Shown piece after piece: positions 1 to 64,000 of a DNA stretch of 64,000 nt. Both the position numbers and the translations under genes were made by a program. The DNA is taken from contig NZ_SJPE01000014.1 in NCBI RefSeq assembly GCF_004329815.1, forward strand, positions 340-64,339, given 5' to 3'. The stretch is from Flavobacterium silvisoli. GTDB taxonomy: Bacteria; Bacteroidota; Bacteroidia; Flavobacteriales; Flavobacteriaceae. Each line of letters begins with the position of its first letter. The stretch's first letter is position 1. The notes under the pieces were generated by a model. It ran no database searches and had not been told where the DNA came from. It saw only the letters and a list, made by a program, of their open reading frames with translations.

Positions 1-1640
1 CCAAACCACTCAGCCAAACGATAACTTTAACGGTAATTGACCCGACTGCTTCGGCAAGTTTTTCGCCAACAACTATTTGTGCCAATAGCAGTTCGACTCT
101 GACTTTCACCGGAACACCGAATGCTACGGTAACATATACCATCAACGGAGGAGCCAACCAAACCATCGTCTTAGATGCTTCTGGAACCGCCACTTTATCG
201 GGGACTTATGCAGCTAATACGACCGTAGTATTGGTGAGTGTGACGACCTCGGGTTCACCAAGCTGTACCAAACCACTCAATCAAACTATAACCTTAACGG
301 TAATTGACCCAACTGCCTCGGCAAGTTTTTCGCCAACAACTATTTGTGCCAATAGCAGTTCGACTCTGACTTTCACCGGAACACCGAATGCTACGGTAAC
401 ATATACCATCAACGGAGGAGCCAACCAAACCATCGTTTTAGATACTTCTGGAACCGCCACTTTATCGGGGACTTATGCAGCTAATACGACCGTAGTATTG
501 GTTAGTGTGACCACCTCGGGTTCACCAAGCTGTACCAAACCACTCAATCAAACGATAACCTTAACGGTAATTGACCCGACTGCTTCGGCAAGTTTTGCGC
601 CAACAACTATTTGTGCCAATAGCAGTTCGACCCTGACTTTCACCGGAACACCGAATGCTACGGTAACATATACCATCAACGGAGGAGCCAACCAAACCAT
701 TGTTTTAGATGCTTCTGGAACCGCTACTTTATCGGGGACTTACACGGTCAACACAACAGTAGTATTGGTTAGTGTGACCACCTCGGGTTCACCAAGCTGT
801 ACCAAACCACTCAGCCAAACGATAACCTTAACAGTAATTGACCCGACTGCCTCGGCAAGTTTTGCGCCAACAACTATTTGTGCCAATAGCAGTTCGACTC
901 TGACTTTCACCGGAACACCGAATGCTACGGTAACATATACCATCAACGGAGGAGCCAACCAAACCATCGTTTTAGATGCTTCTGGAACCGCCACTTTATC
1001 GGGGACTTACACGGTCAACACAACAGTAGTATTGGTTAGTGTGACGACCTCGGGTTCACCAAGCTGTACCAAACCACTGAATCAAACTATAACCTTAACG
1101 GTAATTGACCCGACTGCCTCGGCAAGTTTTGCACCAACAACTATTTGTGCCAATAGCAGTTCGACTCTGACTTTCACCGGAACACCGAATGCTACGGTAA
1201 CATATACCATTAACGGAGGAGCCAACCAAACCATCGTTTTAGATGCTTCTGGAACCGCCACTTTATCGGGGACTTATGCAGCTAATACGACCGTAGTATT
1301 GGTTAGTGTGACCACCTCGGGTTCACCAAGCTGTACCAAACCACTCAATCAAACGATAACCTTAACGGTAATTGACCCGACTGCCTCGGCAAGTTTTTCG
1401 CCAACAACTATTTGTGCCAATACCAGTTCGACCCTGACTTTCACCGGAACACCGAATGCTACGGTAACATATACCATCAACGGAGGAGCCAACCAAACCA
1501 TCGTCTTAGATGCTTCTGGAACCGCCACTTTATCGGGGACTTATGCAGCTAATACGACCGTAGTATTGGTTAGTGTGACCACCTCGGGTTCACCAAGCTG
1601 TACCAAACCACTCAGCCAAACAGTAACCTTAACAGTAAAC
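1..1640 (+). repeat. 267-bp in-frame tandem repeats in the adhesin gene
   Basis: Units begin (at TTGGTNAGTGTGAC) at 231, 498, 765, 1032 and 1299, exactly 267 bp apart, with a further partial unit from 1566 to about 1640 and part of another before 231. Each encodes 89 residues. Units differ only at a few sites: FSP or FAP, NSSS or NTSS, DASG or DTSG, YAAN or YTVN, LNQ or LSQ. The array continues past the left edge of the window. Confidence 0.97.
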
Positions 1641-4600
1641 CCGCAACCCAATGCTGGGGTTAGTCCTGCTCCGGTTTCAGTTTGTAAATCGGGAGCAGCC
1701 TTTGATTTGTTCACGCTATTAGGAGCAACAGCTCAAACTGGGGGAGTTTGGACTCCAGCTTTAGCAAGCGGTACCGGATTGTTTAATCCGGCAGTGGATT
1801 TATCTAATACCTATACTTATACAGTAACCGGAGTTGCACCGTGTACTTCTGATTCAAAATCAGTCCAGGTAACAGTTGTTTTGCCGCCTGAGGCTGGAAA
1901 TGATGGAAATTTACCACTTTGTTCAAATCAAAATCCTGTTGACTTATTCACTGCTCTGAATGGAACTCCGCAGACAGGAGGTGTTTGGAGAGATCCTTCT
2001 AATGCTGTCATCTCTAATATTTTGAATCCGGCTACAGCTGTCTCCGGAAATTATACATATACAGTAGCGGGTACAGCGCCGTGTCCTGATGATGTAGCGG
2101 TTGTTGCGGTTACGGTTACGCCGGGACCCGAAGCCGGAAACAGTGGGCCTTTTTCAATTTGTTCTAATAGCGCCCCCTATAATTTATTTAGCCAGTTAGG
2201 GGTTAATGCTCAACTTGGTGGTGTTTGGACAAACCCTTCCAATATGGTGGTTACGGGTATTTTTGACCCATCAACTGATCCGGTTGGAGATTATACTTAT
2301 ACGTTGTCGGGGATAAATCCGTGTGATAATGATGTGGCGGTAATAACCGTATCTATTTCACCTGTGCCTGATGCGGGTATAGGAACGGTAAAAACACTTT
2401 GTTCCAACGGAGCACCGGTTGATTTGCTGACACTTTTAGACGGAACTCCTCAACCAAATGGTGTTTGGACCGATTCATCCAATACAGTGGTTTCAAATAT
2501 GTTTGATCCTGCTACCGGACTTTCGGGAGATTATACTTATACAGTAGTTGGCGGAGTAGGGTGTGACCCGGCTTCAGCCACAGTTTCGATAACTATATTA
2601 CAAGCGCCAAACGCCGGTAGCGATGGTGGTACCAGTGTTTGTATTGACAGCACCGGATTGGATTTGATAAATTATTTAGGAAGTTCATACGATGCAGGAA
2701 CGTTTAGTGATGACGATAGCACTGGGGCGTTGAGCGGAACGATTTTTAATCCATCATTGACTGCACCGGGAGTATATCATTTTACTTATACCGTTACGGG
2801 TGGACCGGCACCATGTACTACAGATACAGCTTTGGTCACTATTACGGTAGTTGATTTGCCAAATGCCGGTACGGCGGTTTCAATAGCTCCAGTTTGTAAT
2901 TCGGTCGGAACGATTGATTTGACCACTTTGATTCAAAATGCGGATGGAAATGGATTGTGGTATGACATGAGTGATAACGAAATTACTAATCCGATTGATA
3001 TTTCCTCGTTTACTGTCGGTAGCTATTCATATTATTACATGGTAAGCAATGATTGTGGTAGTAGTGATCCAACTGTCGTTACTTTTGAGATTTTAGACAA
3101 TCCTGCATTAGATAATGCAAATATTACTATACCAACAGTGTGCGTAACCAATGATGTGACAGTAAATTTATCGGGAATGGTTGACGGAACTTATACCCTG
3201 AATTATGATTTGAGCGGTAGCAATGTTGTAGCCAACCAAACCGTAACCGTTACGGTAACCGGAGGAACCGCCAGTTTTGTTATACCTACAACTACTGTCC
3301 CGGCAATAGGCACAACAACCATAAGTTTTACATCTATTCAAAATACCGCAACAACTTGCCAATCTTCATTGACCAATGTAACCGGTAGTATCATTATCAA
3401 TCCGGTAGTCCAATTGGAAAATGCTAATCTTTCAGTGGCCGCTGTATGTGTCGGAAGTGATGCAACGTTAAGCATAGCTAATGCTACAAATCTTCCGGAT
3501 GGAAATTATCAATTTGATTATACCATACCTACAGGAAATCCGACGACAGGAAGTTCAGGAAATGTGACAATAACAGGAGGAAACGGTTTGTTTACAATAC
3601 CGGCCGCCATGATAGGAACAGCAGGCAACTATTCCATTACCATTAATGCCATAACAACAGCAACTGGTTGTTCCAACAATAATGAAGATGCAGCCACTAC
3701 ATTTACCGTAGTCAATCAAAACAATGCCGGAACTTTCACACCGTTGCCTTCCGTTTGTTCTTCTGTGGGTGTTTTTGATTTGAATACCTTATTAACCGGT
3801 CAGGATTCGGGTGGTGTGTGGACAGACAGCAGCAATGCGGTGGTTACTTCGCCTGTAAATATTGTAACCTTTGTGTCGGGAAGCTATTCGTATACTTACA
3901 CAGCTAACAATGGTGTTTGTTTACCCGATTCAGAAACAGTTCAATTCACTGTTTTAGCCAGTCCAAAGTTGACAACTCTGAATGTTACCGCAGCCTCAAT
4001 CTGTATAGGGGCAAACGGTATTGTTAATTTTAACGGAATGACCGATGGTGTTTATACACTTGACTATGATATTACAGGAGCTAATACTTTGACGGCTCAG
4101 CAAACCATAGTGACAATTTCGAGTGGTACGGGTAGTTTTTTAATACCAAGTTCAGTATTGCCGAATGCAGGATTGACCTTGATTACTTTTACCAAAATAA
4201 CAGACAATACATCATCCTGTTTTAGTTTGGTTAATGTGCCGGTTTCTCTCACTGTTAAGCCTTTGGCTGATATTGATCCGGCAAACTTAACCATCCCGAG
4301 TGTGTGTTTAGGAAGTTCAGTGGTGGTTAATATTGCCAATGCAACAGGGTTGCCTGATGCGGTTTATCAATTCAATTATACTATCCAGGGACCAAATCCT
4401 GCTACCGGAACTACCGGTAATGTAACTGTTATCGGAGGTGTGGGTCAATTCAGTTTCCCGGCTTCTATGTTTACAACTACCGGTAATTATACCTTAACTA
4501 TTATTGGGATTGTATCGCTTACCGGTTGTACCAATCCGGCAGAAACAGCCTCGGCTACTTTTGCTATTAATGCTATTCCTGATGCAACCGGAGCTCTCAT

Positions 4601-5441
4601 AACAGTTCAGGATACTTGTGTTGCCTCTGACAGTACAGCAACGGTTACAGGAGCTACCAATTTACCGAATGGGAATTACACTGTAGTTTATGACCTCTCA
4701 GGAGCCAATACAGCTACTGCGGTCAGTACGACTGTAGCCTTTGTAAACGGAACGACTTCGATTATTATACCGGGAACTTCTTTGGCTAATTCAGGGACTA
4801 CAACAATTACCGTTACTTCTATAGTTTATGCCACTTCCGGATGTGGAGGTCCGTTGACTTTTACCTTGGCGACCAATTTCTCAGTGGCTACCTTAGCTGA
4901 GCCAACCTTAATTCCGGATGGGTTTATTTTCTGTGACGACGATAGTCCTAAGGTGTTGAATTTGACGGCCAATATTGTTCCGGTTCTTGGACAAACAGTT
5001 ATCTGGTATAATGCTCCAACCGGAGGTACTGTTTACGATGAAAGTGATTTGTTGGTAGACGGTATCACATATTACGCCGCTGCAGTAGCTGCCAGTGGAT
5101 GTGAAAGCGCAACTCGATTACCGGTTGAAGTTGATTTGTCAGGTTGTGCAGACATCAGAATACCGGATGGGTTCTCTCCGAATAATGACGGCATCAACGA
5201 TACTTTTGTGATTGATAACTTGGCGCAATTGTACCCGAAATTTACTTTGGAAATCTACAACCGCTACGGAAACAAAGTGTATCAAGGAGATATTAACACC
5301 CCTAATTGGGATGGAACTACTACCGAAAAAGGATTGAAATTAGGAAATAATTTATTGCCTACCGGAGTTTATTTCTTCATCATCAACTTCAATGACGGAG
5401 CCAGAAAACCATATCAAGATAGAGTATACTTAAGCAGATAA
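1..5441 (+). CDS. Giant SprB-like repeat adhesin with type B T9SS C-terminal domain (5' end outside window)
   Basis: The reading frame is open from base 3 to the TAA at 5439-5441 (1,812 residues visible), so the true start lies upstream. The first ~545 residues are near-identical 89-residue Ig-like units rich in Thr/Ser. Next come several ~80-residue units sharing a GGVWT core and a YTYTV strand, then longer Ig-like modules. The last ~95 residues (from about 5155) match the gliding-motility-associated CHU_C/type B sorting domain: IPDGFSPNNDGINDTF, then IYNRYGNKVYQG and a PTGVYFF strand. Such proteins are exported by the T9SS and displayed as surface adhesins; SprB of Flavobacterium johnsoniae is the model and is propelled during gliding. 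The stop overlaps the next start (TAATG), which ties it to the PorP/SprF gene. Whether this protein works in gliding or only adhesion cannot be told from sequence. Confidence 0.9.
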   Translation, partial: KPLSQTITLTVIDPTASASFSPTTICANSSSTLTFTGTPNATVTYTINGGANQTIVLDASGTATLSGTYAANTTVVLVSVTTSGSPSCTKPLNQTITLTVIDPTASASFSPTTICANSSSTLTFTGTPNATVTYTINGGANQTIVLDTSGTATLSGTYAANTTVVLVSVTTSGSPSCTKPLNQTITLTVIDPTASASFAPTTICANSSSTLTFTGTPNATVTYTINGGANQTIVLDASGTATLSGTYTVNTTVVLVSVTTSGSPSCTKPLSQTITLTVIDPTASASFAPTTICANSSSTLTFTGTPNATVTYTINGGANQTIVLDASGTATLSGTYTVNTTVVLVSVTTSGSPSCTKPLNQTITLTVIDPTASASFAPTTICANSSSTLTFTGTPNATVTYTINGGANQTIVLDASGTATLSGTYAANTTVVLVSVTTSGSPSCTKPLNQTITLTVIDPTASASFSPTTICANTSSTLTFTGTPNATVTYTINGGANQTIVLDASGTATLSGTYAANTTVVLVSVTTSGSPSCTKPLSQTVTLTVNPQPNAGVSPAPVSVCKSGAAFDLFTLLGATAQTGGVWTPALASGTGLFNPAVDLSNTYTYTVTGVAPCTSDSKSVQVTVVLPPEAGNDGNLPLCSNQNPVDLFTALNGTPQTGGVWRDPSNAVISNILNPATAVSGNYTYTVAGTAPCPDDVAVVAVTVTPGPEAGNSGPFSICSNSAPYNLFSQLGVNAQLGGVWTNPSNMVVTGIFDPSTDPVGDYTYTLSGINPCDNDVAVITVSISPVPDAGIGTVKTLCSNGAPVDLLTLLDGTPQPNGVWTDSSNTVVSNMFDPATGLSGDYTYTVVGGVGCDPASATVSITILQAPNAGSDGGTSVCIDSTGLDLINYLGSSYDAGTFSDDDSTGALSGTIFNPSLTAPGVYHFTYTVTGGPAPCTTDTALVTITVVDLPNAGTAVSIAPVCNSVGTIDLTTLIQNADGNGLWYDMSDNEITNPIDISSFTVGSYSYYYMVSNDCGSSDPTVVTFEILDNPALDNANITIPTVCVTNDVTVNLSGMVDGTYTLNYDLSGSNVVANQTVTVTVTGGTASFVIPTTTVPAIGTTTISFTSIQNTATTCQSSLTNVTGSIIINPVVQLENANLSVAAVCVGSDATLSIANATNLPDGNYQFDYTIPTGNPTTGSSGNVTITGGNGLFTIPAAMIGTAGNYSITINAITTATGCSNNNEDAATTFTVVNQNNAGTFTPLPSVCSSVGVFDLNTLLTGQDSGGVWTDSSNAVVTSPVNIVTFVSGSYSYTYTANNGVCLPDSETVQFTVLASPKLTTLNVTAASICIGANGIVNFNGMTDGVYTLDYDITGANTLTAQQTIVTISSGTGSFLIPSSVLPNAGLTLITFTKITDNTSSCFSLVNVPVSLTVKPLADIDPANLTIPSVCLGSSVVVNIANATGLPDAVYQFNYTIQGPNPATGTTGNVTVIGGVGQFSFPASMFTTTGNYTLTIIGIVSLTGCTNPAETASATFAINAIPDATGALITVQDTCVASDSTATVTGATNLPNGNYTVVYDLSGANTATAVSTTVAFVNGTTSIIIPGTSLANSGTTTITVTSIVYATSGCGGPLTFTLATNFSVATLAEPTLIPDGFIFCDDDSPKVLNLTANIVPVLGQTVIWYNAPTGGTVYDESDLLVDGITYYAAAVAASGCESATRLPVEVDLSGCADIRIPDGFSPNNDGINDTFVIDNLAQLYPKFTLEIYNRYGNKVYQGDINTPNWDGTTTEKGLKLGNNLLPTGVYFFIINFNDGARKPYQDRVYLSR

Positions 5442-6412
5442 TGAGAAATACTATGAAACATAAAACGATACAATATCTCTCGGTGCTATTCGTTGCCTTT
5501 TACTCCACTTGGGTACAGGCACAGCAAGATCCCGAGTTTACTCATTATATGTACAACATGAGTGTCATCAATCCGGCTTATGCTACAGATAATCCGGGAG
5601 TGATTAATTTAGGGGGAATATACCGGGCTCAATGGGTAGGCATCAAAGGTGCACCCACCACTCAGTCTTTCTTTGCGCACAAACCTTTGTCTAAGAAAGT
5701 TGAAATGGGAGTGTCAGTAGTACATGATGAAATTGGTGAAGTGGTGAAAGAAAGCAACATTTTTGCTGACTTCGCTTATGTTTTAGATTTAGGAGAAACT
5801 ACAAAATTATCTTTCGGGTTGAAAGGAGGAGTTACGCTTTTCAGTACTGATTTTACCGGATTCGAATATACGGATTCCGCTTTAGATCCGGCGTTTAAGG
5901 AGAATATCAGCAAAACATTTCCCAATGTTGGTGCCGGAACCTATTTATTTGGATCTAACTATTATGTTGGATTTTCTGCCCCCAATTTACTGACTACAAA
6001 ACACCTCGAAAAGCAATCGGGAATTACCACTACGGGTGTTGAAGCCATACATTATTTCTTGACCGGTGGTTATGTTTTTACCTTTAACGGCAATGACAAC
6101 CTCAAAGTAAAACCGGCTTTCATGGCCAAGGGAGTTGAAGGAGCTCCGGTTTCAATTGATTTGACCACCAATGTTTTGATTAATAACAAATTCGAAGCAG
6201 GTGTAGGCTACAGACTGGATGATTCTGTCAGCGGATTGGCCAGTTTTTATGTAACGCCATCTCTCAGAATCGGTTATTCGTATGATTATACCCTGACGAA
6301 TTTGAGAAAGTTCAACTCGGGTTCGCACGAGGTTTTTGTCCTTTTTGATTTAGGAAAAAGCAAAGATAAAGATTCCGGAAAAGGGTATGACAAATCACCA
6401 AGATTCTTTTAA
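5441..6412 (+). CDS. PorP/SprF family type IX secretion membrane protein
   Basis: A 323-residue protein with an N-terminal signal peptide ending near VQAQ (residues ~25-28), followed by the family's opening QDPEFTHYMYNMSVINPAYA. Glycine/aromatic beta strands fill the rest, as expected for an outer-membrane barrel. PorP/SprF proteins are encoded beside type B CTD adhesins and are known in F. johnsoniae to be needed for secretion or attachment of the neighbouring adhesin. Here the start codon overlaps the adhesin stop, so translational coupling is likely. An alternative start is the ATG at 5453, which gives a more typical signal peptide. Specificity for the upstream adhesin is inferred from position. 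Confidence 0.92.
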   Translation: MRNTMKHKTIQYLSVLFVAFYSTWVQAQQDPEFTHYMYNMSVINPAYATDNPGVINLGGIYRAQWVGIKGAPTTQSFFAHKPLSKKVEMGVSVVHDEIGEVVKESNIFADFAYVLDLGETTKLSFGLKGGVTLFSTDFTGFEYTDSALDPAFKENISKTFPNVGAGTYLFGSNYYVGFSAPNLLTTKHLEKQSGITTTGVEAIHYFLTGGYVFTFNGNDNLKVKPAFMAKGVEGAPVSIDLTTNVLINNKFEAGVGYRLDDSVSGLASFYVTPSLRIGYSYDYTLTNLRKFNSGSHEVFVLFDLGKSKDKDSGKGYDKSPRFF

Positions 6413-6414
6413 AA

Positions 6415-8304
6415 ATGAAAAGGATGAGAAAAATTTACTACATAGTTTTTGTTTTTTGCAGTATTACGACTCTTTTTGCCCAAAAGAAAGCCACTGTTAA
6501 AGATGGCAACAGTTTGTTTCAGACAAAATCCTACGTCAAGGCGGCGGCTATTTATGAACAGGTAGCGCCGTCAAAAGAAGTGTTGCAGAATTTAGGCGAT
6601 TGTTACTATTACAATTTTCAAATGAGCAATGCCGTTCGCGCCTACAAGCAATTGTTTACCACGTTTAAAGACAGTATAGAAAAAGAAGTTTACTTCCGAT
6701 TTGCCAATGCTTTAAAAGGGACCAAAGACTTTGAGAAAGGGGACAGTGTCATGAAACTGTACCTGGGTTATGAACAAAATACCCAACGTTTCATGAAAAG
6801 CGCTTCCCGAAATTCGGTTATGAGCTATAAATTGGAAATAATGTCAAAAGACAAAAATAAAGGTGATTTCGGTATTTCATTTTACGGCGATAAAGTAGCA
6901 TTTTCCTCAACCCGCAATGCCATGGGAAAATCATATGGCTGGAATGAAAAACCGTATTTGGATTTGTTTTCGGCAACCGTCGATGACAAAGGGCAGTTGA
7001 CCAATATAGAGCCATTCCCGGACCCTATCAATACCAAATTTCACGAAAGTAATGCGACATTTACACCCGATGGTAGAATCATGTACTTCAACCGAAGTGG
7101 AGATAAACAAGTAAAAGTTGGTGAAGAAATGGTTGCGACCATAAAGATTTTTAAAGCTGAATTCAAAGACGGAAAATGGATTTATGCCACAAAACTGCCG
7201 CTTTCCAATGATGAGTATTCGGTAGAACACCCTTGTCTGACCAAAGACGGAAAACAAATGTATTTCGCCAGCGATATGCCCGGAGGTCAGGGTTCTATGG
7301 ATTTATATGTAGTCGATATTGATGCAAACGGAATCTTTGGTCAACCACGAAATTTAGGACCTACAATAAATACATTACACCGCGAGCAATTTCCTTTCAT
7401 ATCTACTGACGGAACATTGTATTTTGCTTCTGATGGTCATCAGGGATGTGGAAATCTAGATATTTTCATGGCCAAAAAAATCAGCGATACTGAGTTTGAC
7501 AAACCTGTAAATCTGGGGTCTACCATCAATAGTGAAATGGATGATTTCAACTACATCATTGATGAAGAAAAAAATCAAGGCTATTTTGCTTCAAACCGCG
7601 AGGGAGACGATAACCTCTATACTTTTGTACGCGAGCCTAATAAGTTACAGTATTTGGTAGAAGGAGAAGTGCGCGACAAGAAAACATTGGCGCTTTTACC
7701 GGGTTCAACCGTAAAATTATATGACGATAAAGGAGTGTTGTTGGATGAAGTGTTGGTAGGTAAAGACGGTGATTTTATGTTCAATACCGAGCCGAATAAG
7801 AAATACAAAATCATGGCTTTCAAAGATTTCTACATTCCGGCAGAATCAGAGTTTGAAACCAGCAAGAATGGTAAAGTGTATTTAGATCTTCAGATGAAAG
7901 TAGAATCGTATTACGATGCCGAAGACATCATCAACAAAAAAGCTGACGGAACAGTTTTAATCGATTTGGAGAACATTTATTTCGATTTAGACAAATGGAA
8001 TATCAAGCCTCAGGCAGCGCAGGTATTGGACGTTTTGGTCAATTTATTGAAAAAATACCCTTATATGGAAATTCAAATTGGCTCTCATACCGATTCAAGA
8101 GCATCGGCCATGTATAATTTGAGGTTATCCAACAAAAGAGCGGCATCGGCTTTAGAATATCTGGTGCAAAACGGTATTGAAAGAAGACGATTGTCATCGG
8201 TAGGATATGGCGAAACCAAACCGCTTATCATTTGTCCGAAAAACGATTGTACCGAAGAAGAGCATGCGGCCAACCGCAGATGTACGTTTATGATTTTAAA
8301 ATAA
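6415..8304 (+). CDS. OmpA-family protein with TPR, PD40 propeller and carboxypeptidase-like domains
   Basis: A 629-residue protein starting two bases after the PorP stop. It has a signal peptide (cleavage near TLFAQ, residue ~23), a TPR-like helical region (~30-115), PD40/WD40-like propeller strands (~145-400; motifs VAFSSTRN, MYFASDMPGG, LYFASDGHQG), a carboxypeptidase-regulatory-like fold (~415-490), and a C-terminal OmpA peptidoglycan-binding domain (~515-629; IGSHTDSRA, NLRLSNKRA, AANRRCTF). This architecture resembles PorE-type T9SS accessory proteins and the OmpA-like genes that often follow porP/sprF. The likely role is anchoring the PorP/adhesin assembly to peptidoglycan; this is inferred from domains and operon position. 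Confidence 0.9.
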   Translation: MKRMRKIYYIVFVFCSITTLFAQKKATVKDGNSLFQTKSYVKAAAIYEQVAPSKEVLQNLGDCYYYNFQMSNAVRAYKQLFTTFKDSIEKEVYFRFANALKGTKDFEKGDSVMKLYLGYEQNTQRFMKSASRNSVMSYKLEIMSKDKNKGDFGISFYGDKVAFSSTRNAMGKSYGWNEKPYLDLFSATVDDKGQLTNIEPFPDPINTKFHESNATFTPDGRIMYFNRSGDKQVKVGEEMVATIKIFKAEFKDGKWIYATKLPLSNDEYSVEHPCLTKDGKQMYFASDMPGGQGSMDLYVVDIDANGIFGQPRNLGPTINTLHREQFPFISTDGTLYFASDGHQGCGNLDIFMAKKISDTEFDKPVNLGSTINSEMDDFNYIIDEEKNQGYFASNREGDDNLYTFVREPNKLQYLVEGEVRDKKTLALLPGSTVKLYDDKGVLLDEVLVGKDGDFMFNTEPNKKYKIMAFKDFYIPAESEFETSKNGKVYLDLQMKVESYYDAEDIINKKADGTVLIDLENIYFDLDKWNIKPQAAQVLDVLVNLLKKYPYMEIQIGSHTDSRASAMYNLRLSNKRAASALEYLVQNGIERRRLSSVGYGETKPLIICPKNDCTEEEHAANRRCTFMILK

Positions 8305-8344
8305 GTTGTTAGTTATAATAGTTGTTTAAAAATTGGGAATTTTT

Positions 8345-8379
8345 CAAAGGCGTTCGGGTTCGGAGGCCTTTGTTTTTTT
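8345..8379 (+). terminator. Rho-independent terminator of the adhesin operon
   Basis: CAAAGGC (8345-8351) pairs with GCCTTTG (8366-8372) and is followed by seven T. It lies 40 bases after the OmpA gene stop. Confidence 0.8.
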
Positions 8380-8401
8380 ATGCGCATTCATCCTGATTCA
8401 G

Positions 8402-8409
8402 TACTTTTG
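8402..8409 (+). promoter_or_regulatory. Bacteroidota -7 promoter element for pafA
   Basis: TACTTTTG fits the TAnnTTTG consensus and ends 18 bases before the pafA ATG. No well-spaced -33 TTTG is seen, so this rests on one element. Confidence 0.5.
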
Positions 8410-8427
8410 TAATTCAAATGTATTCTT

Positions 8428-10041
8428 ATGAAAAAGTTTCTGTTGCTTCTTGTTTGTTGTATTGCCGGAGCAGTATCCGCACAAAATCGACCTAAATTGG
8501 TTGTCGGTATCGTTGTTGACCAAATGAAAATGGAATACCTTTATCGTTTTCAAAGCGATTTTTCTGATAATGGTTTCAGGCGATTGATGAACAATGGCTA
8601 CACCTTCCACAACATGCATTACAATTATATGCCCACTTATACTGCGCCGGGACATGCTTCTATTTATACCGGGACCACGCCTGTCAATCACGGCATCGTC
8701 GGGAATGAGTGGTTTAGCCGTGCGTTAGGTAAAGAAACCTATTGTACCGATGATGCTTCAGTGCAAACTGTTGGTGAAGGAACACCAGAAGAGGGAGCCA
8801 TGTCACCCAAAAATTTACTGGCTACTACAATTACCGATGAATTGCGGTTGTCTACCAATTTCAAAGGAAAAGTTATCGGAATCAGTATCAAAGATCGCGG
8901 AGCTATTCTTCCGGCCGGACATTTTGCCAATTGGGCATTTTGGTACAGCAAGATCGGAAACTTCATATCCAGTACTTTTTACGGAGAAAAACTACCGGAA
9001 TGGGTAAATGAATTCAATGCTCAAAAAGGATATTTGAACTATCTTAACAAAGGCTGGAATTTGTTAAAACCTATAGCAGCTTATGACGAAAGTTTGGCCG
9101 ATAATAATCCGTATGAAGGTAAATTATACAAAGCTGAACAGCCGGTTTTTCCGTATGATTTGAAAGCCATGTATGAAAAAAATGATGCGGGAGTGTTGCG
9201 CAGTACTCCTTTCGGGAATGATTATGTGGCTGATTTTGCCAAAGTAGCTATTGAAAAAGAAGCGCTGGGAAAAGACAGTATTACCGATTTTCTGGCGGTG
9301 AGTTTTTCTTCAACCGATTATGTGGGACACTTACTCGGGCCACGTTCTATGGAGTTGCAGGATACCTATTTGCGTTTGGATTTGACTATTGCTGATTTTT
9401 TGAATTATTTAGATAAAACGGTTGGGAAAGACAACTATTTGGTATTCCTCACAGCAGATCATGCCGGTGCTGAAAACGCCCGATTCCTGAACGATCATAA
9501 ATACAACGTGACTAATGTGGAAACAAAAGAAATCAGAGCCGCTTTGAAAAAGTTTTCATCAAACGCATTCGGAGAAGATTTAGTGTTGAATTACAGTAAT
9601 TTCAATCTGTTCTTTAATAAAGAAATTATCAAAAATAAAGGACTAGAATTGCCAAAAGTAAAACAAGCGTTCAAGGACTTTTTAATGACTCAACCTCAGG
9701 TGAAGAGAGTGTATACGGAAGAAGAAATTCTGGCCAATTCAGGCGGTGATTATTACCTCAATTTCATTGCCAAAGGATACGATGTTACCCAGAACGGGGA
9801 TTTAATCATACTCGACAAACCCGGTTATATCGAATACGGTCCCACCGGAACTTCTCACGGAACAACTTACAGTTATGATACTCATGTGCCGTGTATTTTT
9901 TACGGCTGGAACATCAAAAAAGGGGAGACACACGACAAAAAAGAAATAACAGAAATTGCTCCGACTTTGGCACAAAAAATAAAAATAACCATGCCAAACA
10001 GTACTGAAAGCAAAGTACTCTCGGAAGTGCTGGATAAGTAA
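8428..10041 (+). CDS. pafA: PafA-type alkaline phosphatase
   Basis: A 537-residue secreted phosphatase; the signal peptide ends at about AVSAQ (residue 19). Catalytic residues of the Elizabethkingia PafA enzyme are recognisable with an offset of seven: metal ligand D31 in VVDQM, nucleophile T72 in TYTAPGHAS, N93 in VGNEW, and the K/R pair in IKDRGA. The second metal-ligand set is DYVGH and TADHAG, and a late His lies in TSHGT. It hydrolyses phosphate mono- and diesters in the periplasm or outside the cell. It stands alone between two terminators. PafA is a Bacteroidota-typical enzyme; in some members it is expressed without phosphate repression, but no Pho-type operator was identified here. 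Confidence 0.93.
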   Translation: MKKFLLLLVCCIAGAVSAQNRPKLVVGIVVDQMKMEYLYRFQSDFSDNGFRRLMNNGYTFHNMHYNYMPTYTAPGHASIYTGTTPVNHGIVGNEWFSRALGKETYCTDDASVQTVGEGTPEEGAMSPKNLLATTITDELRLSTNFKGKVIGISIKDRGAILPAGHFANWAFWYSKIGNFISSTFYGEKLPEWVNEFNAQKGYLNYLNKGWNLLKPIAAYDESLADNNPYEGKLYKAEQPVFPYDLKAMYEKNDAGVLRSTPFGNDYVADFAKVAIEKEALGKDSITDFLAVSFSSTDYVGHLLGPRSMELQDTYLRLDLTIADFLNYLDKTVGKDNYLVFLTADHAGAENARFLNDHKYNVTNVETKEIRAALKKFSSNAFGEDLVLNYSNFNLFFNKEIIKNKGLELPKVKQAFKDFLMTQPQVKRVYTEEEILANSGGDYYLNFIAKGYDVTQNGDLIILDKPGYIEYGPTGTSHGTTYSYDTHVPCIFYGWNIKKGETHDKKEITEIAPTLAQKIKITMPNSTESKVLSEVLDK

Positions 10042-10063
10042 TGGCAAACGTTCAAAAGTTGAT

Positions 10064-10092
10064 AAAATACCGATACGTCGGTATTTTTTTTT
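10064..10092. terminator. Bidirectional terminator between pafA and lysA
   Basis: AAAATACCGA (10064-10073), loop TACG, TCGGTATTTT (10078-10087) and a T run to 10092. The A-rich left side also gives a U tract on the minus strand, so it can serve the convergent lysA. Confidence 0.85.
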
Positions 10093-10094
10093 GT

Positions 10095-11300
10095 TTACAC
10101 TTCAATCATAATCTGATTTTGCAATAAGTCTTCAAAAGATTCTCGTTCCCTAATCAAATGACCTTTGCCATTTTTCCACAGCACTTCGGCCGGCTTGAAA
10201 CGCGAGTTGTAGTTGGAAGCCATTGAAAAACAATAGGCTCCGGCGTTCCGGAAACACAAAATATCTCCTTCGTGAATTTCGGCAATTCTGCGATTATTGG
10301 CAAATGTGTCGGTTTCGCAAATATAACCTACGACGGTGTAGAACCGCTCTTTTCCTTTAGGATTCGAAATGTTTTCAATGGCATGTTGCGAACCGTAAAA
10401 CATCGGACGAATCAGATGGTTAAAACCACTGTCAATTCCGGCAAAAACCGTAGAAGTTGTTTGTTTGACTACATTTACTTTGGCCAAAAAATAACCGGCC
10501 TCACTAACCAAAAATTTGCCCGGTTCAAATGCTAAAGCCAACTTGCGACCGTATTCTTTTTCAAAAGCTAAAAAACGTTTGGTTAGTTTTTTGCCTAATT
10601 CTTCGATGTTGGTTTCGATGTCGTCTTTTTTATAAGGGACTTTGAAACCCGAGCCGAAATCGAGAAAATCCAAATCCTTGAACTGTTTGGCGGTATCAAA
10701 CAAAATTTCGGCAGCATACAAAAAGACTTCAATGTCTAAAATATCCGAACCTGTATGCATGTGAATGCCGTTGATGTGCATTTTGGTGTTTTCCACTATG
10801 CGCAACACATGCGGAATCTGGTAAATCGAAATGCCGAATTTGCTATCAATATGTCCTACAGAAATGTTTTCATTTCCGCCCGCCATCACGTGTGGATTGA
10901 TGCGGATGCAAACAGGAATGTTAGGGTGTTTGGTGCCGAAATGTTCTAAAACCGAAAGATTATCAATGTTGATTTGAACACCCAATTGAGCAGCTTCCTC
11001 TATTTCTTCAAAAGAAACGCCATTGGGTGTAAAGATGATTTTATCGGGGGTAAATCCGGCATGCAATCCTAATTGTACTTCCTGTATGGAAACGGTGTCA
11101 AGACCGGAACCCATATTTTTGAGTAACTTCAGAATAGAAACATTCGACAAAGCTTTCATCGCATAATTGATGCGAAGTTTTTCTACTTTGGAAAAGGCAT
11201 TAGTCAATCGGTGGAATTGTGATTCAATTTTTTCGGCATCGTATACATACAAAGGATTGCCAAATTCATGTGCTAAGGCTTCTAATTCTGATGGTTGCAT
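10095..11300 (-). CDS. lysA: Diaminopimelate decarboxylase
   Basis: A 401-residue fold-type III PLP enzyme that converts meso-diaminopimelate to L-lysine and CO2, the last step of lysine synthesis. The PLP lysine is K49 in NYAMKAL. The glycine-rich phosphate loop appears as LDFGSGF, the EPGK motif is in FEPGKFL, and the substrate-binding Cys lies in YICETDTF. Length fits the family (about 400-420 residues). The stop codon lies next to the shared terminator with pafA, and a good promoter sits upstream on the minus strand. No other lysine gene is in the window. Confidence 0.95.
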   Translation of the reverse strand: MQPSELEALAHEFGNPLYVYDAEKIESQFHRLTNAFSKVEKLRINYAMKALSNVSILKLLKNMGSGLDTVSIQEVQLGLHAGFTPDKIIFTPNGVSFEEIEEAAQLGVQINIDNLSVLEHFGTKHPNIPVCIRINPHVMAGGNENISVGHIDSKFGISIYQIPHVLRIVENTKMHINGIHMHTGSDILDIEVFLYAAEILFDTAKQFKDLDFLDFGSGFKVPYKKDDIETNIEELGKKLTKRFLAFEKEYGRKLALAFEPGKFLVSEAGYFLAKVNVVKQTTSTVFAGIDSGFNHLIRPMFYGSQHAIENISNPKGKERFYTVVGYICETDTFANNRRIAEIHEGDILCFRNAGAYCFSMASNYNSRFKPAEVLWKNGKGHLIRERESFEDLLQNQIMIEV

Positions 11301-11315
11301 AACTTTGATTTTTTA

Positions 11316-11348
11316 CAAAGCTAAGTATTCCGTCTTTTGGTTTCCAAA
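11316..11348 (-). promoter_or_regulatory. Promoter of lysA
   Basis: On the minus strand, TTTG (complement of 11345-11348) is followed after 21 bases by TAGCTTTG (complement of 11316-11323). Both match the Bacteroidota -33/-7 consensus, and the -7 ends 15 bases before the lysA ATG. Confidence 0.65.
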
Positions 11349-11368
11349 GAAAATAACAATAATTGCCG

Positions 11369-11779
11369 TTACTGTTTTAGGGTGATGAAAAATCCGTCCG
11401 CTACCGATTGATCTATAATCAAACTGTTATTTGATATTGAAAAGCAACCGTAGGAACTGCCGTTTATTTCCAGACTTTCGTTGCAAGGCATTTCCGGATT
11501 GTTGACCAATTGGTAATTGTACACTCCTGTTTCGAGTACGTCCCATTTATTAGGGTCAGGGTTGTTGTTGACTACTGTTACGGTTTGGGTGATTGGATTG
11601 AAATCCCAAACAATGGTTCCGGGAGTAAAATTGTTATTGATTCCGGCAAAAGTGCCACTCACATTAACCAGTTTCCATCTTCCCTGAATTGAGTTGATTG
11701 CGGCTGCATTTGAATCTTTGCTGCAACCTGTAGCGAGGAAGAGCGCTAAAAGAGCAAAAGGGGTGATTAGTTTTTTCAT
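11369..11779 (-). CDS. Small lipoprotein with lipocalin-like fold
   Basis: A 136-residue protein with a lipoprotein signal peptide (MKKLITPFALLALFLATGC; lipobox LATGC, lipidated Cys 19) and a short SKDSNA linker. The remainder opens with IQGRWKLVNVSG, the typical start of the lipocalin-like (DUF4923/lipocalin_4-type) domain common in Flavobacterium. The ligand is unknown. It lies between lysA and sucC on the opposite strand to sucC and is probably monocistronic. The lipoprotein call is firm; the fold call is from the opening motif only. Confidence 0.75.
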   Translation of the reverse strand: MKKLITPFALLALFLATGCSKDSNAAAINSIQGRWKLVNVSGTFAGINNNFTPGTIVWDFNPITQTVTVVNNNPDPNKWDVLETGVYNYQLVNNPEMPCNESLEINGSSYGCFSISNNSLIIDQSVADGFFITLKQ

Positions 11780-11883
11780 AGTTTTTTGATTTTAATAAAA
11801 GATACTTTTGCTCAAAAAAGGTTGCGTTTGCCCTGAAAAATATCCCGGTACCAAGAAATATACTAAATTGGTATACATTTCTT

Positions 11884-11912
11884 TTTGGTTTGGTTCTAAT
11901 TAATTACTTTTG
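11884..11912 (+). promoter_or_regulatory. Promoter of sucC
   Basis: TTTG at 11884-11887, a 17-base spacer, then TACTTTTG at 11905-11912, matching the Bacteroidota TTTG/TAnnTTTG consensus. The leader to the sucC ATG is about 45 bases. Confidence 0.75.
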
Positions 11913-11964
11913 TGGCACATTTGGCTGAATTAGGTTTCAGCAGTTCACAAACTAACTATTTATT

Positions 11965-13158
11965 ATGAACATACACGAATATCAAGGAAAAGAAATATTA
12001 GCCAGTTATGGCGTTCGCATTCAGCGAGGTATTGTGGCCAACAATCCGGTAGAAGCAGTAGCTGCAGCCAAACAATTGACGGCTGAAACAGGTACAGGAT
12101 GGCATGTGATCAAAGCTCAAATTCACGCTGGTGGAAGAGGAAAAGGCGGAGGTGTAAAATTGGCCAAAAACCTGCAACAGGTTGAAGAACTGGCTGAGCA
12201 AATCATCGGGATGCAATTAATCACTCCGCAAACTTCTGCCGAAGGTAAAAAAGTACACAAAGTATTGATTGCTGAAGATGTATACTATCCGGGTGAAAGT
12301 GAAACGTCTGAGTTTTACATGTCAGTGCTTTTAAACCGTGCCACAGGAAGAAACATGATCATGTATTCTACCGAAGGAGGAATGGATATTGAAGAAGTTG
12401 CCGAGCATACTCCACATTTAATTTTTACTGAAGAAATTGACCCAACAGTTGGTTTACAAGCCTTCCAAGCACGCAGAATTGCTTTCAATTTAGGGCTTTC
12501 AGGAAATGCTTTCAAAGAAATGGTGAAGTTTGTTGACTGTTTGTACAATGCATACATCGGTTCGGATGCTTCAATGTTTGAAATCAATCCGGTGTTAAAA
12601 ACATCAGACAATAAAATTATGGCTGTTGATGCGAAAGTAAACATTGATGACAATGCACTTTACCGTCAACCGAAAATTGCCGACATGCGCGACATCCGTG
12701 AGGAAAATCCAATTGAAGTGGAAGCCAAAGAGGTTGGTTTGAACTACGTTGATCTTGACGGAACTGTGGGTTGTATGGTAAACGGTGCCGGATTAGCTAT
12801 GGCTACTATGGATTTGATTAAATACGCAGGTTTTGAGCCGGCGAATTTCTTAGACGTAGGTGGTACTGCTGATGCTAAACGTGTTGAAACAGCTTTCCGT
12901 ATCATCCTGAAAGATCCGAATGTAAAAGCCATTTTGATTAATATTTTTGGTGGAATTGTGCGTTGTGACCGTGTGGCTCAAGGTGTAGTTGACGCTTATA
13001 AAAATATGGGCGATGCCATTAAAGTGCCAATTATCGTTCGTTTACAAGGAACCAATGCTGAGATTGCTAAAGAACTAATTGATAATTCAGGTATGCCAAT
13101 CTTATCAGCGGTACAATTCCAAGAAGCTGCTGACCAAGTAAAAGTGGCCCTTTCTTAA
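11965..13158 (+). CDS. sucC: Succinyl-CoA ligase (ADP-forming) beta subunit
   Basis: A 397-residue protein opening with MNIHEYQGKEILASYGV, the family's standard N-terminus. The ATP-grasp domain follows (AQIHAGGRGKGGGVKLA at about residues 51-67), and the C-terminal CoA-ligase part carries GCMVNGAGLAMATMD and FGGIVRCD. It is the substrate-level phosphorylation step of the TCA cycle, working with the alpha subunit SucD. sucD is not adjacent and not in the window, a separation that is usual in Flavobacteria. It has its own promoter and terminator. Confidence 0.96.
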   Translation: MNIHEYQGKEILASYGVRIQRGIVANNPVEAVAAAKQLTAETGTGWHVIKAQIHAGGRGKGGGVKLAKNLQQVEELAEQIIGMQLITPQTSAEGKKVHKVLIAEDVYYPGESETSEFYMSVLLNRATGRNMIMYSTEGGMDIEEVAEHTPHLIFTEEIDPTVGLQAFQARRIAFNLGLSGNAFKEMVKFVDCLYNAYIGSDASMFEINPVLKTSDNKIMAVDAKVNIDDNALYRQPKIADMRDIREENPIEVEAKEVGLNYVDLDGTVGCMVNGAGLAMATMDLIKYAGFEPANFLDVGGTADAKRVETAFRIILKDPNVKAILINIFGGIVRCDRVAQGVVDAYKNMGDAIKVPIIVRLQGTNAEIAKELIDNSGMPILSAVQFQEAADQVKVALS

Positions 13159-13185
13159 GCTTAAGAATACAAATTATAAAGTAAG

Positions 13186-13215
13186 AATCCCGAGTGAAAG
13201 CTCGGGATTTTTTTT
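13186..13215 (+). terminator. Terminator after sucC
   Basis: AATCCCGAG (13186-13194), loop TGAAAG, CTCGGGATT (13201-13209) and eight T. Confidence 0.9.
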
Positions 13216-13279
13216 GGTCAAATTCTCGATGAAACTGCTCAAATTCTAATTTTGAACCGGGTAAGCCAAATGGAAATGC

Positions 13280-13287
13280 TATTTTTG
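13280..13287 (+). promoter_or_regulatory. -7 promoter element for the histidine kinase operon
   Basis: TATTTTTG fits TAnnTTTG and lies 24 bases before the kinase ATG. A TTTG at 13251-13254 is 25 bases further upstream, slightly long for a -33 element. Confidence 0.5.
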
Positions 13288-13311
13288 TTTAAGACATTTG
13301 AAAATGGATAA

Positions 13312-15294
13312 ATGAAAAAAGTAAGACCTCTTCTTTTGTATGCGCTGCTCGTTTTTTCGACGGTTGGCTGGACACAAAATCAAAAAATCGACAGTCTGAT
13401 ACTGGTTTTGCAAAAAACCAAAAATGATATCGACAAAGTTCAGTTGCTCAATACTATTGCTGACGAATACAAAGCAGGTGATCCCAAACAGATGCAGAAA
13501 TATGCCAATGAAGCACTGCAGTTGGCAACCAAAATTAATTACTCTATTGCCAAAGGTAATGCACTACTCAATTTAGGAAATTCAAATATTCTTTTGGGCA
13601 ACTATCCTCAAGCGTTGCAGTTTTTTTCTGAGGCACAGGCTGTGTTTGAAAAAGCGATCGACAATGCTTCCAACGAAAACAACAAAGAAATTAATAACGG
13701 ACTTGCCCGGGCTTACGGTAGTTTGGGAGTTGTTTTTTCGGAACAAAATAATTATGCCAAAGCTCTGCAATACCACCTGAAAGCCGTTAAAATTTATGAA
13801 GCCGATAAAGATATGGCCAAATGTTCCCGGGTGTATAACAACATAGGAGTAGTTTATAAATCGCAGGGAGATGACTTCAAAGCCTTAAATTATTTCATCA
13901 AATGCCTGAAGATTCAGGAAAAGATGGGAGATAACACGGTTGGGATTACCACAACGAATGTGGGAAACATTTACTTAAAACAAAAGAATTACGATAAAGC
14001 TTTTGAGTATTACAACAAGGCGAAACAACTGTTTACAAAATTTCCGAATCAGCGTGGGCTGGGAGAGTTGTATAACAATTTGGGGTTGTATTACAAGGAA
14101 ACCAAAAATCCTGCTGAAGCATTGATTCAGTATACTAAAGCAATTGAAACTTTTACCGGAATTGATGACAAATTCGGGCTCTCGGATACGTACTATTTCA
14201 TAGGCGATATTTATTATGAACAACGTAACTGGAATGAAGCTCTCAAGTACACTTATCTTTCGTTGACGTTAGCCAAAAAAATCAACGTGTTGGAGCAGGT
14301 GCAACTTGCTGAAAAACGGCTGAGTGAAATCTATGAAAAACTAAACAAGCCCGATGAAGCTTTGCGGCATTTCAAGTTGTACAATATGGCCAAAGACAGT
14401 CTGAGTAACAACGAAAATGTACGCAACAGTGTGCGTGCCGAGATGAATTTTGAGTTCGAAAAGAAAGAAGCATTACAAAAGAAAGAGCAGGAAAAGCGCG
14501 AAGTCATTTACAACGAAGAAGCTAAACGCCACCAACAGCAAATCTTTTTTGTGATACTGTTTATTTTATTGGCTTTCGGGATAGTATTTTTGATTTACAA
14601 CCGATTGCAGTTGAAAAAAACGCTGACACTGCAAAAAGAATTGGCAGAATACGAACAGAAAGCTCTGCATTTACAAATGAATCCGCATTTTGTTTTCAAT
14701 TGCTTGGGCTCGATATCGAGTTTTATTGTGCAAAACGGTACCGATTCGGCTATCAAATACTTGTCTAAGTTTTCCAAACTTATGCGATTAACGTTGGAAT
14801 ATTCGAAAGAATCGTTGATTCCGATTGATAAAGAAATAGAAAGTCTGCAGAATTATCTGGAGTTGGAACAATTGCGTTTCAATAATAAATTCAATTTTTC
14901 GATTATAAAAAGCATTGAAATTGAAGATGATATGGGGTTGCCACCGCTATTGTTGCAGCCTTTTGTAGAAAATGCCATCATACACGGTGTGATTCCGAAA
15001 AAAGAAATGGGAAGTATTGCGATTCGATTTGAAATTGAAAAAGAAAGTTTGCTTTGTACTGTTGAAGACAGCGGTATTGGTTTTCAACAGTCTAAAGCAC
15101 AAAAAGAACATTCGGTAGCGGCTCACAAATCGATGGCGCTTGATATTACCCAAAAACGATTGGAAATGATTGAATCGGTTACCCACAAAAAAGCCAGCGT
15201 AACAATGGATGAAGTTAAAAACAGTCACGGAGAAGTATTGGGAACCAAAGTTACATTGCATTTACCGATTCAATATGTCAATGACAAACATTAA
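13312..15294 (+). CDS. TPR sensor histidine kinase (LytS/His_kinase family)
   Basis: A 660-residue protein: signal peptide (to about GWTQN, residue 23), then a periplasmic array of tetratricopeptide repeats (~40-370; repeated ALQYHLKAVKIYE-like helices), a transmembrane helix (~410-430, FFVILFILLAFGIVFLIYN), a short coiled coil, and a His_kinase domain with phosphoacceptor H459 in LQMNPHFVFN. The ATP-binding part has LLLQPFVENAIIHG (N box) and EDSGIGF (G box). It would phosphorylate the LytTR regulator encoded just downstream. The signal sensed is unknown; TPR arrays suggest a protein or peptide partner. Confidence 0.92.
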   Translation: MKKVRPLLLYALLVFSTVGWTQNQKIDSLILVLQKTKNDIDKVQLLNTIADEYKAGDPKQMQKYANEALQLATKINYSIAKGNALLNLGNSNILLGNYPQALQFFSEAQAVFEKAIDNASNENNKEINNGLARAYGSLGVVFSEQNNYAKALQYHLKAVKIYEADKDMAKCSRVYNNIGVVYKSQGDDFKALNYFIKCLKIQEKMGDNTVGITTTNVGNIYLKQKNYDKAFEYYNKAKQLFTKFPNQRGLGELYNNLGLYYKETKNPAEALIQYTKAIETFTGIDDKFGLSDTYYFIGDIYYEQRNWNEALKYTYLSLTLAKKINVLEQVQLAEKRLSEIYEKLNKPDEALRHFKLYNMAKDSLSNNENVRNSVRAEMNFEFEKKEALQKKEQEKREVIYNEEAKRHQQQIFFVILFILLAFGIVFLIYNRLQLKKTLTLQKELAEYEQKALHLQMNPHFVFNCLGSISSFIVQNGTDSAIKYLSKFSKLMRLTLEYSKESLIPIDKEIESLQNYLELEQLRFNNKFNFSIIKSIEIEDDMGLPPLLLQPFVENAIIHGVIPKKEMGSIAIRFEIEKESLLCTVEDSGIGFQQSKAQKEHSVAAHKSMALDITQKRLEMIESVTHKKASVTMDEVKNSHGEVLGTKVTLHLPIQYVNDKH

Positions 15295-15331
15295 ATCTCA
15301 ATCAAAAACACAGCATAAAGCAATAAACAAA

Positions 15332-16099
15332 ATGATAACAGCAGTATTAATAGACGACGATAACAATTTGCGCAACGGAATGAAATCTTTACTGACTCGC
15401 TATGCTCCCGATATTAAAATTATTGGAGAAGCAGACAGCGTGGAGAGTGGAACGGAATTGCTGTTGAGCAGTCCGCCTCAGGTGGTCTTTTTGGATATTC
15501 ATTTGGGCGATGGTTCGGGTTTTGATTTGTTGGAAGCTGTAAATCAGAAAGGGAAACTGAATTCGCAACTGGTTTTTATCACGGCGCATGAACAATACGC
15601 TATTAAAGCTTTTCGTTTCAGTGCATTGGATTTTTTGCTGAAGCCGGTTGACCCAGAAGAGTTGGAAAAAGTAATCGGGAAACTGAAAAACGTACTCGAT
15701 AAAAATGACAGTGTGGCGCATATTGATTTGCTGTTGGAAAACATCCGCAAAAAAGTTGATAATTTCAAACGCATTGCCTTATCCAATTCTGACGGTATTC
15801 ATTTGTTTGAGGTAAGCGATATTATCCGTTGTGAAAGCGAAGACAATTACACCAAGTTTTACATTAAAAATAACAAGCCGGTGCTCATATCCAAAACGCT
15901 GAAAGAGTATGAAGATTTATTGACCGAACACGGGTTTGAGCGCATTCATCAGTCGCATTTGATTAATCTTTCATACCTGAAATCTTATATCAAAAAAGAT
16001 GGAGGTTATGTGATAATGGCAGACAACAGTAATCTTCCCATTTCACAACGAAAGAAGGAACGGTTACAGGAAATTTTAATCAAACAGTTGAGCAGTTGA
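15332..16099 (+). CDS. LytTR-family response regulator
   Basis: A receiver domain (acidic cluster IDDD at residues 7-10, phosphoacceptor D55 in VVFLDIHLGDGSG, conserved Lys in FLLKPVDP) is followed by a LytTR DNA-binding domain (~150-255; ALSNSDGIHLFEVSDIIRCE, FERIHQSHLINLSYL). The start chosen is ATG 15332, immediately before MITAVLIDDD. In-frame ATGs at 15275 and 15281 inside the kinase gene would add an unconserved tail. It forms a two-component pair with the kinase upstream, 37 bases away. Target genes are unknown; the next gene is a T9SS surface protein. Confidence 0.93.
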   Translation: MITAVLIDDDNNLRNGMKSLLTRYAPDIKIIGEADSVESGTELLLSSPPQVVFLDIHLGDGSGFDLLEAVNQKGKLNSQLVFITAHEQYAIKAFRFSALDFLLKPVDPEELEKVIGKLKNVLDKNDSVAHIDLLLENIRKKVDNFKRIALSNSDGIHLFEVSDIIRCESEDNYTKFYIKNNKPVLISKTLKEYEDLLTEHGFERIHQSHLINLSYLKSYIKKDGGYVIMADNSNLPISQRKKERLQEILIKQLSS

Positions 16100-16204
16100 T
16101 GCAAATTCTAATTCAAAACCAGTCTTTACTCAATTGTCAATACAACACCTTAGAAACCAATTTATCTTTATAAGAAAAATACAATCAAAACGAAACTAAC
16201 GATT

Positions 16205-18592
16205 ATGAAAAAACTATATTTTTTACTGTTGCTGTTTTCGGGAACCGTAAGTGCCCAGATTGTGAATATACCAGATGTGAATTTTAAGGCGAAGTTACTA
16301 AGCGCAAGTCCAACTCTTCATATTGCATCGAACGTGAATCCAAATAGTACAGCTTCACCTAATGTTTATACGGCAGTTGATACAAACGGCAATGGTGAGA
16401 TAGAAGTAAGTGAGGCAGAAGCTATTGTTTATTTAACTGTAAGTGGAAGTCCAATGAGCAGCAATACTATCTCAAGTTTGGAGGGAATACAGTATTTTAC
16501 AAATCTAAAATGGCTATATTGTAGTAATAATACTTTAGAAACGCTCGATATTAGTAATAATTTTGCGTTACTTAGTTTGAGTTGTACAAACAATCTATTA
16601 ACATCAATTATTTTTGATAATCCTAATCTTGCTTCTTTATCTTGTGGTTCAAATTTACTAAGTACGTTAAATCTTCAAGGATGTCCTGGGCTTTTAACTC
16701 TTGGCTGTGGGGCAAATAATCTTACAACTATAGATTTTGCGAGCAATCCGTTGTTGAAAAGTGTAGGAATAGCTAACAATCCTTTGACTTCGATAGATGT
16801 AAATAATTTACAGAATTTAGAAGGATTAGCTATTAATTATACTAATATAACCTCTATAAACGTTAGTAATAAACCTAATTTGCTTTCGGTTAATCTTGGA
16901 TATAATGCATTCCTAACTAATGTTGAGTTAGTAAACTTACCGCATTGTTATAAAGTAAACATTCAAAACTGTAATATTTCATCAATTGATTTGTCTACGG
17001 TTGCTTACATGCCGTATATCAATTCAGGAAATGTTTTGGAACCATCTGTTTATAAAATAAGTTTAAACAATAATGCCAATTTGACACATGTAAATTTTAA
17101 GAATGGATTTAATAATCCGAATATCGACTTCTTTTCTAGTGCTTTGAATAATCAACAGCAATATTTGTGTTTGGATGAAGGCGATGTTTTTTCCTTTATT
17201 GATTTTAATTCAGGATCGCTTATGTCAACCTATTGTAATTTTAATCCAGGAGGATTATACAATACCATCACAGGTATTATGACTATTGATGATAATAATA
17301 ACGGTTGTGATGCTTTGGATGATATTCAATCTAATATCAGAGTAAATATTAATGACGGGACGAATACCGGCGCAAGTTTCACTAACTCTATTGGTAACTA
17401 CACTTTCTACACCCAAACAGGAAATTTTACTGTAACTCCCGCAGTTGAAAACCCAACTTGGTTTGCTTTTTCGCCGCCAACAACTACTGTTTCGTTTGCA
17501 AATGCTAATAACAATGTAGTGACACGAAATTTTTGCATCACAGCCAATGGTATTCATCCTGATGTTGAAGTAATTGTGGCGCCGGTTTTGCCGGCACGTC
17601 CCGGTTTTGATGCCGTTTATAAATTGGTTTACAAAAACAAAGGCAATCAAACATTGTCAGGTAATGTAACTTTTGCATATGATGACAATGTTTTAGATTA
17701 TGTATCAACTACTGAGGTTCTCACAGCGCAAAGTGCTGGTTTGCTGACTTGGAGTTATGCTAACCTATTACCGTTTGAAAACAGAAGTTTCTATGTGACA
17801 TTACATGTGAATGCACCAACGGATACCCCTGCAGTGAACATTGGTGATGTATTACACTTTACGACCGTTGTCAATCCTATTGCCGGAGATGAGTTTCCCG
17901 CAGATAATACTTTTCAATATAACCAAACAGTAGTAGGGTCGTTTGATCCTAATGATATTACATGTTTAGAAGGAGCTGTAATTCCACCTTCCGAAATAGG
18001 TAATTATTTGCACTATATCATCAACTTTGAAAATACCGGTACAGCTGAAGCTGAAAATATAGTAGTGAAAGAAGTAATTGATACAACTAAATACGATTTG
18101 AGTTCTTTGCAAGTTTTAAACAGTTCCCATCTGGTAAATGCGAAACTCACCAACAATATAGCTGAATTCATTTTCCAAAATATCAATTTAGACTCCGGCG
18201 GACATGGTAATATCTTACTCAAGATTAAATCAAAAAATACTTTGGTGCAGGGCAATATGGTTAGCAAAAAGGCGAATATTTATTTCGATTACAATTTTCC
18301 GGTTGCAACCAATAATGCTGATACGGTATTCCAATCTTTGAATACTCCTGATTTTCCTAAGGATGTTACCATTAGTGTTTATCCGAATCCGGTAAAAAAT
18401 ACGGTTACCATCACCAGTCAGTTTGCTGTGAAATCAATCGAGTTGTATGATGTACAAGGAAGATTACTGCAAAAGCAACTGACCAACGAAAGCAGAGCAG
18501 CACTTGACATGAGTGCACAAATCAAAGGAGTTTATTTCATCAAGATAATAACCGAAAAAGGAATGAAAGTAGAAAAAGTGGTTAAAGAATAA
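16205..18592 (+). CDS. Leucine-rich-repeat T9SS-secreted protein with type A sorting domain
   Basis: A 795-residue secreted protein. The signal peptide ends near VSAQ (residue 18). The N-terminal half holds LRRs of the ~21-residue type (repeats around LDISNN, ISSLEGIQYFTNLKWLYCSNN, LTSIIFDNPNL; ~75-300). A central module reads DDNNNGCDALDD and then a DUF11/DUF7619-like pair of beta domains (VVGSFDPNDITCLEG, HYIINFENTGTAEAENI). The last ~75 residues are a type A T9SS sorting domain (ISVYPNPVKNTVTI, IELYDVQGRLL, KGVYFIKI). It is likely exported and anchored on the cell surface, where LRRs bind proteins or glycans. The LRR part is visibly more A+T rich than its neighbours. Confidence 0.9.
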   Translation: MKKLYFLLLLFSGTVSAQIVNIPDVNFKAKLLSASPTLHIASNVNPNSTASPNVYTAVDTNGNGEIEVSEAEAIVYLTVSGSPMSSNTISSLEGIQYFTNLKWLYCSNNTLETLDISNNFALLSLSCTNNLLTSIIFDNPNLASLSCGSNLLSTLNLQGCPGLLTLGCGANNLTTIDFASNPLLKSVGIANNPLTSIDVNNLQNLEGLAINYTNITSINVSNKPNLLSVNLGYNAFLTNVELVNLPHCYKVNIQNCNISSIDLSTVAYMPYINSGNVLEPSVYKISLNNNANLTHVNFKNGFNNPNIDFFSSALNNQQQYLCLDEGDVFSFIDFNSGSLMSTYCNFNPGGLYNTITGIMTIDDNNNGCDALDDIQSNIRVNINDGTNTGASFTNSIGNYTFYTQTGNFTVTPAVENPTWFAFSPPTTTVSFANANNNVVTRNFCITANGIHPDVEVIVAPVLPARPGFDAVYKLVYKNKGNQTLSGNVTFAYDDNVLDYVSTTEVLTAQSAGLLTWSYANLLPFENRSFYVTLHVNAPTDTPAVNIGDVLHFTTVVNPIAGDEFPADNTFQYNQTVVGSFDPNDITCLEGAVIPPSEIGNYLHYIINFENTGTAEAENIVVKEVIDTTKYDLSSLQVLNSSHLVNAKLTNNIAEFIFQNINLDSGGHGNILLKIKSKNTLVQGNMVSKKANIYFDYNFPVATNNADTVFQSLNTPDFPKDVTISVYPNPVKNTVTITSQFAVKSIELYDVQGRLLQKQLTNESRAALDMSAQIKGVYFIKIITEKGMKVEKVVKE

Positions 18593-18612
18593 ACTTGAAA
18601 TAATTGTGGTAG

Positions 18613-18639
18613 AGGCGCACTTTTGTGCGCCTTTTTTTT
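18613..18639 (+). terminator. Terminator after the LRR gene
   Basis: AGGCGCAC (18613-18620), loop TTTT, GTGCGCCT (18625-18632) and a T run to 18639. Confidence 0.92.
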
Positions 18640-18721
18640 GACCTATACCAACCTTGCAAAAATTATCACAAATTTAACGAAAACGTTGTCGTAATTCTTT
18701 TTTATTTCATTTCGAATTCCC

Positions 18722-18729
18722 TAATTTTG
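18722..18729 (+). promoter_or_regulatory. -7 promoter element for gltA
   Basis: TAATTTTG fits TAnnTTTG, 42 bases before the gltA ATG. No clear -33 TTTG at proper spacing. Confidence 0.5.
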
Positions 18730-18771
18730 TTGAATTGTTAAACAATCAGATTTAATTCCCTAATTTATATT

Positions 18772-20055
18772 ATGTCTAAAACAGCAATATTAGAATTTGA
18801 TGGCAAAAAATACGAGTTTCCTATAATCACCGGAAGCGAAAATGAAACGGCTATTGATATCGACAAATTACGCGCTTTAACCGGCGCGATTACTATGGAT
18901 CCGGGCTATAAGAACTCAGGGTCTTGTATGAGTGACATTACGTTCCTAGATGGTGAAGAAGGTATTCTTCGTTACCGTGGTTATGCCATCGAAGATTTAG
19001 CCGAAAAGGCCGGTTTTCTTGAGGTTTCCTACTTGGTTATTTTCGGAGAATTGCCAACTAAAGCGCAATTGGAACAATTTGAGAACGATATTCGCAAATA
19101 TACTTTGGTTAACGAAGAAATGAAAAACATCATCGATGGTTTTCCGAAAACCGCTCACCCTATGGGCGTTTTGTCTTCGCTTACCAGCGCATTGACGGCT
19201 TTCAATCCTAAAGTAGTTAATGTTGAAAACGAAAAAGAAATGTACGATGCTGTGTGTAAAACCATGGGTAAATTCCTAGTGATTGCCACATGGACGTACC
19301 GAAAAATGATGGGCTATCCATTGAATTATTACGATAACACTAAAGGCTACGTAGAAAACTTTTTACACCTGATGTTTGAATTGCCAACCGGACCATATAA
19401 AACCAATCCGGTGGTAATTGATGCGTTAGATAAATTGTTCATCCTACATGCGGATCACGAGCAAAACTGTTCAACATCAACAGTGCGTATGGTAGGTTCT
19501 TCTCATGCCGGTTTGTTTGCTTCTATTTCTGCCGGAGTTTCTGCGCTATGGGGGCCATTGCACGGAGGTGCTAACCAAGCCGTATTGGAAATGTTGGAAG
19601 CCATTCAAAAAGATGGTGGCGATTCTGCAAAATATATGGCCAAAGCCAAAGATAAAGATGATCCGTTCCGTTTGATGGGATTCGGTCACCGTGTGTATAA
19701 AAACTTTGACCCAAGAGCAAGAATCATCAAAAAAGCAGCCGATGAAGTATTAAAAAACTTGGGTGTAGATGATCCTATCCTGAGAATTGCCAAAGAACTG
19801 GAAGAAGCCGCTTTAGTTGATGATTATTTCGTATCCAGAAAATTATATCCAAATGTTGATTTCTATTCCGGTATTATCTATCGCGCTTTAGGAATTCCTA
19901 CAGATATGTTTACGGTTATGTTTGCTATCGGTCGTTTACCGGGTTGGATTGCCCAATGGAAAGAAATGCGTGTCAACAAGGAACCAATTGGTAGACCGAG
20001 ACAGATTTACACCGGTCATCCTTTGAGAGATTTCAAACCAATGGATAAAAGATAA
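18772..20055 (+). CDS. gltA: Citrate synthase (type II)
   Basis: A 427-residue enzyme condensing oxaloacetate and acetyl-CoA to citrate, the entry step of the TCA cycle. The N-terminal beta domain (to about residue 50) is typical of Gram-negative type II enzymes. Active-site motifs: HADHEQNCSTSTVRMVGSS with the first His, GPLHGGANQAV, MGFGHRVYKNFDPRA with the second His, and NVDFYSGI with the catalytic Asp. The C-terminal end has RPRQIYTG. It has its own terminator. Length and motifs match the family well. Confidence 0.97.
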   Translation: MSKTAILEFDGKKYEFPIITGSENETAIDIDKLRALTGAITMDPGYKNSGSCMSDITFLDGEEGILRYRGYAIEDLAEKAGFLEVSYLVIFGELPTKAQLEQFENDIRKYTLVNEEMKNIIDGFPKTAHPMGVLSSLTSALTAFNPKVVNVENEKEMYDAVCKTMGKFLVIATWTYRKMMGYPLNYYDNTKGYVENFLHLMFELPTGPYKTNPVVIDALDKLFILHADHEQNCSTSTVRMVGSSHAGLFASISAGVSALWGPLHGGANQAVLEMLEAIQKDGGDSAKYMAKAKDKDDPFRLMGFGHRVYKNFDPRARIIKKAADEVLKNLGVDDPILRIAKELEEAALVDDYFVSRKLYPNVDFYSGIIYRALGIPTDMFTVMFAIGRLPGWIAQWKEMRVNKEPIGRPRQIYTGHPLRDFKPMDKR

Positions 20056-20077
20056 TTTCTTCCAAAATATTATAAAC

Positions 20078-20106
20078 AAAGCTTCTCCTAACCGGGAAGC
20101 TTTTTT
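20078..20106 (+). terminator. Terminator after gltA
   Basis: AAAGCTTC (20078-20085) pairs with GAAGCTTT (20096-20103), followed by T to 20106. The final T overlaps the next promoter element. Confidence 0.85.
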
Positions 20107-20113
20107 ATATTTG
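20106..20113 (+). promoter_or_regulatory. -7 promoter element for the arginase/ctlX operon
   Basis: TATATTTG fits TAnnTTTG and begins on the last T of the gltA terminator. If used, the leader to ATG 20170 is about 50 bases. Confidence 0.5.
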
Positions 20114-20169
20114 TTCACAACGAAACAGACCGGAATGTTGCCATGCAATGTTGGTCAAACCTATTTTTT

Positions 20170-21123
20170 ATGAACAAAGAGATTGTTTTTTTACTCAATA
20201 AATCTGAAATTACGGCCGGTTCACGGGGAGCTTCATTAGGCCCCGAAGCCATTATGACCGCTGCCAGGAAAAAGGGAAGTCCTGTTTTTGGAGAACATAC
20301 GGTCAAAAAAATCAAATGTGTAAATGAACTGTTAGATAAACCAACCTCTTTTGAATTTGCCAAGCGCATCGATGGATTACTACAGGTATATAATGAACTC
20401 AATGCTGAAGTTGCAATATTGTTAAAAAACAATCAGTTTCCACTGGTTTTGGCAGCAGACCACGGTTCGGCAGGAGGAACCATAGCCGGAATCAAATCGG
20501 CATTCCCCGATAAAAGATTAGGCGTAGTTTGGATTGACGCTCACGCCGATATACACACTCCTTATACGACCCCTACCGGAAATATTCATGGCATGCCCTT
20601 AGCTACTGCACTGAATATTGATAATTTGGAATGCCAAAAAAATGAGGTCAATACACCCACGAAAGAATTTTGGAATCAGCTGAAAAGCGTGGGAGGGATA
20701 GCGCCTAAAATTGCACCGGAAAATTTAGTATATATAGCGGTTCGCGATACCGAAGAACAAGAAGATGCATTACTCGAGCGTTTCAATATCAGGAATTATA
20801 AAGTGGATGAGGTTCGCCAAAAAGGGGTAGCGCAGATCATAAATGAAATCGATGAAAAGTTAAAACACTGCGATTTGTTGTATGTCTCTTTTGATGTGGA
20901 TTCAATGGATCCCGAAATGACATCATACGGAACAGGAACTCCTGTAATTAATGGATTAACACCCGAGGAAGCCAAAGAAATTTTGACATCTTTGGCCCAA
21001 AAAACTAAAACAGTTTGTCTTGAAATAGTTGAAGTCAACCCGTGTTTAGACGATAAAGTAAACAAAATGGCCGAAGTTACCCTCGAACTTTTAGAAGCGG
21101 TAACCGGAGTCTTAAAACAGTAA
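20170..21123 (+). CDS. Arginase-family ureohydrolase
   Basis: A manganese-dependent ureohydrolase. Metal ligands are clear: AADHGSAGG (His), WIDAHADIHTP (Asp/His/Asp) and SFDVDSMDP (two Asp). A substrate-loop His appears in GNIHGMPLA. The start used is ATG 20170 (MNKEIVFLLNKSE), 317 residues; an in-frame ATG at 20143 adds nine unconserved residues. Arginase splits arginine into ornithine and urea; formimidoylglutamase and agmatinase are sister families, but the overall length and LGPEAIM opening favour arginase. It lies two bases before a CtlX-type hydrolase, suggesting joint arginine/citrulline breakdown. Confidence 0.88.
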   Translation: MNKEIVFLLNKSEITAGSRGASLGPEAIMTAARKKGSPVFGEHTVKKIKCVNELLDKPTSFEFAKRIDGLLQVYNELNAEVAILLKNNQFPLVLAADHGSAGGTIAGIKSAFPDKRLGVVWIDAHADIHTPYTTPTGNIHGMPLATALNIDNLECQKNEVNTPTKEFWNQLKSVGGIAPKIAPENLVYIAVRDTEEQEDALLERFNIRNYKVDEVRQKGVAQIINEIDEKLKHCDLLYVSFDVDSMDPEMTSYGTGTPVINGLTPEEAKEILTSLAQKTKTVCLEIVEVNPCLDDKVNKMAEVTLELLEAVTGVLKQ

Positions 21124-21125
21124 CT

Positions 21126-22061
21126 ATGAAACAAACTACGAACTCCGTATTAATGATTCGCCCGGTGGCGTTTCGCATGAATGAACAAACGGCTGTAAAC
21201 AATTACTATCAGAAAGTGCTTGACGGGCTCTTGCCGGAAACGGTTAATGCCAAAGCACAGGCCGAGTTTGATGCTTTGGTTAACAAATTGCGAAAAGTTG
21301 GAGTCAACGTAGTGGTGGTAGAAGATACTCCAGAGCCCAATACACCGGACAGTATTTTTCCGAACAACTGGATATCCTTTCACGAAAACGGCGATGTAGT
21401 GCTGTACCCCATGTTTGCCGAAAACCGTCGTGCCGAAAGAAGAGAAGATGTTTTGGATATTATCGAAGATCAAGGTTTTATCATTAATGAAATCATGGAT
21501 TATACTTTGGCAGAAGAAGATAATGTTTTTCTGGAAGGAACCGGTAGCTTGCTCCTCGATCGCGAAAACGGTAAGGTCTATTGTGCATTGTCACCTAGGG
21601 CCGACGAAGAATTAGTGATAGAGTTTTGTGAAGATTTCGAGTTCACACCTGTCATTTTTGAAGCCTTTCAGACTGTAAATGGAGAGCGAAAACTAATCTA
21701 TCACACCAATGTCATGATGTGTTTGGGCGATACGTTTGCCGTAATCTGTGCTGATTGTATTGATGACAAAAAAGAACGTAAGATGGTGTTAGACAGTCTT
21801 CGCGGCGATGACAAAGAGGTGATTTTGATAACCGAGGATCAAGTCAATAATTTTGCCGGCAATATGTTGGAAGTAAAAGGTAAAAATGACGAACGCTTTT
21901 TGGTCATGAGTGAAGCAGCATATAAAAGCCTGACCAAAAAACAAATTGCTCAATTAGAAGCTCATGTCGAAATCATTCATTCCAATTTAGATACGATTGA
22001 AGCATGCGGGGGAGGAAGTGCCCGTTGCATGATGGCGGAGATTTTTTTACCAAAAGAATAA
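21126..22061 (+). CDS. ctlX: CtlX-type citrulline utilization hydrolase (amidinotransferase/deiminase superfamily)
   Basis: A 311-residue penta-beta/alpha-propeller enzyme of the guanidine-modifying superfamily. The opening MIRPVAFRMNEQT, the substrate-binding TPDSIFPNNW, the acidic FLEGTGSLLLDR, the His in YHTNVMMCLGDTF and the catalytic Cys in GGGSARCMMAE are all present. Relatives include dimethylargininase and arginine deiminase; this subfamily is named CtlX and linked to citrulline use. It starts two bases after the arginase stop, so the two are co-transcribed. The exact substrate (citrulline versus arginine or methylarginine) is not settled by sequence. Confidence 0.82.
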   Translation: MKQTTNSVLMIRPVAFRMNEQTAVNNYYQKVLDGLLPETVNAKAQAEFDALVNKLRKVGVNVVVVEDTPEPNTPDSIFPNNWISFHENGDVVLYPMFAENRRAERREDVLDIIEDQGFIINEIMDYTLAEEDNVFLEGTGSLLLDRENGKVYCALSPRADEELVIEFCEDFEFTPVIFEAFQTVNGERKLIYHTNVMMCLGDTFAVICADCIDDKKERKMVLDSLRGDDKEVILITEDQVNNFAGNMLEVKGKNDERFLVMSEAAYKSLTKKQIAQLEAHVEIIHSNLDTIEACGGGSARCMMAEIFLPKE

Positions 22062-22084
22062 ATACGAAACCATTTAAAAATAGA

Positions 22085-22120
22085 AAATCCCAAAATCTGA
22101 ATTGATATTGGGATTTTTTT
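22085..22120. terminator. Bidirectional terminator between ctlX and marC
   Basis: AAATCCCAA (22085-22093) pairs with TTGGGATTT (22108-22116), with T to 22120 on the plus strand and an A-rich left side for the minus strand. Confidence 0.85.
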
Positions 22121-22133
22121 ATTGACGATTAAT

Positions 22134-22757
22134 TTATATTCCTCTGATGATTGCCAAAACCGAGCTGATGATATACTGAATTCCGATAGAAATGGTTAAG
22201 AACCCAACAATGCGTGAAATGGCAACAATACCGGATGCTCCCAAGAATTTGGCCAAATAATGAGCACTGTGCAAAATAATGTAAATAAGAATGCTTACCA
22301 CAACAATTGCCAGACAGGAATAAATAATTTCATTGGTAGTATTGTGTTCCTGATAAAAAGCAATCAGTAAAGAAATAGAACCCGGACCGGCCAACATGGG
22401 CATTGCTAACGGCGTTAAGGCAATCGCATTTCGACCCTGAATGTCCTCTGCTACTTTTTTGTTGATTCCCCTGTTTTTGCTGAACTTACCATTCAAAAGC
22501 GAAAAACCAGAACTGGCGATAATGATACCGCCTGCAATTCGGAGTGCTGTTATGGTAATTCCGAAAAATTCTAAGACATATTTCCCTACGAAAAAGGAGA
22601 TGATTAAAATGATGAAAACATTAATAGATGTCCAAAGTGATACTTTTGATCGTTCTTTTTTGGAATAGTCTTGTGTTAACCCAACAAAAATGGGAACTGT
22701 ACCAATAGGATTCAATACTGAAAATAGTGCGGCAAATAAAAAAATAAATAACTCCAT
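22134..22757 (-). CDS. MarC-family integral membrane protein
   Basis: A 207-residue polytopic membrane protein with about six hydrophobic helices. Opening LFSVLNPIGTVPIFVGLT and the mid-protein NAIALTPLAMPMLAGPGSI are the signature stretches of the MarC/UPF0056 family. The family was once linked to multiple antibiotic resistance in E. coli but that role was withdrawn; one archaeal-type branch was proposed to carry neutral amino acids. The function here is therefore open. It converges with ctlX. Confidence 0.9.
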   Translation of the reverse strand: MELFIFLFAALFSVLNPIGTVPIFVGLTQDYSKKERSKVSLWTSINVFIILIISFFVGKYVLEFFGITITALRIAGGIIIASSGFSLLNGKFSKNRGINKKVAEDIQGRNAIALTPLAMPMLAGPGSISLLIAFYQEHNTTNEIIYSCLAIVVVSILIYIILHSAHYLAKFLGASGIVAISRIVGFLTISIGIQYIISSVLAIIRGI

Positions 22758-22843
22758 AGTTTTTTTGGTAAAGATAAATCGGCACTTCTTGTTTAACTAT
22801 TAAATAGACGTTAAATAAACCAACCGATTTATAAAGTTACCAT

Positions 22844-22851
22844 TATCTTTG
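22844..22851 (+). promoter_or_regulatory. -7 promoter element for the CoA-binding protein gene
   Basis: TATCTTTG fits TAnnTTTG. It ends 10 bases before ATG 22862 and 19 before ATG 22871, favouring the later start or a very short leader. Confidence 0.5.
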
Positions 22852-22870
22852 ATACATAGAAATGAAAATC

Positions 22871-23236
22871 ATGAAAAATAAGAAAACACTCGTCTTGGGA
22901 GCTACAACAAAGCCCGAACGCTACGCTAATATAGCCATCAACAAATTGGTTGAAAAAGGACATACAGTACTGGCCATAGGACAAAACACGGGCGAAGTAG
23001 CCGGAGTTACCATTCACACCAAATCCATTCCGCTTAAAAATATTGATACGGTAACGTTGTATCTAAATCCGACACGTCAGCGCGAGTATTACAACTACAT
23101 TATTGAAACCAAGCCGAAACGCGTTATATTCAATCCCGGTACAGAGAATCCGGAATTTTACCAGTTGTTGAAAGCCAATGGGATACAAGTAGAAGTCGCT
23201 TGTACACTGGTTTTATTGGCTACAAATCAATACTAA
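22871..23236 (+). CDS. CoA-binding domain protein (YccU-like)
   Basis: A ~121-residue Rossmann-fold protein: TLVLGATTKPERYANIAINKL at the start, a GHTVLAIGQN strand-helix, TVTLYLNPTRQREYY and RVIFNPGTENPEF. This matches the single-domain CoA-binding family (CoA_binding_2). Its biological role is unknown. The start chosen is ATG 22871; ATG 22862 would add three residues. The last four bases overlap the tail of the convergent symporter gene. Confidence 0.85.
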   Translation: MKNKKTLVLGATTKPERYANIAINKLVEKGHTVLAIGQNTGEVAGVTIHTKSIPLKNIDTVTLYLNPTRQREYYNYIIETKPKRVIFNPGTENPEFYQLLKANGIQVEVACTLVLLATNQY

Positions 23237-24729
23237 TACCGGGTGTTCCCGGTGGCAGGTTTGCTGATCAGCCATAAACCGATAAACGTGATTAATCCGT
23301 TTACAATGATTAGTTCGTTGTCAAAAACATAATCGCCGAAAAGTTCTGCGGAATATTTGCTTATAAAGAAGCAAATTGTTGGCGAAATCACGCAAATCAG
23401 AGGCACCAAGTTGTCTTTCACTGTTTTGGATTTCATGAACAAACCAAAAGTGTACAATCCTAAAAGCGGTCCGTAAGTATAGGAAGCGATTTTGAAAATC
23501 ATCTTTACCACCGAAGCATCGTTTACCGCATTGAATATCACAATCACCAAAAACATCAAAAACGAAAACCCAATGTGTACCATGTGGCGGGTTTTCACGA
23601 TGTTGGGTTTATTTTGATTTTCGGTCTTATCCATGCCTAAAAAATCCACGCAAAATGAAGTCGTTAAAGCCGTCAACGCTGAGTCGGTGGTAGCAAAAGT
23701 CGCTGCAGTCAATCCCAATAAAAATACCACTGCCGGGACAATTCCCAACGATTTCAGTGCAATTTCGGGAAACAGAAAATCGGTGCGGGCCACCCCATCG
23801 ACCATAGGAACCTGAATGCCGTTTTTCTCGGCAAACATGTACAGTAAAGAGCCGACACTCAGGAAAAAGATGTTGATGATGACAAAGATTCCGGTGAAGG
23901 TAAACATGTTTTTTTGCGCTTCGCCTATGTTGGCACAACTCAGATTTTTTTGCATCAAATCCTGATCAAGACCTACCATGGCAATGGTTACAAAGATGCC
24001 GCCCAGAATTTGTTTCCAAAAATAATTGCCTTTTAAATAATCTTCAAAAAAGAAAACCTTAGAATAGTTGCTTTGTTTCACCGCTTCAAAAGCCTGAAAA
24101 GCGCCAAAATCTAAACTGTTGCAAATGAAAATGATGGTCAGAAATACCGAAGCAACCAAAAAGAAAGTTTGTAGAGTATCGGTGATAATGATGGTTTTCA
24201 AACCGCCGCGGTAGGTATAGGCAAAGATTAAGCCGAGGGAAATTAAAACGGTTAATGCAAAAGGAACCTGAAAAGCGTCAAATACATATCGTTGCAAAAC
24301 AATCACCACCAAATACAATCGAAAGGCAGAGCCAATGGTTCGGCTGATGAGAAAGATTGAGGCGGCTGTTTTATAACTGATGACGCCCAAACGCTGTTCG
24401 ATGTAACTGTAAATCGAAGTCAGATTCATGCGGTAGTATAGCGGTAACAATACTTTGGCTATAATTAAAAATCCGATGGCATTTCCCAGAACAAACTGGA
24501 AATATTTGAACTGTAAATCGGGATTGCCCACCTCGCCCGGTACCGAGATAAAGGTGACGCCAGACAGCGCCGTTCCTATCATTCCGAAGGCTACCAGATA
24601 CCACTTTGAGTTTTTATTGGCTTTGAAAAAAGTGTCATTGTCGGAGCTTTTTTTGCTGACCATATTGGAAATAAGCAACAGTAATCCAAAATAAACAACG
24701 ATGATGATAAGAATGGTGGTTGGTGACAT
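23233..24729 (-). CDS. Sodium:solute symporter (SSS family)
   Basis: A 498-residue protein with about 13 hydrophobic segments. Family marks include GMIGTALSGVTFISVPGEV in helix 2, YTYRGGLKTIIITDTLQ and GLTAATFATTDSALTALTTS. The start used is ATG at 24729; a TTG two codons upstream is also in frame. SSS carriers import sugars, sialic acids, amino acids or similar solutes with sodium; the substrate cannot be assigned. The downstream neighbour is convergent, so it is probably transcribed alone. Confidence 0.9.
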   Translation of the reverse strand: MSPTTILIIIVVYFGLLLLISNMVSKKSSDNDTFFKANKNSKWYLVAFGMIGTALSGVTFISVPGEVGNPDLQFKYFQFVLGNAIGFLIIAKVLLPLYYRMNLTSIYSYIEQRLGVISYKTAASIFLISRTIGSAFRLYLVVIVLQRYVFDAFQVPFALTVLISLGLIFAYTYRGGLKTIIITDTLQTFFLVASVFLTIIFICNSLDFGAFQAFEAVKQSNYSKVFFFEDYLKGNYFWKQILGGIFVTIAMVGLDQDLMQKNLSCANIGEAQKNMFTFTGIFVIINIFFLSVGSLLYMFAEKNGIQVPMVDGVARTDFLFPEIALKSLGIVPAVVFLLGLTAATFATTDSALTALTTSFCVDFLGMDKTENQNKPNIVKTRHMVHIGFSFLMFLVIVIFNAVNDASVVKMIFKIASYTYGPLLGLYTFGLFMKSKTVKDNLVPLICVISPTICFFISKYSAELFGDYVFDNELIIVNGLITFIGLWLISKPATGNTRY

Positions 24730-24859
24730 AGACAATGTTTTTATCGGAAGCCAAAATACAAAAATTAACGAGTTAATCGGAAGAATTGATGATTTGAAAA
24801 TGATTTTATCCGGAGCCTAACATTTTCAAATTTTCAAATCGATTCTTTTTCAAATTGCC

Positions 24860-24867
24860 TATTTTTG
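24860..24867 (+). promoter_or_regulatory. -7 promoter element immediately before recR
   Basis: TATTTTTG fits TAnnTTTG and ends only four bases before the recR ATG, which would place the transcript start at or next to the start codon. No strong -33 element is seen. Confidence 0.5.
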
Positions 24868-24871
24868 TCGC

Positions 24872-25492
24872 ATGGAATTTTCATCAAAATTGCTTGAAAA
24901 AGCAGTAAACGAAATGGCTCAGTTGCCCGGAATCGGAAAGCGAACCGCTCTTCGATTGGTGTTGCATTTGTTGAAACAACCCAAAGACCAGACTCGGTTT
25001 TTGACGCAGGCGCTTATGGCTATGCGTGAAGAGATTAAGCTTTGCAAAAGTTGTCATAACATATCGGATGCTGAGGTTTGTGACATCTGTCAAAATCCTA
25101 AGAGAAATCACCATATTATTTGCATAGTTGAAGATGTACGCGATGTAATGGCTATTGAAAATACCAACCAATTCAAAGGAGTTTACCATGTTTTGGGCGG
25201 TAAGATTTCACCCATTGACGGAGTTGGACCGAGTCAGTTAACAATAAATTCGCTGGTTGACAAAGTAAAACAGGGAGACGTGGAAGAATTGATTTTTGCA
25301 CTCAGCCCAACAATGGAAGGTGATACCACCAATTTTTACATTTTCAAACAAATCAAAGATTACCCAATTAAAACATCAACCATTGCCCGCGGTATTGCAG
25401 TGGGAGATGAGTTGGAATATGCTGACGAAGTTACTCTTGGGCGAAGTATTCTGAACCGTGTCCCGTTTGAGAATTCGTTAAAAAACACATAA
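24872..25492 (+). CDS. recR: Recombination mediator RecR
   Basis: A 206-residue protein with all RecR parts: helix-hairpin-helix ([19 protein letters not shown], residues ~16-35), a C4 zinc finger ([16 protein letters not shown], ~57-72), a TOPRIM domain ([15 protein letters not shown]) and the Walker-B-like C-terminal segment ([17 protein letters not shown]). RecR works with RecO (and RecF) to load RecA at single-strand gaps. The start at 24872 is needed to keep the HhH helix. It is the last housekeeping gene before the polysaccharide locus. Confidence 0.96.
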
Positions 25493-25514
25493 CAAAATAA
25501 TCATTCGTTACATT

Positions 25515-25544
25515 TTTGTAATTACAATTGAAAAACTATCTTTG
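25515..25544 (+). promoter_or_regulatory. Promoter of the polysaccharide locus
   Basis: TTTG at 25515-25518, an 18-base spacer and TATCTTTG at 25537-25544: a full match to the Bacteroidota consensus, 24 bases before the wza-like ATG. It is the best candidate to drive the long operon starting there. Confidence 0.75.
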
Positions 25545-25568
25545 TTTGCTAATTTTTTTTAAAAAATA

Positions 25569-26357
25569 ATGAACAAACCCAAATTATTTTTATTTGTTTT
25601 TCTGAGTATTTTAATGGTTTCCTGTGTGCCTACTAAGGATTTGATTTATTTACAAAACAATAAAGATGCTTCAACTGTTTCGGTGACTCCCTCTAATAAT
25701 AAGCCTTATCGTCTGCAAACCAATGATATTTTGAGTATTACGATAAAAGCTATCGACCCTAAATTAGTAGAGATTTTCAATTCAACCAATAGCATGAATG
25801 CCAGCAGTGTTACCGAACAAAGCAGCTATTTCAGCGGATATACAGTTGATGATCACGGCAATATCAGGCTTCCTATAATCGGAGAATTGAATGTTCTGGG
25901 TTTTACGGTAGAGGAGGTTCGAACAAAATTAGAGTCGGTATTAGCAGAAAAGTATTTCAAACCGGAAGCGGGTATATTTGTGATTGTAAAACTGGCGGGT
26001 TTCCGTTACACCATCAACGGAGAAGTGTCGGGTACAGGTACCAAAGTGCTTTACCAAGATAGAGTAAACATCATGGAGGCTATAGCGAATGCCGGCGATA
26101 TTACTGTTACCGGTGATCGTAAAGATGTTAAAGTCATTAGAAGATATCCGCAAGGAAGCGAAACATTCAGTATTGATTTAACCAGTAGCGATGCAGTTAA
26201 TTCGCCTTGTTTTTATTTGCAGCCCAACGATTACATATATGTCAAGCCATTAAAACAGAAAACCTGGGGTACCGGTAAAACCGGTATAGAGTCGTTGTCA
26301 ACCATCATTACGATTTTGTCTTTGGCAACCACCACCTTTTTATTACTTAAAAATTAA
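25569..26357 (+). CDS. Polysaccharide export outer-membrane lipoprotein (Wza family)
   Basis: A 262-residue lipoprotein: signal peptide with lipobox MVSC (Cys 19), a poly_export domain (~50-145; YRLQTNDILSITIKAIDP, GYTVDDHGNIRLPIIGEL), and a SLBB segment (~150-230; FTINGEV-like YTINGEVSGTGTK). A C-terminal hydrophobic helix (TIITILSLATTTFLLL) matches the membrane-crossing helix of Wza. It forms the outer-membrane channel for capsule or exopolysaccharide and pairs with the Wzc protein encoded 12 bases downstream. It is the first gene of the locus. Confidence 0.93.
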   Translation: MNKPKLFLFVFLSILMVSCVPTKDLIYLQNNKDASTVSVTPSNNKPYRLQTNDILSITIKAIDPKLVEIFNSTNSMNASSVTEQSSYFSGYTVDDHGNIRLPIIGELNVLGFTVEEVRTKLESVLAEKYFKPEAGIFVIVKLAGFRYTINGEVSGTGTKVLYQDRVNIMEAIANAGDITVTGDRKDVKVIRRYPQGSETFSIDLTSSDAVNSPCFYLQPNDYIYVKPLKQKTWGTGKTGIESLSTIITILSLATTTFLLLKN

Positions 26358-26369
26358 CACTCATTTGTC

Positions 26370-28838
26370 ATGCTCGACATAAAGGATTTTTCTTTTTTTG
26401 ATACCAAAAACAGTTTTGATTTTAAAGGATTCCTGATCAAAACGACCAGTTATTGGAAATGGTTTGTGATAGGGTTAATTATTGCCTTCTCGATAGCGCA
26501 TCAGTTGAACGTAAGAAAACAAAAAATTTATGGTATTGAAACTACCATAGCCATTAAAGAAGAGAACAATCCGTTTTTTACCACTAATACCAGCCTGGTT
26601 TTTAATTGGGGAGGAACTTCTGATAAAGTTCAGATGATTTCAACTACTTTAAAATCAAGATCTCACAACGAGTTAGTGGTTGACAAATTACAGTTTTATG
26701 TAGATTATTTCAAACAAACCAAGTACTTTTTACAAGACGTTTACGGTGACGCTCCTTTTAAAATCACGTTAGACAAGAATCAGGATCAACTGCTCTCTCA
26801 GTTCATCACGGTTAAAATGATTTCGAGTGATACATACCAGATTGCCATACCTTTTCAGAACAGCAATCAGAGTGTGGTAAGATATTCCGATAATTCGGTG
26901 AAACCCATCACTGTGCCTGTCAAGCAATTCATACGAAGATTTAAAGTCGGACAAACTGTAAACTTACCGTTTCTCCACTGGCGCCTCGATTTGAATGAAA
27001 AAGCTGATTTAGCGTTGAATGAGGAAGTGTTAGTTCGTTTCAATCCATTTGATGAAACGGTAGGAAGATATCAGGGCATCAAAGTAATCATAGATGAAAA
27101 AGCGGGTTCTATCCTGAAATTGGGAATGGAAGGAACCAACAAAAACAGAATGGTGGATTACCTCAATGCAACGGTAAATGTTTTGATTGACCGACAACTC
27201 GAAAACAAAAATAAATTTGCCGAAAATACCATCAACTTTATCGATGAACGATTGGTTGAAATGGAGAAGCAATTGAAAAACTCGGGTGATGATTTAAAAG
27301 ATTTCAGTCGAAACAACAGCATACTGGATGTAGAAGACAAAGGAGCTAATTTTAAGAGTCAGTTATTTGAACTCGATACCCGAAAAGATGAGGTAGAACG
27401 AAAAATTGCTTACCTGAACCAGCTCAAAGATTATTTGAGAAACAGTGTTGATTATTCAAAATTACCGGCGCCAACTGTAGCGGGGATTTCGGAGCCTAAC
27501 ATAGGCACAAATGTAGCCAAATTAATTGAACTCTCCATTCAAAGATCAGAACTGGTGTATTCTGCTAAAGGACAAATTTTTTATGAGCGTATTGACAATG
27601 AAATCGGTTCGGTAAAAAAGGTTTTGTTGGAAAATGCCAATTCGTTGAAAACGCTTTTACAATACGATTTGAATTCGGTTAATACCAAACTTAACGGATT
27701 GGAAGCCGAAATCAAAAAAATGCCCGAAACCAATCAGGCGTATTTGAATATTTCCAGAAAATATGATTTGAGCAACAATATTTACAACACTTTTTTACAA
27801 AAAAGAAGTGAAGCTTCTATTGTTAAGGCAGCAAATCTTTCGGACATACAGTTTATTGATCCGGCTAAAGATGTTGGGGGTGGTTTATTGGGGCCCAAAA
27901 CAAGCGTTAATTATGTATTGGCTTTTTTTATGGGTCTTTTGGTTCCGCTCGTAATAGTGTTCCTGATTTTCTTCATCAACAATACTATTCAAAACATCGG
28001 CGATATTTCAACGCTGACACAACTCCCGCTATTGGGAATCATAGGAGTAAAACATTCCGACTCTAATTTGTCAGTATTTGAAAGACCTAAATCAGCCTTG
28101 TCTGAATCGTTCAGAGCGATTCGTTCCTCCCTACAGTTTTTGTACAAAAAGCAGAGCGTTGAAGGAGCAAAGACACTGATGCTTACTTCTTCTGTCAGCG
28201 GAGAAGGAAAAACGTTTTGTTCGATTAACATCGCAACTGTTTTTGCCTTGAGTGAAAAGAAAACAATTATAGTAGGCCTCGACTTAAGAAAACCGAAAAT
28301 TTTCGACGATTTCAATATCAAAAACGATATTGGAGCGGTCAATTATCTGATTGGACAAAAAAAATTAGAAGAAGTTATTCAGCATACCCATGTCCCTTAT
28401 CTTGATGTAATCACATCCGGACCTATACCGCCAAATCCATCCGAATTAATTCTTGGTGATAGCATGAAAGAAATGATGGCTCAGCTTAAGAAAAATTACG
28501 ACTACATCATATTGGATACGCCCCCGGTTGGTTTGGTTTCCGATGCCTTGGAGTTAGCTCAGTTTTGCGATGTTACGTTGTACATTGTGCGACAAAATTT
28601 CACCAAAAAAGAAATGCTTACTTTGTTGAACAACAGAGCTAAAAGAGGAGAGTTGAACAATATCAGCATCATTTTTAACGGTTATGAAAATAAAGCTAAA
28701 TACGGAGTAGGGTATGGTTACGGATATGGTTATGGTTATAGCTATGGCTACGGATACGGAAGCGGATACCATGAAGATGAGGAACCAAACGGATTCTTTG
28801 CAAAAATGTATTACCGCCTTTTCAAAAGAAAGAAATAA
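26370..28838 (+). CDS. Polysaccharide co-polymerase with tyrosine autokinase domain (Wzc family)
   Basis: An 822-residue inner-membrane protein. Order: N-terminal TM (~28-47), Wzz-type periplasmic domain with long coiled coils (~270-480), second TM (~510-535), then a cytoplasmic BY-kinase: Walker A SSVSGEGKT (~607-615), Walker A' IIVGLDLRKP, Walker B YIILDTPPVG. The C-terminal tail has ten tyrosines in Tyr-Gly dipeptides (28701-28769), the autophosphorylation cluster. It controls chain length and export with Wza. No Wzb-type phosphatase is encoded in the window. Its stop overlaps the next start (ATG at 28838). Confidence 0.94.
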   Translation: MLDIKDFSFFDTKNSFDFKGFLIKTTSYWKWFVIGLIIAFSIAHQLNVRKQKIYGIETTIAIKEENNPFFTTNTSLVFNWGGTSDKVQMISTTLKSRSHNELVVDKLQFYVDYFKQTKYFLQDVYGDAPFKITLDKNQDQLLSQFITVKMISSDTYQIAIPFQNSNQSVVRYSDNSVKPITVPVKQFIRRFKVGQTVNLPFLHWRLDLNEKADLALNEEVLVRFNPFDETVGRYQGIKVIIDEKAGSILKLGMEGTNKNRMVDYLNATVNVLIDRQLENKNKFAENTINFIDERLVEMEKQLKNSGDDLKDFSRNNSILDVEDKGANFKSQLFELDTRKDEVERKIAYLNQLKDYLRNSVDYSKLPAPTVAGISEPNIGTNVAKLIELSIQRSELVYSAKGQIFYERIDNEIGSVKKVLLENANSLKTLLQYDLNSVNTKLNGLEAEIKKMPETNQAYLNISRKYDLSNNIYNTFLQKRSEASIVKAANLSDIQFIDPAKDVGGGLLGPKTSVNYVLAFFMGLLVPLVIVFLIFFINNTIQNIGDISTLTQLPLLGIIGVKHSDSNLSVFERPKSALSESFRAIRSSLQFLYKKQSVEGAKTLMLTSSVSGEGKTFCSINIATVFALSEKKTIIVGLDLRKPKIFDDFNIKNDIGAVNYLIGQKKLEEVIQHTHVPYLDVITSGPIPPNPSELILGDSMKEMMAQLKKNYDYIILDTPPVGLVSDALELAQFCDVTLYIVRQNFTKKEMLTLLNNRAKRGELNNISIIFNGYENKAKYGVGYGYGYGYGYSYGYGYGSGYHEDEEPNGFFAKMYYRLFKRKK

Positions 28839-29818
28839 TGACAAACATTAACACAACTGTACTTATTACGGGCGGAGCCGGATTTATAGGGTCTAATTTA
28901 TGCGAATATTTTTTAGCGAAAGGCTATAAAGTAACTTGTCTTGACAATTTTGCCACCGGACATCATCATAATATCAAACCTTTTTTATCCAATCCTCATT
29001 TTACTTTTATTGAAGGCGATATTCGAAACCCTGAGACTTGTGCCCGAGCAGTGAAAGGTATAGATTATGTGTTGCATCAGGCAGCCTTGGGTTCAGTGCC
29101 CAGATCTATTCAGGATCCGTTTACATCCAATGAAGTGAACGTTACCGGTTTTATGAATATGTTGCTTGCCGCGAGAGATGCCGGTGTAAAACGGTTTATT
29201 TATGCAGCCAGTTCTTCCACTTATGGGGATTCAGAAAAATTGCCCAAAGTAGAAGATGTAATCGGTAAACCGCTTTCTCCCTATGCTATCACTAAATACG
29301 TTAATGAGCTGTATGCTGATGTGTTCAGCAAAACCTACGGGATAGAAACTATAGGTCTTCGTTACTTCAATGTTTTCGGTAGACGTCAAGATCCTAAAGG
29401 TGCTTATGCCGCCGTAATTCCTAAATTTGTGATGCAGTTAATGCAACATCAAAGCCCAGTCATCAATGGTGACGGAAATTATTCAAGAGACTTCACTTAT
29501 ATTGACAATGTGATTCAAATGAATGAATTGGCTATGACTACGACAAATCCTGAGGCGGTCAACACGGTTTACAATACCGCGGTTGGCGACAGAACGACAC
29601 TGAATGAAATGGTAATGTATTTGAAAAAGTACTTGTCTGATTTTGACTCAGCGATAGCCAAAATACCCGTAATTTATGGTCCCAATAGAGCAGGAGATAT
29701 TCCGCACTCGTTGGCCAGTATAGAAAAAGCAAAACAATTACTTAATTATAATCCCAAATTTCCCTTTCAAGACGGTTTGAAAGAAGCGGTGAAATGGTAT
29801 TGGGAAAATCTGAAATAA
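28838..29818 (+). CDS. UDP-N-acetylglucosamine/-uronate 4-epimerase (WbpP/TviC-like)
   Basis: A 326-residue extended SDR: NAD motif [17 protein letters not shown] with the catalytic Ser, and YAITK (Tyr/Lys pair). [18 protein letters not shown] and [16 protein letters not shown] are typical of the WbpP/TviC branch, which interconverts UDP-GlcNAc/UDP-GalNAc or their uronic acids. With the WbpA/TviB-like dehydrogenase at 31263 it would give UDP-GalNAcA, as in Vi antigen synthesis. Start codon overlaps the wzc stop. The epimerase class is secure; the exact substrate is inferred. Confidence 0.85.
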
Positions 29819-29828
29819 TAAAAATAGA

Positions 29829-31223
29829 ATGAATATTACTAACATTTGTTGTATTGGTGCCGGTTATGTAGGAGGTCCGACTATGGCAGTTATCGCCGAA
29901 AAATGCCCACATATTAAAGTGACTGTGGTTGATTTAAACGAGAAAAGAATAGCAGCTTGGAATGATAAAGACATTAACAACATCCCTATTTATGAACCGG
30001 GACTGAATGAGATTGTAGCTCATGCCCGTGGGAGAAATTTATTTTTTTCTACCGATGTTGATAAAGCCATTGATGAGGCTCAATTGATATTCATATCGGT
30101 AAACACCCCAACCAAAACGTATGGAACCGGAAAAGGAATGGCGGCCGATTTGAAGCACATAGAATTGTGTGCCCGTCAGATAGCCAAAGTAGCCAAAAAT
30201 GATAAAATCATAGTAGAAAAATCAACTTTGCCCGTCAGAACAGCCGAGGCTATTAAGAGTATTTTGGACAATACCGGTAACGGAGTTCAATTCCAAATTC
30301 TATCCAACCCCGAATTTTTAGCCGAAGGAACTGCTGTTGTCGATTTGTTGAATCCGGATAGAGTATTGATTGGAGGCGAGACCACTGTTGAAGGGCAAAA
30401 AGCCATCGATGCTTTAGTAGAAGTTTACGCTAACTGGGTGCCGAAAGACCGCATTTTAAAAACTAATGTTTGGTCATCAGAATTGTCAAAATTGACTGCC
30501 AATGCTTTTCTGGCGCAAAGAGTATCATCCATCAATGCAATTTCAGAGCTGTGTGAAAAGACAGAAGCCAATGTGAATGAAGTGGCCAAAGCCATTGGAA
30601 TGGATAGTCGTATCGGGTCTAAGTTTCTAAAAGCGTCTGTAGGTTTCGGAGGTTCCTGTTTCCAAAAAGACATACTGAATTTGGTTTATATTTCCAAAGC
30701 TTTCGGACTGCATGAAGTGGCTGATTACTGGGAGCAGGTGATTATTATGAATGACCATCAAAAAAGACGTTTTTCAAAAAATATAGTACAAACACTTTAT
30801 AATACCGTATCGGGTAAGAAGATTGCCTTTTTAGGTTGGGCTTTCAAAAAAGATACTAATGATACGCGTGAATCTGCTGCTATTTATGTGGCTGATGATT
30901 TGATTAATGAACAAGCTTCTGTGGCCTTGTATGATCCTAAAGTGTCTTATCAACAGGCATTGTCTGATCTAGATTACTTGGACACAAGAACTCCGGCAGA
31001 AAACGAAAAGTACCTGATGGCCTCCGGCGATGCTTATGAAGCTTGCCAAAATGCTCACGCTATTGCTATTTTAACCGAATGGGATGAATTTAAAGCATAC
31101 GATTGGCAGAAGATTTACGATAATATGCTTAAGCCGGCTTTTGTTTTTGATGGCCGGAATTTATTAGACGCCGATAAAATGAGAGCCATAGGATTCGTTT
31201 ATCAATCCATAGGAAGCAGATAG
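29829..31223 (+). CDS. UDP-glucose 6-dehydrogenase
   Basis: A 464-residue enzyme that oxidises UDP-glucose to UDP-glucuronate with NAD+. The N-terminal motif [18 protein letters not shown] and the length are of the longer animal-like UGDH class. Catalytic Cys lies in [25 protein letters not shown] and [16 protein letters not shown] are also conserved. Product can feed the UDP-glucuronate 4-epimerase at 33681 to give UDP-GalA. It follows the WbpP-like gene by 10 bases. Confidence 0.93.
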
Positions 31224-31262
31224 GCCTCAGGGAATGGCATCAATTTTAATTTTTTAAAAAAT

Positions 31263-32540
31263 ATGAGTGTAAAAATTGCAATAATCGGACTCGGATACGT
31301 TGGTTTGCCCTTGGCAAGATTGTTTGCTACCCAATATGCAGTTGTTGGGTTTGATATCAATCAAGACAGGATAGCAGCCTTGAATTCGGGTTGCGATGCT
31401 ACACTTGAAGTAGACGAAGCCACTTTGAAAGCGGTATTGGTCGATTCGCCATCAGCGGAAAAAGGGCTTTTTTGCAGTAGCAATTTAGACGATATTAAGC
31501 AGTGTAATTATTATATAGTAACTGTTCCTACTCCGGTAGACAAAAACAATCGTCCCGATTTGACTCCGCTCTACAAGGCCAGTGAAACGGTTGGAAAAGT
31601 TTTGAAAAAAGGAGATATAGTCATCTATGAGTCTACGGTATACCCCGGTGTTACTGAGGAGGAATGCATTCCGGTTTTGGAAAAGATAAGCGGTTTGCAA
31701 TTCAATGTTGATTTTTTTGCAGGCTATTCTCCGGAGCGCATTAACCCCGGAGATAAAGAACATACCGTAGAGAAAATACTCAAAGTAACCTCTGGTTCCA
31801 CTCCCGAAATCGGTCAGAAAGTAAACGATTTATACCGATCAGTCATCACCGCCGGGACGCATTTGGCTCCTTCCATTAAAGTGGCTGAAGCTGCTAAAGT
31901 GATTGAAAATTCACAGCGCGATATCAACATTGCTTTTGTAAATGAACTGGCTAAAATTTTTAATTTATTAGAAATCGATACCCACGCTGTTTTAGAAGCT
32001 GCCGGAACGAAATGGAATTTTCTCCCGTTCAAACCCGGGCTGGTGGGCGGACACTGCATAGGTGTGGATCCTTACTATTTAGCCCAAAAAGCTCAGGAGA
32101 AGGGATATCACCCCGAAATTATTTTGGCCGGAAGACGCCTCAACGACAGTATGGGCGAATATGTGGCGGCACAAGTAGTAAAGTTGATGATTAAAAAAGG
32201 CGTAACTATTAACGGAGCAAAATTGTTGATGTTGGGTTTCACGTTTAAAGAAAATTGTCCGGATGTACGCAATACTAAAATTGTAGATGTGGTGATGGCT
32301 TTGGCTGATTACGGTATAGAAGTGACTATCTTTGACCCATGGGCCAATCCGGAAGAAGTGATGCACGAGTATCACTTAAAAATGACCAACCAGTTGCCAA
32401 GTGCCACCTACGATGCTTTGGTGCTTGGTGTAGCTCATAAAGAATTTGAAGCTCTCGATTTTGCTCAACTCAAAAAACCGAACGGTGTTTTATTTGATGT
32501 AAAAGGAATTTTAAAAGATAAGGCAGACGGTAAATTGTAA
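31263..32540 (+). CDS. UDP-HexNAc 6-dehydrogenase (WbpA/TviB-like)
   Basis: A 425-residue nucleotide-sugar dehydrogenase of the Vi polysaccharide TviB branch: [25 protein letters not shown], catalytic Cys in [19 protein letters not shown], and [13 protein letters not shown]. This branch oxidises UDP-GlcNAc (or UDP-GalNAc) to the 6-uronic acid. It is a second, distinct dehydrogenase 40 bases after the UGDH, so the locus probably makes both HexA and HexNAcA. It pairs logically with the WbpP/TviC-like epimerase. Confidence 0.9.
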
Positions 32541-32599
32541 GGAGTGGTTGTTGGTTTTGAGTTTTTTAAATAAGGAATATTTTAGTTAAATTTTTATAG

Positions 32600-33658
32600 A
32601 TGAAAAAGATATTGATTACTGGTGGAGCAGGATTTATAGGTTCTCATGTGGTGAGACGATTTGTGAATAGGTACCCAAATTATCAAATATATAATTTGGA
32701 TGCTTTGACTTATGCCGGAAATTTAGAAAACATAACTGACATCGAAAATGCACCCCATTATACTTTTGTAAAAGGAGATATAACCGATGCGGATTTTATC
32801 CATGCTTTATTCGAAAAACACCGGTTTGACGGCGTGTTGCATTTGGCAGCGGAGTCCCACGTTGACCGTTCCATTACCGATCCGTTGGCTTTTGTAAAAA
32901 CCAATGTTATCGGGACGATGAATTTGTTGAATGCTGCTAAAGCCATTTGGAAAGACAATTTCGAAGGAAAGCGTTTTTATCATATTTCTACTGACGAGGT
33001 GTATGGAAGTTTAGGAGCCACAGGCTTGTTTACTGAAACCACTCCTTACGACCCGAATTCTCCTTACTCGGCTTCAAAAGCCAGTTCTGATCATTTTGTT
33101 CGGGCTTATGGTGAGACTTACGGATTGCCTTATGTGATTACCAATTGTTCTAATAATTACGGGCCTAATCACTTTCCGGAGAAATTGATTCCCCTTTTTA
33201 TCAATAACATCATCAACAATAAACCGTTGCCGGTTTATGGCGATGGCAAATATACCCGTGACTGGCTTTTTGTAGAAGACCATGCGGTTGCTATTGATTT
33301 GGTTTTCCACGAAGGTAAAAATCATGAAACGTACAACATTGGTGGTTTCAACGAATGGCAAAACATTGATTTGGTTAAATTGCTTTGTCAGCAGATGGAT
33401 AAAAAACTGGGTCGTGCCGATGGGGAATCAGCTAAATTAATTACCTATGTAAAAGACCGTCCGGGGCATGATTTGCGTTATGCTATTGATGCTTCCAAAA
33501 TTAATAAAGAGTTGGGATGGGAACCATCGGTAACCTTTGAGCAAGGGCTGGAAAAAACCATCGATTGGTATTTGGCCAATGAGGCCTGGCTGAAAAATGT
33601 GACCTCGGGAGATTATCAGAAGTACTATGAACAACAGTATGACAAACAGCAATCCTGA
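32600..33658 (+). CDS. rfbB: dTDP-glucose 4,6-dehydratase
   Basis: A 352-residue extended [44 protein letters not shown] with the catalytic Asp-Glu pair, YSASKASSDH (Tyr/Lys), NCSNNYGPNHFPEKLIPL and YGDGKYTRDWLFVEDH. It makes dTDP-4-keto-6-deoxyglucose from dTDP-glucose. The usual partners rfbA, rfbC and rfbD are not in the window, so either they are elsewhere or the keto sugar is used differently. A RmlD-like reductase is present at 35766 but sits with pseB. Confidence 0.93.
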   Translation: MKKILITGGAGFIGSHVVRRFVNRYPNYQIYNLDALTYAGNLENITDIENAPHYTFVKGDITDADFIHALFEKHRFDGVLHLAAESHVDRSITDPLAFVKTNVIGTMNLLNAAKAIWKDNFEGKRFYHISTDEVYGSLGATGLFTETTPYDPNSPYSASKASSDHFVRAYGETYGLPYVITNCSNNYGPNHFPEKLIPLFINNIINNKPLPVYGDGKYTRDWLFVEDHAVAIDLVFHEGKNHETYNIGGFNEWQNIDLVKLLCQQMDKKLGRADGESAKLITYVKDRPGHDLRYAIDASKINKELGWEPSVTFEQGLEKTIDWYLANEAWLKNVTSGDYQKYYEQQYDKQQS

Positions 33659-33680
33659 TTGCAATTATAATTGATTTAAA

Positions 33681-34688
33681 ATGATACTATTAGTAACCGG
33701 TGCCGCCGGATTTATAGGATTTCATCTGAGCAAAAAATTGATTGCCCTAGGACATCAGGTTGTTGGTTTGGATAATATCAACGGTTACTATGATATCAAT
33801 TTAAAGATGAGTCGTTTAGAGCAGTTGGGAGTGACTGATGTTTTTGAACACAAGATTTCGAAGAGCAAAACACATCCGGATCAATTACATTTTATAAAAA
33901 TGGATTTGGAAGATCAGTTGAATCTGCCCATACTTTTTAAAGAATATTCATTTGATGCGGTATGTAATTTAGCCGCTCAGGCCGGAGTCCGATACAGCAT
34001 AGAAGATCCTATGGTGTATGTTCAGAGTAACATTGTTGGGTTCATCAATCTGTTAGAGTGTATGCGGCATAATAATGTTAAAAAGCTGGTGTATGCCAGT
34101 AGTTCCAGTGTTTACGGAAACAGTAAATCTGTTCCTTTTTCAACCGCTGACCCGGTAGACGAACCGATAAGTATTTATGCCGCGACCAAGAAATCAAATG
34201 AATTGATGGCGTACACCTATACTCATTTGTTTGATTTTCAAAGTATTGGTCTTAGGTTTTTTACCGTTTATGGTCCTTGGGGCAGACCGGATATGGCCAT
34301 GTTTTTGTTTACCAATGCAATTTTAAACGATAAACCTATTGATGTTTTCAATAATGGTGAACTTTACAGAGATTTTACCTATGTTGATGATATTGTTGAA
34401 GGAGTTGTAGCTACCCTAACCCATACCCAATATGCAAAAAAATATGCCTTATATAATATTGGCAACAACAAACCGGTTAAACTGTTGGATTTTATTGAAG
34501 CCATAGAAAAATGTATCGGTAAAAAAGCAATCAAGACCATGAAACCGATGCAGCCCGGTGATGTGGAGCGGACTTGGGCAGATGTGAGTGATTTACAAAA
34601 AGATTTTAACTACTGCCCCAACACCTCTATTGATAAAGGTATACGCGAATTTGTAGATTGGTATAAAAAGTATGCAGATTTACGATAA
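33681..34688 (+). CDS. UDP-glucuronate 4-epimerase-like SDR
   Basis: A 335-residue protein with TGAAGFIGFHLSKKLI, GLDNINGYYDINLKMSRLE, NLAAQAGVRYSIEDP, ASSSSVYGNSKSVPFS and FFTVYGPWGRPDMAMFLF. This set is the usual fingerprint of UDP-glucuronate 4-epimerase (GAE/Cap1J-like), giving UDP-galacturonate. The UDP-GlcA source would be the dehydrogenase at 29829. Gene spacing to rfbB is 22 bases. Confidence 0.88.
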   Translation: MILLVTGAAGFIGFHLSKKLIALGHQVVGLDNINGYYDINLKMSRLEQLGVTDVFEHKISKSKTHPDQLHFIKMDLEDQLNLPILFKEYSFDAVCNLAAQAGVRYSIEDPMVYVQSNIVGFINLLECMRHNNVKKLVYASSSSVYGNSKSVPFSTADPVDEPISIYAATKKSNELMAYTYTHLFDFQSIGLRFFTVYGPWGRPDMAMFLFTNAILNDKPIDVFNNGELYRDFTYVDDIVEGVVATLTHTQYAKKYALYNIGNNKPVKLLDFIEAIEKCIGKKAIKTMKPMQPGDVERTWADVSDLQKDFNYCPNTSIDKGIREFVDWYKKYADLR

Positions 34689-34750
34689 GCAATTTTTTTA
34701 ATTGGTAATAAATAAAGTAAAATAATATATAATCTTGCAATAATAGAAAA

Positions 34751-35758
34751 ATGCTAAATAATAAAACGATTCTTATAACGGGAGGAACCGGGTCACTGGG
34801 AAAGGCTTTAACCAAACACATTCTGACTCATTTCCCACAAGTGAAGAAATTAATCATCTTTTCCAGAGATGAGCAGAAACAGTTTCAAATGGCCCAGGAA
34901 TATCCTGCGGGTCAATTTCCGCAAGTTCGTTTCCTGCTTGGTGATGTCAGGGATAAAGAGCGTTTGGTAAGGGCATTCCGCGATGTGGATTATGTAATTC
35001 ATGCGGCTGCTATGAAACATGTACATTTGGCAGAGTACAATCCCGATGAGTGTATTAAAACTAACATTGGCGGTGCTGAAAATGTGATTCACGCTTCTTT
35101 GGAAACCGGAGTACAACATGTGGTAGCACTATCTACAGATAAGGCTTGTGCACCTATTAATTTATATGGAGCCACCAAACTGACTTCAGATAAATTGTTC
35201 GTAGCCGCCAACAACATCAAAGGCGCAAATCCGATTAAATTTTCTGTGGTTCGTTACGGAAATGTAATGGGTTCCAACGGCTCTGTAATTCCGTTCTTTA
35301 TTAAGAAAAGAGCAGAAGGAAAACTACCCATTACCGATCCGACGATGACCCGTTTCAATATTTCACTACAGGGCGGAGTAGACATGGTGATGCATGCTAT
35401 GGAACATGCCTGGGGAGGTGAGATTTTTATACCGAAAATACCATCATACCGCATTACAGATGTGGCCAAAGCTGTTGCGCCTGATTGTCCGATAGAAGTG
35501 GTTGGAATAAGACCGGGAGAAAAAATACACGAAGAAATGATTACTGCATCAGACTCTTTTTACACCTATGATTTGGGTAAATATTACACCATACTTCCGT
35601 CTGTGCCAAGATTTAATCTTAGTGAATACATACTTCATTTTAATGCAAAACCAGTCCCTGCCGGTTTTAACTACAACTCGGGAGACAATACCGAATGGGA
35701 AACTGTTGAAAGTATGCGAAAACTAATAAAGGAACACGTAGACCCAACATTTGAATAG
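34751..35758 (+). CDS. pseB: UDP-GlcNAc 4,6-dehydratase (inverting), PseB-like
   Basis: A 335-residue SDR with ITGGTGSLGKALTKHIL, IIFSRDEQKQFQMAQEYP, LGDVRDKERL, AAAMKHVHLAEYNPDECIKT, LSTDKACAPINLYGATKLTSD, and IGIRPGEKIHEEMI-like (GIRPGEKIHEEMI). This is a near-textbook PseB/FlaA1 pattern. The enzyme converts UDP-GlcNAc to the 4-keto-6-deoxy-L-AltNAc nucleotide, the first step to pseudaminic acid. It heads a five-gene module running to 38975. A 62-base AT-rich gap precedes it. Confidence 0.92.
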   Translation: MLNNKTILITGGTGSLGKALTKHILTHFPQVKKLIIFSRDEQKQFQMAQEYPAGQFPQVRFLLGDVRDKERLVRAFRDVDYVIHAAAMKHVHLAEYNPDECIKTNIGGAENVIHASLETGVQHVVALSTDKACAPINLYGATKLTSDKLFVAANNIKGANPIKFSVVRYGNVMGSNGSVIPFFIKKRAEGKLPITDPTMTRFNISLQGGVDMVMHAMEHAWGGEIFIPKIPSYRITDVAKAVAPDCPIEVVGIRPGEKIHEEMITASDSFYTYDLGKYYTILPSVPRFNLSEYILHFNAKPVPAGFNYNSGDNTEWETVESMRKLIKEHVDPTFE

Positions 35759-35765
35759 CACTAAC

Positions 35766-36659
35766 ATGAAGAAGAAGGTGTTGATAACGGGAATTTCAGG
35801 CATGCTGGGTAAGGCGGTGTATGCTCATTTCAAACACAATGAACCGTATGTAATACACGGTGTTTCCCGTCAGCCCGGATATGAGTTGGAAGGTGTAGTA
35901 ATGCATCATGGAGATTTGACTTCTGAAACTTTTATGGAATCATTGCAGTCACTCTCTTTTGATGCCGTCATTCATTGTTCTGCCGAAGTCAATGTTAATT
36001 TGTGTGAAACCGATAAGGCATTGGCCTTTCAATCCAATGTTAAATCAGCTGAAAATGTAGTAAAATTGCTGAATGCCAGATGTTATGTTTATGTTTCAAC
36101 TGATGCTGTTTTTGATGGACAAGCCGGAGATTATACAGAAACTTCTGCTGTGAACCCTTTGAATTATTACGCTGAAACAAAGCTATTGGGAGAAGAAGCG
36201 GTTAAAACATTTACGGATAACTACTATATACTTCGTACTAATATTTATGGGTTTAATCAACCTATGAAAAAATCTCTGTTCGAATGGGCGTATACAGAGC
36301 TGCAAGCGGGAAATACCATTAATGGTTTTGACAATATGTTTTTCAACCCAATGTATGTAGGGCAATTGGCGGCCTTTATGGCTAAATTAATTGCCTCAGA
36401 CATTCCTTATGGTACTTACAATGTCGCCGTTGATGAGAAACTCTCAAAATACGATTTCCTGATGAAAATTGCAGAAACGTTTGGTTTTCAGAATACTCAG
36501 GTGAACAAAGTTTACTTTGATCCCAAAGAATTTGTAGCTCCCAGAGCTTTAAATACTACTTTAAAAAATGATACTGTTAAATCCGTAATGAAAGACTTTG
36601 ATTTTTCTTTTCATTCGGGTTTTTCTATGTTGGAAAAAGATTTAAGAGCATTAAAATAA
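35766..36659 (+). CDS. RmlD-like SDR sugar reductase
   Basis: A 297-residue SDR starting at ATG 35766, seven bases after the pseB stop; an in-frame TTG at 35751 overlaps pseB but is less likely. Motifs: VLITGISGMLGKAVYAHF (NADPH loop), CSAEVNVNLCETD, YVSTDAVFDG with catalytic Thr/Ser position, and YYAETKLLGEE (Tyr/Lys). These are the marks of RmlD/dTDP-4-keto-rhamnose reductases, which reduce a C4 ketone. It sits exactly where PseC, the 4-aminotransferase, would be expected. The likely reaction is 4-reduction of the PseB product; this is inferred from family and position. Confidence 0.82.
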   Translation: MKKKVLITGISGMLGKAVYAHFKHNEPYVIHGVSRQPGYELEGVVMHHGDLTSETFMESLQSLSFDAVIHCSAEVNVNLCETDKALAFQSNVKSAENVVKLLNARCYVYVSTDAVFDGQAGDYTETSAVNPLNYYAETKLLGEEAVKTFTDNYYILRTNIYGFNQPMKKSLFEWAYTELQAGNTINGFDNMFFNPMYVGQLAAFMAKLIASDIPYGTYNVAVDEKLSKYDFLMKIAETFGFQNTQVNKVYFDPKEFVAPRALNTTLKNDTVKSVMKDFDFSFHSGFSMLEKDLRALK

Positions 36660-36664
36660 CACGT

Positions 36665-37732
36665 ATGAAAAAAATAAAATTTGGAAACAGAGTTATAGGA
36701 CCCGGTGAACCACTCTACTTTATTGCCGATATTGGTGCCAACCACGATGGTAGTCTTGATAAGGCTTACCGGTTGATTGAATTGGCCAAAGAGGCCGGAG
36801 CTGATGCTGCTAAATTTCAAAATTTTCAAGCGGCTAAAATTGTGAGCCGAGTGGGTTTTGAAAATTTGGGAACACAACTGTCCCACCAATCCAAATGGAA
36901 GAAGAGTGTTTATGAAGTTTATGAAGATGCCAGTATTTCACTCGATTGGACACCTTTATTGAAGAAGAAATGTGATGAAGTTGGGATTGATTTTTTTACC
37001 AGTCCGTACGATTTTCAATCGGTAGATGCGGTTGATACATATGTAGATTTATACAAAATCGGTTCGGGTGATATCACCTGGATTGAAATTATTGAGCACA
37101 TAGCAAAAAAGAATAAACCTGTCCTTATAGCTACCGGAGCTTCTGAAATGGAAGATGTAGAAAGAGCCATGACTGCTCTTGAGGCTTTGACCGACGATAT
37201 TGTATTAATGCAATGCAACACTAATTATACTTTGGATAAGGACAAGTATAAATATGTTAATTTGAATGTTTTAAAAGATTTTGCGCAACGCTATCCCAAT
37301 GCGGTTTTAGGATTGTCTGATCATACCTTAGGACATGCCACTGTATTAGGAGCGGTTGCTCTGGGAGCTGTGGTCATCGAAAAACACTTTACCGACAGCA
37401 ATGAGCACGAAGGTCCTGACCATAAGTTTGCTATGAATCCGAAGACATGGAGAGAAATGGTAGACAATGCTAACGAGGTTTATTATGCTTTAGGCGATGG
37501 TATCAAAAGAATTGAGGAGAATGAGAAAACATCTCTGATTGTACAAAGAAGATCATTACGTGCTACGGTTGATTTGCCGGTAGGAAAAATTATAGAAAAA
37601 CAAGATTTAGAAGCATTGCGACCAATCCCTTCTGATGGATTTTCACCTTACCAAATTGATGAATTAATTGGTAAAAAATTGACACAACCTCTGGGAAAGG
37701 GAGAACACATTACTAAAAATCACATACAATAA
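36665..37732 (+). CDS. NeuB-family nonulosonic acid synthase (PseI/NeuB-like)
   Basis: A 355-residue enzyme: TIM barrel (~1-280; FIADIGANHDGSLDKAYRLI, DAAKFQNF, GIDFFTSPYDFQSVDAVD, YKIGSGDITW, LGLSDHTLGH, IEKHFTDSNEHEGPDHKFAM) followed by a SAF/antifreeze-like domain (~290-355; SLIVQRRSLRATVDLPVGK, LGKGEHITKNHI). It condenses phosphoenolpyruvate with a six-carbon HexNAc to make a nine-carbon ulosonic acid. Whether the acceptor is ManNAc-like, Pse-type or another sugar is not fixed by these motifs. It starts five bases after the reductase stop. Confidence 0.92.
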   Translation: MKKIKFGNRVIGPGEPLYFIADIGANHDGSLDKAYRLIELAKEAGADAAKFQNFQAAKIVSRVGFENLGTQLSHQSKWKKSVYEVYEDASISLDWTPLLKKKCDEVGIDFFTSPYDFQSVDAVDTYVDLYKIGSGDITWIEIIEHIAKKNKPVLIATGASEMEDVERAMTALEALTDDIVLMQCNTNYTLDKDKYKYVNLNVLKDFAQRYPNAVLGLSDHTLGHATVLGAVALGAVVIEKHFTDSNEHEGPDHKFAMNPKTWREMVDNANEVYYALGDGIKRIEENEKTSLIVQRRSLRATVDLPVGKIIEKQDLEALRPIPSDGFSPYQIDELIGKKLTQPLGKGEHITKNHIQ

Positions 37733-37736
37733 AGTC

Positions 37737-38270
37737 ATGTTAAAAGGGAAATACACCGGACTGAGAGCCATAGAAAAAGAGGATTTGATTCTTTTGAGAG
37801 ATTGGAGAAATATTCCCCATTTCAGAAAAAATTTCAGAGAGCACAAAGAACTCAATCTGTTCAATCAAGAAGCTTGGTTTAACAGAACCTGCAGCAGTCC
37901 AAACGATTTTATGTTTGTTATTGTTGATTTGGAAACCAATAAACCTCTCGGCGCCTGTGGACTTTTATATACCAATTGGATTATCAGGTCGGCAGACTTT
38001 TCATTTTATATCGGACATGATGAATTGTATATGGATGACAAATATGCATCAGATGCCGCCAGCGTATTGATTGACTACGGATTTAAAGATTTGAATTTGA
38101 ATAAAATTTGGATGGAATTGTATGAATACGACGAGAAGAAACTGAATTTTTTCAAAAACAAATTCCATTTTCATGTTGATGGCATGTTAAGACAAAATGC
38201 CTTCAGCGAAGGGCGATACTGGGATTCATATGTGATTTCCTTGTTGGCTTCAGAATACTTGAAAAAATAA
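37737..38270 (+). CDS. GNAT-family acetyltransferase of the nonulosonic acid module
   Basis: A 177-residue protein beginning LKGKYTGLRAIEKEDLILLRDWRN, with the LRDWRN element often seen in sugar-modifying GNATs. The acyl-CoA region includes YIGHDELYMDDKYASDAASVLIDYGF; the C-terminal half has NKIWMELYEYDEKKLNFF. PseH, which N-acetylates the 4-amino group in pseudaminic acid synthesis, is of this family. Here no aminotransferase is visible, so it could O-acetylate, or acylate an amine made by an enzyme encoded elsewhere. It lies four bases after the neuB stop. Confidence 0.83.
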   Translation: MLKGKYTGLRAIEKEDLILLRDWRNIPHFRKNFREHKELNLFNQEAWFNRTCSSPNDFMFVIVDLETNKPLGACGLLYTNWIIRSADFSFYIGHDELYMDDKYASDAASVLIDYGFKDLNLNKIWMELYEYDEKKLNFFKNKFHFHVDGMLRQNAFSEGRYWDSYVISLLASEYLKK

Positions 38271-38279
38271 ACTACTGCA

Positions 38280-38975
38280 ATGAAAAACTTAGCCATTATT
38301 CCGGCAAGAGGCGGAAGCAAAAGAATTCCGCGTAAGAACATCAAGAACTTTTTAGGGAAGCCCATCATTGCCTATTCGATAGAAGCCGCTTTACAGTCCG
38401 GGCTTTTTGATGAAGTGATGGTGTCTACCGATGATTCTGAAATTGCAGAAGTAGCCAAGCAATACGGCGCTAAAGTTCCTTTTATGCGCAGCGAAAAAAA
38501 TGCGGATGATTATGCAACTACGCTAGACGTACTTAAAGAAGTGGAGTCAGTTTACAAGGAAAAGCTGAATCTGACTTTTGACTGCATTTGCTGTATTTAT
38601 CCGACGGCACCCCTTATTAGTATTGCCAAACTCAAGGAAGGATATGACTTATTAATCAGTCAAAAACTGGATGTTGTATATCCTATTGTTCCTTTTTCTT
38701 ATCCTTTGTTACGCGCGGTTGAGATTGATAATGGTATAACGCGTATGGTTTGGAACCAATACATGAACAGTCGATCCCAAGACCTGAAAAAATATTATCA
38801 CGATGCCGGTCAATGGTATTGGTACACCCCGGCAACCATTAAGGATTCCCTGTTTACTGATAAAACGGCCTCAATTATTTTGGACGAAACCGAAATACAG
38901 GATATTGATTCTTTGATTGATTGGCAATTGGCAGAAATGAAGTATAAGCTTTTAAATAATTCAATAAAAGAATAA
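38280..38975 (+). CDS. pseF: CMP-nonulosonic acid cytidylyltransferase (PseF-like)
   Basis: A 231-residue nucleotidyltransferase: IIPARGGSKRIPRKNIKNFLGKP (CTP-binding loop), AYSIEAALQSGLFDEVMVSTDD and YGAKVPFMRSEKNADDYATT. The pattern is closest to PseF/NeuA and CMP-activates the NeuB product. It closes the module pseB-SDR-neuB-GNAT-pseF. The next gene is the flippase, 23 bases away. Confidence 0.9.
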   Translation: MKNLAIIPARGGSKRIPRKNIKNFLGKPIIAYSIEAALQSGLFDEVMVSTDDSEIAEVAKQYGAKVPFMRSEKNADDYATTLDVLKEVESVYKEKLNLTFDCICCIYPTAPLISIAKLKEGYDLLISQKLDVVYPIVPFSYPLLRAVEIDNGITRMVWNQYMNSRSQDLKKYYHDAGQWYWYTPATIKDSLFTDKTASIILDETEIQDIDSLIDWQLAEMKYKLLNNSIKE

Positions 38976-38998
38976 CTTACGGTTATCTACAATTCGCT

Positions 38999-40453
38999 AT
39001 GAGTATTAAAAAAGCCACAGTTTCCAATGTGAAATGGTCTTTTATAGAGTCCATTAGTCTGCAGGTTGTCAGTTTCATTCTGAGTTTGGTTCTTGCTCGA
39101 TTGTTGGAGCCTTCAGCTTTTGGTGTTTTGGCTATAGTGAATGTGTTTTATTTGTTGACTACTCTTTTCATAGATTCAGGTTTGAAAGAAGCTTTGATTC
39201 AAAAAGCAGAAGTTACTGAAGTTGATTATTCTTCCGTCTTTTGGTTGAACATGGGTAAGTCTGTGTTTATTTATTCCTGTCTTTTTATTGTGGCTCCTTA
39301 CATACAGGATAGTTATGGCTACGAAAACCTTTCTTTTTATATAAGATTGCAATCGTTGACCCTTATTATTGAAGCTTTTGGATTAGTTCAAATTGTTAAG
39401 GCGATAAAGGATTTGCAAATAAAAAAAATAACAAAGGCCCGAATACCTGCGTCTTTAATCAGTCTTTTGGTAGGAATAACGATGGCTTATCACGGCTTTG
39501 GAATCGTTTCATTAATTGTTCAGCAATTGGTGAATGTATTTATTTATTCTTTGCTGTTAGTTGTTAACATCCGGTTTCGTCCATCTTTTGTTTTTGATTT
39601 TAAATTGGTACTACCTCTTTATAAATTCGGAGTACGATTGTTGGGAGTAAGTTTAATCTCCAGATTTTATGCCCAATCGTTGAATTTAATTTATGCAAAA
39701 GCCTATTCGCCGACTACTTTAGGTTTGTATTCCAAGTCAACCAGTATGCAAAATACACCTATAGATATTATAAACGGACCTTTTTTAAAGGGACTTTATC
39801 CAACCCTAGTTAAGTTACAAAATAACACAAAGCCTTTAAAGAAAATTGTTCTTCAAAACATTAAAACCGTAACCTTTTTAATTTTGATTGTCAACGGAAT
39901 TTTTTATTTTCAGGCTCATGAAATTATAAGGTTATTATTAGGGGTAAAGTGGTTTGGAATGGAACCTTATGTGAAAATTGCGGCAGTCGGGAGTACTTTT
40001 TTTCCAATAAACGGACAGTGTCAAAGTATTTTTAAAGTAAAGAATAAAGTCAATCTTTTTTTTAAAATTGAACTGATTTCTAAAATCGTCGTTTTAGTTA
40101 CGATTTTCTCTTTAATATCTTTTTACGATTTGCCTCAAATATTATGGCTTATTGTTATAATAACCATATTAACCTCTGTAACTTATTTTTATTTTACCAG
40201 CCGTATTCTTAGTTTTTCGTTTAAAAAAGAATTGTATTCTCTGCTATTCCTAATGTTAATTCATGCCTTGGCTGGGTTTGGATTGAATTTTTGTATTAAG
40301 CTTTTGTTTGCTCATATACCGGCATTATTTTCTATTATGATTTTCGGATTCATCTATTTTGTTTTAACGGCATTTCTTTTTTATGTCTTTAACAAAAAAA
40401 TCATCGGTAATCTCTTCAAGAATAATAAGTTTTTAAAGATAAAAATCAGTTAA
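38999..40453 (+). CDS. Oligosaccharide-lipid flippase (Wzx-like)
   Basis: A 484-residue protein with 12-14 hydrophobic segments, opening VKWSFIESISLQVVSFILSLVLARLLEPSAFGVLAIV, the classic start of the polysaccharide-synthesis MATE-like (Wzx/RfbX, Polysacc_synt_C) family. It would flip lipid-linked repeat units across the inner membrane. It starts a visibly more A+T-rich stretch that runs to about 44730. Confidence 0.9.
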   Translation: MSIKKATVSNVKWSFIESISLQVVSFILSLVLARLLEPSAFGVLAIVNVFYLLTTLFIDSGLKEALIQKAEVTEVDYSSVFWLNMGKSVFIYSCLFIVAPYIQDSYGYENLSFYIRLQSLTLIIEAFGLVQIVKAIKDLQIKKITKARIPASLISLLVGITMAYHGFGIVSLIVQQLVNVFIYSLLLVVNIRFRPSFVFDFKLVLPLYKFGVRLLGVSLISRFYAQSLNLIYAKAYSPTTLGLYSKSTSMQNTPIDIINGPFLKGLYPTLVKLQNNTKPLKKIVLQNIKTVTFLILIVNGIFYFQAHEIIRLLLGVKWFGMEPYVKIAAVGSTFFPINGQCQSIFKVKNKVNLFFKIELISKIVVLVTIFSLISFYDLPQILWLIVIITILTSVTYFYFTSRILSFSFKKELYSLLFLMLIHALAGFGLNFCIKLLFAHIPALFSIMIFGFIYFVLTAFLFYVFNKKIIGNLFKNNKFLKIKIS

Positions 40454-40549
40454 ATATAAGGGTTTTATTATGAGGTTTTTAGCTATTTTTAACGATATTT
40501 AAAATCAGCATCTAAATTCAAAGAGGAGACACCAAAAAAAAAATACTGT

Positions 40550-41917
40550 ATGAACATTTTGTTACCAATTGAAACCATTAACAGAGAAATTGATTTTAAA
40601 ATTGTTTTGGCAGGTTTTCTCTCCAATCAAGGGCATAAAGTATACATTGGTCAGCACGAATTTTTAATGAAATTAGTTCCGAAAATTCCACATGGTGGAC
40701 TATACATCGGTAAAAATATTTTTAATAAACGTTCTGATCTTGAGAAGGGGGAGAAGTATCACCTGTTGAAAAAATACAATTTTGACGTGATATATTTACA
40801 CGAAGAAGGGGCTGTTTTTCCGGGTAAGGAGGCAGATTGGATTCGAATTTTAAAATCACAATACAACACCGATTTTTTTGATGAGAATGATAAAATTTGT
40901 GTTTGGGGTGATTTCCAAAAAAGAATAGATGAAGCAAGAAGACCTAAATCATCAGTCATTACTACCGGACATCCACGATTTGATTTGTGCAAGGAAAAAT
41001 GGCATTCCTTGTATTTTTCAAAAGTTGAAATATTGAAAAAAGCATACGGTAACTTTGTCCTGATTAACGGTAATTATGGCATGGCAAATCACGGATTAGG
41101 TTTAGAACATGTATTTTCAGAAAAAGGAGATTACAACGTTGCTGATGAAACACAACGATTAAAACGTGTCAATTTCTTTTGTCATTCTTCCAAAAAAATG
41201 ATTGATTTGGTTTGTCTTACCCATGAATTAGCAGTAAAATTCCCAAAGTTGAATTTTGTATTCAGACCGCACCCTTCTGAAAATCATCAATATTATAAAA
41301 CTGTTTTTGTGGGAGTTAATAATATTTTTGTAAGTCATGATGGGCCGATTCTTCCTTGGATAATAGCTTCAAAAGCTATAATTCACGATGGGTGTACAAC
41401 GGCTATAGAAGCGACATTAGCCAACAAATTAGTGATTAATTTTGAAACTCATGTCAATCAGGATTATGATGTTTGGTTGCCTAATCAAATGGGGGTTAAG
41501 GCAAATGGAATTAACGAGGTAGTGTCATATTTAAACAATATGGAGGCAAATGAGAATGCGCCTGTAAGACAACTTGAAAGTCAGCTGGCAAATCAGTTGC
41601 TTTATAATTTCAATGAGGACAGTTTCGAATCGCTGTTAAAAGTCATTAATGAATTAATAACAGAAAAAGAACAACACACACAAAACAAGAATATATCGTC
41701 AGCATTCATCCAAAAAGTATACTTTACGGAAATGTTAAAAACAAAATTATATTTAATGTTAAAGCCTCATAAAAGGAAAAATATAGAATATCACAAAACA
41801 AAATTTTATGGTTTTAATGAAGGGGAATTGGCAGAAAAAATAAAAATGGTTTCTGCAATCCTCGGCAAGAAAATAAACCATAAATTTCACAATTCTAAAT
41901 TAATTGAAATAGAATGA
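40550..41917 (+). CDS. Surface carbohydrate biosynthesis protein, GT-B-like
   Basis: A 455-residue protein resembling the surface-carbohydrate-biosynthesis family often seen in nonulosonic-acid loci. Visible marks: opening LLPIETINREIDFKIVLAGFLSNQGHKVYIGQ, VWGDFQKRI, ITTGHPRFDLCKEKW, VFRPHPSENH and HDGCTTAIEATLANKLVINFE, the last two being GT-B C-domain-like phosphate/nucleotide-binding elements also found in CDP-glycerol and NeuC/PseG-type proteins. It may transfer the nonulosonic acid or a glycerol-phosphate, or act as a nucleotide-sugar hydrolase. No function is assigned. Its stop overlaps the next start (ATGA). Confidence 0.6.
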   Translation: MNILLPIETINREIDFKIVLAGFLSNQGHKVYIGQHEFLMKLVPKIPHGGLYIGKNIFNKRSDLEKGEKYHLLKKYNFDVIYLHEEGAVFPGKEADWIRILKSQYNTDFFDENDKICVWGDFQKRIDEARRPKSSVITTGHPRFDLCKEKWHSLYFSKVEILKKAYGNFVLINGNYGMANHGLGLEHVFSEKGDYNVADETQRLKRVNFFCHSSKKMIDLVCLTHELAVKFPKLNFVFRPHPSENHQYYKTVFVGVNNIFVSHDGPILPWIIASKAIIHDGCTTAIEATLANKLVINFETHVNQDYDVWLPNQMGVKANGINEVVSYLNNMEANENAPVRQLESQLANQLLYNFNEDSFESLLKVINELITEKEQHTQNKNISSAFIQKVYFTEMLKTKLYLMLKPHKRKNIEYHKTKFYGFNEGELAEKIKMVSAILGKKINHKFHNSKLIEIE

Positions 41918-42825
41918 TAACGAATCCACTGGTATCAGTAATTATTCCAACATACAAGCGCTCTGATTATTTGATGCGGGCTATAGATTCTGTTTTAAAT
42001 CAAACCTACAAGAATATTGAGATTATAGTTGTTGATGATAATGACAATAATAGTGAAAGTCGGAAATTAACACACCAAAAACTGGAAGGATTAATTAACG
42101 ATAAAAAAATAATTTATCTAAAGCATGAATCTAATAAGGGTTTGTCTGCTGCTAGAAATACAGGGTTATTAAACGCAAAAGGAGACTACATTTCCTTTTT
42201 GGATGACGATGATGAATTTCATCCGCAAAAAACAGAAGTTCAATTAAAGATTTTCAAAAACTCAGATAGTAATGTAGGGCTTGTTTATAGTGCTTTTTTA
42301 AGAATAGATGTTGAAACTCGTACAGAAACTATTGTTTATCCAAAATACAAAGGGAATGTTCGCTCGATTTTAGGGTTGAATCATATCGGCCCGCCCTCTA
42401 TGGTAATGTGTTCCAGAGAAGCTGTAGATAAGATAGGTGGATTTGATGTAGCTTTCCGCTCAAGAGAGGATATTGAGTTTTATTACAGATTGTCGGAATT
42501 TTTTACTGTTGATTACACAGATGAAGTTCTGATGAGTTATTATGTTCATTCTAACGCAATGAGTAGGATTCAATCCGATAAGTTATTTTTTTTAGAAAAA
42601 TTCATAGAAAAATACTTTGAAAATTTAAAAAATCCCACCAAAAGGTGGAGTGAGATTCAGGAACGCTTAGGTGAATTACATGCAATAAACGGAAATGCCA
42701 TAAAGGCATGGAAGGCTTTCCTTTTGTCTTATAAATACAATCCCTCCCGATTAGCAATTTTGGGTAAATTAGTGTTGAGTTTTCTAGGTAAAAAATATTA
42801 TATGAAATATAGAAATGTCCGATAA
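41914..42825 (+). CDS. Glycosyltransferase family 2
   Basis: A 303-residue GT-A fold enzyme: VSVIIPTYKRSDYLMRAIDSVLNQTYKNIEIIVVDDNDN at the start, a DXD-like FLDDDDEFHP, and an acceptor-site EDIEF motif (SREDIEFYYRL). It would add one sugar to the repeat unit on the lipid carrier. Overlaps the genes on both sides by a few bases, indicating tight co-translation. Confidence 0.9.
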   Translation: MITNPLVSVIIPTYKRSDYLMRAIDSVLNQTYKNIEIIVVDDNDNNSESRKLTHQKLEGLINDKKIIYLKHESNKGLSAARNTGLLNAKGDYISFLDDDDEFHPQKTEVQLKIFKNSDSNVGLVYSAFLRIDVETRTETIVYPKYKGNVRSILGLNHIGPPSMVMCSREAVDKIGGFDVAFRSREDIEFYYRLSEFFTVDYTDEVLMSYYVHSNAMSRIQSDKLFFLEKFIEKYFENLKNPTKRWSEIQERLGELHAINGNAIKAWKAFLLSYKYNPSRLAILGKLVLSFLGKKYYMKYRNVR

Positions 42826-43966
42826 AAAAAAGAAAATAGCTTTTTTTGGGTTACCCTTATCAGGCGGTAATTATACCCATTATTGTTATTTAAAGCATGG
42901 ATTAAAAGATTTTGAATTTTCTTTAATTGGTGTAGGAAAAATTGATATTTCACTGATATGTGACTCTAGCTTTATTCACTTGGGTAATGATTTAGATAAA
43001 AATAAAGATCAAACACACTTGGCTAAAATAGTGTTTGATTATATTGAAAATGCGCATTTTGATATCATTATTCCAATGAATTCGCCCATTGTTGTCTCTT
43101 TAATTCCTTTTCTGAATGAAAAAACCAGAATTGTACAAATTGTAAACAGTGATACACCCAGAGTATACAAATATGTTACTTCTCATATAGAATATGTTGA
43201 CCAAATCATATGCATTTCTTCAAAGCAAATGCAAGAAATAGAAAAAAGGATTCCTTTTGATTTTTTCAATTCAAATGTTTCCTTGATACCTCATGGAGTT
43301 ACTTTGGATGACAATGACATAAAATACAATGACAACGGTATTCTTTGTTTAGGTTATTTGGGCAGAATGCATCAAGGTCATAAAAATATTTTTTTGCTTC
43401 CTGAAATTTTAAAAAAGTTGTCTATTCCATATGAATTTGAACTTGTTGGAGGAGGAGAAGATAAAGCACTTCTACTTGAAAAGTTGAATAACGAAAATAT
43501 TATTTATAAAGACCACGGAAATTTAGATAAGGAAGACATAAATAAGGCTGTGAAAGATTGGGATATTCAGTTATTTCCGTCTACAGTTGAGGGATTTGGA
43601 TTAACCATTATTGAATGTATGAATCAAGGAGTAGTACCTGTGGCCAACCGGTTAAAAGGAGTGACGGATTACATTATTACGAATCAGATTGACGGGTACC
43701 TAATTGATAATAATGATGTTACTTTGTATGTTGACAGAATAATGTTATTACATTCTGATAGAAATCTCTTGAAAGCATTGAAGCATGGTGCTAAAAATAC
43801 CGTTAAAAACAGATTTGATTTGGCAACTGTTTTAAATCAGTACAACACTGTTTTCACCGGCGTACTCCAAAAAACGAACGATAAATTGCCTTTGGATTTT
43901 TCAGCTTGGAAACCTTATGTAGAGTATAAACCAAGTCTGCTCAAACGAATTTTAAATAAATTTTAG
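42815..43966 (+). CDS. Glycosyltransferase family 4
   Basis: A 383-residue GT-B enzyme. The C-terminal domain has GYLGRMHQGHKNIFLLPEIL, VGGGEDK, and the E-x7-E motif in STVEGFGLTIIECMNQGVVPVA. The N-terminal domain is less conserved, with GNYTHYCYLKHGL near the start. It overlaps the GT2 stop by 11 bases. Confidence 0.87.
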   Translation: MSDKKKKIAFFGLPLSGGNYTHYCYLKHGLKDFEFSLIGVGKIDISLICDSSFIHLGNDLDKNKDQTHLAKIVFDYIENAHFDIIIPMNSPIVVSLIPFLNEKTRIVQIVNSDTPRVYKYVTSHIEYVDQIICISSKQMQEIEKRIPFDFFNSNVSLIPHGVTLDDNDIKYNDNGILCLGYLGRMHQGHKNIFLLPEILKKLSIPYEFELVGGGEDKALLLEKLNNENIIYKDHGNLDKEDINKAVKDWDIQLFPSTVEGFGLTIIECMNQGVVPVANRLKGVTDYIITNQIDGYLIDNNDVTLYVDRIMLLHSDRNLLKALKHGAKNTVKNRFDLATVLNQYNTVFTGVLQKTNDKLPLDFSAWKPYVEYKPSLLKRILNKF

Positions 43967-43983
43967 TAGTATAACCAAATGCT

Positions 43984-44013
43984 GACTCGTTTAACGGAAA
44001 TTTACTACGAGTC
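43984..44013 (+). terminator. Possible weak hairpin between glycosyltransferase and methyltransferase genes
   Basis: GACTCGT (43984-43990) is complementary to ACGAGTC (44007-44013) with a 16-base loop, followed by TTGTGTTTT. It may attenuate transcription or be a processing site; the U tract is imperfect. Confidence 0.3.
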
Positions 44014-44036
44014 TTGTGTTTTAAACCAAAAATGAA

Positions 44037-44729
44037 ATGAAAAACCAGTTAAAAAAAATTATCCCTTCATGGTTCATAAATTGGAGAAGAAAAAAACTCT
44101 CTAAATTCAGAGACATGAGTCCGCAAGAAACGTTCCGACATATTTATGAAACTAATCATTGGAACAGCAAAGAAAGTATTTCCGGTGGCGGTTCTGAAAT
44201 CAATCAAACTATAACATTGATAAAAGATTTGGAAGAAATAATATCTGACAAAAAAATCACTAGTTTATTAGATGTTCCTTGCGGTGACTTTAATTGGATG
44301 AAAGAAGTTAATATGCCTTCAACCCAGTACATCGGTGGAGACATAGTAGAAGATTTGATTAAAAGAAATAGTGAGAATTTTAAAGATAGAACCAATGTAA
44401 CGTTTAAAGTTGTTGATTTAATTAAAGATCCATTACCTCAGAGTGATCTTATTTTCGTGAGAGATTGTTTAGTGCATCTGTCATACGATAATATTTTTTC
44501 AGCTATACAAAATATTAAATCTTCAGGCTGTAAATACTTAATGACTACTACTTTTACAGAGTGTGATAAAAATACAGATATAGTCACTGGAAATTGGCGG
44601 AAAATAAATTTGGAAAAAAAACCATTCAACTTTCCAAAACCGCTTTTAATCATTAATGAAAATTGTACCGAAGGAAATGGACTGAACAAAGATAAATCGA
44701 TGGGAATTTGGGAGATAAGTGCCCTTTAA
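44037..44729 (+). CDS. Class I SAM-dependent methyltransferase
   Basis: A 230-residue protein with motif I SLLDVPCGDFNWMKEV (glycine-rich loop in the variant PCGD form), motif II-like YIGGDIVEDLI and a DLIFVRDCLVHLSYDNI post-motif. It would methylate a sugar hydroxyl or carboxyl of the glycan, inferred from locus position. A 70-base gap separates it from the gene upstream. Confidence 0.78.
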   Translation: MKNQLKKIIPSWFINWRRKKLSKFRDMSPQETFRHIYETNHWNSKESISGGGSEINQTITLIKDLEEIISDKKITSLLDVPCGDFNWMKEVNMPSTQYIGGDIVEDLIKRNSENFKDRTNVTFKVVDLIKDPLPQSDLIFVRDCLVHLSYDNIFSAIQNIKSSGCKYLMTTTFTECDKNTDIVTGNWRKINLEKKPFNFPKPLLIINENCTEGNGLNKDKSMGIWEISAL

Positions 44730-44757
44730 CTATTTGAAAAATTAAATTGGAGCAAGG

Positions 44758-46515
44758 ATGCACATTTGGATATTAAAATATGGGGCGAGTAGCTTTTCGG
44801 ATGATTTTTTAAGCGAAGCCAACAATATCACCCAACAAATAAGTCAGTTACATTTAAAAGAAATTTATCAAAAAAAGTTTGGTAATTTCCATTTGGTCTC
44901 TTTTTGTACCAAGTTTGAAAAATCACAAAAACGATACCTTCAGTCTGATGATGAAAACCTTAAGGGCTATTCAGGCTTATTGATTGGTAAGAATACTACC
45001 GATGTAGATTACCGGGATATAAAAAACATTGATTGCAATACCCCGGAGGAGTACAATGGGCAGTATGCATTATTTCAGTTAAACAAAGATCAATTTGTTT
45101 GCAGCGGAGATAATTTCGGCTTTCACAAGGTTTTTTACTTTCAAAAAGGGAATGAAATTTACGTCACCAATTACCTTAAGTTACTTCAGGCGACCAAAGC
45201 AATAACAGCCAATCCTGAACAGGTTTTAAGCGATTTTTTAACCAGCAGATTTGGTGTTTTTCCGGGGTATAATACACTCTTTAAAGAGGTATTCACACTG
45301 CCGGAATACGGTATGTTAACCATTCAGGAAGGCGTTATGAAAGTAGCCTCTTATAAAGATGTTAACGAACTTCTGGTGCCGGCAAATAATTTTGAGCATA
45401 ACATTCAGAAAACTGCTTTCGAGTACAAAAATGCCGCACTCTATTTAAGAAATTTTCACAAAACAGCTATAGGAGTATCAGGAGGATTTGACGGGAGGCT
45501 CATGTTGAGTTTTTTCTACAATACCCAAGGAAAAAGTCTGGAAACGTATACCTATAATCGGGCAGGAAAACTTGATTTATGGATTGCTTCCTATTTAAGC
45601 CGAAAATTTAGGGTGCCTCATAAAAAATTTGAATTAGAAATTAAACTAAACGATTTTACCCCGGTTTTGAATGAATTCAAAGATTCCAAAGGAGATGCTT
45701 TTACAAATGCTTTGGATCAATCCGTTGGGCGTTTTTTTGAAACGGATGATTCTTTTAAAGTGAGTTTAGGGGGTAATGGTGCCGACACAGATTGGGAATT
45801 TGGTGAAAAGAAACTGAAATATTTGAAAACAGAAAATTTTAAAAGCTTTATTTCATCCTATGCTTTGATGTTGGTCACACACCCGCTGGTTTCTGAGAAA
45901 GTAACCCAGCAATTGGCCGACAGGATTGAGTATTACTTGTACAATAAATACAAGGTTTTTGAAAGCAAAGAAAACTATATACAATTATTAGCTTCGGCTT
46001 TTTTTCATTTAGAACGTTTCAGAGGAGAACAAGGTTTTGTTTATTCTCAACGCGGGAATGTCAACAAAGATATTTTTGCCCCGTTTGCTATAGAGTCGTT
46101 TAATCAGTGTGTTTTTAGCGCTACGAAGAACCAGTTGCAACGCACGCTCAAAGAAGGTATTCATTTCAGACTCTATTATGAGTTGACAGAGGGCAAGGTT
46201 CCGTATGCTCCAATTCTTACGGCTCGTAATGAATTCGGAAAAAATTTGTTTCAAAAAGCCTTGAATTATATAGCTCCAACGCTGCCAAAACTCATCTGGA
46301 AATTATTCGGGGGCGATACCAATCAACGAATTCGCAAAAAATATGCGAAGAATACTAATGATCTCTCAAAAGATTATCTGATGAAAAATCACGAGAGTGC
46401 ATTGTGGCAGTATTTGGATTATGCGACCCTGCAAAAAGGGCTCAATGACGGCTACAATGGTCAATACAATACTATAGCAACTATGGTTAAATTTATAGAA
46501 AACAATACCCAATGA
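44758..46515 (+). CDS. Asparagine-synthase-like protein with degenerate active sites
   Basis: A 585-residue protein with the two-domain AsnB layout. The N-terminal half looks like a class II glutamine amidotransferase (EYNGQYALFQLNKDQFVCSGDNFGFHKVFYF), but residue 2 is His and no early Cys acts as nucleophile. The synthase half has the PP-loop as SGGFDGR (residues 241-247), where SGGxDS is usual, and later LSLGGNGADTDWEFGEKK (compare LSGxGADE). Homologues such as WbpS/WbmI in O-antigen loci amidate uronic acids. Here the missing Cys suggests free ammonia as donor or another reaction. Its stop overlaps the next start (ATGATAG). Confidence 0.75.
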   Translation: MHIWILKYGASSFSDDFLSEANNITQQISQLHLKEIYQKKFGNFHLVSFCTKFEKSQKRYLQSDDENLKGYSGLLIGKNTTDVDYRDIKNIDCNTPEEYNGQYALFQLNKDQFVCSGDNFGFHKVFYFQKGNEIYVTNYLKLLQATKAITANPEQVLSDFLTSRFGVFPGYNTLFKEVFTLPEYGMLTIQEGVMKVASYKDVNELLVPANNFEHNIQKTAFEYKNAALYLRNFHKTAIGVSGGFDGRLMLSFFYNTQGKSLETYTYNRAGKLDLWIASYLSRKFRVPHKKFELEIKLNDFTPVLNEFKDSKGDAFTNALDQSVGRFFETDDSFKVSLGGNGADTDWEFGEKKLKYLKTENFKSFISSYALMLVTHPLVSEKVTQQLADRIEYYLYNKYKVFESKENYIQLLASAFFHLERFRGEQGFVYSQRGNVNKDIFAPFAIESFNQCVFSATKNQLQRTLKEGIHFRLYYELTEGKVPYAPILTARNEFGKNLFQKALNYIAPTLPKLIWKLFGGDTNQRIRKKYAKNTNDLSKDYLMKNHESALWQYLDYATLQKGLNDGYNGQYNTIATMVKFIENNTQ

Positions 46516-47606
46516 TAGTGTTTTTTCTTCCGGATCTCAGAGCAGGCGGTGCTGAGCGGGTAATGCTTAATTTGTTGGTGCGTTACCACAGCCTACATCC
46601 TGATGAAGCATTGGCTATGTTGTTATTTAGAAAAGAAGGACCGTTGTTACAGGAGATTCCGGATACCATTCCTGTTTTTGAACTCCACACCAAAGGCGCC
46701 ACTAAATCGGTTGTTTCTTTCATCCGTTTCTGTCGTGAAAAACAACCTAAAATTGTATTTGGCAGTTTAGGAGCGAGTTTGACGACTAGTTTGGCAAAGC
46801 CTTTTTTGCCTAAAAGAACAGTTATAATCAATAGAATAGGAAATACCATTGGGGCTGAGAAACTTTTGTTTACTAATGCCCTCAAACGCAGTTTGTACAT
46901 TTGGGCCAATAAAATAATAGCCAAAAAATCTGATCATGTCATTTTTCAGTGTCATTATATGGCTGAAGATTATATCAGAGAGACCGGTGTGCAACCGGTT
47001 TCTTCATCGGTTATTTACAACCCTGTTAAGATAGCTCACATACAAAAATTAGCACTGCAACCGGTCGATAAACAGTATGCTTTTGTAGCCGTTGGGCGAC
47101 TAAATACTCAAAAAGATTACCCGACACTCATAAGGGCTTGTGAACTGCTCATGAAGCGCGGTTGTGTTTTTACTCTTGCGATTTTGGGACAAGGCAATCT
47201 TAAAAAAGAGCTTGAGCACCAGATACAAGAATGTGGTCTGGAAAATCATGTTTTCCTCTTGGGGCATCAATCCAATCCTTATCACTATATACAACAGTCG
47301 TCTTATTTGGTTTCTTCGTCGCTGTATGAAGGTTTCTCGAATGTAATCATAGAAGCATTTTGTTTGGGAAAACCGGTTATTGCCACAGATTGTCCGGGAG
47401 GCAACGCTGAGGTTATTCAACACGGCCATAACGGCTGGCTTTGCCAATTCCAAAATCCGGAAGCTTTAGCGGAGACTTTGTATAATGGATTGCAACAAAA
47501 TGTTCAGATGACCGCAGCGCAAATAGCCCAATATGGAGCCGAACGGTTTTCGGATGATATTATCTTTGGTAGCTATGAAGTCATAATCCGACGTTATTTG
47601 TCCTAG
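46512..47606 (+). CDS. Glycosyltransferase family 4
   Basis: A 364-residue GT-B enzyme opening IVFFLPDLRAGGAERVMLNL, the usual GGAER start of the family. The C-terminal part has FVAVGRLNTQKDYPTLIRA, ILGQGNLKKEL and the E-x7-E motif SSLYEGFSNVIIEAFCLGKPVIATDCPGG. Sugar specificity is unknown. It is translationally coupled to the AsnB-like gene. Confidence 0.9.
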   Translation: MIVFFLPDLRAGGAERVMLNLLVRYHSLHPDEALAMLLFRKEGPLLQEIPDTIPVFELHTKGATKSVVSFIRFCREKQPKIVFGSLGASLTTSLAKPFLPKRTVIINRIGNTIGAEKLLFTNALKRSLYIWANKIIAKKSDHVIFQCHYMAEDYIRETGVQPVSSSVIYNPVKIAHIQKLALQPVDKQYAFVAVGRLNTQKDYPTLIRACELLMKRGCVFTLAILGQGNLKKELEHQIQECGLENHVFLLGHQSNPYHYIQQSSYLVSSSLYEGFSNVIIEAFCLGKPVIATDCPGGNAEVIQHGHNGWLCQFQNPEALAETLYNGLQQNVQMTAAQIAQYGAERFSDDIIFGSYEVIIRRYLS

Positions 47607-47655
47607 AAAATGACTAAGTTTACTGCCAAACTCTGATGACGCCCAACAAATAAGC

Positions 47656-48705
47656 ATGAAAGTATTATACCTAACCAAATACAGTCGGAACGGAGCCAGC
47701 AGCCGTTTGAGGAGTTATCAGTTTTTTCCGTTTTTGCAATCGGAAGGGATTGAGGTTGCGGTAAGCCCGTTGTTTTCCGAAAAGTATCTGATTGATTTGT
47801 ATTCCGGTAAAAAGACATCGGCAGTAACGGTATTAAAATGTTATTGGAATCGGTTTTTAGTGCTTTTTACGGTTTTTCGTTATGACAAAATTGTAATCGA
47901 AAAGGAGTTGTTTCCCTACTTTTTCAGTTGGTTTGAAAGAATCTTACTTTTTTTGAATGTGAAATACATAGTAGATTATGATGATGCGATATTTCACAAT
48001 TATGATTTGAGCCGCAGCAGGTTACTTTCTTTTTTTCTGAAAAACAAGATTGATAATGTTATGCGGTACAGCGGTTGTGTTGTTGCCGGAAATAATTATT
48101 TGGCCAAAAGAGCCAACGATGCAGGAGCAAAAAATATTGTTCTTCAGCCTACTGTAATTGATATTGAAAAATATTTTGTACAAAAAGATGTAAACGACAA
48201 GGTTGTTATAGGATGGATTGGTTCGCCTACTACTTTTAAATATATTAAAAATATCAGAGCGGTATTTGTTGAATTGTTTGATAAATATGATGTTGAACTC
48301 CATATCATTGGCGCAAAAGAAGATATTGGATTGGGCTCAAAAGTAAAATATATACCATGGACAGAAGCCCATGAGGTTGATTTGATTTCAAAATTCGATA
48401 TAGGTATTATGCCTTTGGAGAATACCCCTTGGGAATTAGGGAAGTGTTCCTATAAACTGATTCAATACATGGGGTGCGGAGTGCCTGTAATAGCTTCGGC
48501 AGTAGGGATGAATAAAGAAGTGGTAAAAGAGGGAGAGAATGGATTTTTAGTTACAACTCATGAGCAGTGGTTGGAAAAACTCATCGTATTGATTCAGAAT
48601 CAAGAGCTCAGAAAGCAATTGGGGAAAAAGGGAAGAGCAATAGTGGAAGAACATTATAGTATTCAAAGTAAAATAACACCATTAATAACCATCCTTAATT
48701 CATGA
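47656..48705 (+). CDS. Glycosyltransferase (GT-B, group 1-like)
   Basis: A 349-residue protein: MKVLYLTKYSRNGASSRLRSY at the start, VIGWIGSPTTFKYIKNI, and a C-terminal donor site KCSYKLIQYMGCGVPVIASAVGMNKEV in place of the usual EGFG motif. This variant is common among capsule-locus GT4-like enzymes. Stop overlaps the acyltransferase start (ATGA). Confidence 0.83.
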   Translation: MKVLYLTKYSRNGASSRLRSYQFFPFLQSEGIEVAVSPLFSEKYLIDLYSGKKTSAVTVLKCYWNRFLVLFTVFRYDKIVIEKELFPYFFSWFERILLFLNVKYIVDYDDAIFHNYDLSRSRLLSFFLKNKIDNVMRYSGCVVAGNNYLAKRANDAGAKNIVLQPTVIDIEKYFVQKDVNDKVVIGWIGSPTTFKYIKNIRAVFVELFDKYDVELHIIGAKEDIGLGSKVKYIPWTEAHEVDLISKFDIGIMPLENTPWELGKCSYKLIQYMGCGVPVIASAVGMNKEVVKEGENGFLVTTHEQWLEKLIVLIQNQELRKQLGKKGRAIVEEHYSIQSKITPLITILNS

Positions 48706-49751
48706 GCACTGTTAATACAAAAAGTCAATATCTTGATGTTTTACAGATATTCAGAGGCATAGCTGCACTTATGGTTGTAGTTCACCATTCGGTAGGTTCG
48801 CTAAAATTTTATCATAAAATCGATTCTCCTTTATTGAGTTTTATAGGGGCTGTTGGCAAATATGGTGTTGATTTCTTCTTTGTATTGTCGGGCTTTATCA
48901 TAGTTTATACAGCTCATTTTAAATACAATGACCCGAATGCCTTTAGAGATTATGTGAAAAACCGATTGATACGAATTTATGTTCCTTATCTTCCCATCGG
49001 AGTTTTCATGTTGTTGTTATACACAGTTATACCTTCATTTTCCAATGGTAGTCGAGATTTAAGTGTTTTAACTTCACTTACTCTAATCCCTCACGGAAAT
49101 CCGGCTTTATCGGTTGCTTGGACACTTTCGTTTGAATTGTGTTTTTACCTCTTGTTCAGCGTTTCTTTTTTTTCCAGAAAGATTTGGAACTATTTGGTAT
49201 TAGTTTGGGTTGTATCTGTTTTGCTCTTCAATTACACGTCTTTACATTCGCTTACTTTTTTAAATAATCCTTTTATACAAGTCTTACTGTCTCCGTACAA
49301 TATTGAATTTGTCTTAGGATATTTATTAGCATTAATCATCATTAAAGGAATAAAGATTAATAAGTTACTGGGTTTGCTGTTTGTCTTTTTCGCTTTTGCT
49401 GTTTTTGGATATCTGAAGTTTTATAATTTACAGGTTTTTTCATTTTCGATAAACCTGGTATTTGCTGCAGCAGTTTTCGGAATGATTTATATTGCGATTG
49501 TTTACTTTAATAAAAAAATTAATAAAAAGGCTTTAATGATGATGATAGGAAATGCTACTTATTCTATTTATTTGATTCATAACCCTTTGCAAATGATTGT
49601 TCTTAGGTTTTATCCCAAAATCACTACTTCTGTGAGCTTGATATTAGCATTGTTTTTGGTATTGTTCTTATCCTCATTAATGGGGTATTGCTATTATTTG
49701 GTGTTTGAAAAGAGAGCTATTAACTTTGTGAAATCTAAACCGTTAAATTAG
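48702..49751 (+). CDS. Membrane acyltransferase (acyltransferase 3 family)
   Basis: A 349-residue protein with about ten hydrophobic helices. The opening YLDVLQIFRGIAALMVVVHHS has the conserved R and H of the Acyl_transf_3 family, and FFVLSGFIIVYT follows. Family members O-acetylate or O-acylate sugars in surface glycans, taking acyl groups from cytoplasmic CoA. It overlaps the preceding gene by four bases. Confidence 0.9.
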   Translation: MSTVNTKSQYLDVLQIFRGIAALMVVVHHSVGSLKFYHKIDSPLLSFIGAVGKYGVDFFFVLSGFIIVYTAHFKYNDPNAFRDYVKNRLIRIYVPYLPIGVFMLLLYTVIPSFSNGSRDLSVLTSLTLIPHGNPALSVAWTLSFELCFYLLFSVSFFSRKIWNYLVLVWVVSVLLFNYTSLHSLTFLNNPFIQVLLSPYNIEFVLGYLLALIIIKGIKINKLLGLLFVFFAFAVFGYLKFYNLQVFSFSINLVFAAAVFGMIYIAIVYFNKKINKKALMMMIGNATYSIYLIHNPLQMIVLRFYPKITTSVSLILALFLVLFLSSLMGYCYYLVFEKRAINFVKSKPLN

Positions 49752-49755
49752 AATA

Positions 49756-50919
49756 ATGGATATATTATTTTGCATACTATTTGTTGCTCTGGGATTCTTA
49801 TTCATAAACCGGTTTAAGGATAAGCTATCTGCTGGAGATATAAAAACACTTAGAAAATTGTTTTTGTACCATTTAATTTTTGCAGTTTATTATTACTTCT
49901 TTGTCTTTGGGGATTCAATAGGGCATTGGAAACAGGCCAAATTGATGAATCATGAGGATTTTATTTATTCTTTGACAGAAGAGCAGGGGACCTATTTTAT
50001 TCATGCCTTTAATTATCTTCCGGCTAATGTGTTGGGGCTTTCCTATTTTACCGGAACCCTAATGTACAGTTTGATTGGATTTATTGGATTGGTTTATTTT
50101 TATGTGATTGCTGAAACTTTTGTTCCGTATAACTCAAAGTTCAAAAATTACTATCTTTTTCCGGGACTTTTTTTTCTGCCTAACCTTCATTTTTGGAGTT
50201 GTGCCGTGGGTAAAGATACTTTGTTGTTCTTCTGTATAGCTGTATTTATGTATGGGGTCATTAAACCCATTCAGCGAATGCCTTTTTTGATTTTAGGGTT
50301 AGGACTTGCTTACTTTGTGAGACCTCATATGACGCTCTTTATGCTCTTGGCCTATGGAATGGCCTATTTTTTAACGTCAAAGGTGTCTGTTTTTCAGCGT
50401 GTTGTTTTTTTTGCCATGATGATTGGAGTCAGTGTGACTATTTTGCCTTCAGTAATGGAGTTTGCCAAAATAGAAGAGGCATCAGTAGAAAGTTTTGATG
50501 AATTCTCCGACTATAAATCGGGAGTGTTGAGCCGAGAACACGTTGGATCAGCTATCAACATCTCTTCTTATCCATTCCCGTTAAAGGTGTTTACATTTCT
50601 CTACCGTCCGTTGTTTTTTGATATTAACGGAATTCCGGCTGTTTTGGCTTCTTTTGAAAATTTATTATTACTGCTATTAACCATAAAGGTACTTCGGAAT
50701 AATCCCGTTTTAGTATACCGAAAAGCACCTTTGGTCATTCAAGGGATGTTGTGGTTCCTGGTTATAGGTACTTTGGCATTTAGCCAGTCACTCGGAAATG
50801 TGGGTATTATGATTAGAATGCGGAACATGTTTTTGCCGGGATTAATCATCTTCCTGCTTTGGTCTTTTTCCTATCAAAAGCAAATAATGATGGAGCGTAA
50901 GGCTTCCTTAAATCAATGA
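49756..50919 (+). CDS. Polytopic membrane protein, Wzy/EpsG-like polymerase candidate (copy 1)
   Basis: A 387-residue protein with about ten hydrophobic segments. A central motif FLPNLHFWSCAVGKDTLLFF, then YFVRPHMTLFMLLAYG and FTFLYRPLFFDINGIPAVLASFENLLLLL, all recur in the next gene. These features fit the poorly conserved O-antigen polymerase-type proteins. The assignment rests on topology, the Arg in the loop and locus position. No other Wzy candidate is present except its neighbour. Confidence 0.65.
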   Translation: MDILFCILFVALGFLFINRFKDKLSAGDIKTLRKLFLYHLIFAVYYYFFVFGDSIGHWKQAKLMNHEDFIYSLTEEQGTYFIHAFNYLPANVLGLSYFTGTLMYSLIGFIGLVYFYVIAETFVPYNSKFKNYYLFPGLFFLPNLHFWSCAVGKDTLLFFCIAVFMYGVIKPIQRMPFLILGLGLAYFVRPHMTLFMLLAYGMAYFLTSKVSVFQRVVFFAMMIGVSVTILPSVMEFAKIEEASVESFDEFSDYKSGVLSREHVGSAINISSYPFPLKVFTFLYRPLFFDINGIPAVLASFENLLLLLLTIKVLRNNPVLVYRKAPLVIQGMLWFLVIGTLAFSQSLGNVGIMIRMRNMFLPGLIIFLLWSFSYQKQIMMERKASLNQ

Positions 50920-51992
50920 AAATGAAAAAAAGTACCTTTACCATAGTGCTTTTTTTTTATCATTTAGTTTTTGTATTGATCTCGTATCAGTACTATGTAA
51001 CTAAAGGAGGAGATGCACCGCTTTATTGGCATACCACCAACTATAGTCATCATAAATCGTGGGTTTATTTTCTCAATTACGGTACCGATTTTATCCTCTT
51101 CCTCAATTATCCTTTTATTAAACTTGGATTGCCTCTGTGGTTTGGTTTTTTATTGTATGGATGCATAGGTTTTTTCGGGATTTTAAAATGGATGCAATGG
51201 GCAGAACAGGTGTTAGGTTCTCCTGTATCCTATAAAGGAATCAATATCTTGTGGGTTGTTTTACTGTTTCCCAGTTTGCACTTCTGGACGGCTGCGCTAG
51301 GCAAGGAACCTCTTGTTTTTTGGGGAATTGCCAGTGTGTTTTATGCTCTGACTATCCAAAAATACAATACCTTCAGTTTTATTGCCGGCAGTTTGTTGCT
51401 GATTGTCATTCGCCCTCACGTAGCCCTTATGTTACTGTTGGCAGCTGTATTGATTTTCGTGTTTCAAAAAAAGTACTCTTTGCGCTTCAGGCTAATCTTG
51501 GCAACAGCAGCAGTTTCTGTTTTTGGGGCTTTGTGTTACATGGTTTTGCAAATAACAAAAATCAGGTATTTGGACTGGAACAGAATACGCTATTATAACG
51601 AGTATTCCATACTGTCGTTTAAAAATTCGGGGGGGTATGTTCCTATGCTGGATTATACGTACTTCTATCGCTTGTTTTCGTTCAATTTCAGACCGCTTTT
51701 TTTTGAAGTCCAATCGGTGTTCGGATTTTTTTCCGCTGCAGAGAATACTTTGCTGCTTTTGCTTTACGGTTTGGCTTTGCTCATTGTCATCCGATACTAT
51801 CCCAAAATTGCATTTCCCGCATGGATGCAAATCACTTTTTTATTCGTTCTGATTGCCTCTTTATTATACATACAGCGCTATGCCAATTTTGGGATTTTTA
51901 TGCGGACCAAAATAATGTACCAGCCTTTTGCCGTAATTGCTTTATTTTGCATCATCAAACAAGGGCTATCGCTTCGCAAGACCACCACCTAA
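50916..51992 (+). CDS. Polytopic membrane protein, Wzy/EpsG-like polymerase candidate (copy 2)
   Basis: A 358-residue paralogue of the gene before it: FPSLHFWTAALGKEPLVFWG, VIRPHVALMLLLAAV and FRPLFFEVQSVFGFFSAAENTLLLL line up with the corresponding stretches of copy 1. About ten hydrophobic helices. The start overlaps the preceding stop; ATG 50922 is an alternative. Tandem copies could serve two linkages or form a heteromer. Confidence 0.65.
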   Translation: MKMKKSTFTIVLFFYHLVFVLISYQYYVTKGGDAPLYWHTTNYSHHKSWVYFLNYGTDFILFLNYPFIKLGLPLWFGFLLYGCIGFFGILKWMQWAEQVLGSPVSYKGINILWVVLLFPSLHFWTAALGKEPLVFWGIASVFYALTIQKYNTFSFIAGSLLLIVIRPHVALMLLLAAVLIFVFQKKYSLRFRLILATAAVSVFGALCYMVLQITKIRYLDWNRIRYYNEYSILSFKNSGGYVPMLDYTYFYRLFSFNFRPLFFEVQSVFGFFSAAENTLLLLLYGLALLIVIRYYPKIAFPAWMQITFLFVLIASLLYIQRYANFGIFMRTKIMYQPFAVIALFCIIKQGLSLRKTTT

Positions 51993-53156
51993 ATGGAAAA
52001 ACAAAAACTTATCCGCATCACCACTGTTCCTCTTTCGTTGGACAAACTCCTCAACGGACAATTGCGTTTTATGAGCGCTTATTACGAAGTGATTGCCGTA
52101 TCATCGGATAAAGCGGGTCTGGATAAGATAGGCGAAAAAGAAGGGGTAGCGACCTTTCACGTTGAAATGTCAAGAAAGATTACTCCTATAGCCGATTTGA
52201 TGGCTGTTTTTCGTTTGTTTTGGTTTTTGAAAAAAGAAAAGCCACTGATGGTTCATTCGCATACCCCTAAAGCCGGTATCGTTGGGATGCTTGCTGCCCG
52301 ATTGGCCGGTGTTCCGCACCGATTGCATACGGTAGCCGGTTTGCCGCTTCTGGAAACCACCGGTATGAAAAGAAAAATACTCGATTTTGTTGAAAAACTG
52401 ACTTATGCTTCCGCTACCCAAGTTTATCCTAATTCTCATGGATTGCAAAGCATTATCATACAGAACAACTATTGTAAACCTTCTAAATTGAAGGTCATTG
52501 CCAACGGGAGTTCCAACGGCATAGATACTACCGTTTTCGATCCGGCACTTTTCTCTGAGGCAACTCAATCCGCTTTAAGAAAAGAACTCGCTATCGATGA
52601 GCACGATTTTGTATTTGTTTTTGTTGGCCGATTGGTAAAAGATAAAGGTATCAATGAGTTGGTTAGTGCCTTTGATGCCCTTCGACAAACTCAGGGTGAC
52701 TCGGCTGTTTCTAATTGTAAACTGCTTTTGGTAGGGGATTATGAAACCGATTTAGACCCCTTGTTGCCCGAAACGTTAGCAAGGATTCATCACAATTCGG
52801 CTATACGGGCTGTTGGATTTCAAAACGATGTTCGTCCTTATTTGGCTATTGCCAATGCTTTGGTATTTCCCAGTTACCGCGAAGGATTTCCCAATGTAGT
52901 CATGCAGGCCGGTGCTATGGGGTTGCCTTGTATTGTTACCGATATAAACGGTTGCAACGAGATTATTGAAGAAGGCATCAACGGAACCCTTATTCCGGTA
53001 AAAAATGAAAAAGCTCTTCTGGAAAAAATGAGACTCTTCTTAGAAAATACCAACTATTACCTCCGACTGCAGCACCATTCAAGGGCCATGATTACTTCTC
53101 GCTATGACCAAAAAGTAGTTTGGGAGGCTATTTTGGCAGAATACCGTAAACTTTAA
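51993..53156 (+). CDS. Glycosyltransferase family 4, PglA/WbpL-neighbour type
   Basis: A 387-residue GT-B enzyme opening LIRITTVPLSLDKLLNGQLRF, with VHSHTPKAGIVGMLAARLAGVPHRLHTVAGLP, VGRLVKDKGINELV, and SYREGFPNVVMQAGAMGLPCIVTDINGCNEII. This type is usually found beside an initiating phosphoglycosyltransferase and makes the second sugar addition. It starts one base after the previous stop and is the last gene of the locus; no initiating transferase follows. Confidence 0.88.
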   Translation: MEKQKLIRITTVPLSLDKLLNGQLRFMSAYYEVIAVSSDKAGLDKIGEKEGVATFHVEMSRKITPIADLMAVFRLFWFLKKEKPLMVHSHTPKAGIVGMLAARLAGVPHRLHTVAGLPLLETTGMKRKILDFVEKLTYASATQVYPNSHGLQSIIIQNNYCKPSKLKVIANGSSNGIDTTVFDPALFSEATQSALRKELAIDEHDFVFVFVGRLVKDKGINELVSAFDALRQTQGDSAVSNCKLLLVGDYETDLDPLLPETLARIHHNSAIRAVGFQNDVRPYLAIANALVFPSYREGFPNVVMQAGAMGLPCIVTDINGCNEIIEEGINGTLIPVKNEKALLEKMRLFLENTNYYLRLQHHSRAMITSRYDQKVVWEAILAEYRKL

Positions 53157-53519
53157 ACAGACGGTAAATATTGTTTCTCAGACTCTGAATATGAAATGTG
53201 GTAGAGAACCCCATTTTACAATTTTGTTTGTAATTTAAACCATTTGTCGATATTAAGCTGAATTTGGTATTTAAATACGTGCATTTCAACTACAAAAAAG
53301 TGTGTTTTGTCGATAAAAAATTTGGTTTCCAAAAAAACAATAGTTTTCTTTGTTGCAGAAATGCGCAAATCACTACTTTGATATAGTGTTTTTTTTTGTA
53401 AAATACTGTTTTTGAACGACTATTTGTGCTAGTTGTCAAGAATGTTTGTTGTCTAACGACATCAGAATTAAGTTTATTCAAAATTTGAAACTCAAATCTA
53501 ACATTTAAAATACCTGTGT
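53157..53519. other. Intergenic region after the polysaccharide locus
   Basis: 363 bases, A+T rich, with no convincing gene. No strict TAnnTTTG element is seen before the gene at 53520. A weak hairpin at 53371-53397 is the only structure noted. Confidence 0.6.
53371..53397 (+). terminator. Weak terminator-like hairpin
   Basis: CACTA (53371-53375), loop CTTTGATA, TAGTG (53384-53388), followed by nine T. The stem is only five pairs, so termination is uncertain, but no better terminator follows the polysaccharide locus. Confidence 0.35.
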
Positions 53520-56500
53520 ATGAAAACATTTTTATCTATTCGATTAAAAGGGTTAATTGGCAGAAGTTTGTTTGTTGTACTTCTGCTACTAGGATATACT
53601 ACTGTTCAAGGACAGGCAAATTTTACGTCAAATGCAACTGGTAACTGGGGGTCCAGTGGAACGTGGACTCTAGTTAGTGGTACAGATGCTGACGGTATTC
53701 CCGATTCAAATGATAATGTTACTATTGATAGTAATAATGATGTTACTGTTGCCGCAAATGCAGCATGTAATACGCTAACTATTAACGGAAACTCCAATAA
53801 TCAAACAACACTATTGACTATTGATTCGGGTTTTACACTCAGTGTTGGTGGAGCTTTCAGTATTACAGCAGGTACAGGAAACAGAAAAGCAGGACTTACA
53901 GTTAATGGGACAATACAATTTGCAGGGACCACTACTTTTAATTCTAGTAATGTTGTTTATAGTCTGGGTTCATCATGTACATTTGAATTTAATGGTGTAA
54001 CACAAACAGTACCGGCTATACCGGGTCCAACCCCTTATGTGAATTTAACGCTATCCAATAGTGGTGTGAAGACGACTGCAGGGATTACTGTTAACGGAGT
54101 GTTGTCTATGGAAGGAACAGCCACTGCATCAGCAGCACCAACTTATGGCTCTGCTGCAACACTGCAATACAATACAGCTACAGCCAGAACGATTAACACC
54201 ACATCCAATAATGGTATTGAGTGGCCAACCACGTTTTCGGCTACGGGAGGAGTAGTCATCGCCAACACAGGGAAGATAACTATGGCGGGTTCAGGAAGAA
54301 CTATAGCGTCAGGATCAAAAATTACGATCAACAGTGGTGCTACTTTTGATCCCGGAAGTTTAGTACATACAATATCAGGAGGCGCATCGCTATTAGTAAA
54401 CGGAACTTTGGATTTTTCTAATGTCAGCGGTGAAATCAGAACCGGTACTTCGGGAACTTCTACTTTGACTATGGGATCAGCCGGTTTGATTAAAACAATT
54501 GATGCTGTTGGGGTAGGACCGGCTGCCAATGCTTCTCTGTCAACCCAATCAGGTGGGGTTTGGAGTGAAAACATTGCTTCGGCAGGAACAGTAGAATACT
54601 ATAGAAGTACTGATAATACGGGTGTTATTACAGATCGTAATTATAATAATTTAATTATTTCAACTACAGGAACTAAAACTTGGACACTAAGTGCAACCAG
54701 AACTGTAGCGGGGACTATTACTATTAATGCGGATCTTACTTTGTCAGGCACACAAATTATCAATGTAGGAGGAGACTGGTCAAGAACAGCAATTTTTACG
54801 CCCGGTACCAGTACGATTAATTTTAATGGGACAACGCAAGCAATAACAGGTTCAACGTTTAATAATTTATCTTTAAGTAATAATGGAACTAAAACCTTCG
54901 GTTCACTAGTTACAATTAATGCAAATCTATCAATTGCATCGGGAGTAGTGGCCAATCTGGGAACAGGATTTACTCATTCAGTTGGTACATTAACGCTTGG
55001 GGGATTGGGTGTAAATTCAGGCACTTGGGGCTCCACATCATCATCAGCTACTTATAAAAATAACACTTACTTTACCGCTACTACGGGAGTCCTAAGTATC
55101 GGAACTGATACCAGAACTACTCCTACAGTCACTCCAACGGTTGGAACCTACACGTATACAGGTTTGGCTCAAGGACCTAATTCTGCTACCAACTCGGGAA
55201 CCGGAACCAGTTATACTTTCAGCTATAACGGAACGGGTGGGACGGTTTATGGGCCTAGTGCCACACTGCCGACTAACGCGGGTACTTATACTGTAACCGT
55301 AACAGTTGCAGCCAGTACAGACGGGTTTTATAAATCAAATAGCTCTGCCGCTACTGCTTTTTCAATTTTAACCAGAGCTTTATCCATCACTGCCAATAAT
55401 GGCAGCAAAACTTACGGTCAGACTTATGCCGTAGGTTCGGGCTCTACGGCCTTTACTTCGAGTGGTTTGCAAAATGGCGAAACCTTAGGTACGATTACTA
55501 CAGCCAGTACAGGAGCTGTCAATACAGCAGCAGCAGGAAGTTACAGTCTAGTACCTTCATCGGCTACAGGAGGAACATTCAATGCTGCGAATTATAGCAT
55601 TACTTATAACAACGGAACTTTAACCGTAAACGCTGCACCTTTATCCATCACCGCCAATAACGGTAGTAAAACCTATGGTCAGACTTATACAGTAGGTTCG
55701 GGCTCAACGGCCTTTACTTCGAGTGGTTTGCAAAACGGAGAAACTATAGGTTCGATTACTACAGCCAGTACAGGAGCGGTGAATACAGCAGCAGTAGGCA
55801 GTTACAGCATAGTCCCTTCGTCGGCTACAGCAGGAACATTTAATGCTGCGAATTATAATATTACCTACAATAACGGAACTTTGACTGTAAATACAGCAGC
55901 CTTATCCATTACAGCTAATAACGGCAGTAAAACCTACGGTCAAACGTATACGGTAGGTTCGGGTTCAACGGCCTTTACTTCGAGTGGTTTGCAAAATGGT
56001 GAAACCATAGGTTCGATTACTATTGCCAGCACAGGAGCGGTAAGTACCGCTGTAGTGGGAAGTTATTCAATAATTCCTACTGCGGCTACAGCAGGGACAT
56101 TCAATGCAAGCAATTACAGTATTACTTATAACAACGGAACTTTAACCGTAAACGCGGCATCTTTATCCATCACTGCCAATAACGGCAGTAAAACCTATGG
56201 TCAGACGTATACTGTAGGTTCAGGCTCAACGGACTTTACTTCGAGTGGTTTGCAGAATGGCGAAACTGTTGGTTCTATCACTATTGCCAGCACAGGAGCG
56301 GTGAATACCGCAGCGGTAGGAAGTTACAGTATAGTATCTTCTTCAGCTGTAGGAGGGACATTTGACGCAGCCAATTACAATATCACTTATAATAACGGAA
56401 CTTTAACCGTAAATGCAGCTGCTTTATCTATTACAGCAGATAATGCTTCAAAATGTGAGGGAACAACCTATACTTTTGGAACTACTGCCTTTACTTCTAG

Positions 56501-59051
56501 TGGATTGCAAAACAGCGAAACCATCGGAGGAGTAACCTTAACCAGCTCAGGAGCTGCTTCGGGTGCAGTAGCAGGGGGTTATGCTATTGTTCCATCAGCC
56601 GCAACCGGAGGGTCATTTAATGCTAGTAACTACAGCATTACTTATATCAATGGAACTTTAACAGTTATCGCTGCTCCAAATGCTCCAGTCGGAACAGATG
56701 GGGAACGTTGTAATTCAGGAACGGTTAACTTATCTGCAGCTGTTGGTGCAGGAGAGACTGTTGACTGGTACGATGCTTCTACAGGAGGAACTTTGTTGTT
56801 GAGCGGTTCTACATTGTTTACTACACCAAGTATTTCTTCAACAACTGTTTACTATGCCCAAACCAGAAATACTACTTCAGGCTGTATTTCATTAACAAGA
56901 ACAGCCGTTACAGCTACTGTTTCTCCAACTTCAGTGGGAGGATCGGTAACCGGGGGAACCACCGTTTGTAGTGGTTCTACCAGCGGTTTGCTGACTTTGT
57001 CCGGACATACAGGAACGGTAGTGCGTTGGGAGTCATCGGTGAGTCCGTTTTCTACCTGGACTACAATTGCCAATACTTCCTCTACGTACACCTCGGGAGC
57101 TTTAACCCAAACTACCAAATTCAGAGCCGTGGTACAAAGTGGTTCTTGTTCTGAAGCTAACTCGGCCGATACTACGGTTACTGTTGATGCTGCTACGGTA
57201 GCTGGTTCAGTTACCGGAGGTACTCCTATTTGTGCCGGATCTACCAGTGGTCTTTTAATGTTGTCCGGTTATACCGGTACTATTGTTCGATGGGAGTCTT
57301 CGGTTAGTCCGTTCTCTTCCTGGAGTACTATCGCCAATACTACAGATACTTATACATCCGGAGTTTTAACTCAAACTACGCGTTTCAGAGCTGTCGTTCA
57401 AAGTGGTTCTTGTTCAGAAGTGGCTTCGGCTTATACCAGTGTTGATATTAATACCACTACTTGGAGCAGTGGTTCATGGAATAACGGAGCGCCAAACAGT
57501 ACTACAGCAGCGGTCATTTCAAGTTCGTTTATCTCCGGAGGGGTTAATCTTGAGGCTTGTTCTTTAACTATTAACAATAACGCTACGGTGGTTATTTCAT
57601 CGGGTGATACCGTTACTTTGAGTGGGGCTTTGACAGCTGTACCAGGCAGTTTGGTTACTTTTAATAACAACGCCAATTTGATTCAAAGCGGTACTACCAA
57701 TGCCAACTCGGGTGCTATTATTATTAAGCGCAGCAGCTCGCCTTTGATGCGATTGGATTATACTTTATGGTCGTCTCCTGTTGCAAATCAGCAATTACAG
57801 GCTTTTTCACCTCAAACGTTGAGTAACCGTTTCTATACTTATACGACTTATGATTCAGTAAATCCACCGGGACCCACTAATAATACCAATTTGTATACGG
57901 CGGTGAATCCGTCAACGACCAATTTTGCCACTGCAACGGGTTATTTAATCAGAATGCCGAATAACCATCCGACCACACCGACGGTTTGGACCGGACAATT
58001 TGCAGGAGTTCCTAATAATGGAGATTACAGTTATACCTTAGTTGACGGAGGAGCCGGAAAGCGTTTTAATTTGGTTGGAAATCCTTATCCGTCACCTATC
58101 GATGCTACCGCTTTTGTTGGTGATGCCAACAATACTTCTTCGATTACCGGAACTTTGTATTTTTGGAGAAAAACAAATAATGTTGCTAACCCGTCTTACT
58201 GTACCTGGACTTTGGGAGGATTTGTAGGTAATGGACAGCCTTATGCTTCAGACCCGAATGATGTGATTCAGGTAGGTCAAGGGTTTTTCGTTGAAGGAAC
58301 CGGCAGCGGAACGGTTAATTTTACCAATAACATGCGTATCGATGATCATGCCAACCAGTTCTTTAAAACGGCAGCTGTAGAACGAAACCGTATTTGGTTG
58401 AACGCAACCAATGCATCCGGGATGTTTTCACAAACTATGGTAGGATATATGACTAATGCCACACAAGGAATAGACCCGACGATTGATGGTAAATATATTA
58501 ATGACGGAGGTATTGCTTTTGCTTCTTTAATCGATGCCACACCGTATGCTATTCAGGGAAGAGCCTTGCCTTTTGATGCTGCCGATGTAGTTCCGATGTA
58601 TTTTAAAACCGATGCTGACGGTGAGTACACCATAGCCATTGATCATACAGACGGTTTGTTTGCCGCGGATCAACCGGTGTATTTAAGAGATAACATCACC
58701 GGAGTCATTCATGATTTGCATACCGGAGGCTATACATTTTCTGCCACAGCCGGAAGCTATGATGCCCGATTTGAAGTGTTGTATCAGTTACCCCTTGGGT
58801 ATGATGCTCCGGTTTTCCATGCCAACCAAGTGGTGATTTATAAAAACACGGCTAACGAGTTTGTTATTAATACGGGTTCAGCTGTTATGAATACTGTAAA
58901 AGTATATGATATTCAAGGAAGATTGCTGTTGGAGCGAAAAGGTATAAATGCCAGTCAAACAACGGTAAATGCCGGTATGACCAATGAAGTTTTGTTAGTA
59001 CAGATTACTTCTGAAGAAGGGACAGTGGTAACTAAAAAAGTTATTCGATAA
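53520..59051 (+). CDS. Giant T9SS-secreted repeat protein with MBG and Ig-like domains, type A sorting domain
   Basis: An 1,843-residue protein. Signal peptide ends near VQGQ (residue ~32). The N-terminal part (~33-500) is a beta-helix-like region opening GNWGSSGTWTL, typical of secreted Bacteroidota surface proteins. An MBG-type domain follows, then five ~87-residue MBG repeats (~621-1052). Next come an Ig-like domain with DWYDASTGG and two near-identical ~83-residue SVTGGT units (~1140-1300). A long C-terminal passenger (WSSPVANQQ, NLVGNPYPSPIDA) precedes a type A T9SS domain (VKVYDIQGRLLLERKG, LVQITSEEGT) over the last ~70 residues. Export and surface attachment are well supported; the ligand is unknown. 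Confidence 0.88.
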   Translation: MKTFLSIRLKGLIGRSLFVVLLLLGYTTVQGQANFTSNATGNWGSSGTWTLVSGTDADGIPDSNDNVTIDSNNDVTVAANAACNTLTINGNSNNQTTLLTIDSGFTLSVGGAFSITAGTGNRKAGLTVNGTIQFAGTTTFNSSNVVYSLGSSCTFEFNGVTQTVPAIPGPTPYVNLTLSNSGVKTTAGITVNGVLSMEGTATASAAPTYGSAATLQYNTATARTINTTSNNGIEWPTTFSATGGVVIANTGKITMAGSGRTIASGSKITINSGATFDPGSLVHTISGGASLLVNGTLDFSNVSGEIRTGTSGTSTLTMGSAGLIKTIDAVGVGPAANASLSTQSGGVWSENIASAGTVEYYRSTDNTGVITDRNYNNLIISTTGTKTWTLSATRTVAGTITINADLTLSGTQIINVGGDWSRTAIFTPGTSTINFNGTTQAITGSTFNNLSLSNNGTKTFGSLVTINANLSIASGVVANLGTGFTHSVGTLTLGGLGVNSGTWGSTSSSATYKNNTYFTATTGVLSIGTDTRTTPTVTPTVGTYTYTGLAQGPNSATNSGTGTSYTFSYNGTGGTVYGPSATLPTNAGTYTVTVTVAASTDGFYKSNSSAATAFSILTRALSITANNGSKTYGQTYAVGSGSTAFTSSGLQNGETLGTITTASTGAVNTAAAGSYSLVPSSATGGTFNAANYSITYNNGTLTVNAAPLSITANNGSKTYGQTYTVGSGSTAFTSSGLQNGETIGSITTASTGAVNTAAVGSYSIVPSSATAGTFNAANYNITYNNGTLTVNTAALSITANNGSKTYGQTYTVGSGSTAFTSSGLQNGETIGSITIASTGAVSTAVVGSYSIIPTAATAGTFNASNYSITYNNGTLTVNAASLSITANNGSKTYGQTYTVGSGSTDFTSSGLQNGETVGSITIASTGAVNTAAVGSYSIVSSSAVGGTFDAANYNITYNNGTLTVNAAALSITADNASKCEGTTYTFGTTAFTSSGLQNSETIGGVTLTSSGAASGAVAGGYAIVPSAATGGSFNASNYSITYINGTLTVIAAPNAPVGTDGERCNSGTVNLSAAVGAGETVDWYDASTGGTLLLSGSTLFTTPSISSTTVYYAQTRNTTSGCISLTRTAVTATVSPTSVGGSVTGGTTVCSGSTSGLLTLSGHTGTVVRWESSVSPFSTWTTIANTSSTYTSGALTQTTKFRAVVQSGSCSEANSADTTVTVDAATVAGSVTGGTPICAGSTSGLLMLSGYTGTIVRWESSVSPFSSWSTIANTTDTYTSGVLTQTTRFRAVVQSGSCSEVASAYTSVDINTTTWSSGSWNNGAPNSTTAAVISSSFISGGVNLEACSLTINNNATVVISSGDTVTLSGALTAVPGSLVTFNNNANLIQSGTTNANSGAIIIKRSSSPLMRLDYTLWSSPVANQQLQAFSPQTLSNRFYTYTTYDSVNPPGPTNNTNLYTAVNPSTTNFATATGYLIRMPNNHPTTPTVWTGQFAGVPNNGDYSYTLVDGGAGKRFNLVGNPYPSPIDATAFVGDANNTSSITGTLYFWRKTNNVANPSYCTWTLGGFVGNGQPYASDPNDVIQVGQGFFVEGTGSGTVNFTNNMRIDDHANQFFKTAAVERNRIWLNATNASGMFSQTMVGYMTNATQGIDPTIDGKYINDGGIAFASLIDATPYAIQGRALPFDAADVVPMYFKTDADGEYTIAIDHTDGLFAADQPVYLRDNITGVIHDLHTGGYTFSATAGSYDARFEVLYQLPLGYDAPVFHANQVVIYKNTANEFVINTGSAVMNTVKVYDIQGRLLLERKGINASQTTVNAGMTNEVLLVQITSEEGTVVTKKVIR
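55380..56676 (+). repeat. 261-bp MBG-domain tandem repeats
   Basis: Units start at 55380, 55641, 55902, 56163 and 56424, exactly 261 bp (87 residues) apart. Each begins LSITANNGSKTYGQTY. The first four are close copies; the fifth has diverged (LSITADNASKCEGTTY). Confidence 0.95.
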
Positions 59052-59075
59052 GTCCATAGTTTATTATAAATTACA

Positions 59076-59109
59076 AAAAATCCCCGTCAGTTTTCTGACG
59101 GGGATTTTT
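59076..59109 (+). terminator. Terminator after the MBG-repeat gene
   Basis: A 15-base stem AAAAATCCCCGTCAG (59076-59090), loop TTTT, and its complement 59095-59109, ending in a T run. It is one of the strongest hairpins in the window. Confidence 0.95.
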
Positions 59110-59326
59110 GTTTAGATATTTTGTGTAAATGTTATTCATGTTGTAAGAACCTTTCAAAATACATAGCGAACCTTAAATTTATTCTATAAGAATAGTTTTA
59201 AATAATTTTTGTTGTAAAATTTAGTTTTTTAATTATAGAAAAAAGATTACAAAAAAATATCGACTAAAAACACATAAAACCGATAAAATAATTTCCGTTA
59301 AATACTTAACAATTAGTTAATATCTT
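59110..59326. other. AT-rich intergenic stretch between the two giant adhesin genes
   Basis: Together with the terminator and promoter at its ends this fills the 331-base gap 59052-59382. No gene is seen. Confidence 0.6.
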
Positions 59327-59360
59327 TTTGCCGCAGAGCCTTTTTTTATCTATATTTTTG
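59327..59360 (+). promoter_or_regulatory. Promoter of the second giant adhesin gene
   Basis: TTTG at 59327-59330, a 22-base spacer and TATTTTTG at 59353-59360, with a 22-base leader to the ATG at 59383. Confidence 0.65.
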
Positions 59361-59382
59361 ACCTTGAATTAAATATTTATTT

Positions 59383-62300
59383 ATGAAAAACATTTTACTA
59401 TTGAAGAATGCGAGGCTCCTCCACGTGTTGAGTTTTGCTTTTTTGTTTTTGTTCTTTTCCGGTAAGGGATATGGGCAAATATCTGAAGGTTTCGAATCGG
59501 GACTTCCTTCAAGTTATGATGCTACGCTCACTACGAGGACACTATCTTCTGGTTCATGGCAAGTACTACAGGTAATTGCAGGGACAACTGGAGTTAATGG
59601 GGGGACAAAGAGTGCCCAATTACAAAGTGCTACAGGGTCGCAGTTGATTACTCCGACACTAGTTGGAGGTGTTGGGACAATTTCTTTTTACGTTACTGCC
59701 AGTACAACTTCAGGGGCTTATCAAGTTAATATTTCAACGGATAATGGCTCTACTTGGTCACCGGCAACTGGTTCTCCCTTTACAATCGGTACTACAAAAA
59801 CTTTGAGAACAATTACTGTAAATAATTCTAGTGTAAATAAAATTCAAATTTACAGAACGGGAGCTACTTTATATATAGATGATTTTTCAACTACTTTAGC
59901 TCCAGGCGGAGCAACCCCACCAACATTAACAGCGGCTGCCGGAGCTACGGTAGATGCGCCGTTTGATGTTACGTTTACTGATGATTCTGCTTGGAGATCA
60001 GCTATTACATCTATTACTTATGATGGTACTACTGTTGCTTCAGGTGCTTATGATAAAACACAAGCTGGTAAAATAACTTTTACTCCTTCTGCCTCTGCTG
60101 CATTGCAGACAGCGAAAACAGCTAAAAACATTGTTATTGTGGCAACAGGATATACCAACGCCACAATAGCTCAAACTATAGGGGCAGGAGCGGCTACTAA
60201 ATTGGCTATGAATACTCAGCCGGCGGCACCAGCCACTAATGGAGGGGCTCTGGCTACACAACCTAAAGTAACTATAGTCGATCAATACGGAAATACTACT
60301 ACCAGTACTGCCACTGTTACGGCTGCTGTAGGGGCAGGGACTTGGACACTTGGTGGGACAACCAGCGTTGCTGCGGTAAGTGGTACCACTACTTATTCGG
60401 GTTTAACGGCTACCAGTGCAGCGGCAGTGACCGGAGCTACCATTGCTTTTTCTTGTAATGGATTGACAGGAGTTACTTCCAGCGCGTTTAATATTGCGGC
60501 ACCAGCACCAGCTAATGATACTTGTGCCGGGGCTGTGACAATTCCTTGTGGCGGTTCGGTAACAGTAGATAATACCAGTGCTACTAATGATGCATTACCA
60601 GGGATAACTTGTGGTTCCGCAACCTCAACAATCGGAAATGTTAAAGGAATTTGGTTTAAAGTAACGCCTACTGCTGCAGGAACGGTAACAATTTCAACTT
60701 GTCCGACAGCTACAGCGATTGATACTTATCTTCGTGTTTACAGCGGTGGAACACCTTGTACAAGTTTTGCTGCTTGTGCCGGGTCAGGTGACGATAATAC
60801 TGCTTGTACAGCAAATACGTTGTCTTCATTGGTAACGTTTACGGCTGTTGCTAATACAACATACTATGTTTTATGTGGATTGTATGATTCGTCTAAAACA
60901 CCGGGAGCCATTACAATCAGTGCTACCTGTCCGGTTCCGTTAGTAAATCCAACAATAACCTATAATAACCAAACGGTTACTTACGGAGATACAGGTGTTA
61001 CCATGACGGCTACTTCTGATAGTAGTGGAGCTATGTCTTATACCAGTACTAATACGGCTGTAGCTACCATCAACAGCAGTACGGGTGCCGTGACGATTAA
61101 AGGAGCCGGAACAACAACAATGATTGTAAATCAGGCTGCTACTGCCGGTTATAATGCGGGTTCTGCTTCGGCTACTTTAACGGTAAACAAAGCCAACGGT
61201 ATTACCATTACCGCCAACAATGTTTCTAAATCTTATGGAACTACTTTGAGTAACGGAACATCAATAGCCTTCTCGTTTAACGGATTGAAATATACAGACG
61301 GTTTAGGAACCGGAGCTACCGTAAATGTAGCTTACGGTTCGGGTGCTGCTTCTACGGATGCTGTTGGTAGTTATACCGGTAGCGTCGTGCCTTCAAGTCT
61401 GACTTTGGGTACAGGAGCTACTTACAATTCAGCCAATTATAATGCAACTACATATGTGAATGGTGACATTACCGTAACGGTTGCTAATCAAAACATTACT
61501 TTTGCGGCTACCGATTCAAAAGTATACGGTACGGCCGATTACGCTCCGGGAGCTACGTCAGCCACTTCAGGAATTAATCCGATTACGTATTCTTCAAGCA
61601 ATACGGCTGTAGCTGATATTATCTCAGGAACTATTCGCATAGTAGGAGTAGGTTCTACTACGATTACTGCCAGTCAGGCCGGAGATAGTAACTATAATGC
61701 TGCTACAGCTACCCAAACGTTAACGGTAACAGCCAAAGGATTAACTATTAGTGGTCTTACAGCCAACAATAAAATCTTTGACGGAACGACTGATGCTACC
61801 TTGAGCGGAACAGCTTCATTAGTGGGAGTAGTAGGTTCGGATGATGTAACATTAACCGGAACTCCGGTAGCTTCGTTTGTATCGGCTTCGGTAGGCAATG
61901 GAAAACAGGTAAATGTGACCGGTTACAGTTTGAATGGCACTAAAGCCGGAAACTATACACTTACACAGCCAACACTATTTGCAGATATCATCGCGACTAC
62001 ACCAACTTTGTTCACCAGCGGAACGTTGAATGGTTTGTCAACCGTATACGGAACTGCCAGCGGAACGACTAGTTTTGCTGTAAGCGGACAATCATTAAAC
62101 GAAGGGATTTTAGTAACCGCTCCAGCGGGATTTGAAGTTTCAAATGGCGGAGACTTTGCGAGTACAGTTACAGTGGGTGGTTCAGGAAATGTTTCTTCTA
62201 CTACTATTACTGTTCGTTTAGCAGCTACCACAGTTGTTGGTGCTTATTCAGGAAATATTGTGGTGAGCAGTGCCGGTGCTGTTTCTTTAAATGTAGCTAC

Positions 62301-64000
62301 GGTTTCGAGTACTGTAACACCAAAAGGATTGACCATCACTGGTCTTACGGGTAACGATAAAACCTATGACGGAACTACTACTGCTACGGTAAGTGGTATC
62401 GCTACTTTAAACGGGGTTGTAGGATCAGATAATGTTACTTTAAACGGTACTTCAGTTACTTATAATTTTGCTAATGCCAATGCAGGTGCTGCTAAACCGA
62501 TTACCGCTTTAGGGTTTACTTTGAATGGTACTGCTGCCGGAAACTATACTGTAGCTCAACCTACAGGATTAACGGCTACTATCAATAAAGCGGCTTCTTC
62601 TATAGCTGTTACAGGAACTCTTACTTTTACTTACAACGGAACCGCTCAAGGACCCAACACTTCCAGTGTTACCGGTTCTACAGGAGCTATTACCTATAGC
62701 TATAATGGTGTTTCGCTTACTACTTATGGACCAAGCGCTACCAGACCTACTAATGTAGGAACATACAAAGCAGTGGCTTCGGTAGCTGCTGATACTAACT
62801 ATGAAGCGGCTACTTCGGCTGATTTTAATTTTGAAATTATTAAAGGCAATCAGACTATTTCTTTAGCCTCTACTGATGCTAAAACCACAGCAACGACTTC
62901 GTATACGTTACCATTGAATGCCAGCTCAGGTCTGCCTATTACTTATACAACGGCTGATACCTCAGTGATTACTATCAGTGGAAATACAGTGACTATTGTT
63001 GGTCCGGGTACTGCTACCATCACCGCTAACCAAGCCGGTAATGCTAATTACAATGCAGCTCCGGCGGTTACGCAAACGTTGACGGTTACTCAAGGTTCTG
63101 TTGCTTTGGCTACTTATACCTTTACCGGTACAGCTTGTTCTGCAGCTGCGCGTGCGGCAAGTAATGTTGTGAGCAATGTGACATTTGGTGCTGCCACTGT
63201 TACAGGTCAGGCTTGTAATAGCAATGGTGGTACTACTTCATATAGCGTTGGAGGTTCAAGTTGGGGTACTGCGTTCAGTAGTTCACGTTATGTTGAATTT
63301 ACCGTTACGCCAAATGCAGGATACTTAGTAAATGGGACTTCTTTAACTTTTGATATTCTTAGAACAAGTGCCGGTGCGACCAATGCTACGGTTCGATCAA
63401 GCGTCGATAATTATACCGCAGATTTGATCACTGCTTTTACAGTAGGAACAACATCAGCTAATAAATCAGTAACACTAGACAGTGCATCTTTTACTAATAA
63501 ATCGACTACAATTACCTTTAGAATATATGGATGGGGAGGAAATAGTTCAGGTGATTTAAGATTGGATAATATTACACTAAATGGATATATATCCAGAGTG
63601 CCGGCTCCATCAATTACCAGTGCTTTGACTGCTAACGGAACTGTTGGTACGTCGTTTACTTATGCTACTACAGCAAGTAATAACCCATCAAGCTATGGTG
63701 CAACAGGTTTACCGACCGGATTGTCTATCAATACCACTTCGGGAGCTATTACAGGAACACCAACAGTAGCAGGAACATTTACTGTTTCGTTAAGTGCTAC
63801 CAATCCAACAGGAACTGATACTAAAACATTGGTTATTACTGTTGCCAAAGGTACACAATCTATCACCTTCAATACTTTGGCTTCAAAAACTTATGGAGAT
63901 GCAGCCTTTACGTTGAATGGTACTTCCACATCAGGATTGCCGGTTTCATATAGCAGTTCGAATACAGCGGTAGCTACTGTTTCCGGTAATACGGTAACTA
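59383..64000 (+). CDS. Giant T9SS-type repeat adhesin with YDG/MBG/Ig-like domains (3' end outside window)
   Basis: The frame from ATG 59383 stays open to the last base (1,539 codons). The signal peptide is MKNILLLKNARLLHVLSFAF followed by a hydrophobic run ending at GKGYGQ (~residue 32). In order: a jelly-roll-like domain opening ISEGFESGLPSSYDA (~33-175), a DUF1533/HID-like unit (~180-260; ITSITYDGTTVASGAYD), a Cys-containing domain starting NDTCAGAVTIPCGG (~378-515), BIg2-like SSNTAVATI segments, YDG repeats (KGLTISGLTANNKIFDGTT ~786; KGLTITGLTGNDKTYDGTT ~980), an MBG unit (~1069-1145), an unusual YTFTGTACSAAARAASN domain (~1243) and a putative Ig domain (~1407-1485). A T9SS sorting domain is expected beyond the edge. 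It shares MBG-type modules with the gene before it. Confidence 0.85.
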   Translation, partial: MKNILLLKNARLLHVLSFAFLFLFFSGKGYGQISEGFESGLPSSYDATLTTRTLSSGSWQVLQVIAGTTGVNGGTKSAQLQSATGSQLITPTLVGGVGTISFYVTASTTSGAYQVNISTDNGSTWSPATGSPFTIGTTKTLRTITVNNSSVNKIQIYRTGATLYIDDFSTTLAPGGATPPTLTAAAGATVDAPFDVTFTDDSAWRSAITSITYDGTTVASGAYDKTQAGKITFTPSASAALQTAKTAKNIVIVATGYTNATIAQTIGAGAATKLAMNTQPAAPATNGGALATQPKVTIVDQYGNTTTSTATVTAAVGAGTWTLGGTTSVAAVSGTTTYSGLTATSAAAVTGATIAFSCNGLTGVTSSAFNIAAPAPANDTCAGAVTIPCGGSVTVDNTSATNDALPGITCGSATSTIGNVKGIWFKVTPTAAGTVTISTCPTATAIDTYLRVYSGGTPCTSFAACAGSGDDNTACTANTLSSLVTFTAVANTTYYVLCGLYDSSKTPGAITISATCPVPLVNPTITYNNQTVTYGDTGVTMTATSDSSGAMSYTSTNTAVATINSSTGAVTIKGAGTTTMIVNQAATAGYNAGSASATLTVNKANGITITANNVSKSYGTTLSNGTSIAFSFNGLKYTDGLGTGATVNVAYGSGAASTDAVGSYTGSVVPSSLTLGTGATYNSANYNATTYVNGDITVTVANQNITFAATDSKVYGTADYAPGATSATSGINPITYSSSNTAVADIISGTIRIVGVGSTTITASQAGDSNYNAATATQTLTVTAKGLTISGLTANNKIFDGTTDATLSGTASLVGVVGSDDVTLTGTPVASFVSASVGNGKQVNVTGYSLNGTKAGNYTLTQPTLFADIIATTPTLFTSGTLNGLSTVYGTASGTTSFAVSGQSLNEGILVTAPAGFEVSNGGDFASTVTVGGSGNVSSTTITVRLAATTVVGAYSGNIVVSSAGAVSLNVATVSSTVTPKGLTITGLTGNDKTYDGTTTATVSGIATLNGVVGSDNVTLNGTSVTYNFANANAGAAKPITALGFTLNGTAAGNYTVAQPTGLTATINKAASSIAVTGTLTFTYNGTAQGPNTSSVTGSTGAITYSYNGVSLTTYGPSATRPTNVGTYKAVASVAADTNYEAATSADFNFEIIKGNQTISLASTDAKTTATTSYTLPLNASSGLPITYTTADTSVITISGNTVTIVGPGTATITANQAGNANYNAAPAVTQTLTVTQGSVALATYTFTGTACSAAARAASNVVSNVTFGAATVTGQACNSNGGTTSYSVGGSSWGTAFSSSRYVEFTVTPNAGYLVNGTSLTFDILRTSAGATNATVRSSVDNYTADLITAFTVGTTSANKSVTLDSASFTNKSTTITFRIYGWGGNSSGDLRLDNITLNGYISRVPAPSITSALTANGTVGTSFTYATTASNNPSSYGATGLPTGLSINTTSGAITGTPTVAGTFTVSLSATNPTGTDTKTLVITVAKGTQSITFNTLASKTYGDAAFTLNGTSTSGLPVSYSSSNTAVATVSGNTVT

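Follow-up and report, generated by a model that had tools for sequence, protein, structure and literature searches.

The known nonulosonic acid pathways add an amino group at the point where a five-gene cassette of Flavobacterium silvisoli has a reductase. The pseudaminic acid (Pse) pathway, for example, runs through PseB, PseC, PseH, PseG, PseI and PseF. The question is which sugar, if any, a set of genes with PseB and PseF at its ends and an RmlD-like SDR in the PseC position could produce.

Layout of the cassette

The cassette lies at positions 34751 to 38975 of the window, the 64,000-nucleotide stretch of contig NZ_SJPE01000014.1 that was analysed. It consists of five genes in a row, all on the + strand, encoding PseB, an RmlD-like SDR, a NeuB-family synthase, a PseH-like GNAT and PseF. 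The intergenic gaps are 7, 5, 4 and 9 bases, the first measured from the ATG of the SDR gene; an alternative TTG start at 35751 would give an 8-base overlap with pseB. These coordinates bear out the gene order and the gaps of 4–9 bases given by a first-pass annotation of the sequence. The five-gene arrangement is confirmed as real: other genomes contain the same set of genes, which excludes chance, and the gene order is found there too, which likewise rules out mis-annotation.

Two genes downstream provide context outside the cassette. A Wzx-type flippase is encoded at 38999..40453 (+), although it scores below cut-off against both flippase models (180/720 bits for the O-glycosylation flippase and 169/273 for the MOP flippase). 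It is followed at 40550..41917 (+) by a surface carbohydrate biosynthesis protein, a glycosyltransferase-like putative transferase (TIGR04396, 283 bits; cut-off 125).

The cassette proteins

Curated calls were made with NCBIfam models at their own cut-offs. The product of pseB (34751..35758, +) scores 507 bits against the PseB equivalog cut-off of 407.75, and is by family a UDP-GlcNAc 4,6-dehydratase of the 5-inverting kind. Its closest PDB match is 2gn4, a UDP-GlcNAc C6 dehydratase, and it shares 72 and 77% identity with the PseB proteins from two of the family's Pse clusters. Assignment by family falls short of proof here, because Pdeg, which is 46% identical to PseB, keeps C5 uninverted, according to the available text of PMC4514872.

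The SDR (35766..36659 from the ATG, +; PF04321, 138 bits) is the proposed 4-ketone reductase. Its structure model has a pLDDT of 96.8 and its top-ranked structural matches are RmlD structures. Residues G9-G12-G15, S111, Y135 and K139 are invariant across 39 cassette SDRs. That it is an ordinary RmlD is supported neither by its score (133 bits against an NCBIfam rmlD cut-off of 224) nor by the tree, in which a sample of 37 of the 78 cassette SDRs forms a separate branch from 10 other RmlD-like proteins with support of 100/100. RmlD-type enzymes act as reductases on nucleotide-bound 4-ketoses, the substrate of RmlD itself being the 4-ketone of an L-configured 6-deoxy sugar. The cassette SDRs are diverse, with 22–59% identity to that of F. 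silvisoli, so a single substrate for all of them is not certain.

The synthase (36665..37732, +; PF03102, with a SAF domain, PF08666) falls below the cut-offs of both NeuB/NnaB (278/400 bits) and PseI (238/340). In a tree sampling 44 of 87 cassette NeuBs, these form their own clade (support 100/99), apart from the comparison sequences, PseI included. Signature residues of the clade are D22, D136 and N185, compared over 87 rows in which the duplicate pairs L053 = L115 and L070 = L098 were still counted. The GNAT (37737..38270, +) reaches 57 bits with the PseH model, below its cut-off of 93. The last gene, pseF (38280..38975, +), encodes a CMP-nonulosonic acid cytidylyltransferase with 295 bits against the equivalog cut-off of 205.7.

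Search for the missing pathway enzymes

The first-pass annotation had found neither PseC nor PseG nearby and had named a genome-wide search for them as a check. The F. silvisoli genome (2,894,048 bases in 39 contigs, 99.99% complete) was searched in six frames. On the whole of the cassette's contig there was no match to the DegT family, PseG or class-III aminotransferases, nor a LegC aminotransferase and LegG/NeuC-type hydrolysing epimerase linked to the synthase. Genome-wide, neither PseC nor PseG was found at its cut-off. The best PseG match, on another contig, had 17 bits (cut-off 153.55), and a genome search with PseC itself returned nothing at E 1e-80. The DegT family gave nine matches, four of them full-length and all on contigs other than the cassette's; none of the four reached the PseC cut-off, the best having 226 of 423.5 bits.

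One full-length DegT protein is LegC-like, with 383 bits, just below the cut-off of 420. It is encoded on a contig (C37) that carries a separate neuB-neuC-neuA locus with its own NeuB and CMP-transferase, outside the region covered by the first-pass annotation. The NeuC of this locus is above cut-off (392 bits; cut-off 236) and its NeuB is also under the NeuB/NnaB cut-off (283/400). The LegC-like protein and NeuC sit beside another NeuB.

Conservation of the cassette

A survey of other genomes, another check that had been named, upheld the placing of a reductase in the PseC position. The SDR gene immediately precedes neuB in 55 of 57 well-flanked loci of the NeuB clade, from which the duplicates L053 = L115 and L070 = L098 were removed; two loci have no SDR. 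Such an SDR occurs at none of 10 comparison NeuB loci, among which L077 (NeuB 41%, SDR absent upstream) was placed. PseB is nearby in 49 of the 57 well-flanked loci and the GNAT directly 3' of NeuB in 44, while the exact F. silvisoli gene order is present in 12 of 85. Roughly half of the related loci have an SpsF-type transferase instead of PseF, mostly accompanied by an aminotransferase and an aldo/keto reductase. An aminotransferase is encoded within six genes in 27/57 well-flanked loci; none is found at that distance in 21 of the 25 loci bearing PseF.

Carrier genomes, 25 in all, comprised that of F. silvisoli and 24 chosen from 80 scanned loci, L118 and L128 being left out as they had no NeuB frame among their ORFs. 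Above cut-off, PseC was present in one of these genomes, PseG in two and NeuC in six; 19 had neither PseG nor NeuC. At 3/85 loci, that of F. silvisoli not among them, a PseG homologue is encoded no more than six genes away. At two of these (L132 and L151) it is directly 3' of NeuB, which is what the route proposed below would need.

The cassette is shared by many phyla, and Flavicella marina and Chitinophaga filiformis are examples of culturable carriers. Viral contigs searched with the SDR gave 10 pattern matches, with no relative among them, and phages searched with NeuB gave two records of 27 and 30% identity. The same search of plasmids gave 101 records; among the 15 listed, one (Maritalea) had 55% identity and the others at most 36%.

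Proposed pathway

We propose, with a probability of roughly 60%, that the product of the five genes is a CMP-activated 9-deoxy nonulosonic acid of the fusaminic-acid kind, with a hydroxyl at C7. By family, PseB would convert UDP-GlcNAc into UDP-2-acetamido-2,6-dideoxy-L-arabino-hexos-4-ulose. The SDR, using NAD(P)H, would then reduce the 4-ketone, most simply to UDP-2-acetamido-2,6-dideoxy-L-altrose, and this reduction would take the place of the amination by PseC. The free sugar would be released by a hydrolase, the gene for which usually lies at a distance from the cassette. The NeuB-clade synthase is then predicted to condense this sugar with phosphoenolpyruvate, a reaction assigned by family. 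Either the product or one of its precursors is probably O-acetylated by the GNAT. PseF, or the SpsF-type transferase that would stand in for it at roughly half of the related loci, would form the CMP-sugar for a surface glycan of the surrounding locus. Reduction at C4 followed by condensation to a 9-deoxy, 7-hydroxy acid had been suggested by the first-pass annotation and is the best reading of the sequence; we infer every chemical step, O-acetylation by the GNAT included.

More tentatively, at somewhat short of even odds, the cassette may represent an additional route to nonulosonic acids next to Neu, Leg and Pse. This route would span at least 10 phyla and yield fusaminic-type sugars with a hydroxyl at C7. 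A UDP-sugar reductase would replace the aminotransferase, in most cases no UDP-sugar hydrolase would be linked, and the synthases would form a clade marked by an active-site signature of its own. Surveys based on gene content assign clusters of this type to Neu, Leg or Pse; the cassette matches none of them, and because it includes PseB and PseF it could be mistaken for a broken Pse cluster.

Possible relation to fusaminic acid

Fusaminic acid is said to have been found in the O-antigen of Fusobacterium nucleatum ATCC 25586 by Vinogradov et al. in 2017. The available portions of PMC9912281 and PMC13014188 describe it as a 9-deoxy nonulosonic acid with a C7 hydroxyl, a 5-acetimidoyl group and a tentative configuration, present in the same O-chain as 2-acetamido-2,6-dideoxy-L-altrose. 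The latter is the expected product of 4-reduction of the PseB product. A literature search returned no title on the biosynthesis of fusaminic acid, and the accessible parts of the literature naming the sugar assign no genes to it.

One Fusobacteriaceae genome (G1057) encodes PseB-SpsF-SDR-NeuB-GNAT followed by a WbuX amidotransferase of the N-acetyl-sugar type, a fitting match to the acetimidoyl group. The NeuB clade is present in 2 of 61 Fusobacteriaceae genomes and any PF03102 match in 8, counts that are not tied to ATCC 25586. Around the F. silvisoli cassette no WbuX relative was found in 28001–48000 (BLAST of ORFs of at least 110 aa with one WbuX piece); with no amidotransferase near it, the product would keep its N-acetyl group.

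The cassette may be the origin of this orphan sugar. The idea of a pathway outside Neu, Pse and Leg gains from a gene set conserved far beyond this genome, but the product class had already been described: since a 7-hydroxy 9-deoxy nonulosonic acid is known chemically, what is new is the genes and how widely they occur. If the proposal is true, a sugar known from only a few strains is made by a pathway that is widespread and recognisable by the SDR-NeuB gene pair, and it becomes possible to test directly where the fusaminic acid of F. nucleatum LPS comes from.

Alternative readings

The pairing of SDR and NeuB, the tightest in the cassette at 55/57 loci, bears on two other explanations in opposite ways. 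The same genes would be needed if NeuB joined 4-keto-6-deoxy-HexNAc to phosphoenolpyruvate and the SDR then reduced the 7-ketone, free or CMP-bound; changes after CMP activation have been proposed for acinetaminic and 8-epi-acinetaminic acid, as far as the text available of PMC5595891 goes. RmlD-type enzymes, however, reduce nucleotide-bound 4-ketoses, and RmlD structures head the matches to the SDR model, so that this order of events appears unlikely. The pairing is too tight for PseB and the SDR to make UDP-6-deoxy-L-AltNAc, or an epimer, for a glycan, with NeuB working on a different sugar, for example ManNAc supplied by the NeuC of contig C37. That NeuC is above its cut-off, and altrose and a nonulosonic acid do occur together in the F. 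nucleatum 25586 O-chain (in the part available of PMC13014188). Against this, NeuC exceeds its cut-off in only 6/25 carriers, the C37 locus has a NeuB and CMP-transferase of its own, and the cassette NeuB is under the NeuB/NnaB cut-off; we rate such a division of labour as unlikely as reduction after condensation.

A 7-amino sugar of the usual Pse or Leg type, made through an unlinked aminotransferase and hydrolase, would account for PseF and the PseH-like GNAT. It could draw on four full-length DegT proteins, one of them LegC-like (383 against 420), and 27/57 related loci do have an aminotransferase within six genes. Yet the best DegT protein has 226/423.5 bits against PseC, PseG was not found genome-wide, PseC is above cut-off in 1/25 carriers and 21/25 PseF loci have no aminotransferase. 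It also leaves the SDR without a role. By a small margin, we rate it the least probable of the three. Synthesis of a 7-hydroxy acid by reduction before condensation remains the preferred reading.

Comparison with known systems

The predicted product resembles fusaminic acid of F. nucleatum ATCC 25586 in being 9-deoxy with a hydroxyl at C7. In the available accounts the latter is known only as a structure; it carries a 5-acetimidoyl group, whereas no WbuX relative was found in region 28001–48000 around the F. silvisoli cassette. With the Pse pathway the cassette shares PseB, PseF, a PseH-like GNAT and a NeuB-family synthase; it differs in having an SDR, in the absence of PseC and PseG at their cut-offs, and in a synthase that scores below the PseI cut-off and belongs to a different clade. 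The Shewanella sfm flagellin genes were considered as the same system and rejected, the operon described in the accessible part of PMC3765264 having a different gene set.

The dTDP-4-dehydrorhamnose reductase RmlD has the fold and SDR motifs of the cassette SDR, although the latter is under the equivalog cut-off, on a separate branch (100/100) and partnered by a NeuB gene. A parallel in reaction is the formation of UDP-QuiNAc in Bacillus cereus, where, in the text available of PMC4514872, the UDP-GlcNAc 4,6-dehydratase Pdeg is followed by Preq, an NADPH-dependent 4-reductase from the next gene. Unlike in the cassette, the D configuration is kept and a nonulosonic acid synthase is not part of the system, but Pdeg and Preq are a proven pair of dehydratase and SDR 4-reductase (PMC4514872, same portion), as PseB and the SDR are proposed to be.

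Gene content of the cassette

The cassette at 34751–38975 of the window comprises five genes on the + strand with intergenic gaps of 4–9 bases, in the order reported by the first-pass annotation: PseB, an RmlD-like SDR, a NeuB-family synthase, a PseH-like GNAT and PseF. PseB and PseF exceed their curated NCBIfam cut-offs. The three genes between them fall below theirs, the SDR scoring 133 bits against 224 for rmlD, the synthase 278 against 400 for NeuB and 238 against 340 for PseI, and the GNAT 57 against 93 for PseH. The cassette sits within a locus for surface polysaccharide, among genes resembling flippases and glycosyltransferases. Further along, at 53520–59051, lies a gene for an 1843-residue protein with several near-copies of one repeat (SITANNGSKTYGQTY...), whose C-terminal stretch, on our reading of the sequence, presumably resembles a type IX sorting domain.

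The product of PseB is a 4-ketone of L configuration. Reduction at C4 would replace the amination catalysed by PseC, and condensation would then give a 9-deoxy nonulosonic acid bearing a hydroxyl at C7. We infer these chemical steps, together with the substrates of the SDR and NeuB and the role of the GNAT.

Aminotransferase and hydrolase genes

Six-frame searches covered the whole of the window's genome, an assembly of 2.89 Mb in 39 contigs with 99.99% completeness. The sole match to PseG scored 17 bits against a cut-off of 153.55. DegT aminotransferases gave nine matches, four of them full-length and all off the window's contig; none of the four full-length proteins reached the PseC cut-off, one passing the WecE-type models and one being LegC-like. 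Class-III aminotransferases gave six matches, none on the window's contig. The lack of PseC and PseG first noticed around the cassette thus extends, at these cut-offs, to the whole genome. In two Pse clusters from the same family (L061 and L063), which served as a positive control, PseB, PseC and PseG all exceed their cut-offs, as do PseF and PseI in L063; the window PseB is 72 and 77% identical to the PseB proteins of these two clusters.

A further nonulosonic acid locus is present on contig C37, which carries a separate neuB-neuC-neuA set (L021:10030-12886) in which NeuC is over its cut-off. The genome thereby encodes a hydrolysing epimerase that might, in principle, not be confined to a single substrate. 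About 15 kb away on the same contig (L013:9204-10953) lie the gene of the LegC-like aminotransferase and one that resembles sugar O/N-acyltransferases and is PglD-like by inspection.

Among 25 carrier genomes, curated cut-offs were passed by PseC in one, PseG in two and NeuC in six; neither PseG nor NeuC passed in 19, a completeness figure being available for one of the 25. Weak matches to the PseG model (E of 0.001 or better) occur in 13 carriers, the best below cut-off reaching 121 bits. A PseG homologue is found within six genes in three of 85 loci: immediately after NeuB in L132 and L151 (147 and 148.5 bits, just below 153.55), and six genes on in L079 (183 bits). These linked homologues fit a route through a UDP-sugar that needs cleavage. 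In L132 (10046-12414) and L151 (10070-12421), PseG-like, formyltransferase-like and LmbE/BshB-like deacetylase genes follow NeuB in a row, the family scan having covered all three L132 proteins and the first of L151; the latter two enzymes might replace an N-acetyl group with an N-formyl one. In Bacillus subtilis, spore surface Leg is reported to be strongly reduced yet present in an spsG mutant, with no significant Leg in the mother cells (PMC7439481).

Conservation of gene context

The locus set comprised 78 of the 80 loci kept for context study plus nine others, less two duplicates; 57 of these 85 are flanked by at least five ORFs on each side. In this subset the SDR lies immediately upstream of NeuB in 55 loci, PseB within six genes in 49, and the GNAT immediately downstream in 44. 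A gene unlike the SDR occupies its place in the two exceptions, L083 and L089, and no SDR of the cassette kind was found upstream of ten comparison NeuBs from the same family. PseF is present in 25 loci and an SpsF-type transferase in 29, both together once; any aminotransferase occurs in 27 and an aldo/keto reductase in 25. The aminotransferase is absent from 21 of the 25 PseF loci, the type to which the window belongs, and present in 23 of the 32 others (Fisher p = 4e-5, the loci not being independent). The exact window order recurs in 12 of the 85 loci and PseB-PseF-SDR-NeuB-GNAT in nine. The presence of the GNAT does not hinge on an aminotransferase: of 35 loci with PseF that lack both SpsF and an aminotransferase (duplicates still included), 29 have the GNAT as the next gene after NeuB.

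Other arrangements were observed. An AKR-SpsF-aminotransferase module (DegT or glutamate-semialdehyde-type) recurs next to the cassette instead of PseF (L087, L096, L100, L104, L111, L113, L126 and others). Between PseB and the SDR, L072:5297-7069 encodes a 590-residue protein, one half of which is weakly NeuB-like while the other resembles a cytidylyltransferase. In 11 loci where the GNAT is absent (L127, L133, L135, L141, L144, L146, L155, L156 and others), NeuB is followed by a family of about 215 residues, a small family-2 glycosyltransferase judging from its start.

The synthase and SDR families

In a tree of 62 rows, the 44 cassette NeuBs fall on one side of a branch with support 100/99, a grouping favoured by their having been picked by similarity. 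Asp occupies D22, which we take to match a catalytic Glu of NeuB, in all 87 cassette rows, and Glu in all 12 comparison rows; at D136, Asp is likewise found in 87/87 and Glu in 10/12. N185, T189 and W139 also differ between the two groups. One scan pattern spanned D22 and the other N185, biasing the collection towards those letters; all nine sequences collected without the patterns have both residues.

The cassette SDRs are more diverse (22–59% identity to that of the window), with three glycines, S111, Y135 and K139 kept in all 39 aligned. They separate, with support 100/100, from ten other RmlD-like proteins, which neighbouring genes or similarity led us to treat as RmlD of the rhamnose pathway. 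The predicted model of the window SDR has a pLDDT of 96.8, and RmlD structures make up its first seven structure matches.

With the window NeuB as query and its own genome counted, the family has 3 genomes out of 299 with a relative of at least 50% identity, the order 5 out of 395 and a phylum sample 2 out of 395, the last holding one more at 42%. A scan of species genomes gave at least 501 relatives, of which the best 80 (55–84% identity) were kept for context study. Going by record titles and tree labels, carriers belong to Bacteroidota, Bacillota, Pseudomonadota, Acidobacteriota, Chloroflexota, Omnitrophota, Ignavibacteriota, Bdellovibrionota, Deferribacterota, Fusobacteriaceae, Gemmatimonadaceae and several candidate phyla; with a large share of them being metagenome bins, individual assignments may be wrong.

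Possible relationship to fusaminic acid

One Fusobacteriaceae genome (G1057) carries PseB-SpsF-SDR-NeuB-GNAT, its NeuB at 63% identity, followed by a WbuX N-acetyl-sugar amidotransferase (L187:10238-11361). The latter is split over two frames, its pieces scoring 254 and 101 bits against a cut-off of 203, and the SDR and GNAT frames are also short, perhaps through sequencing error. WbuX relatives are scarce elsewhere in the locus set, which has two more, nine genes away. A fusaminic acid locus would be expected to contain the gene set seen in G1057. Against this link, the NeuB clade is found in only 2 of 61 Fusobacteriaceae genomes.

2-Acetamido-2,6-dideoxy-L-altrose is what PseB and a 4-reductase would yield. 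According to PMC13014188, F. nucleatum ATCC 25586 carries this sugar in its O-chain, alongside QuiNAc and a fusaminic acid that bears a 5-acetimidoyl group and whose configuration is tentative. PMC9912281 states that the sole differences between fusaminic acid and Pse are the C4 stereochemistry and a hydroxyl for the amine at C7. The chemistry proposed by the first-pass annotation agrees with the genes, but the class of product is not new, fusaminic acid having already been described: with a C7 hydroxyl in place of the Pse amine, the predicted product belongs to a known type of sugar, and may be fusaminic acid itself.
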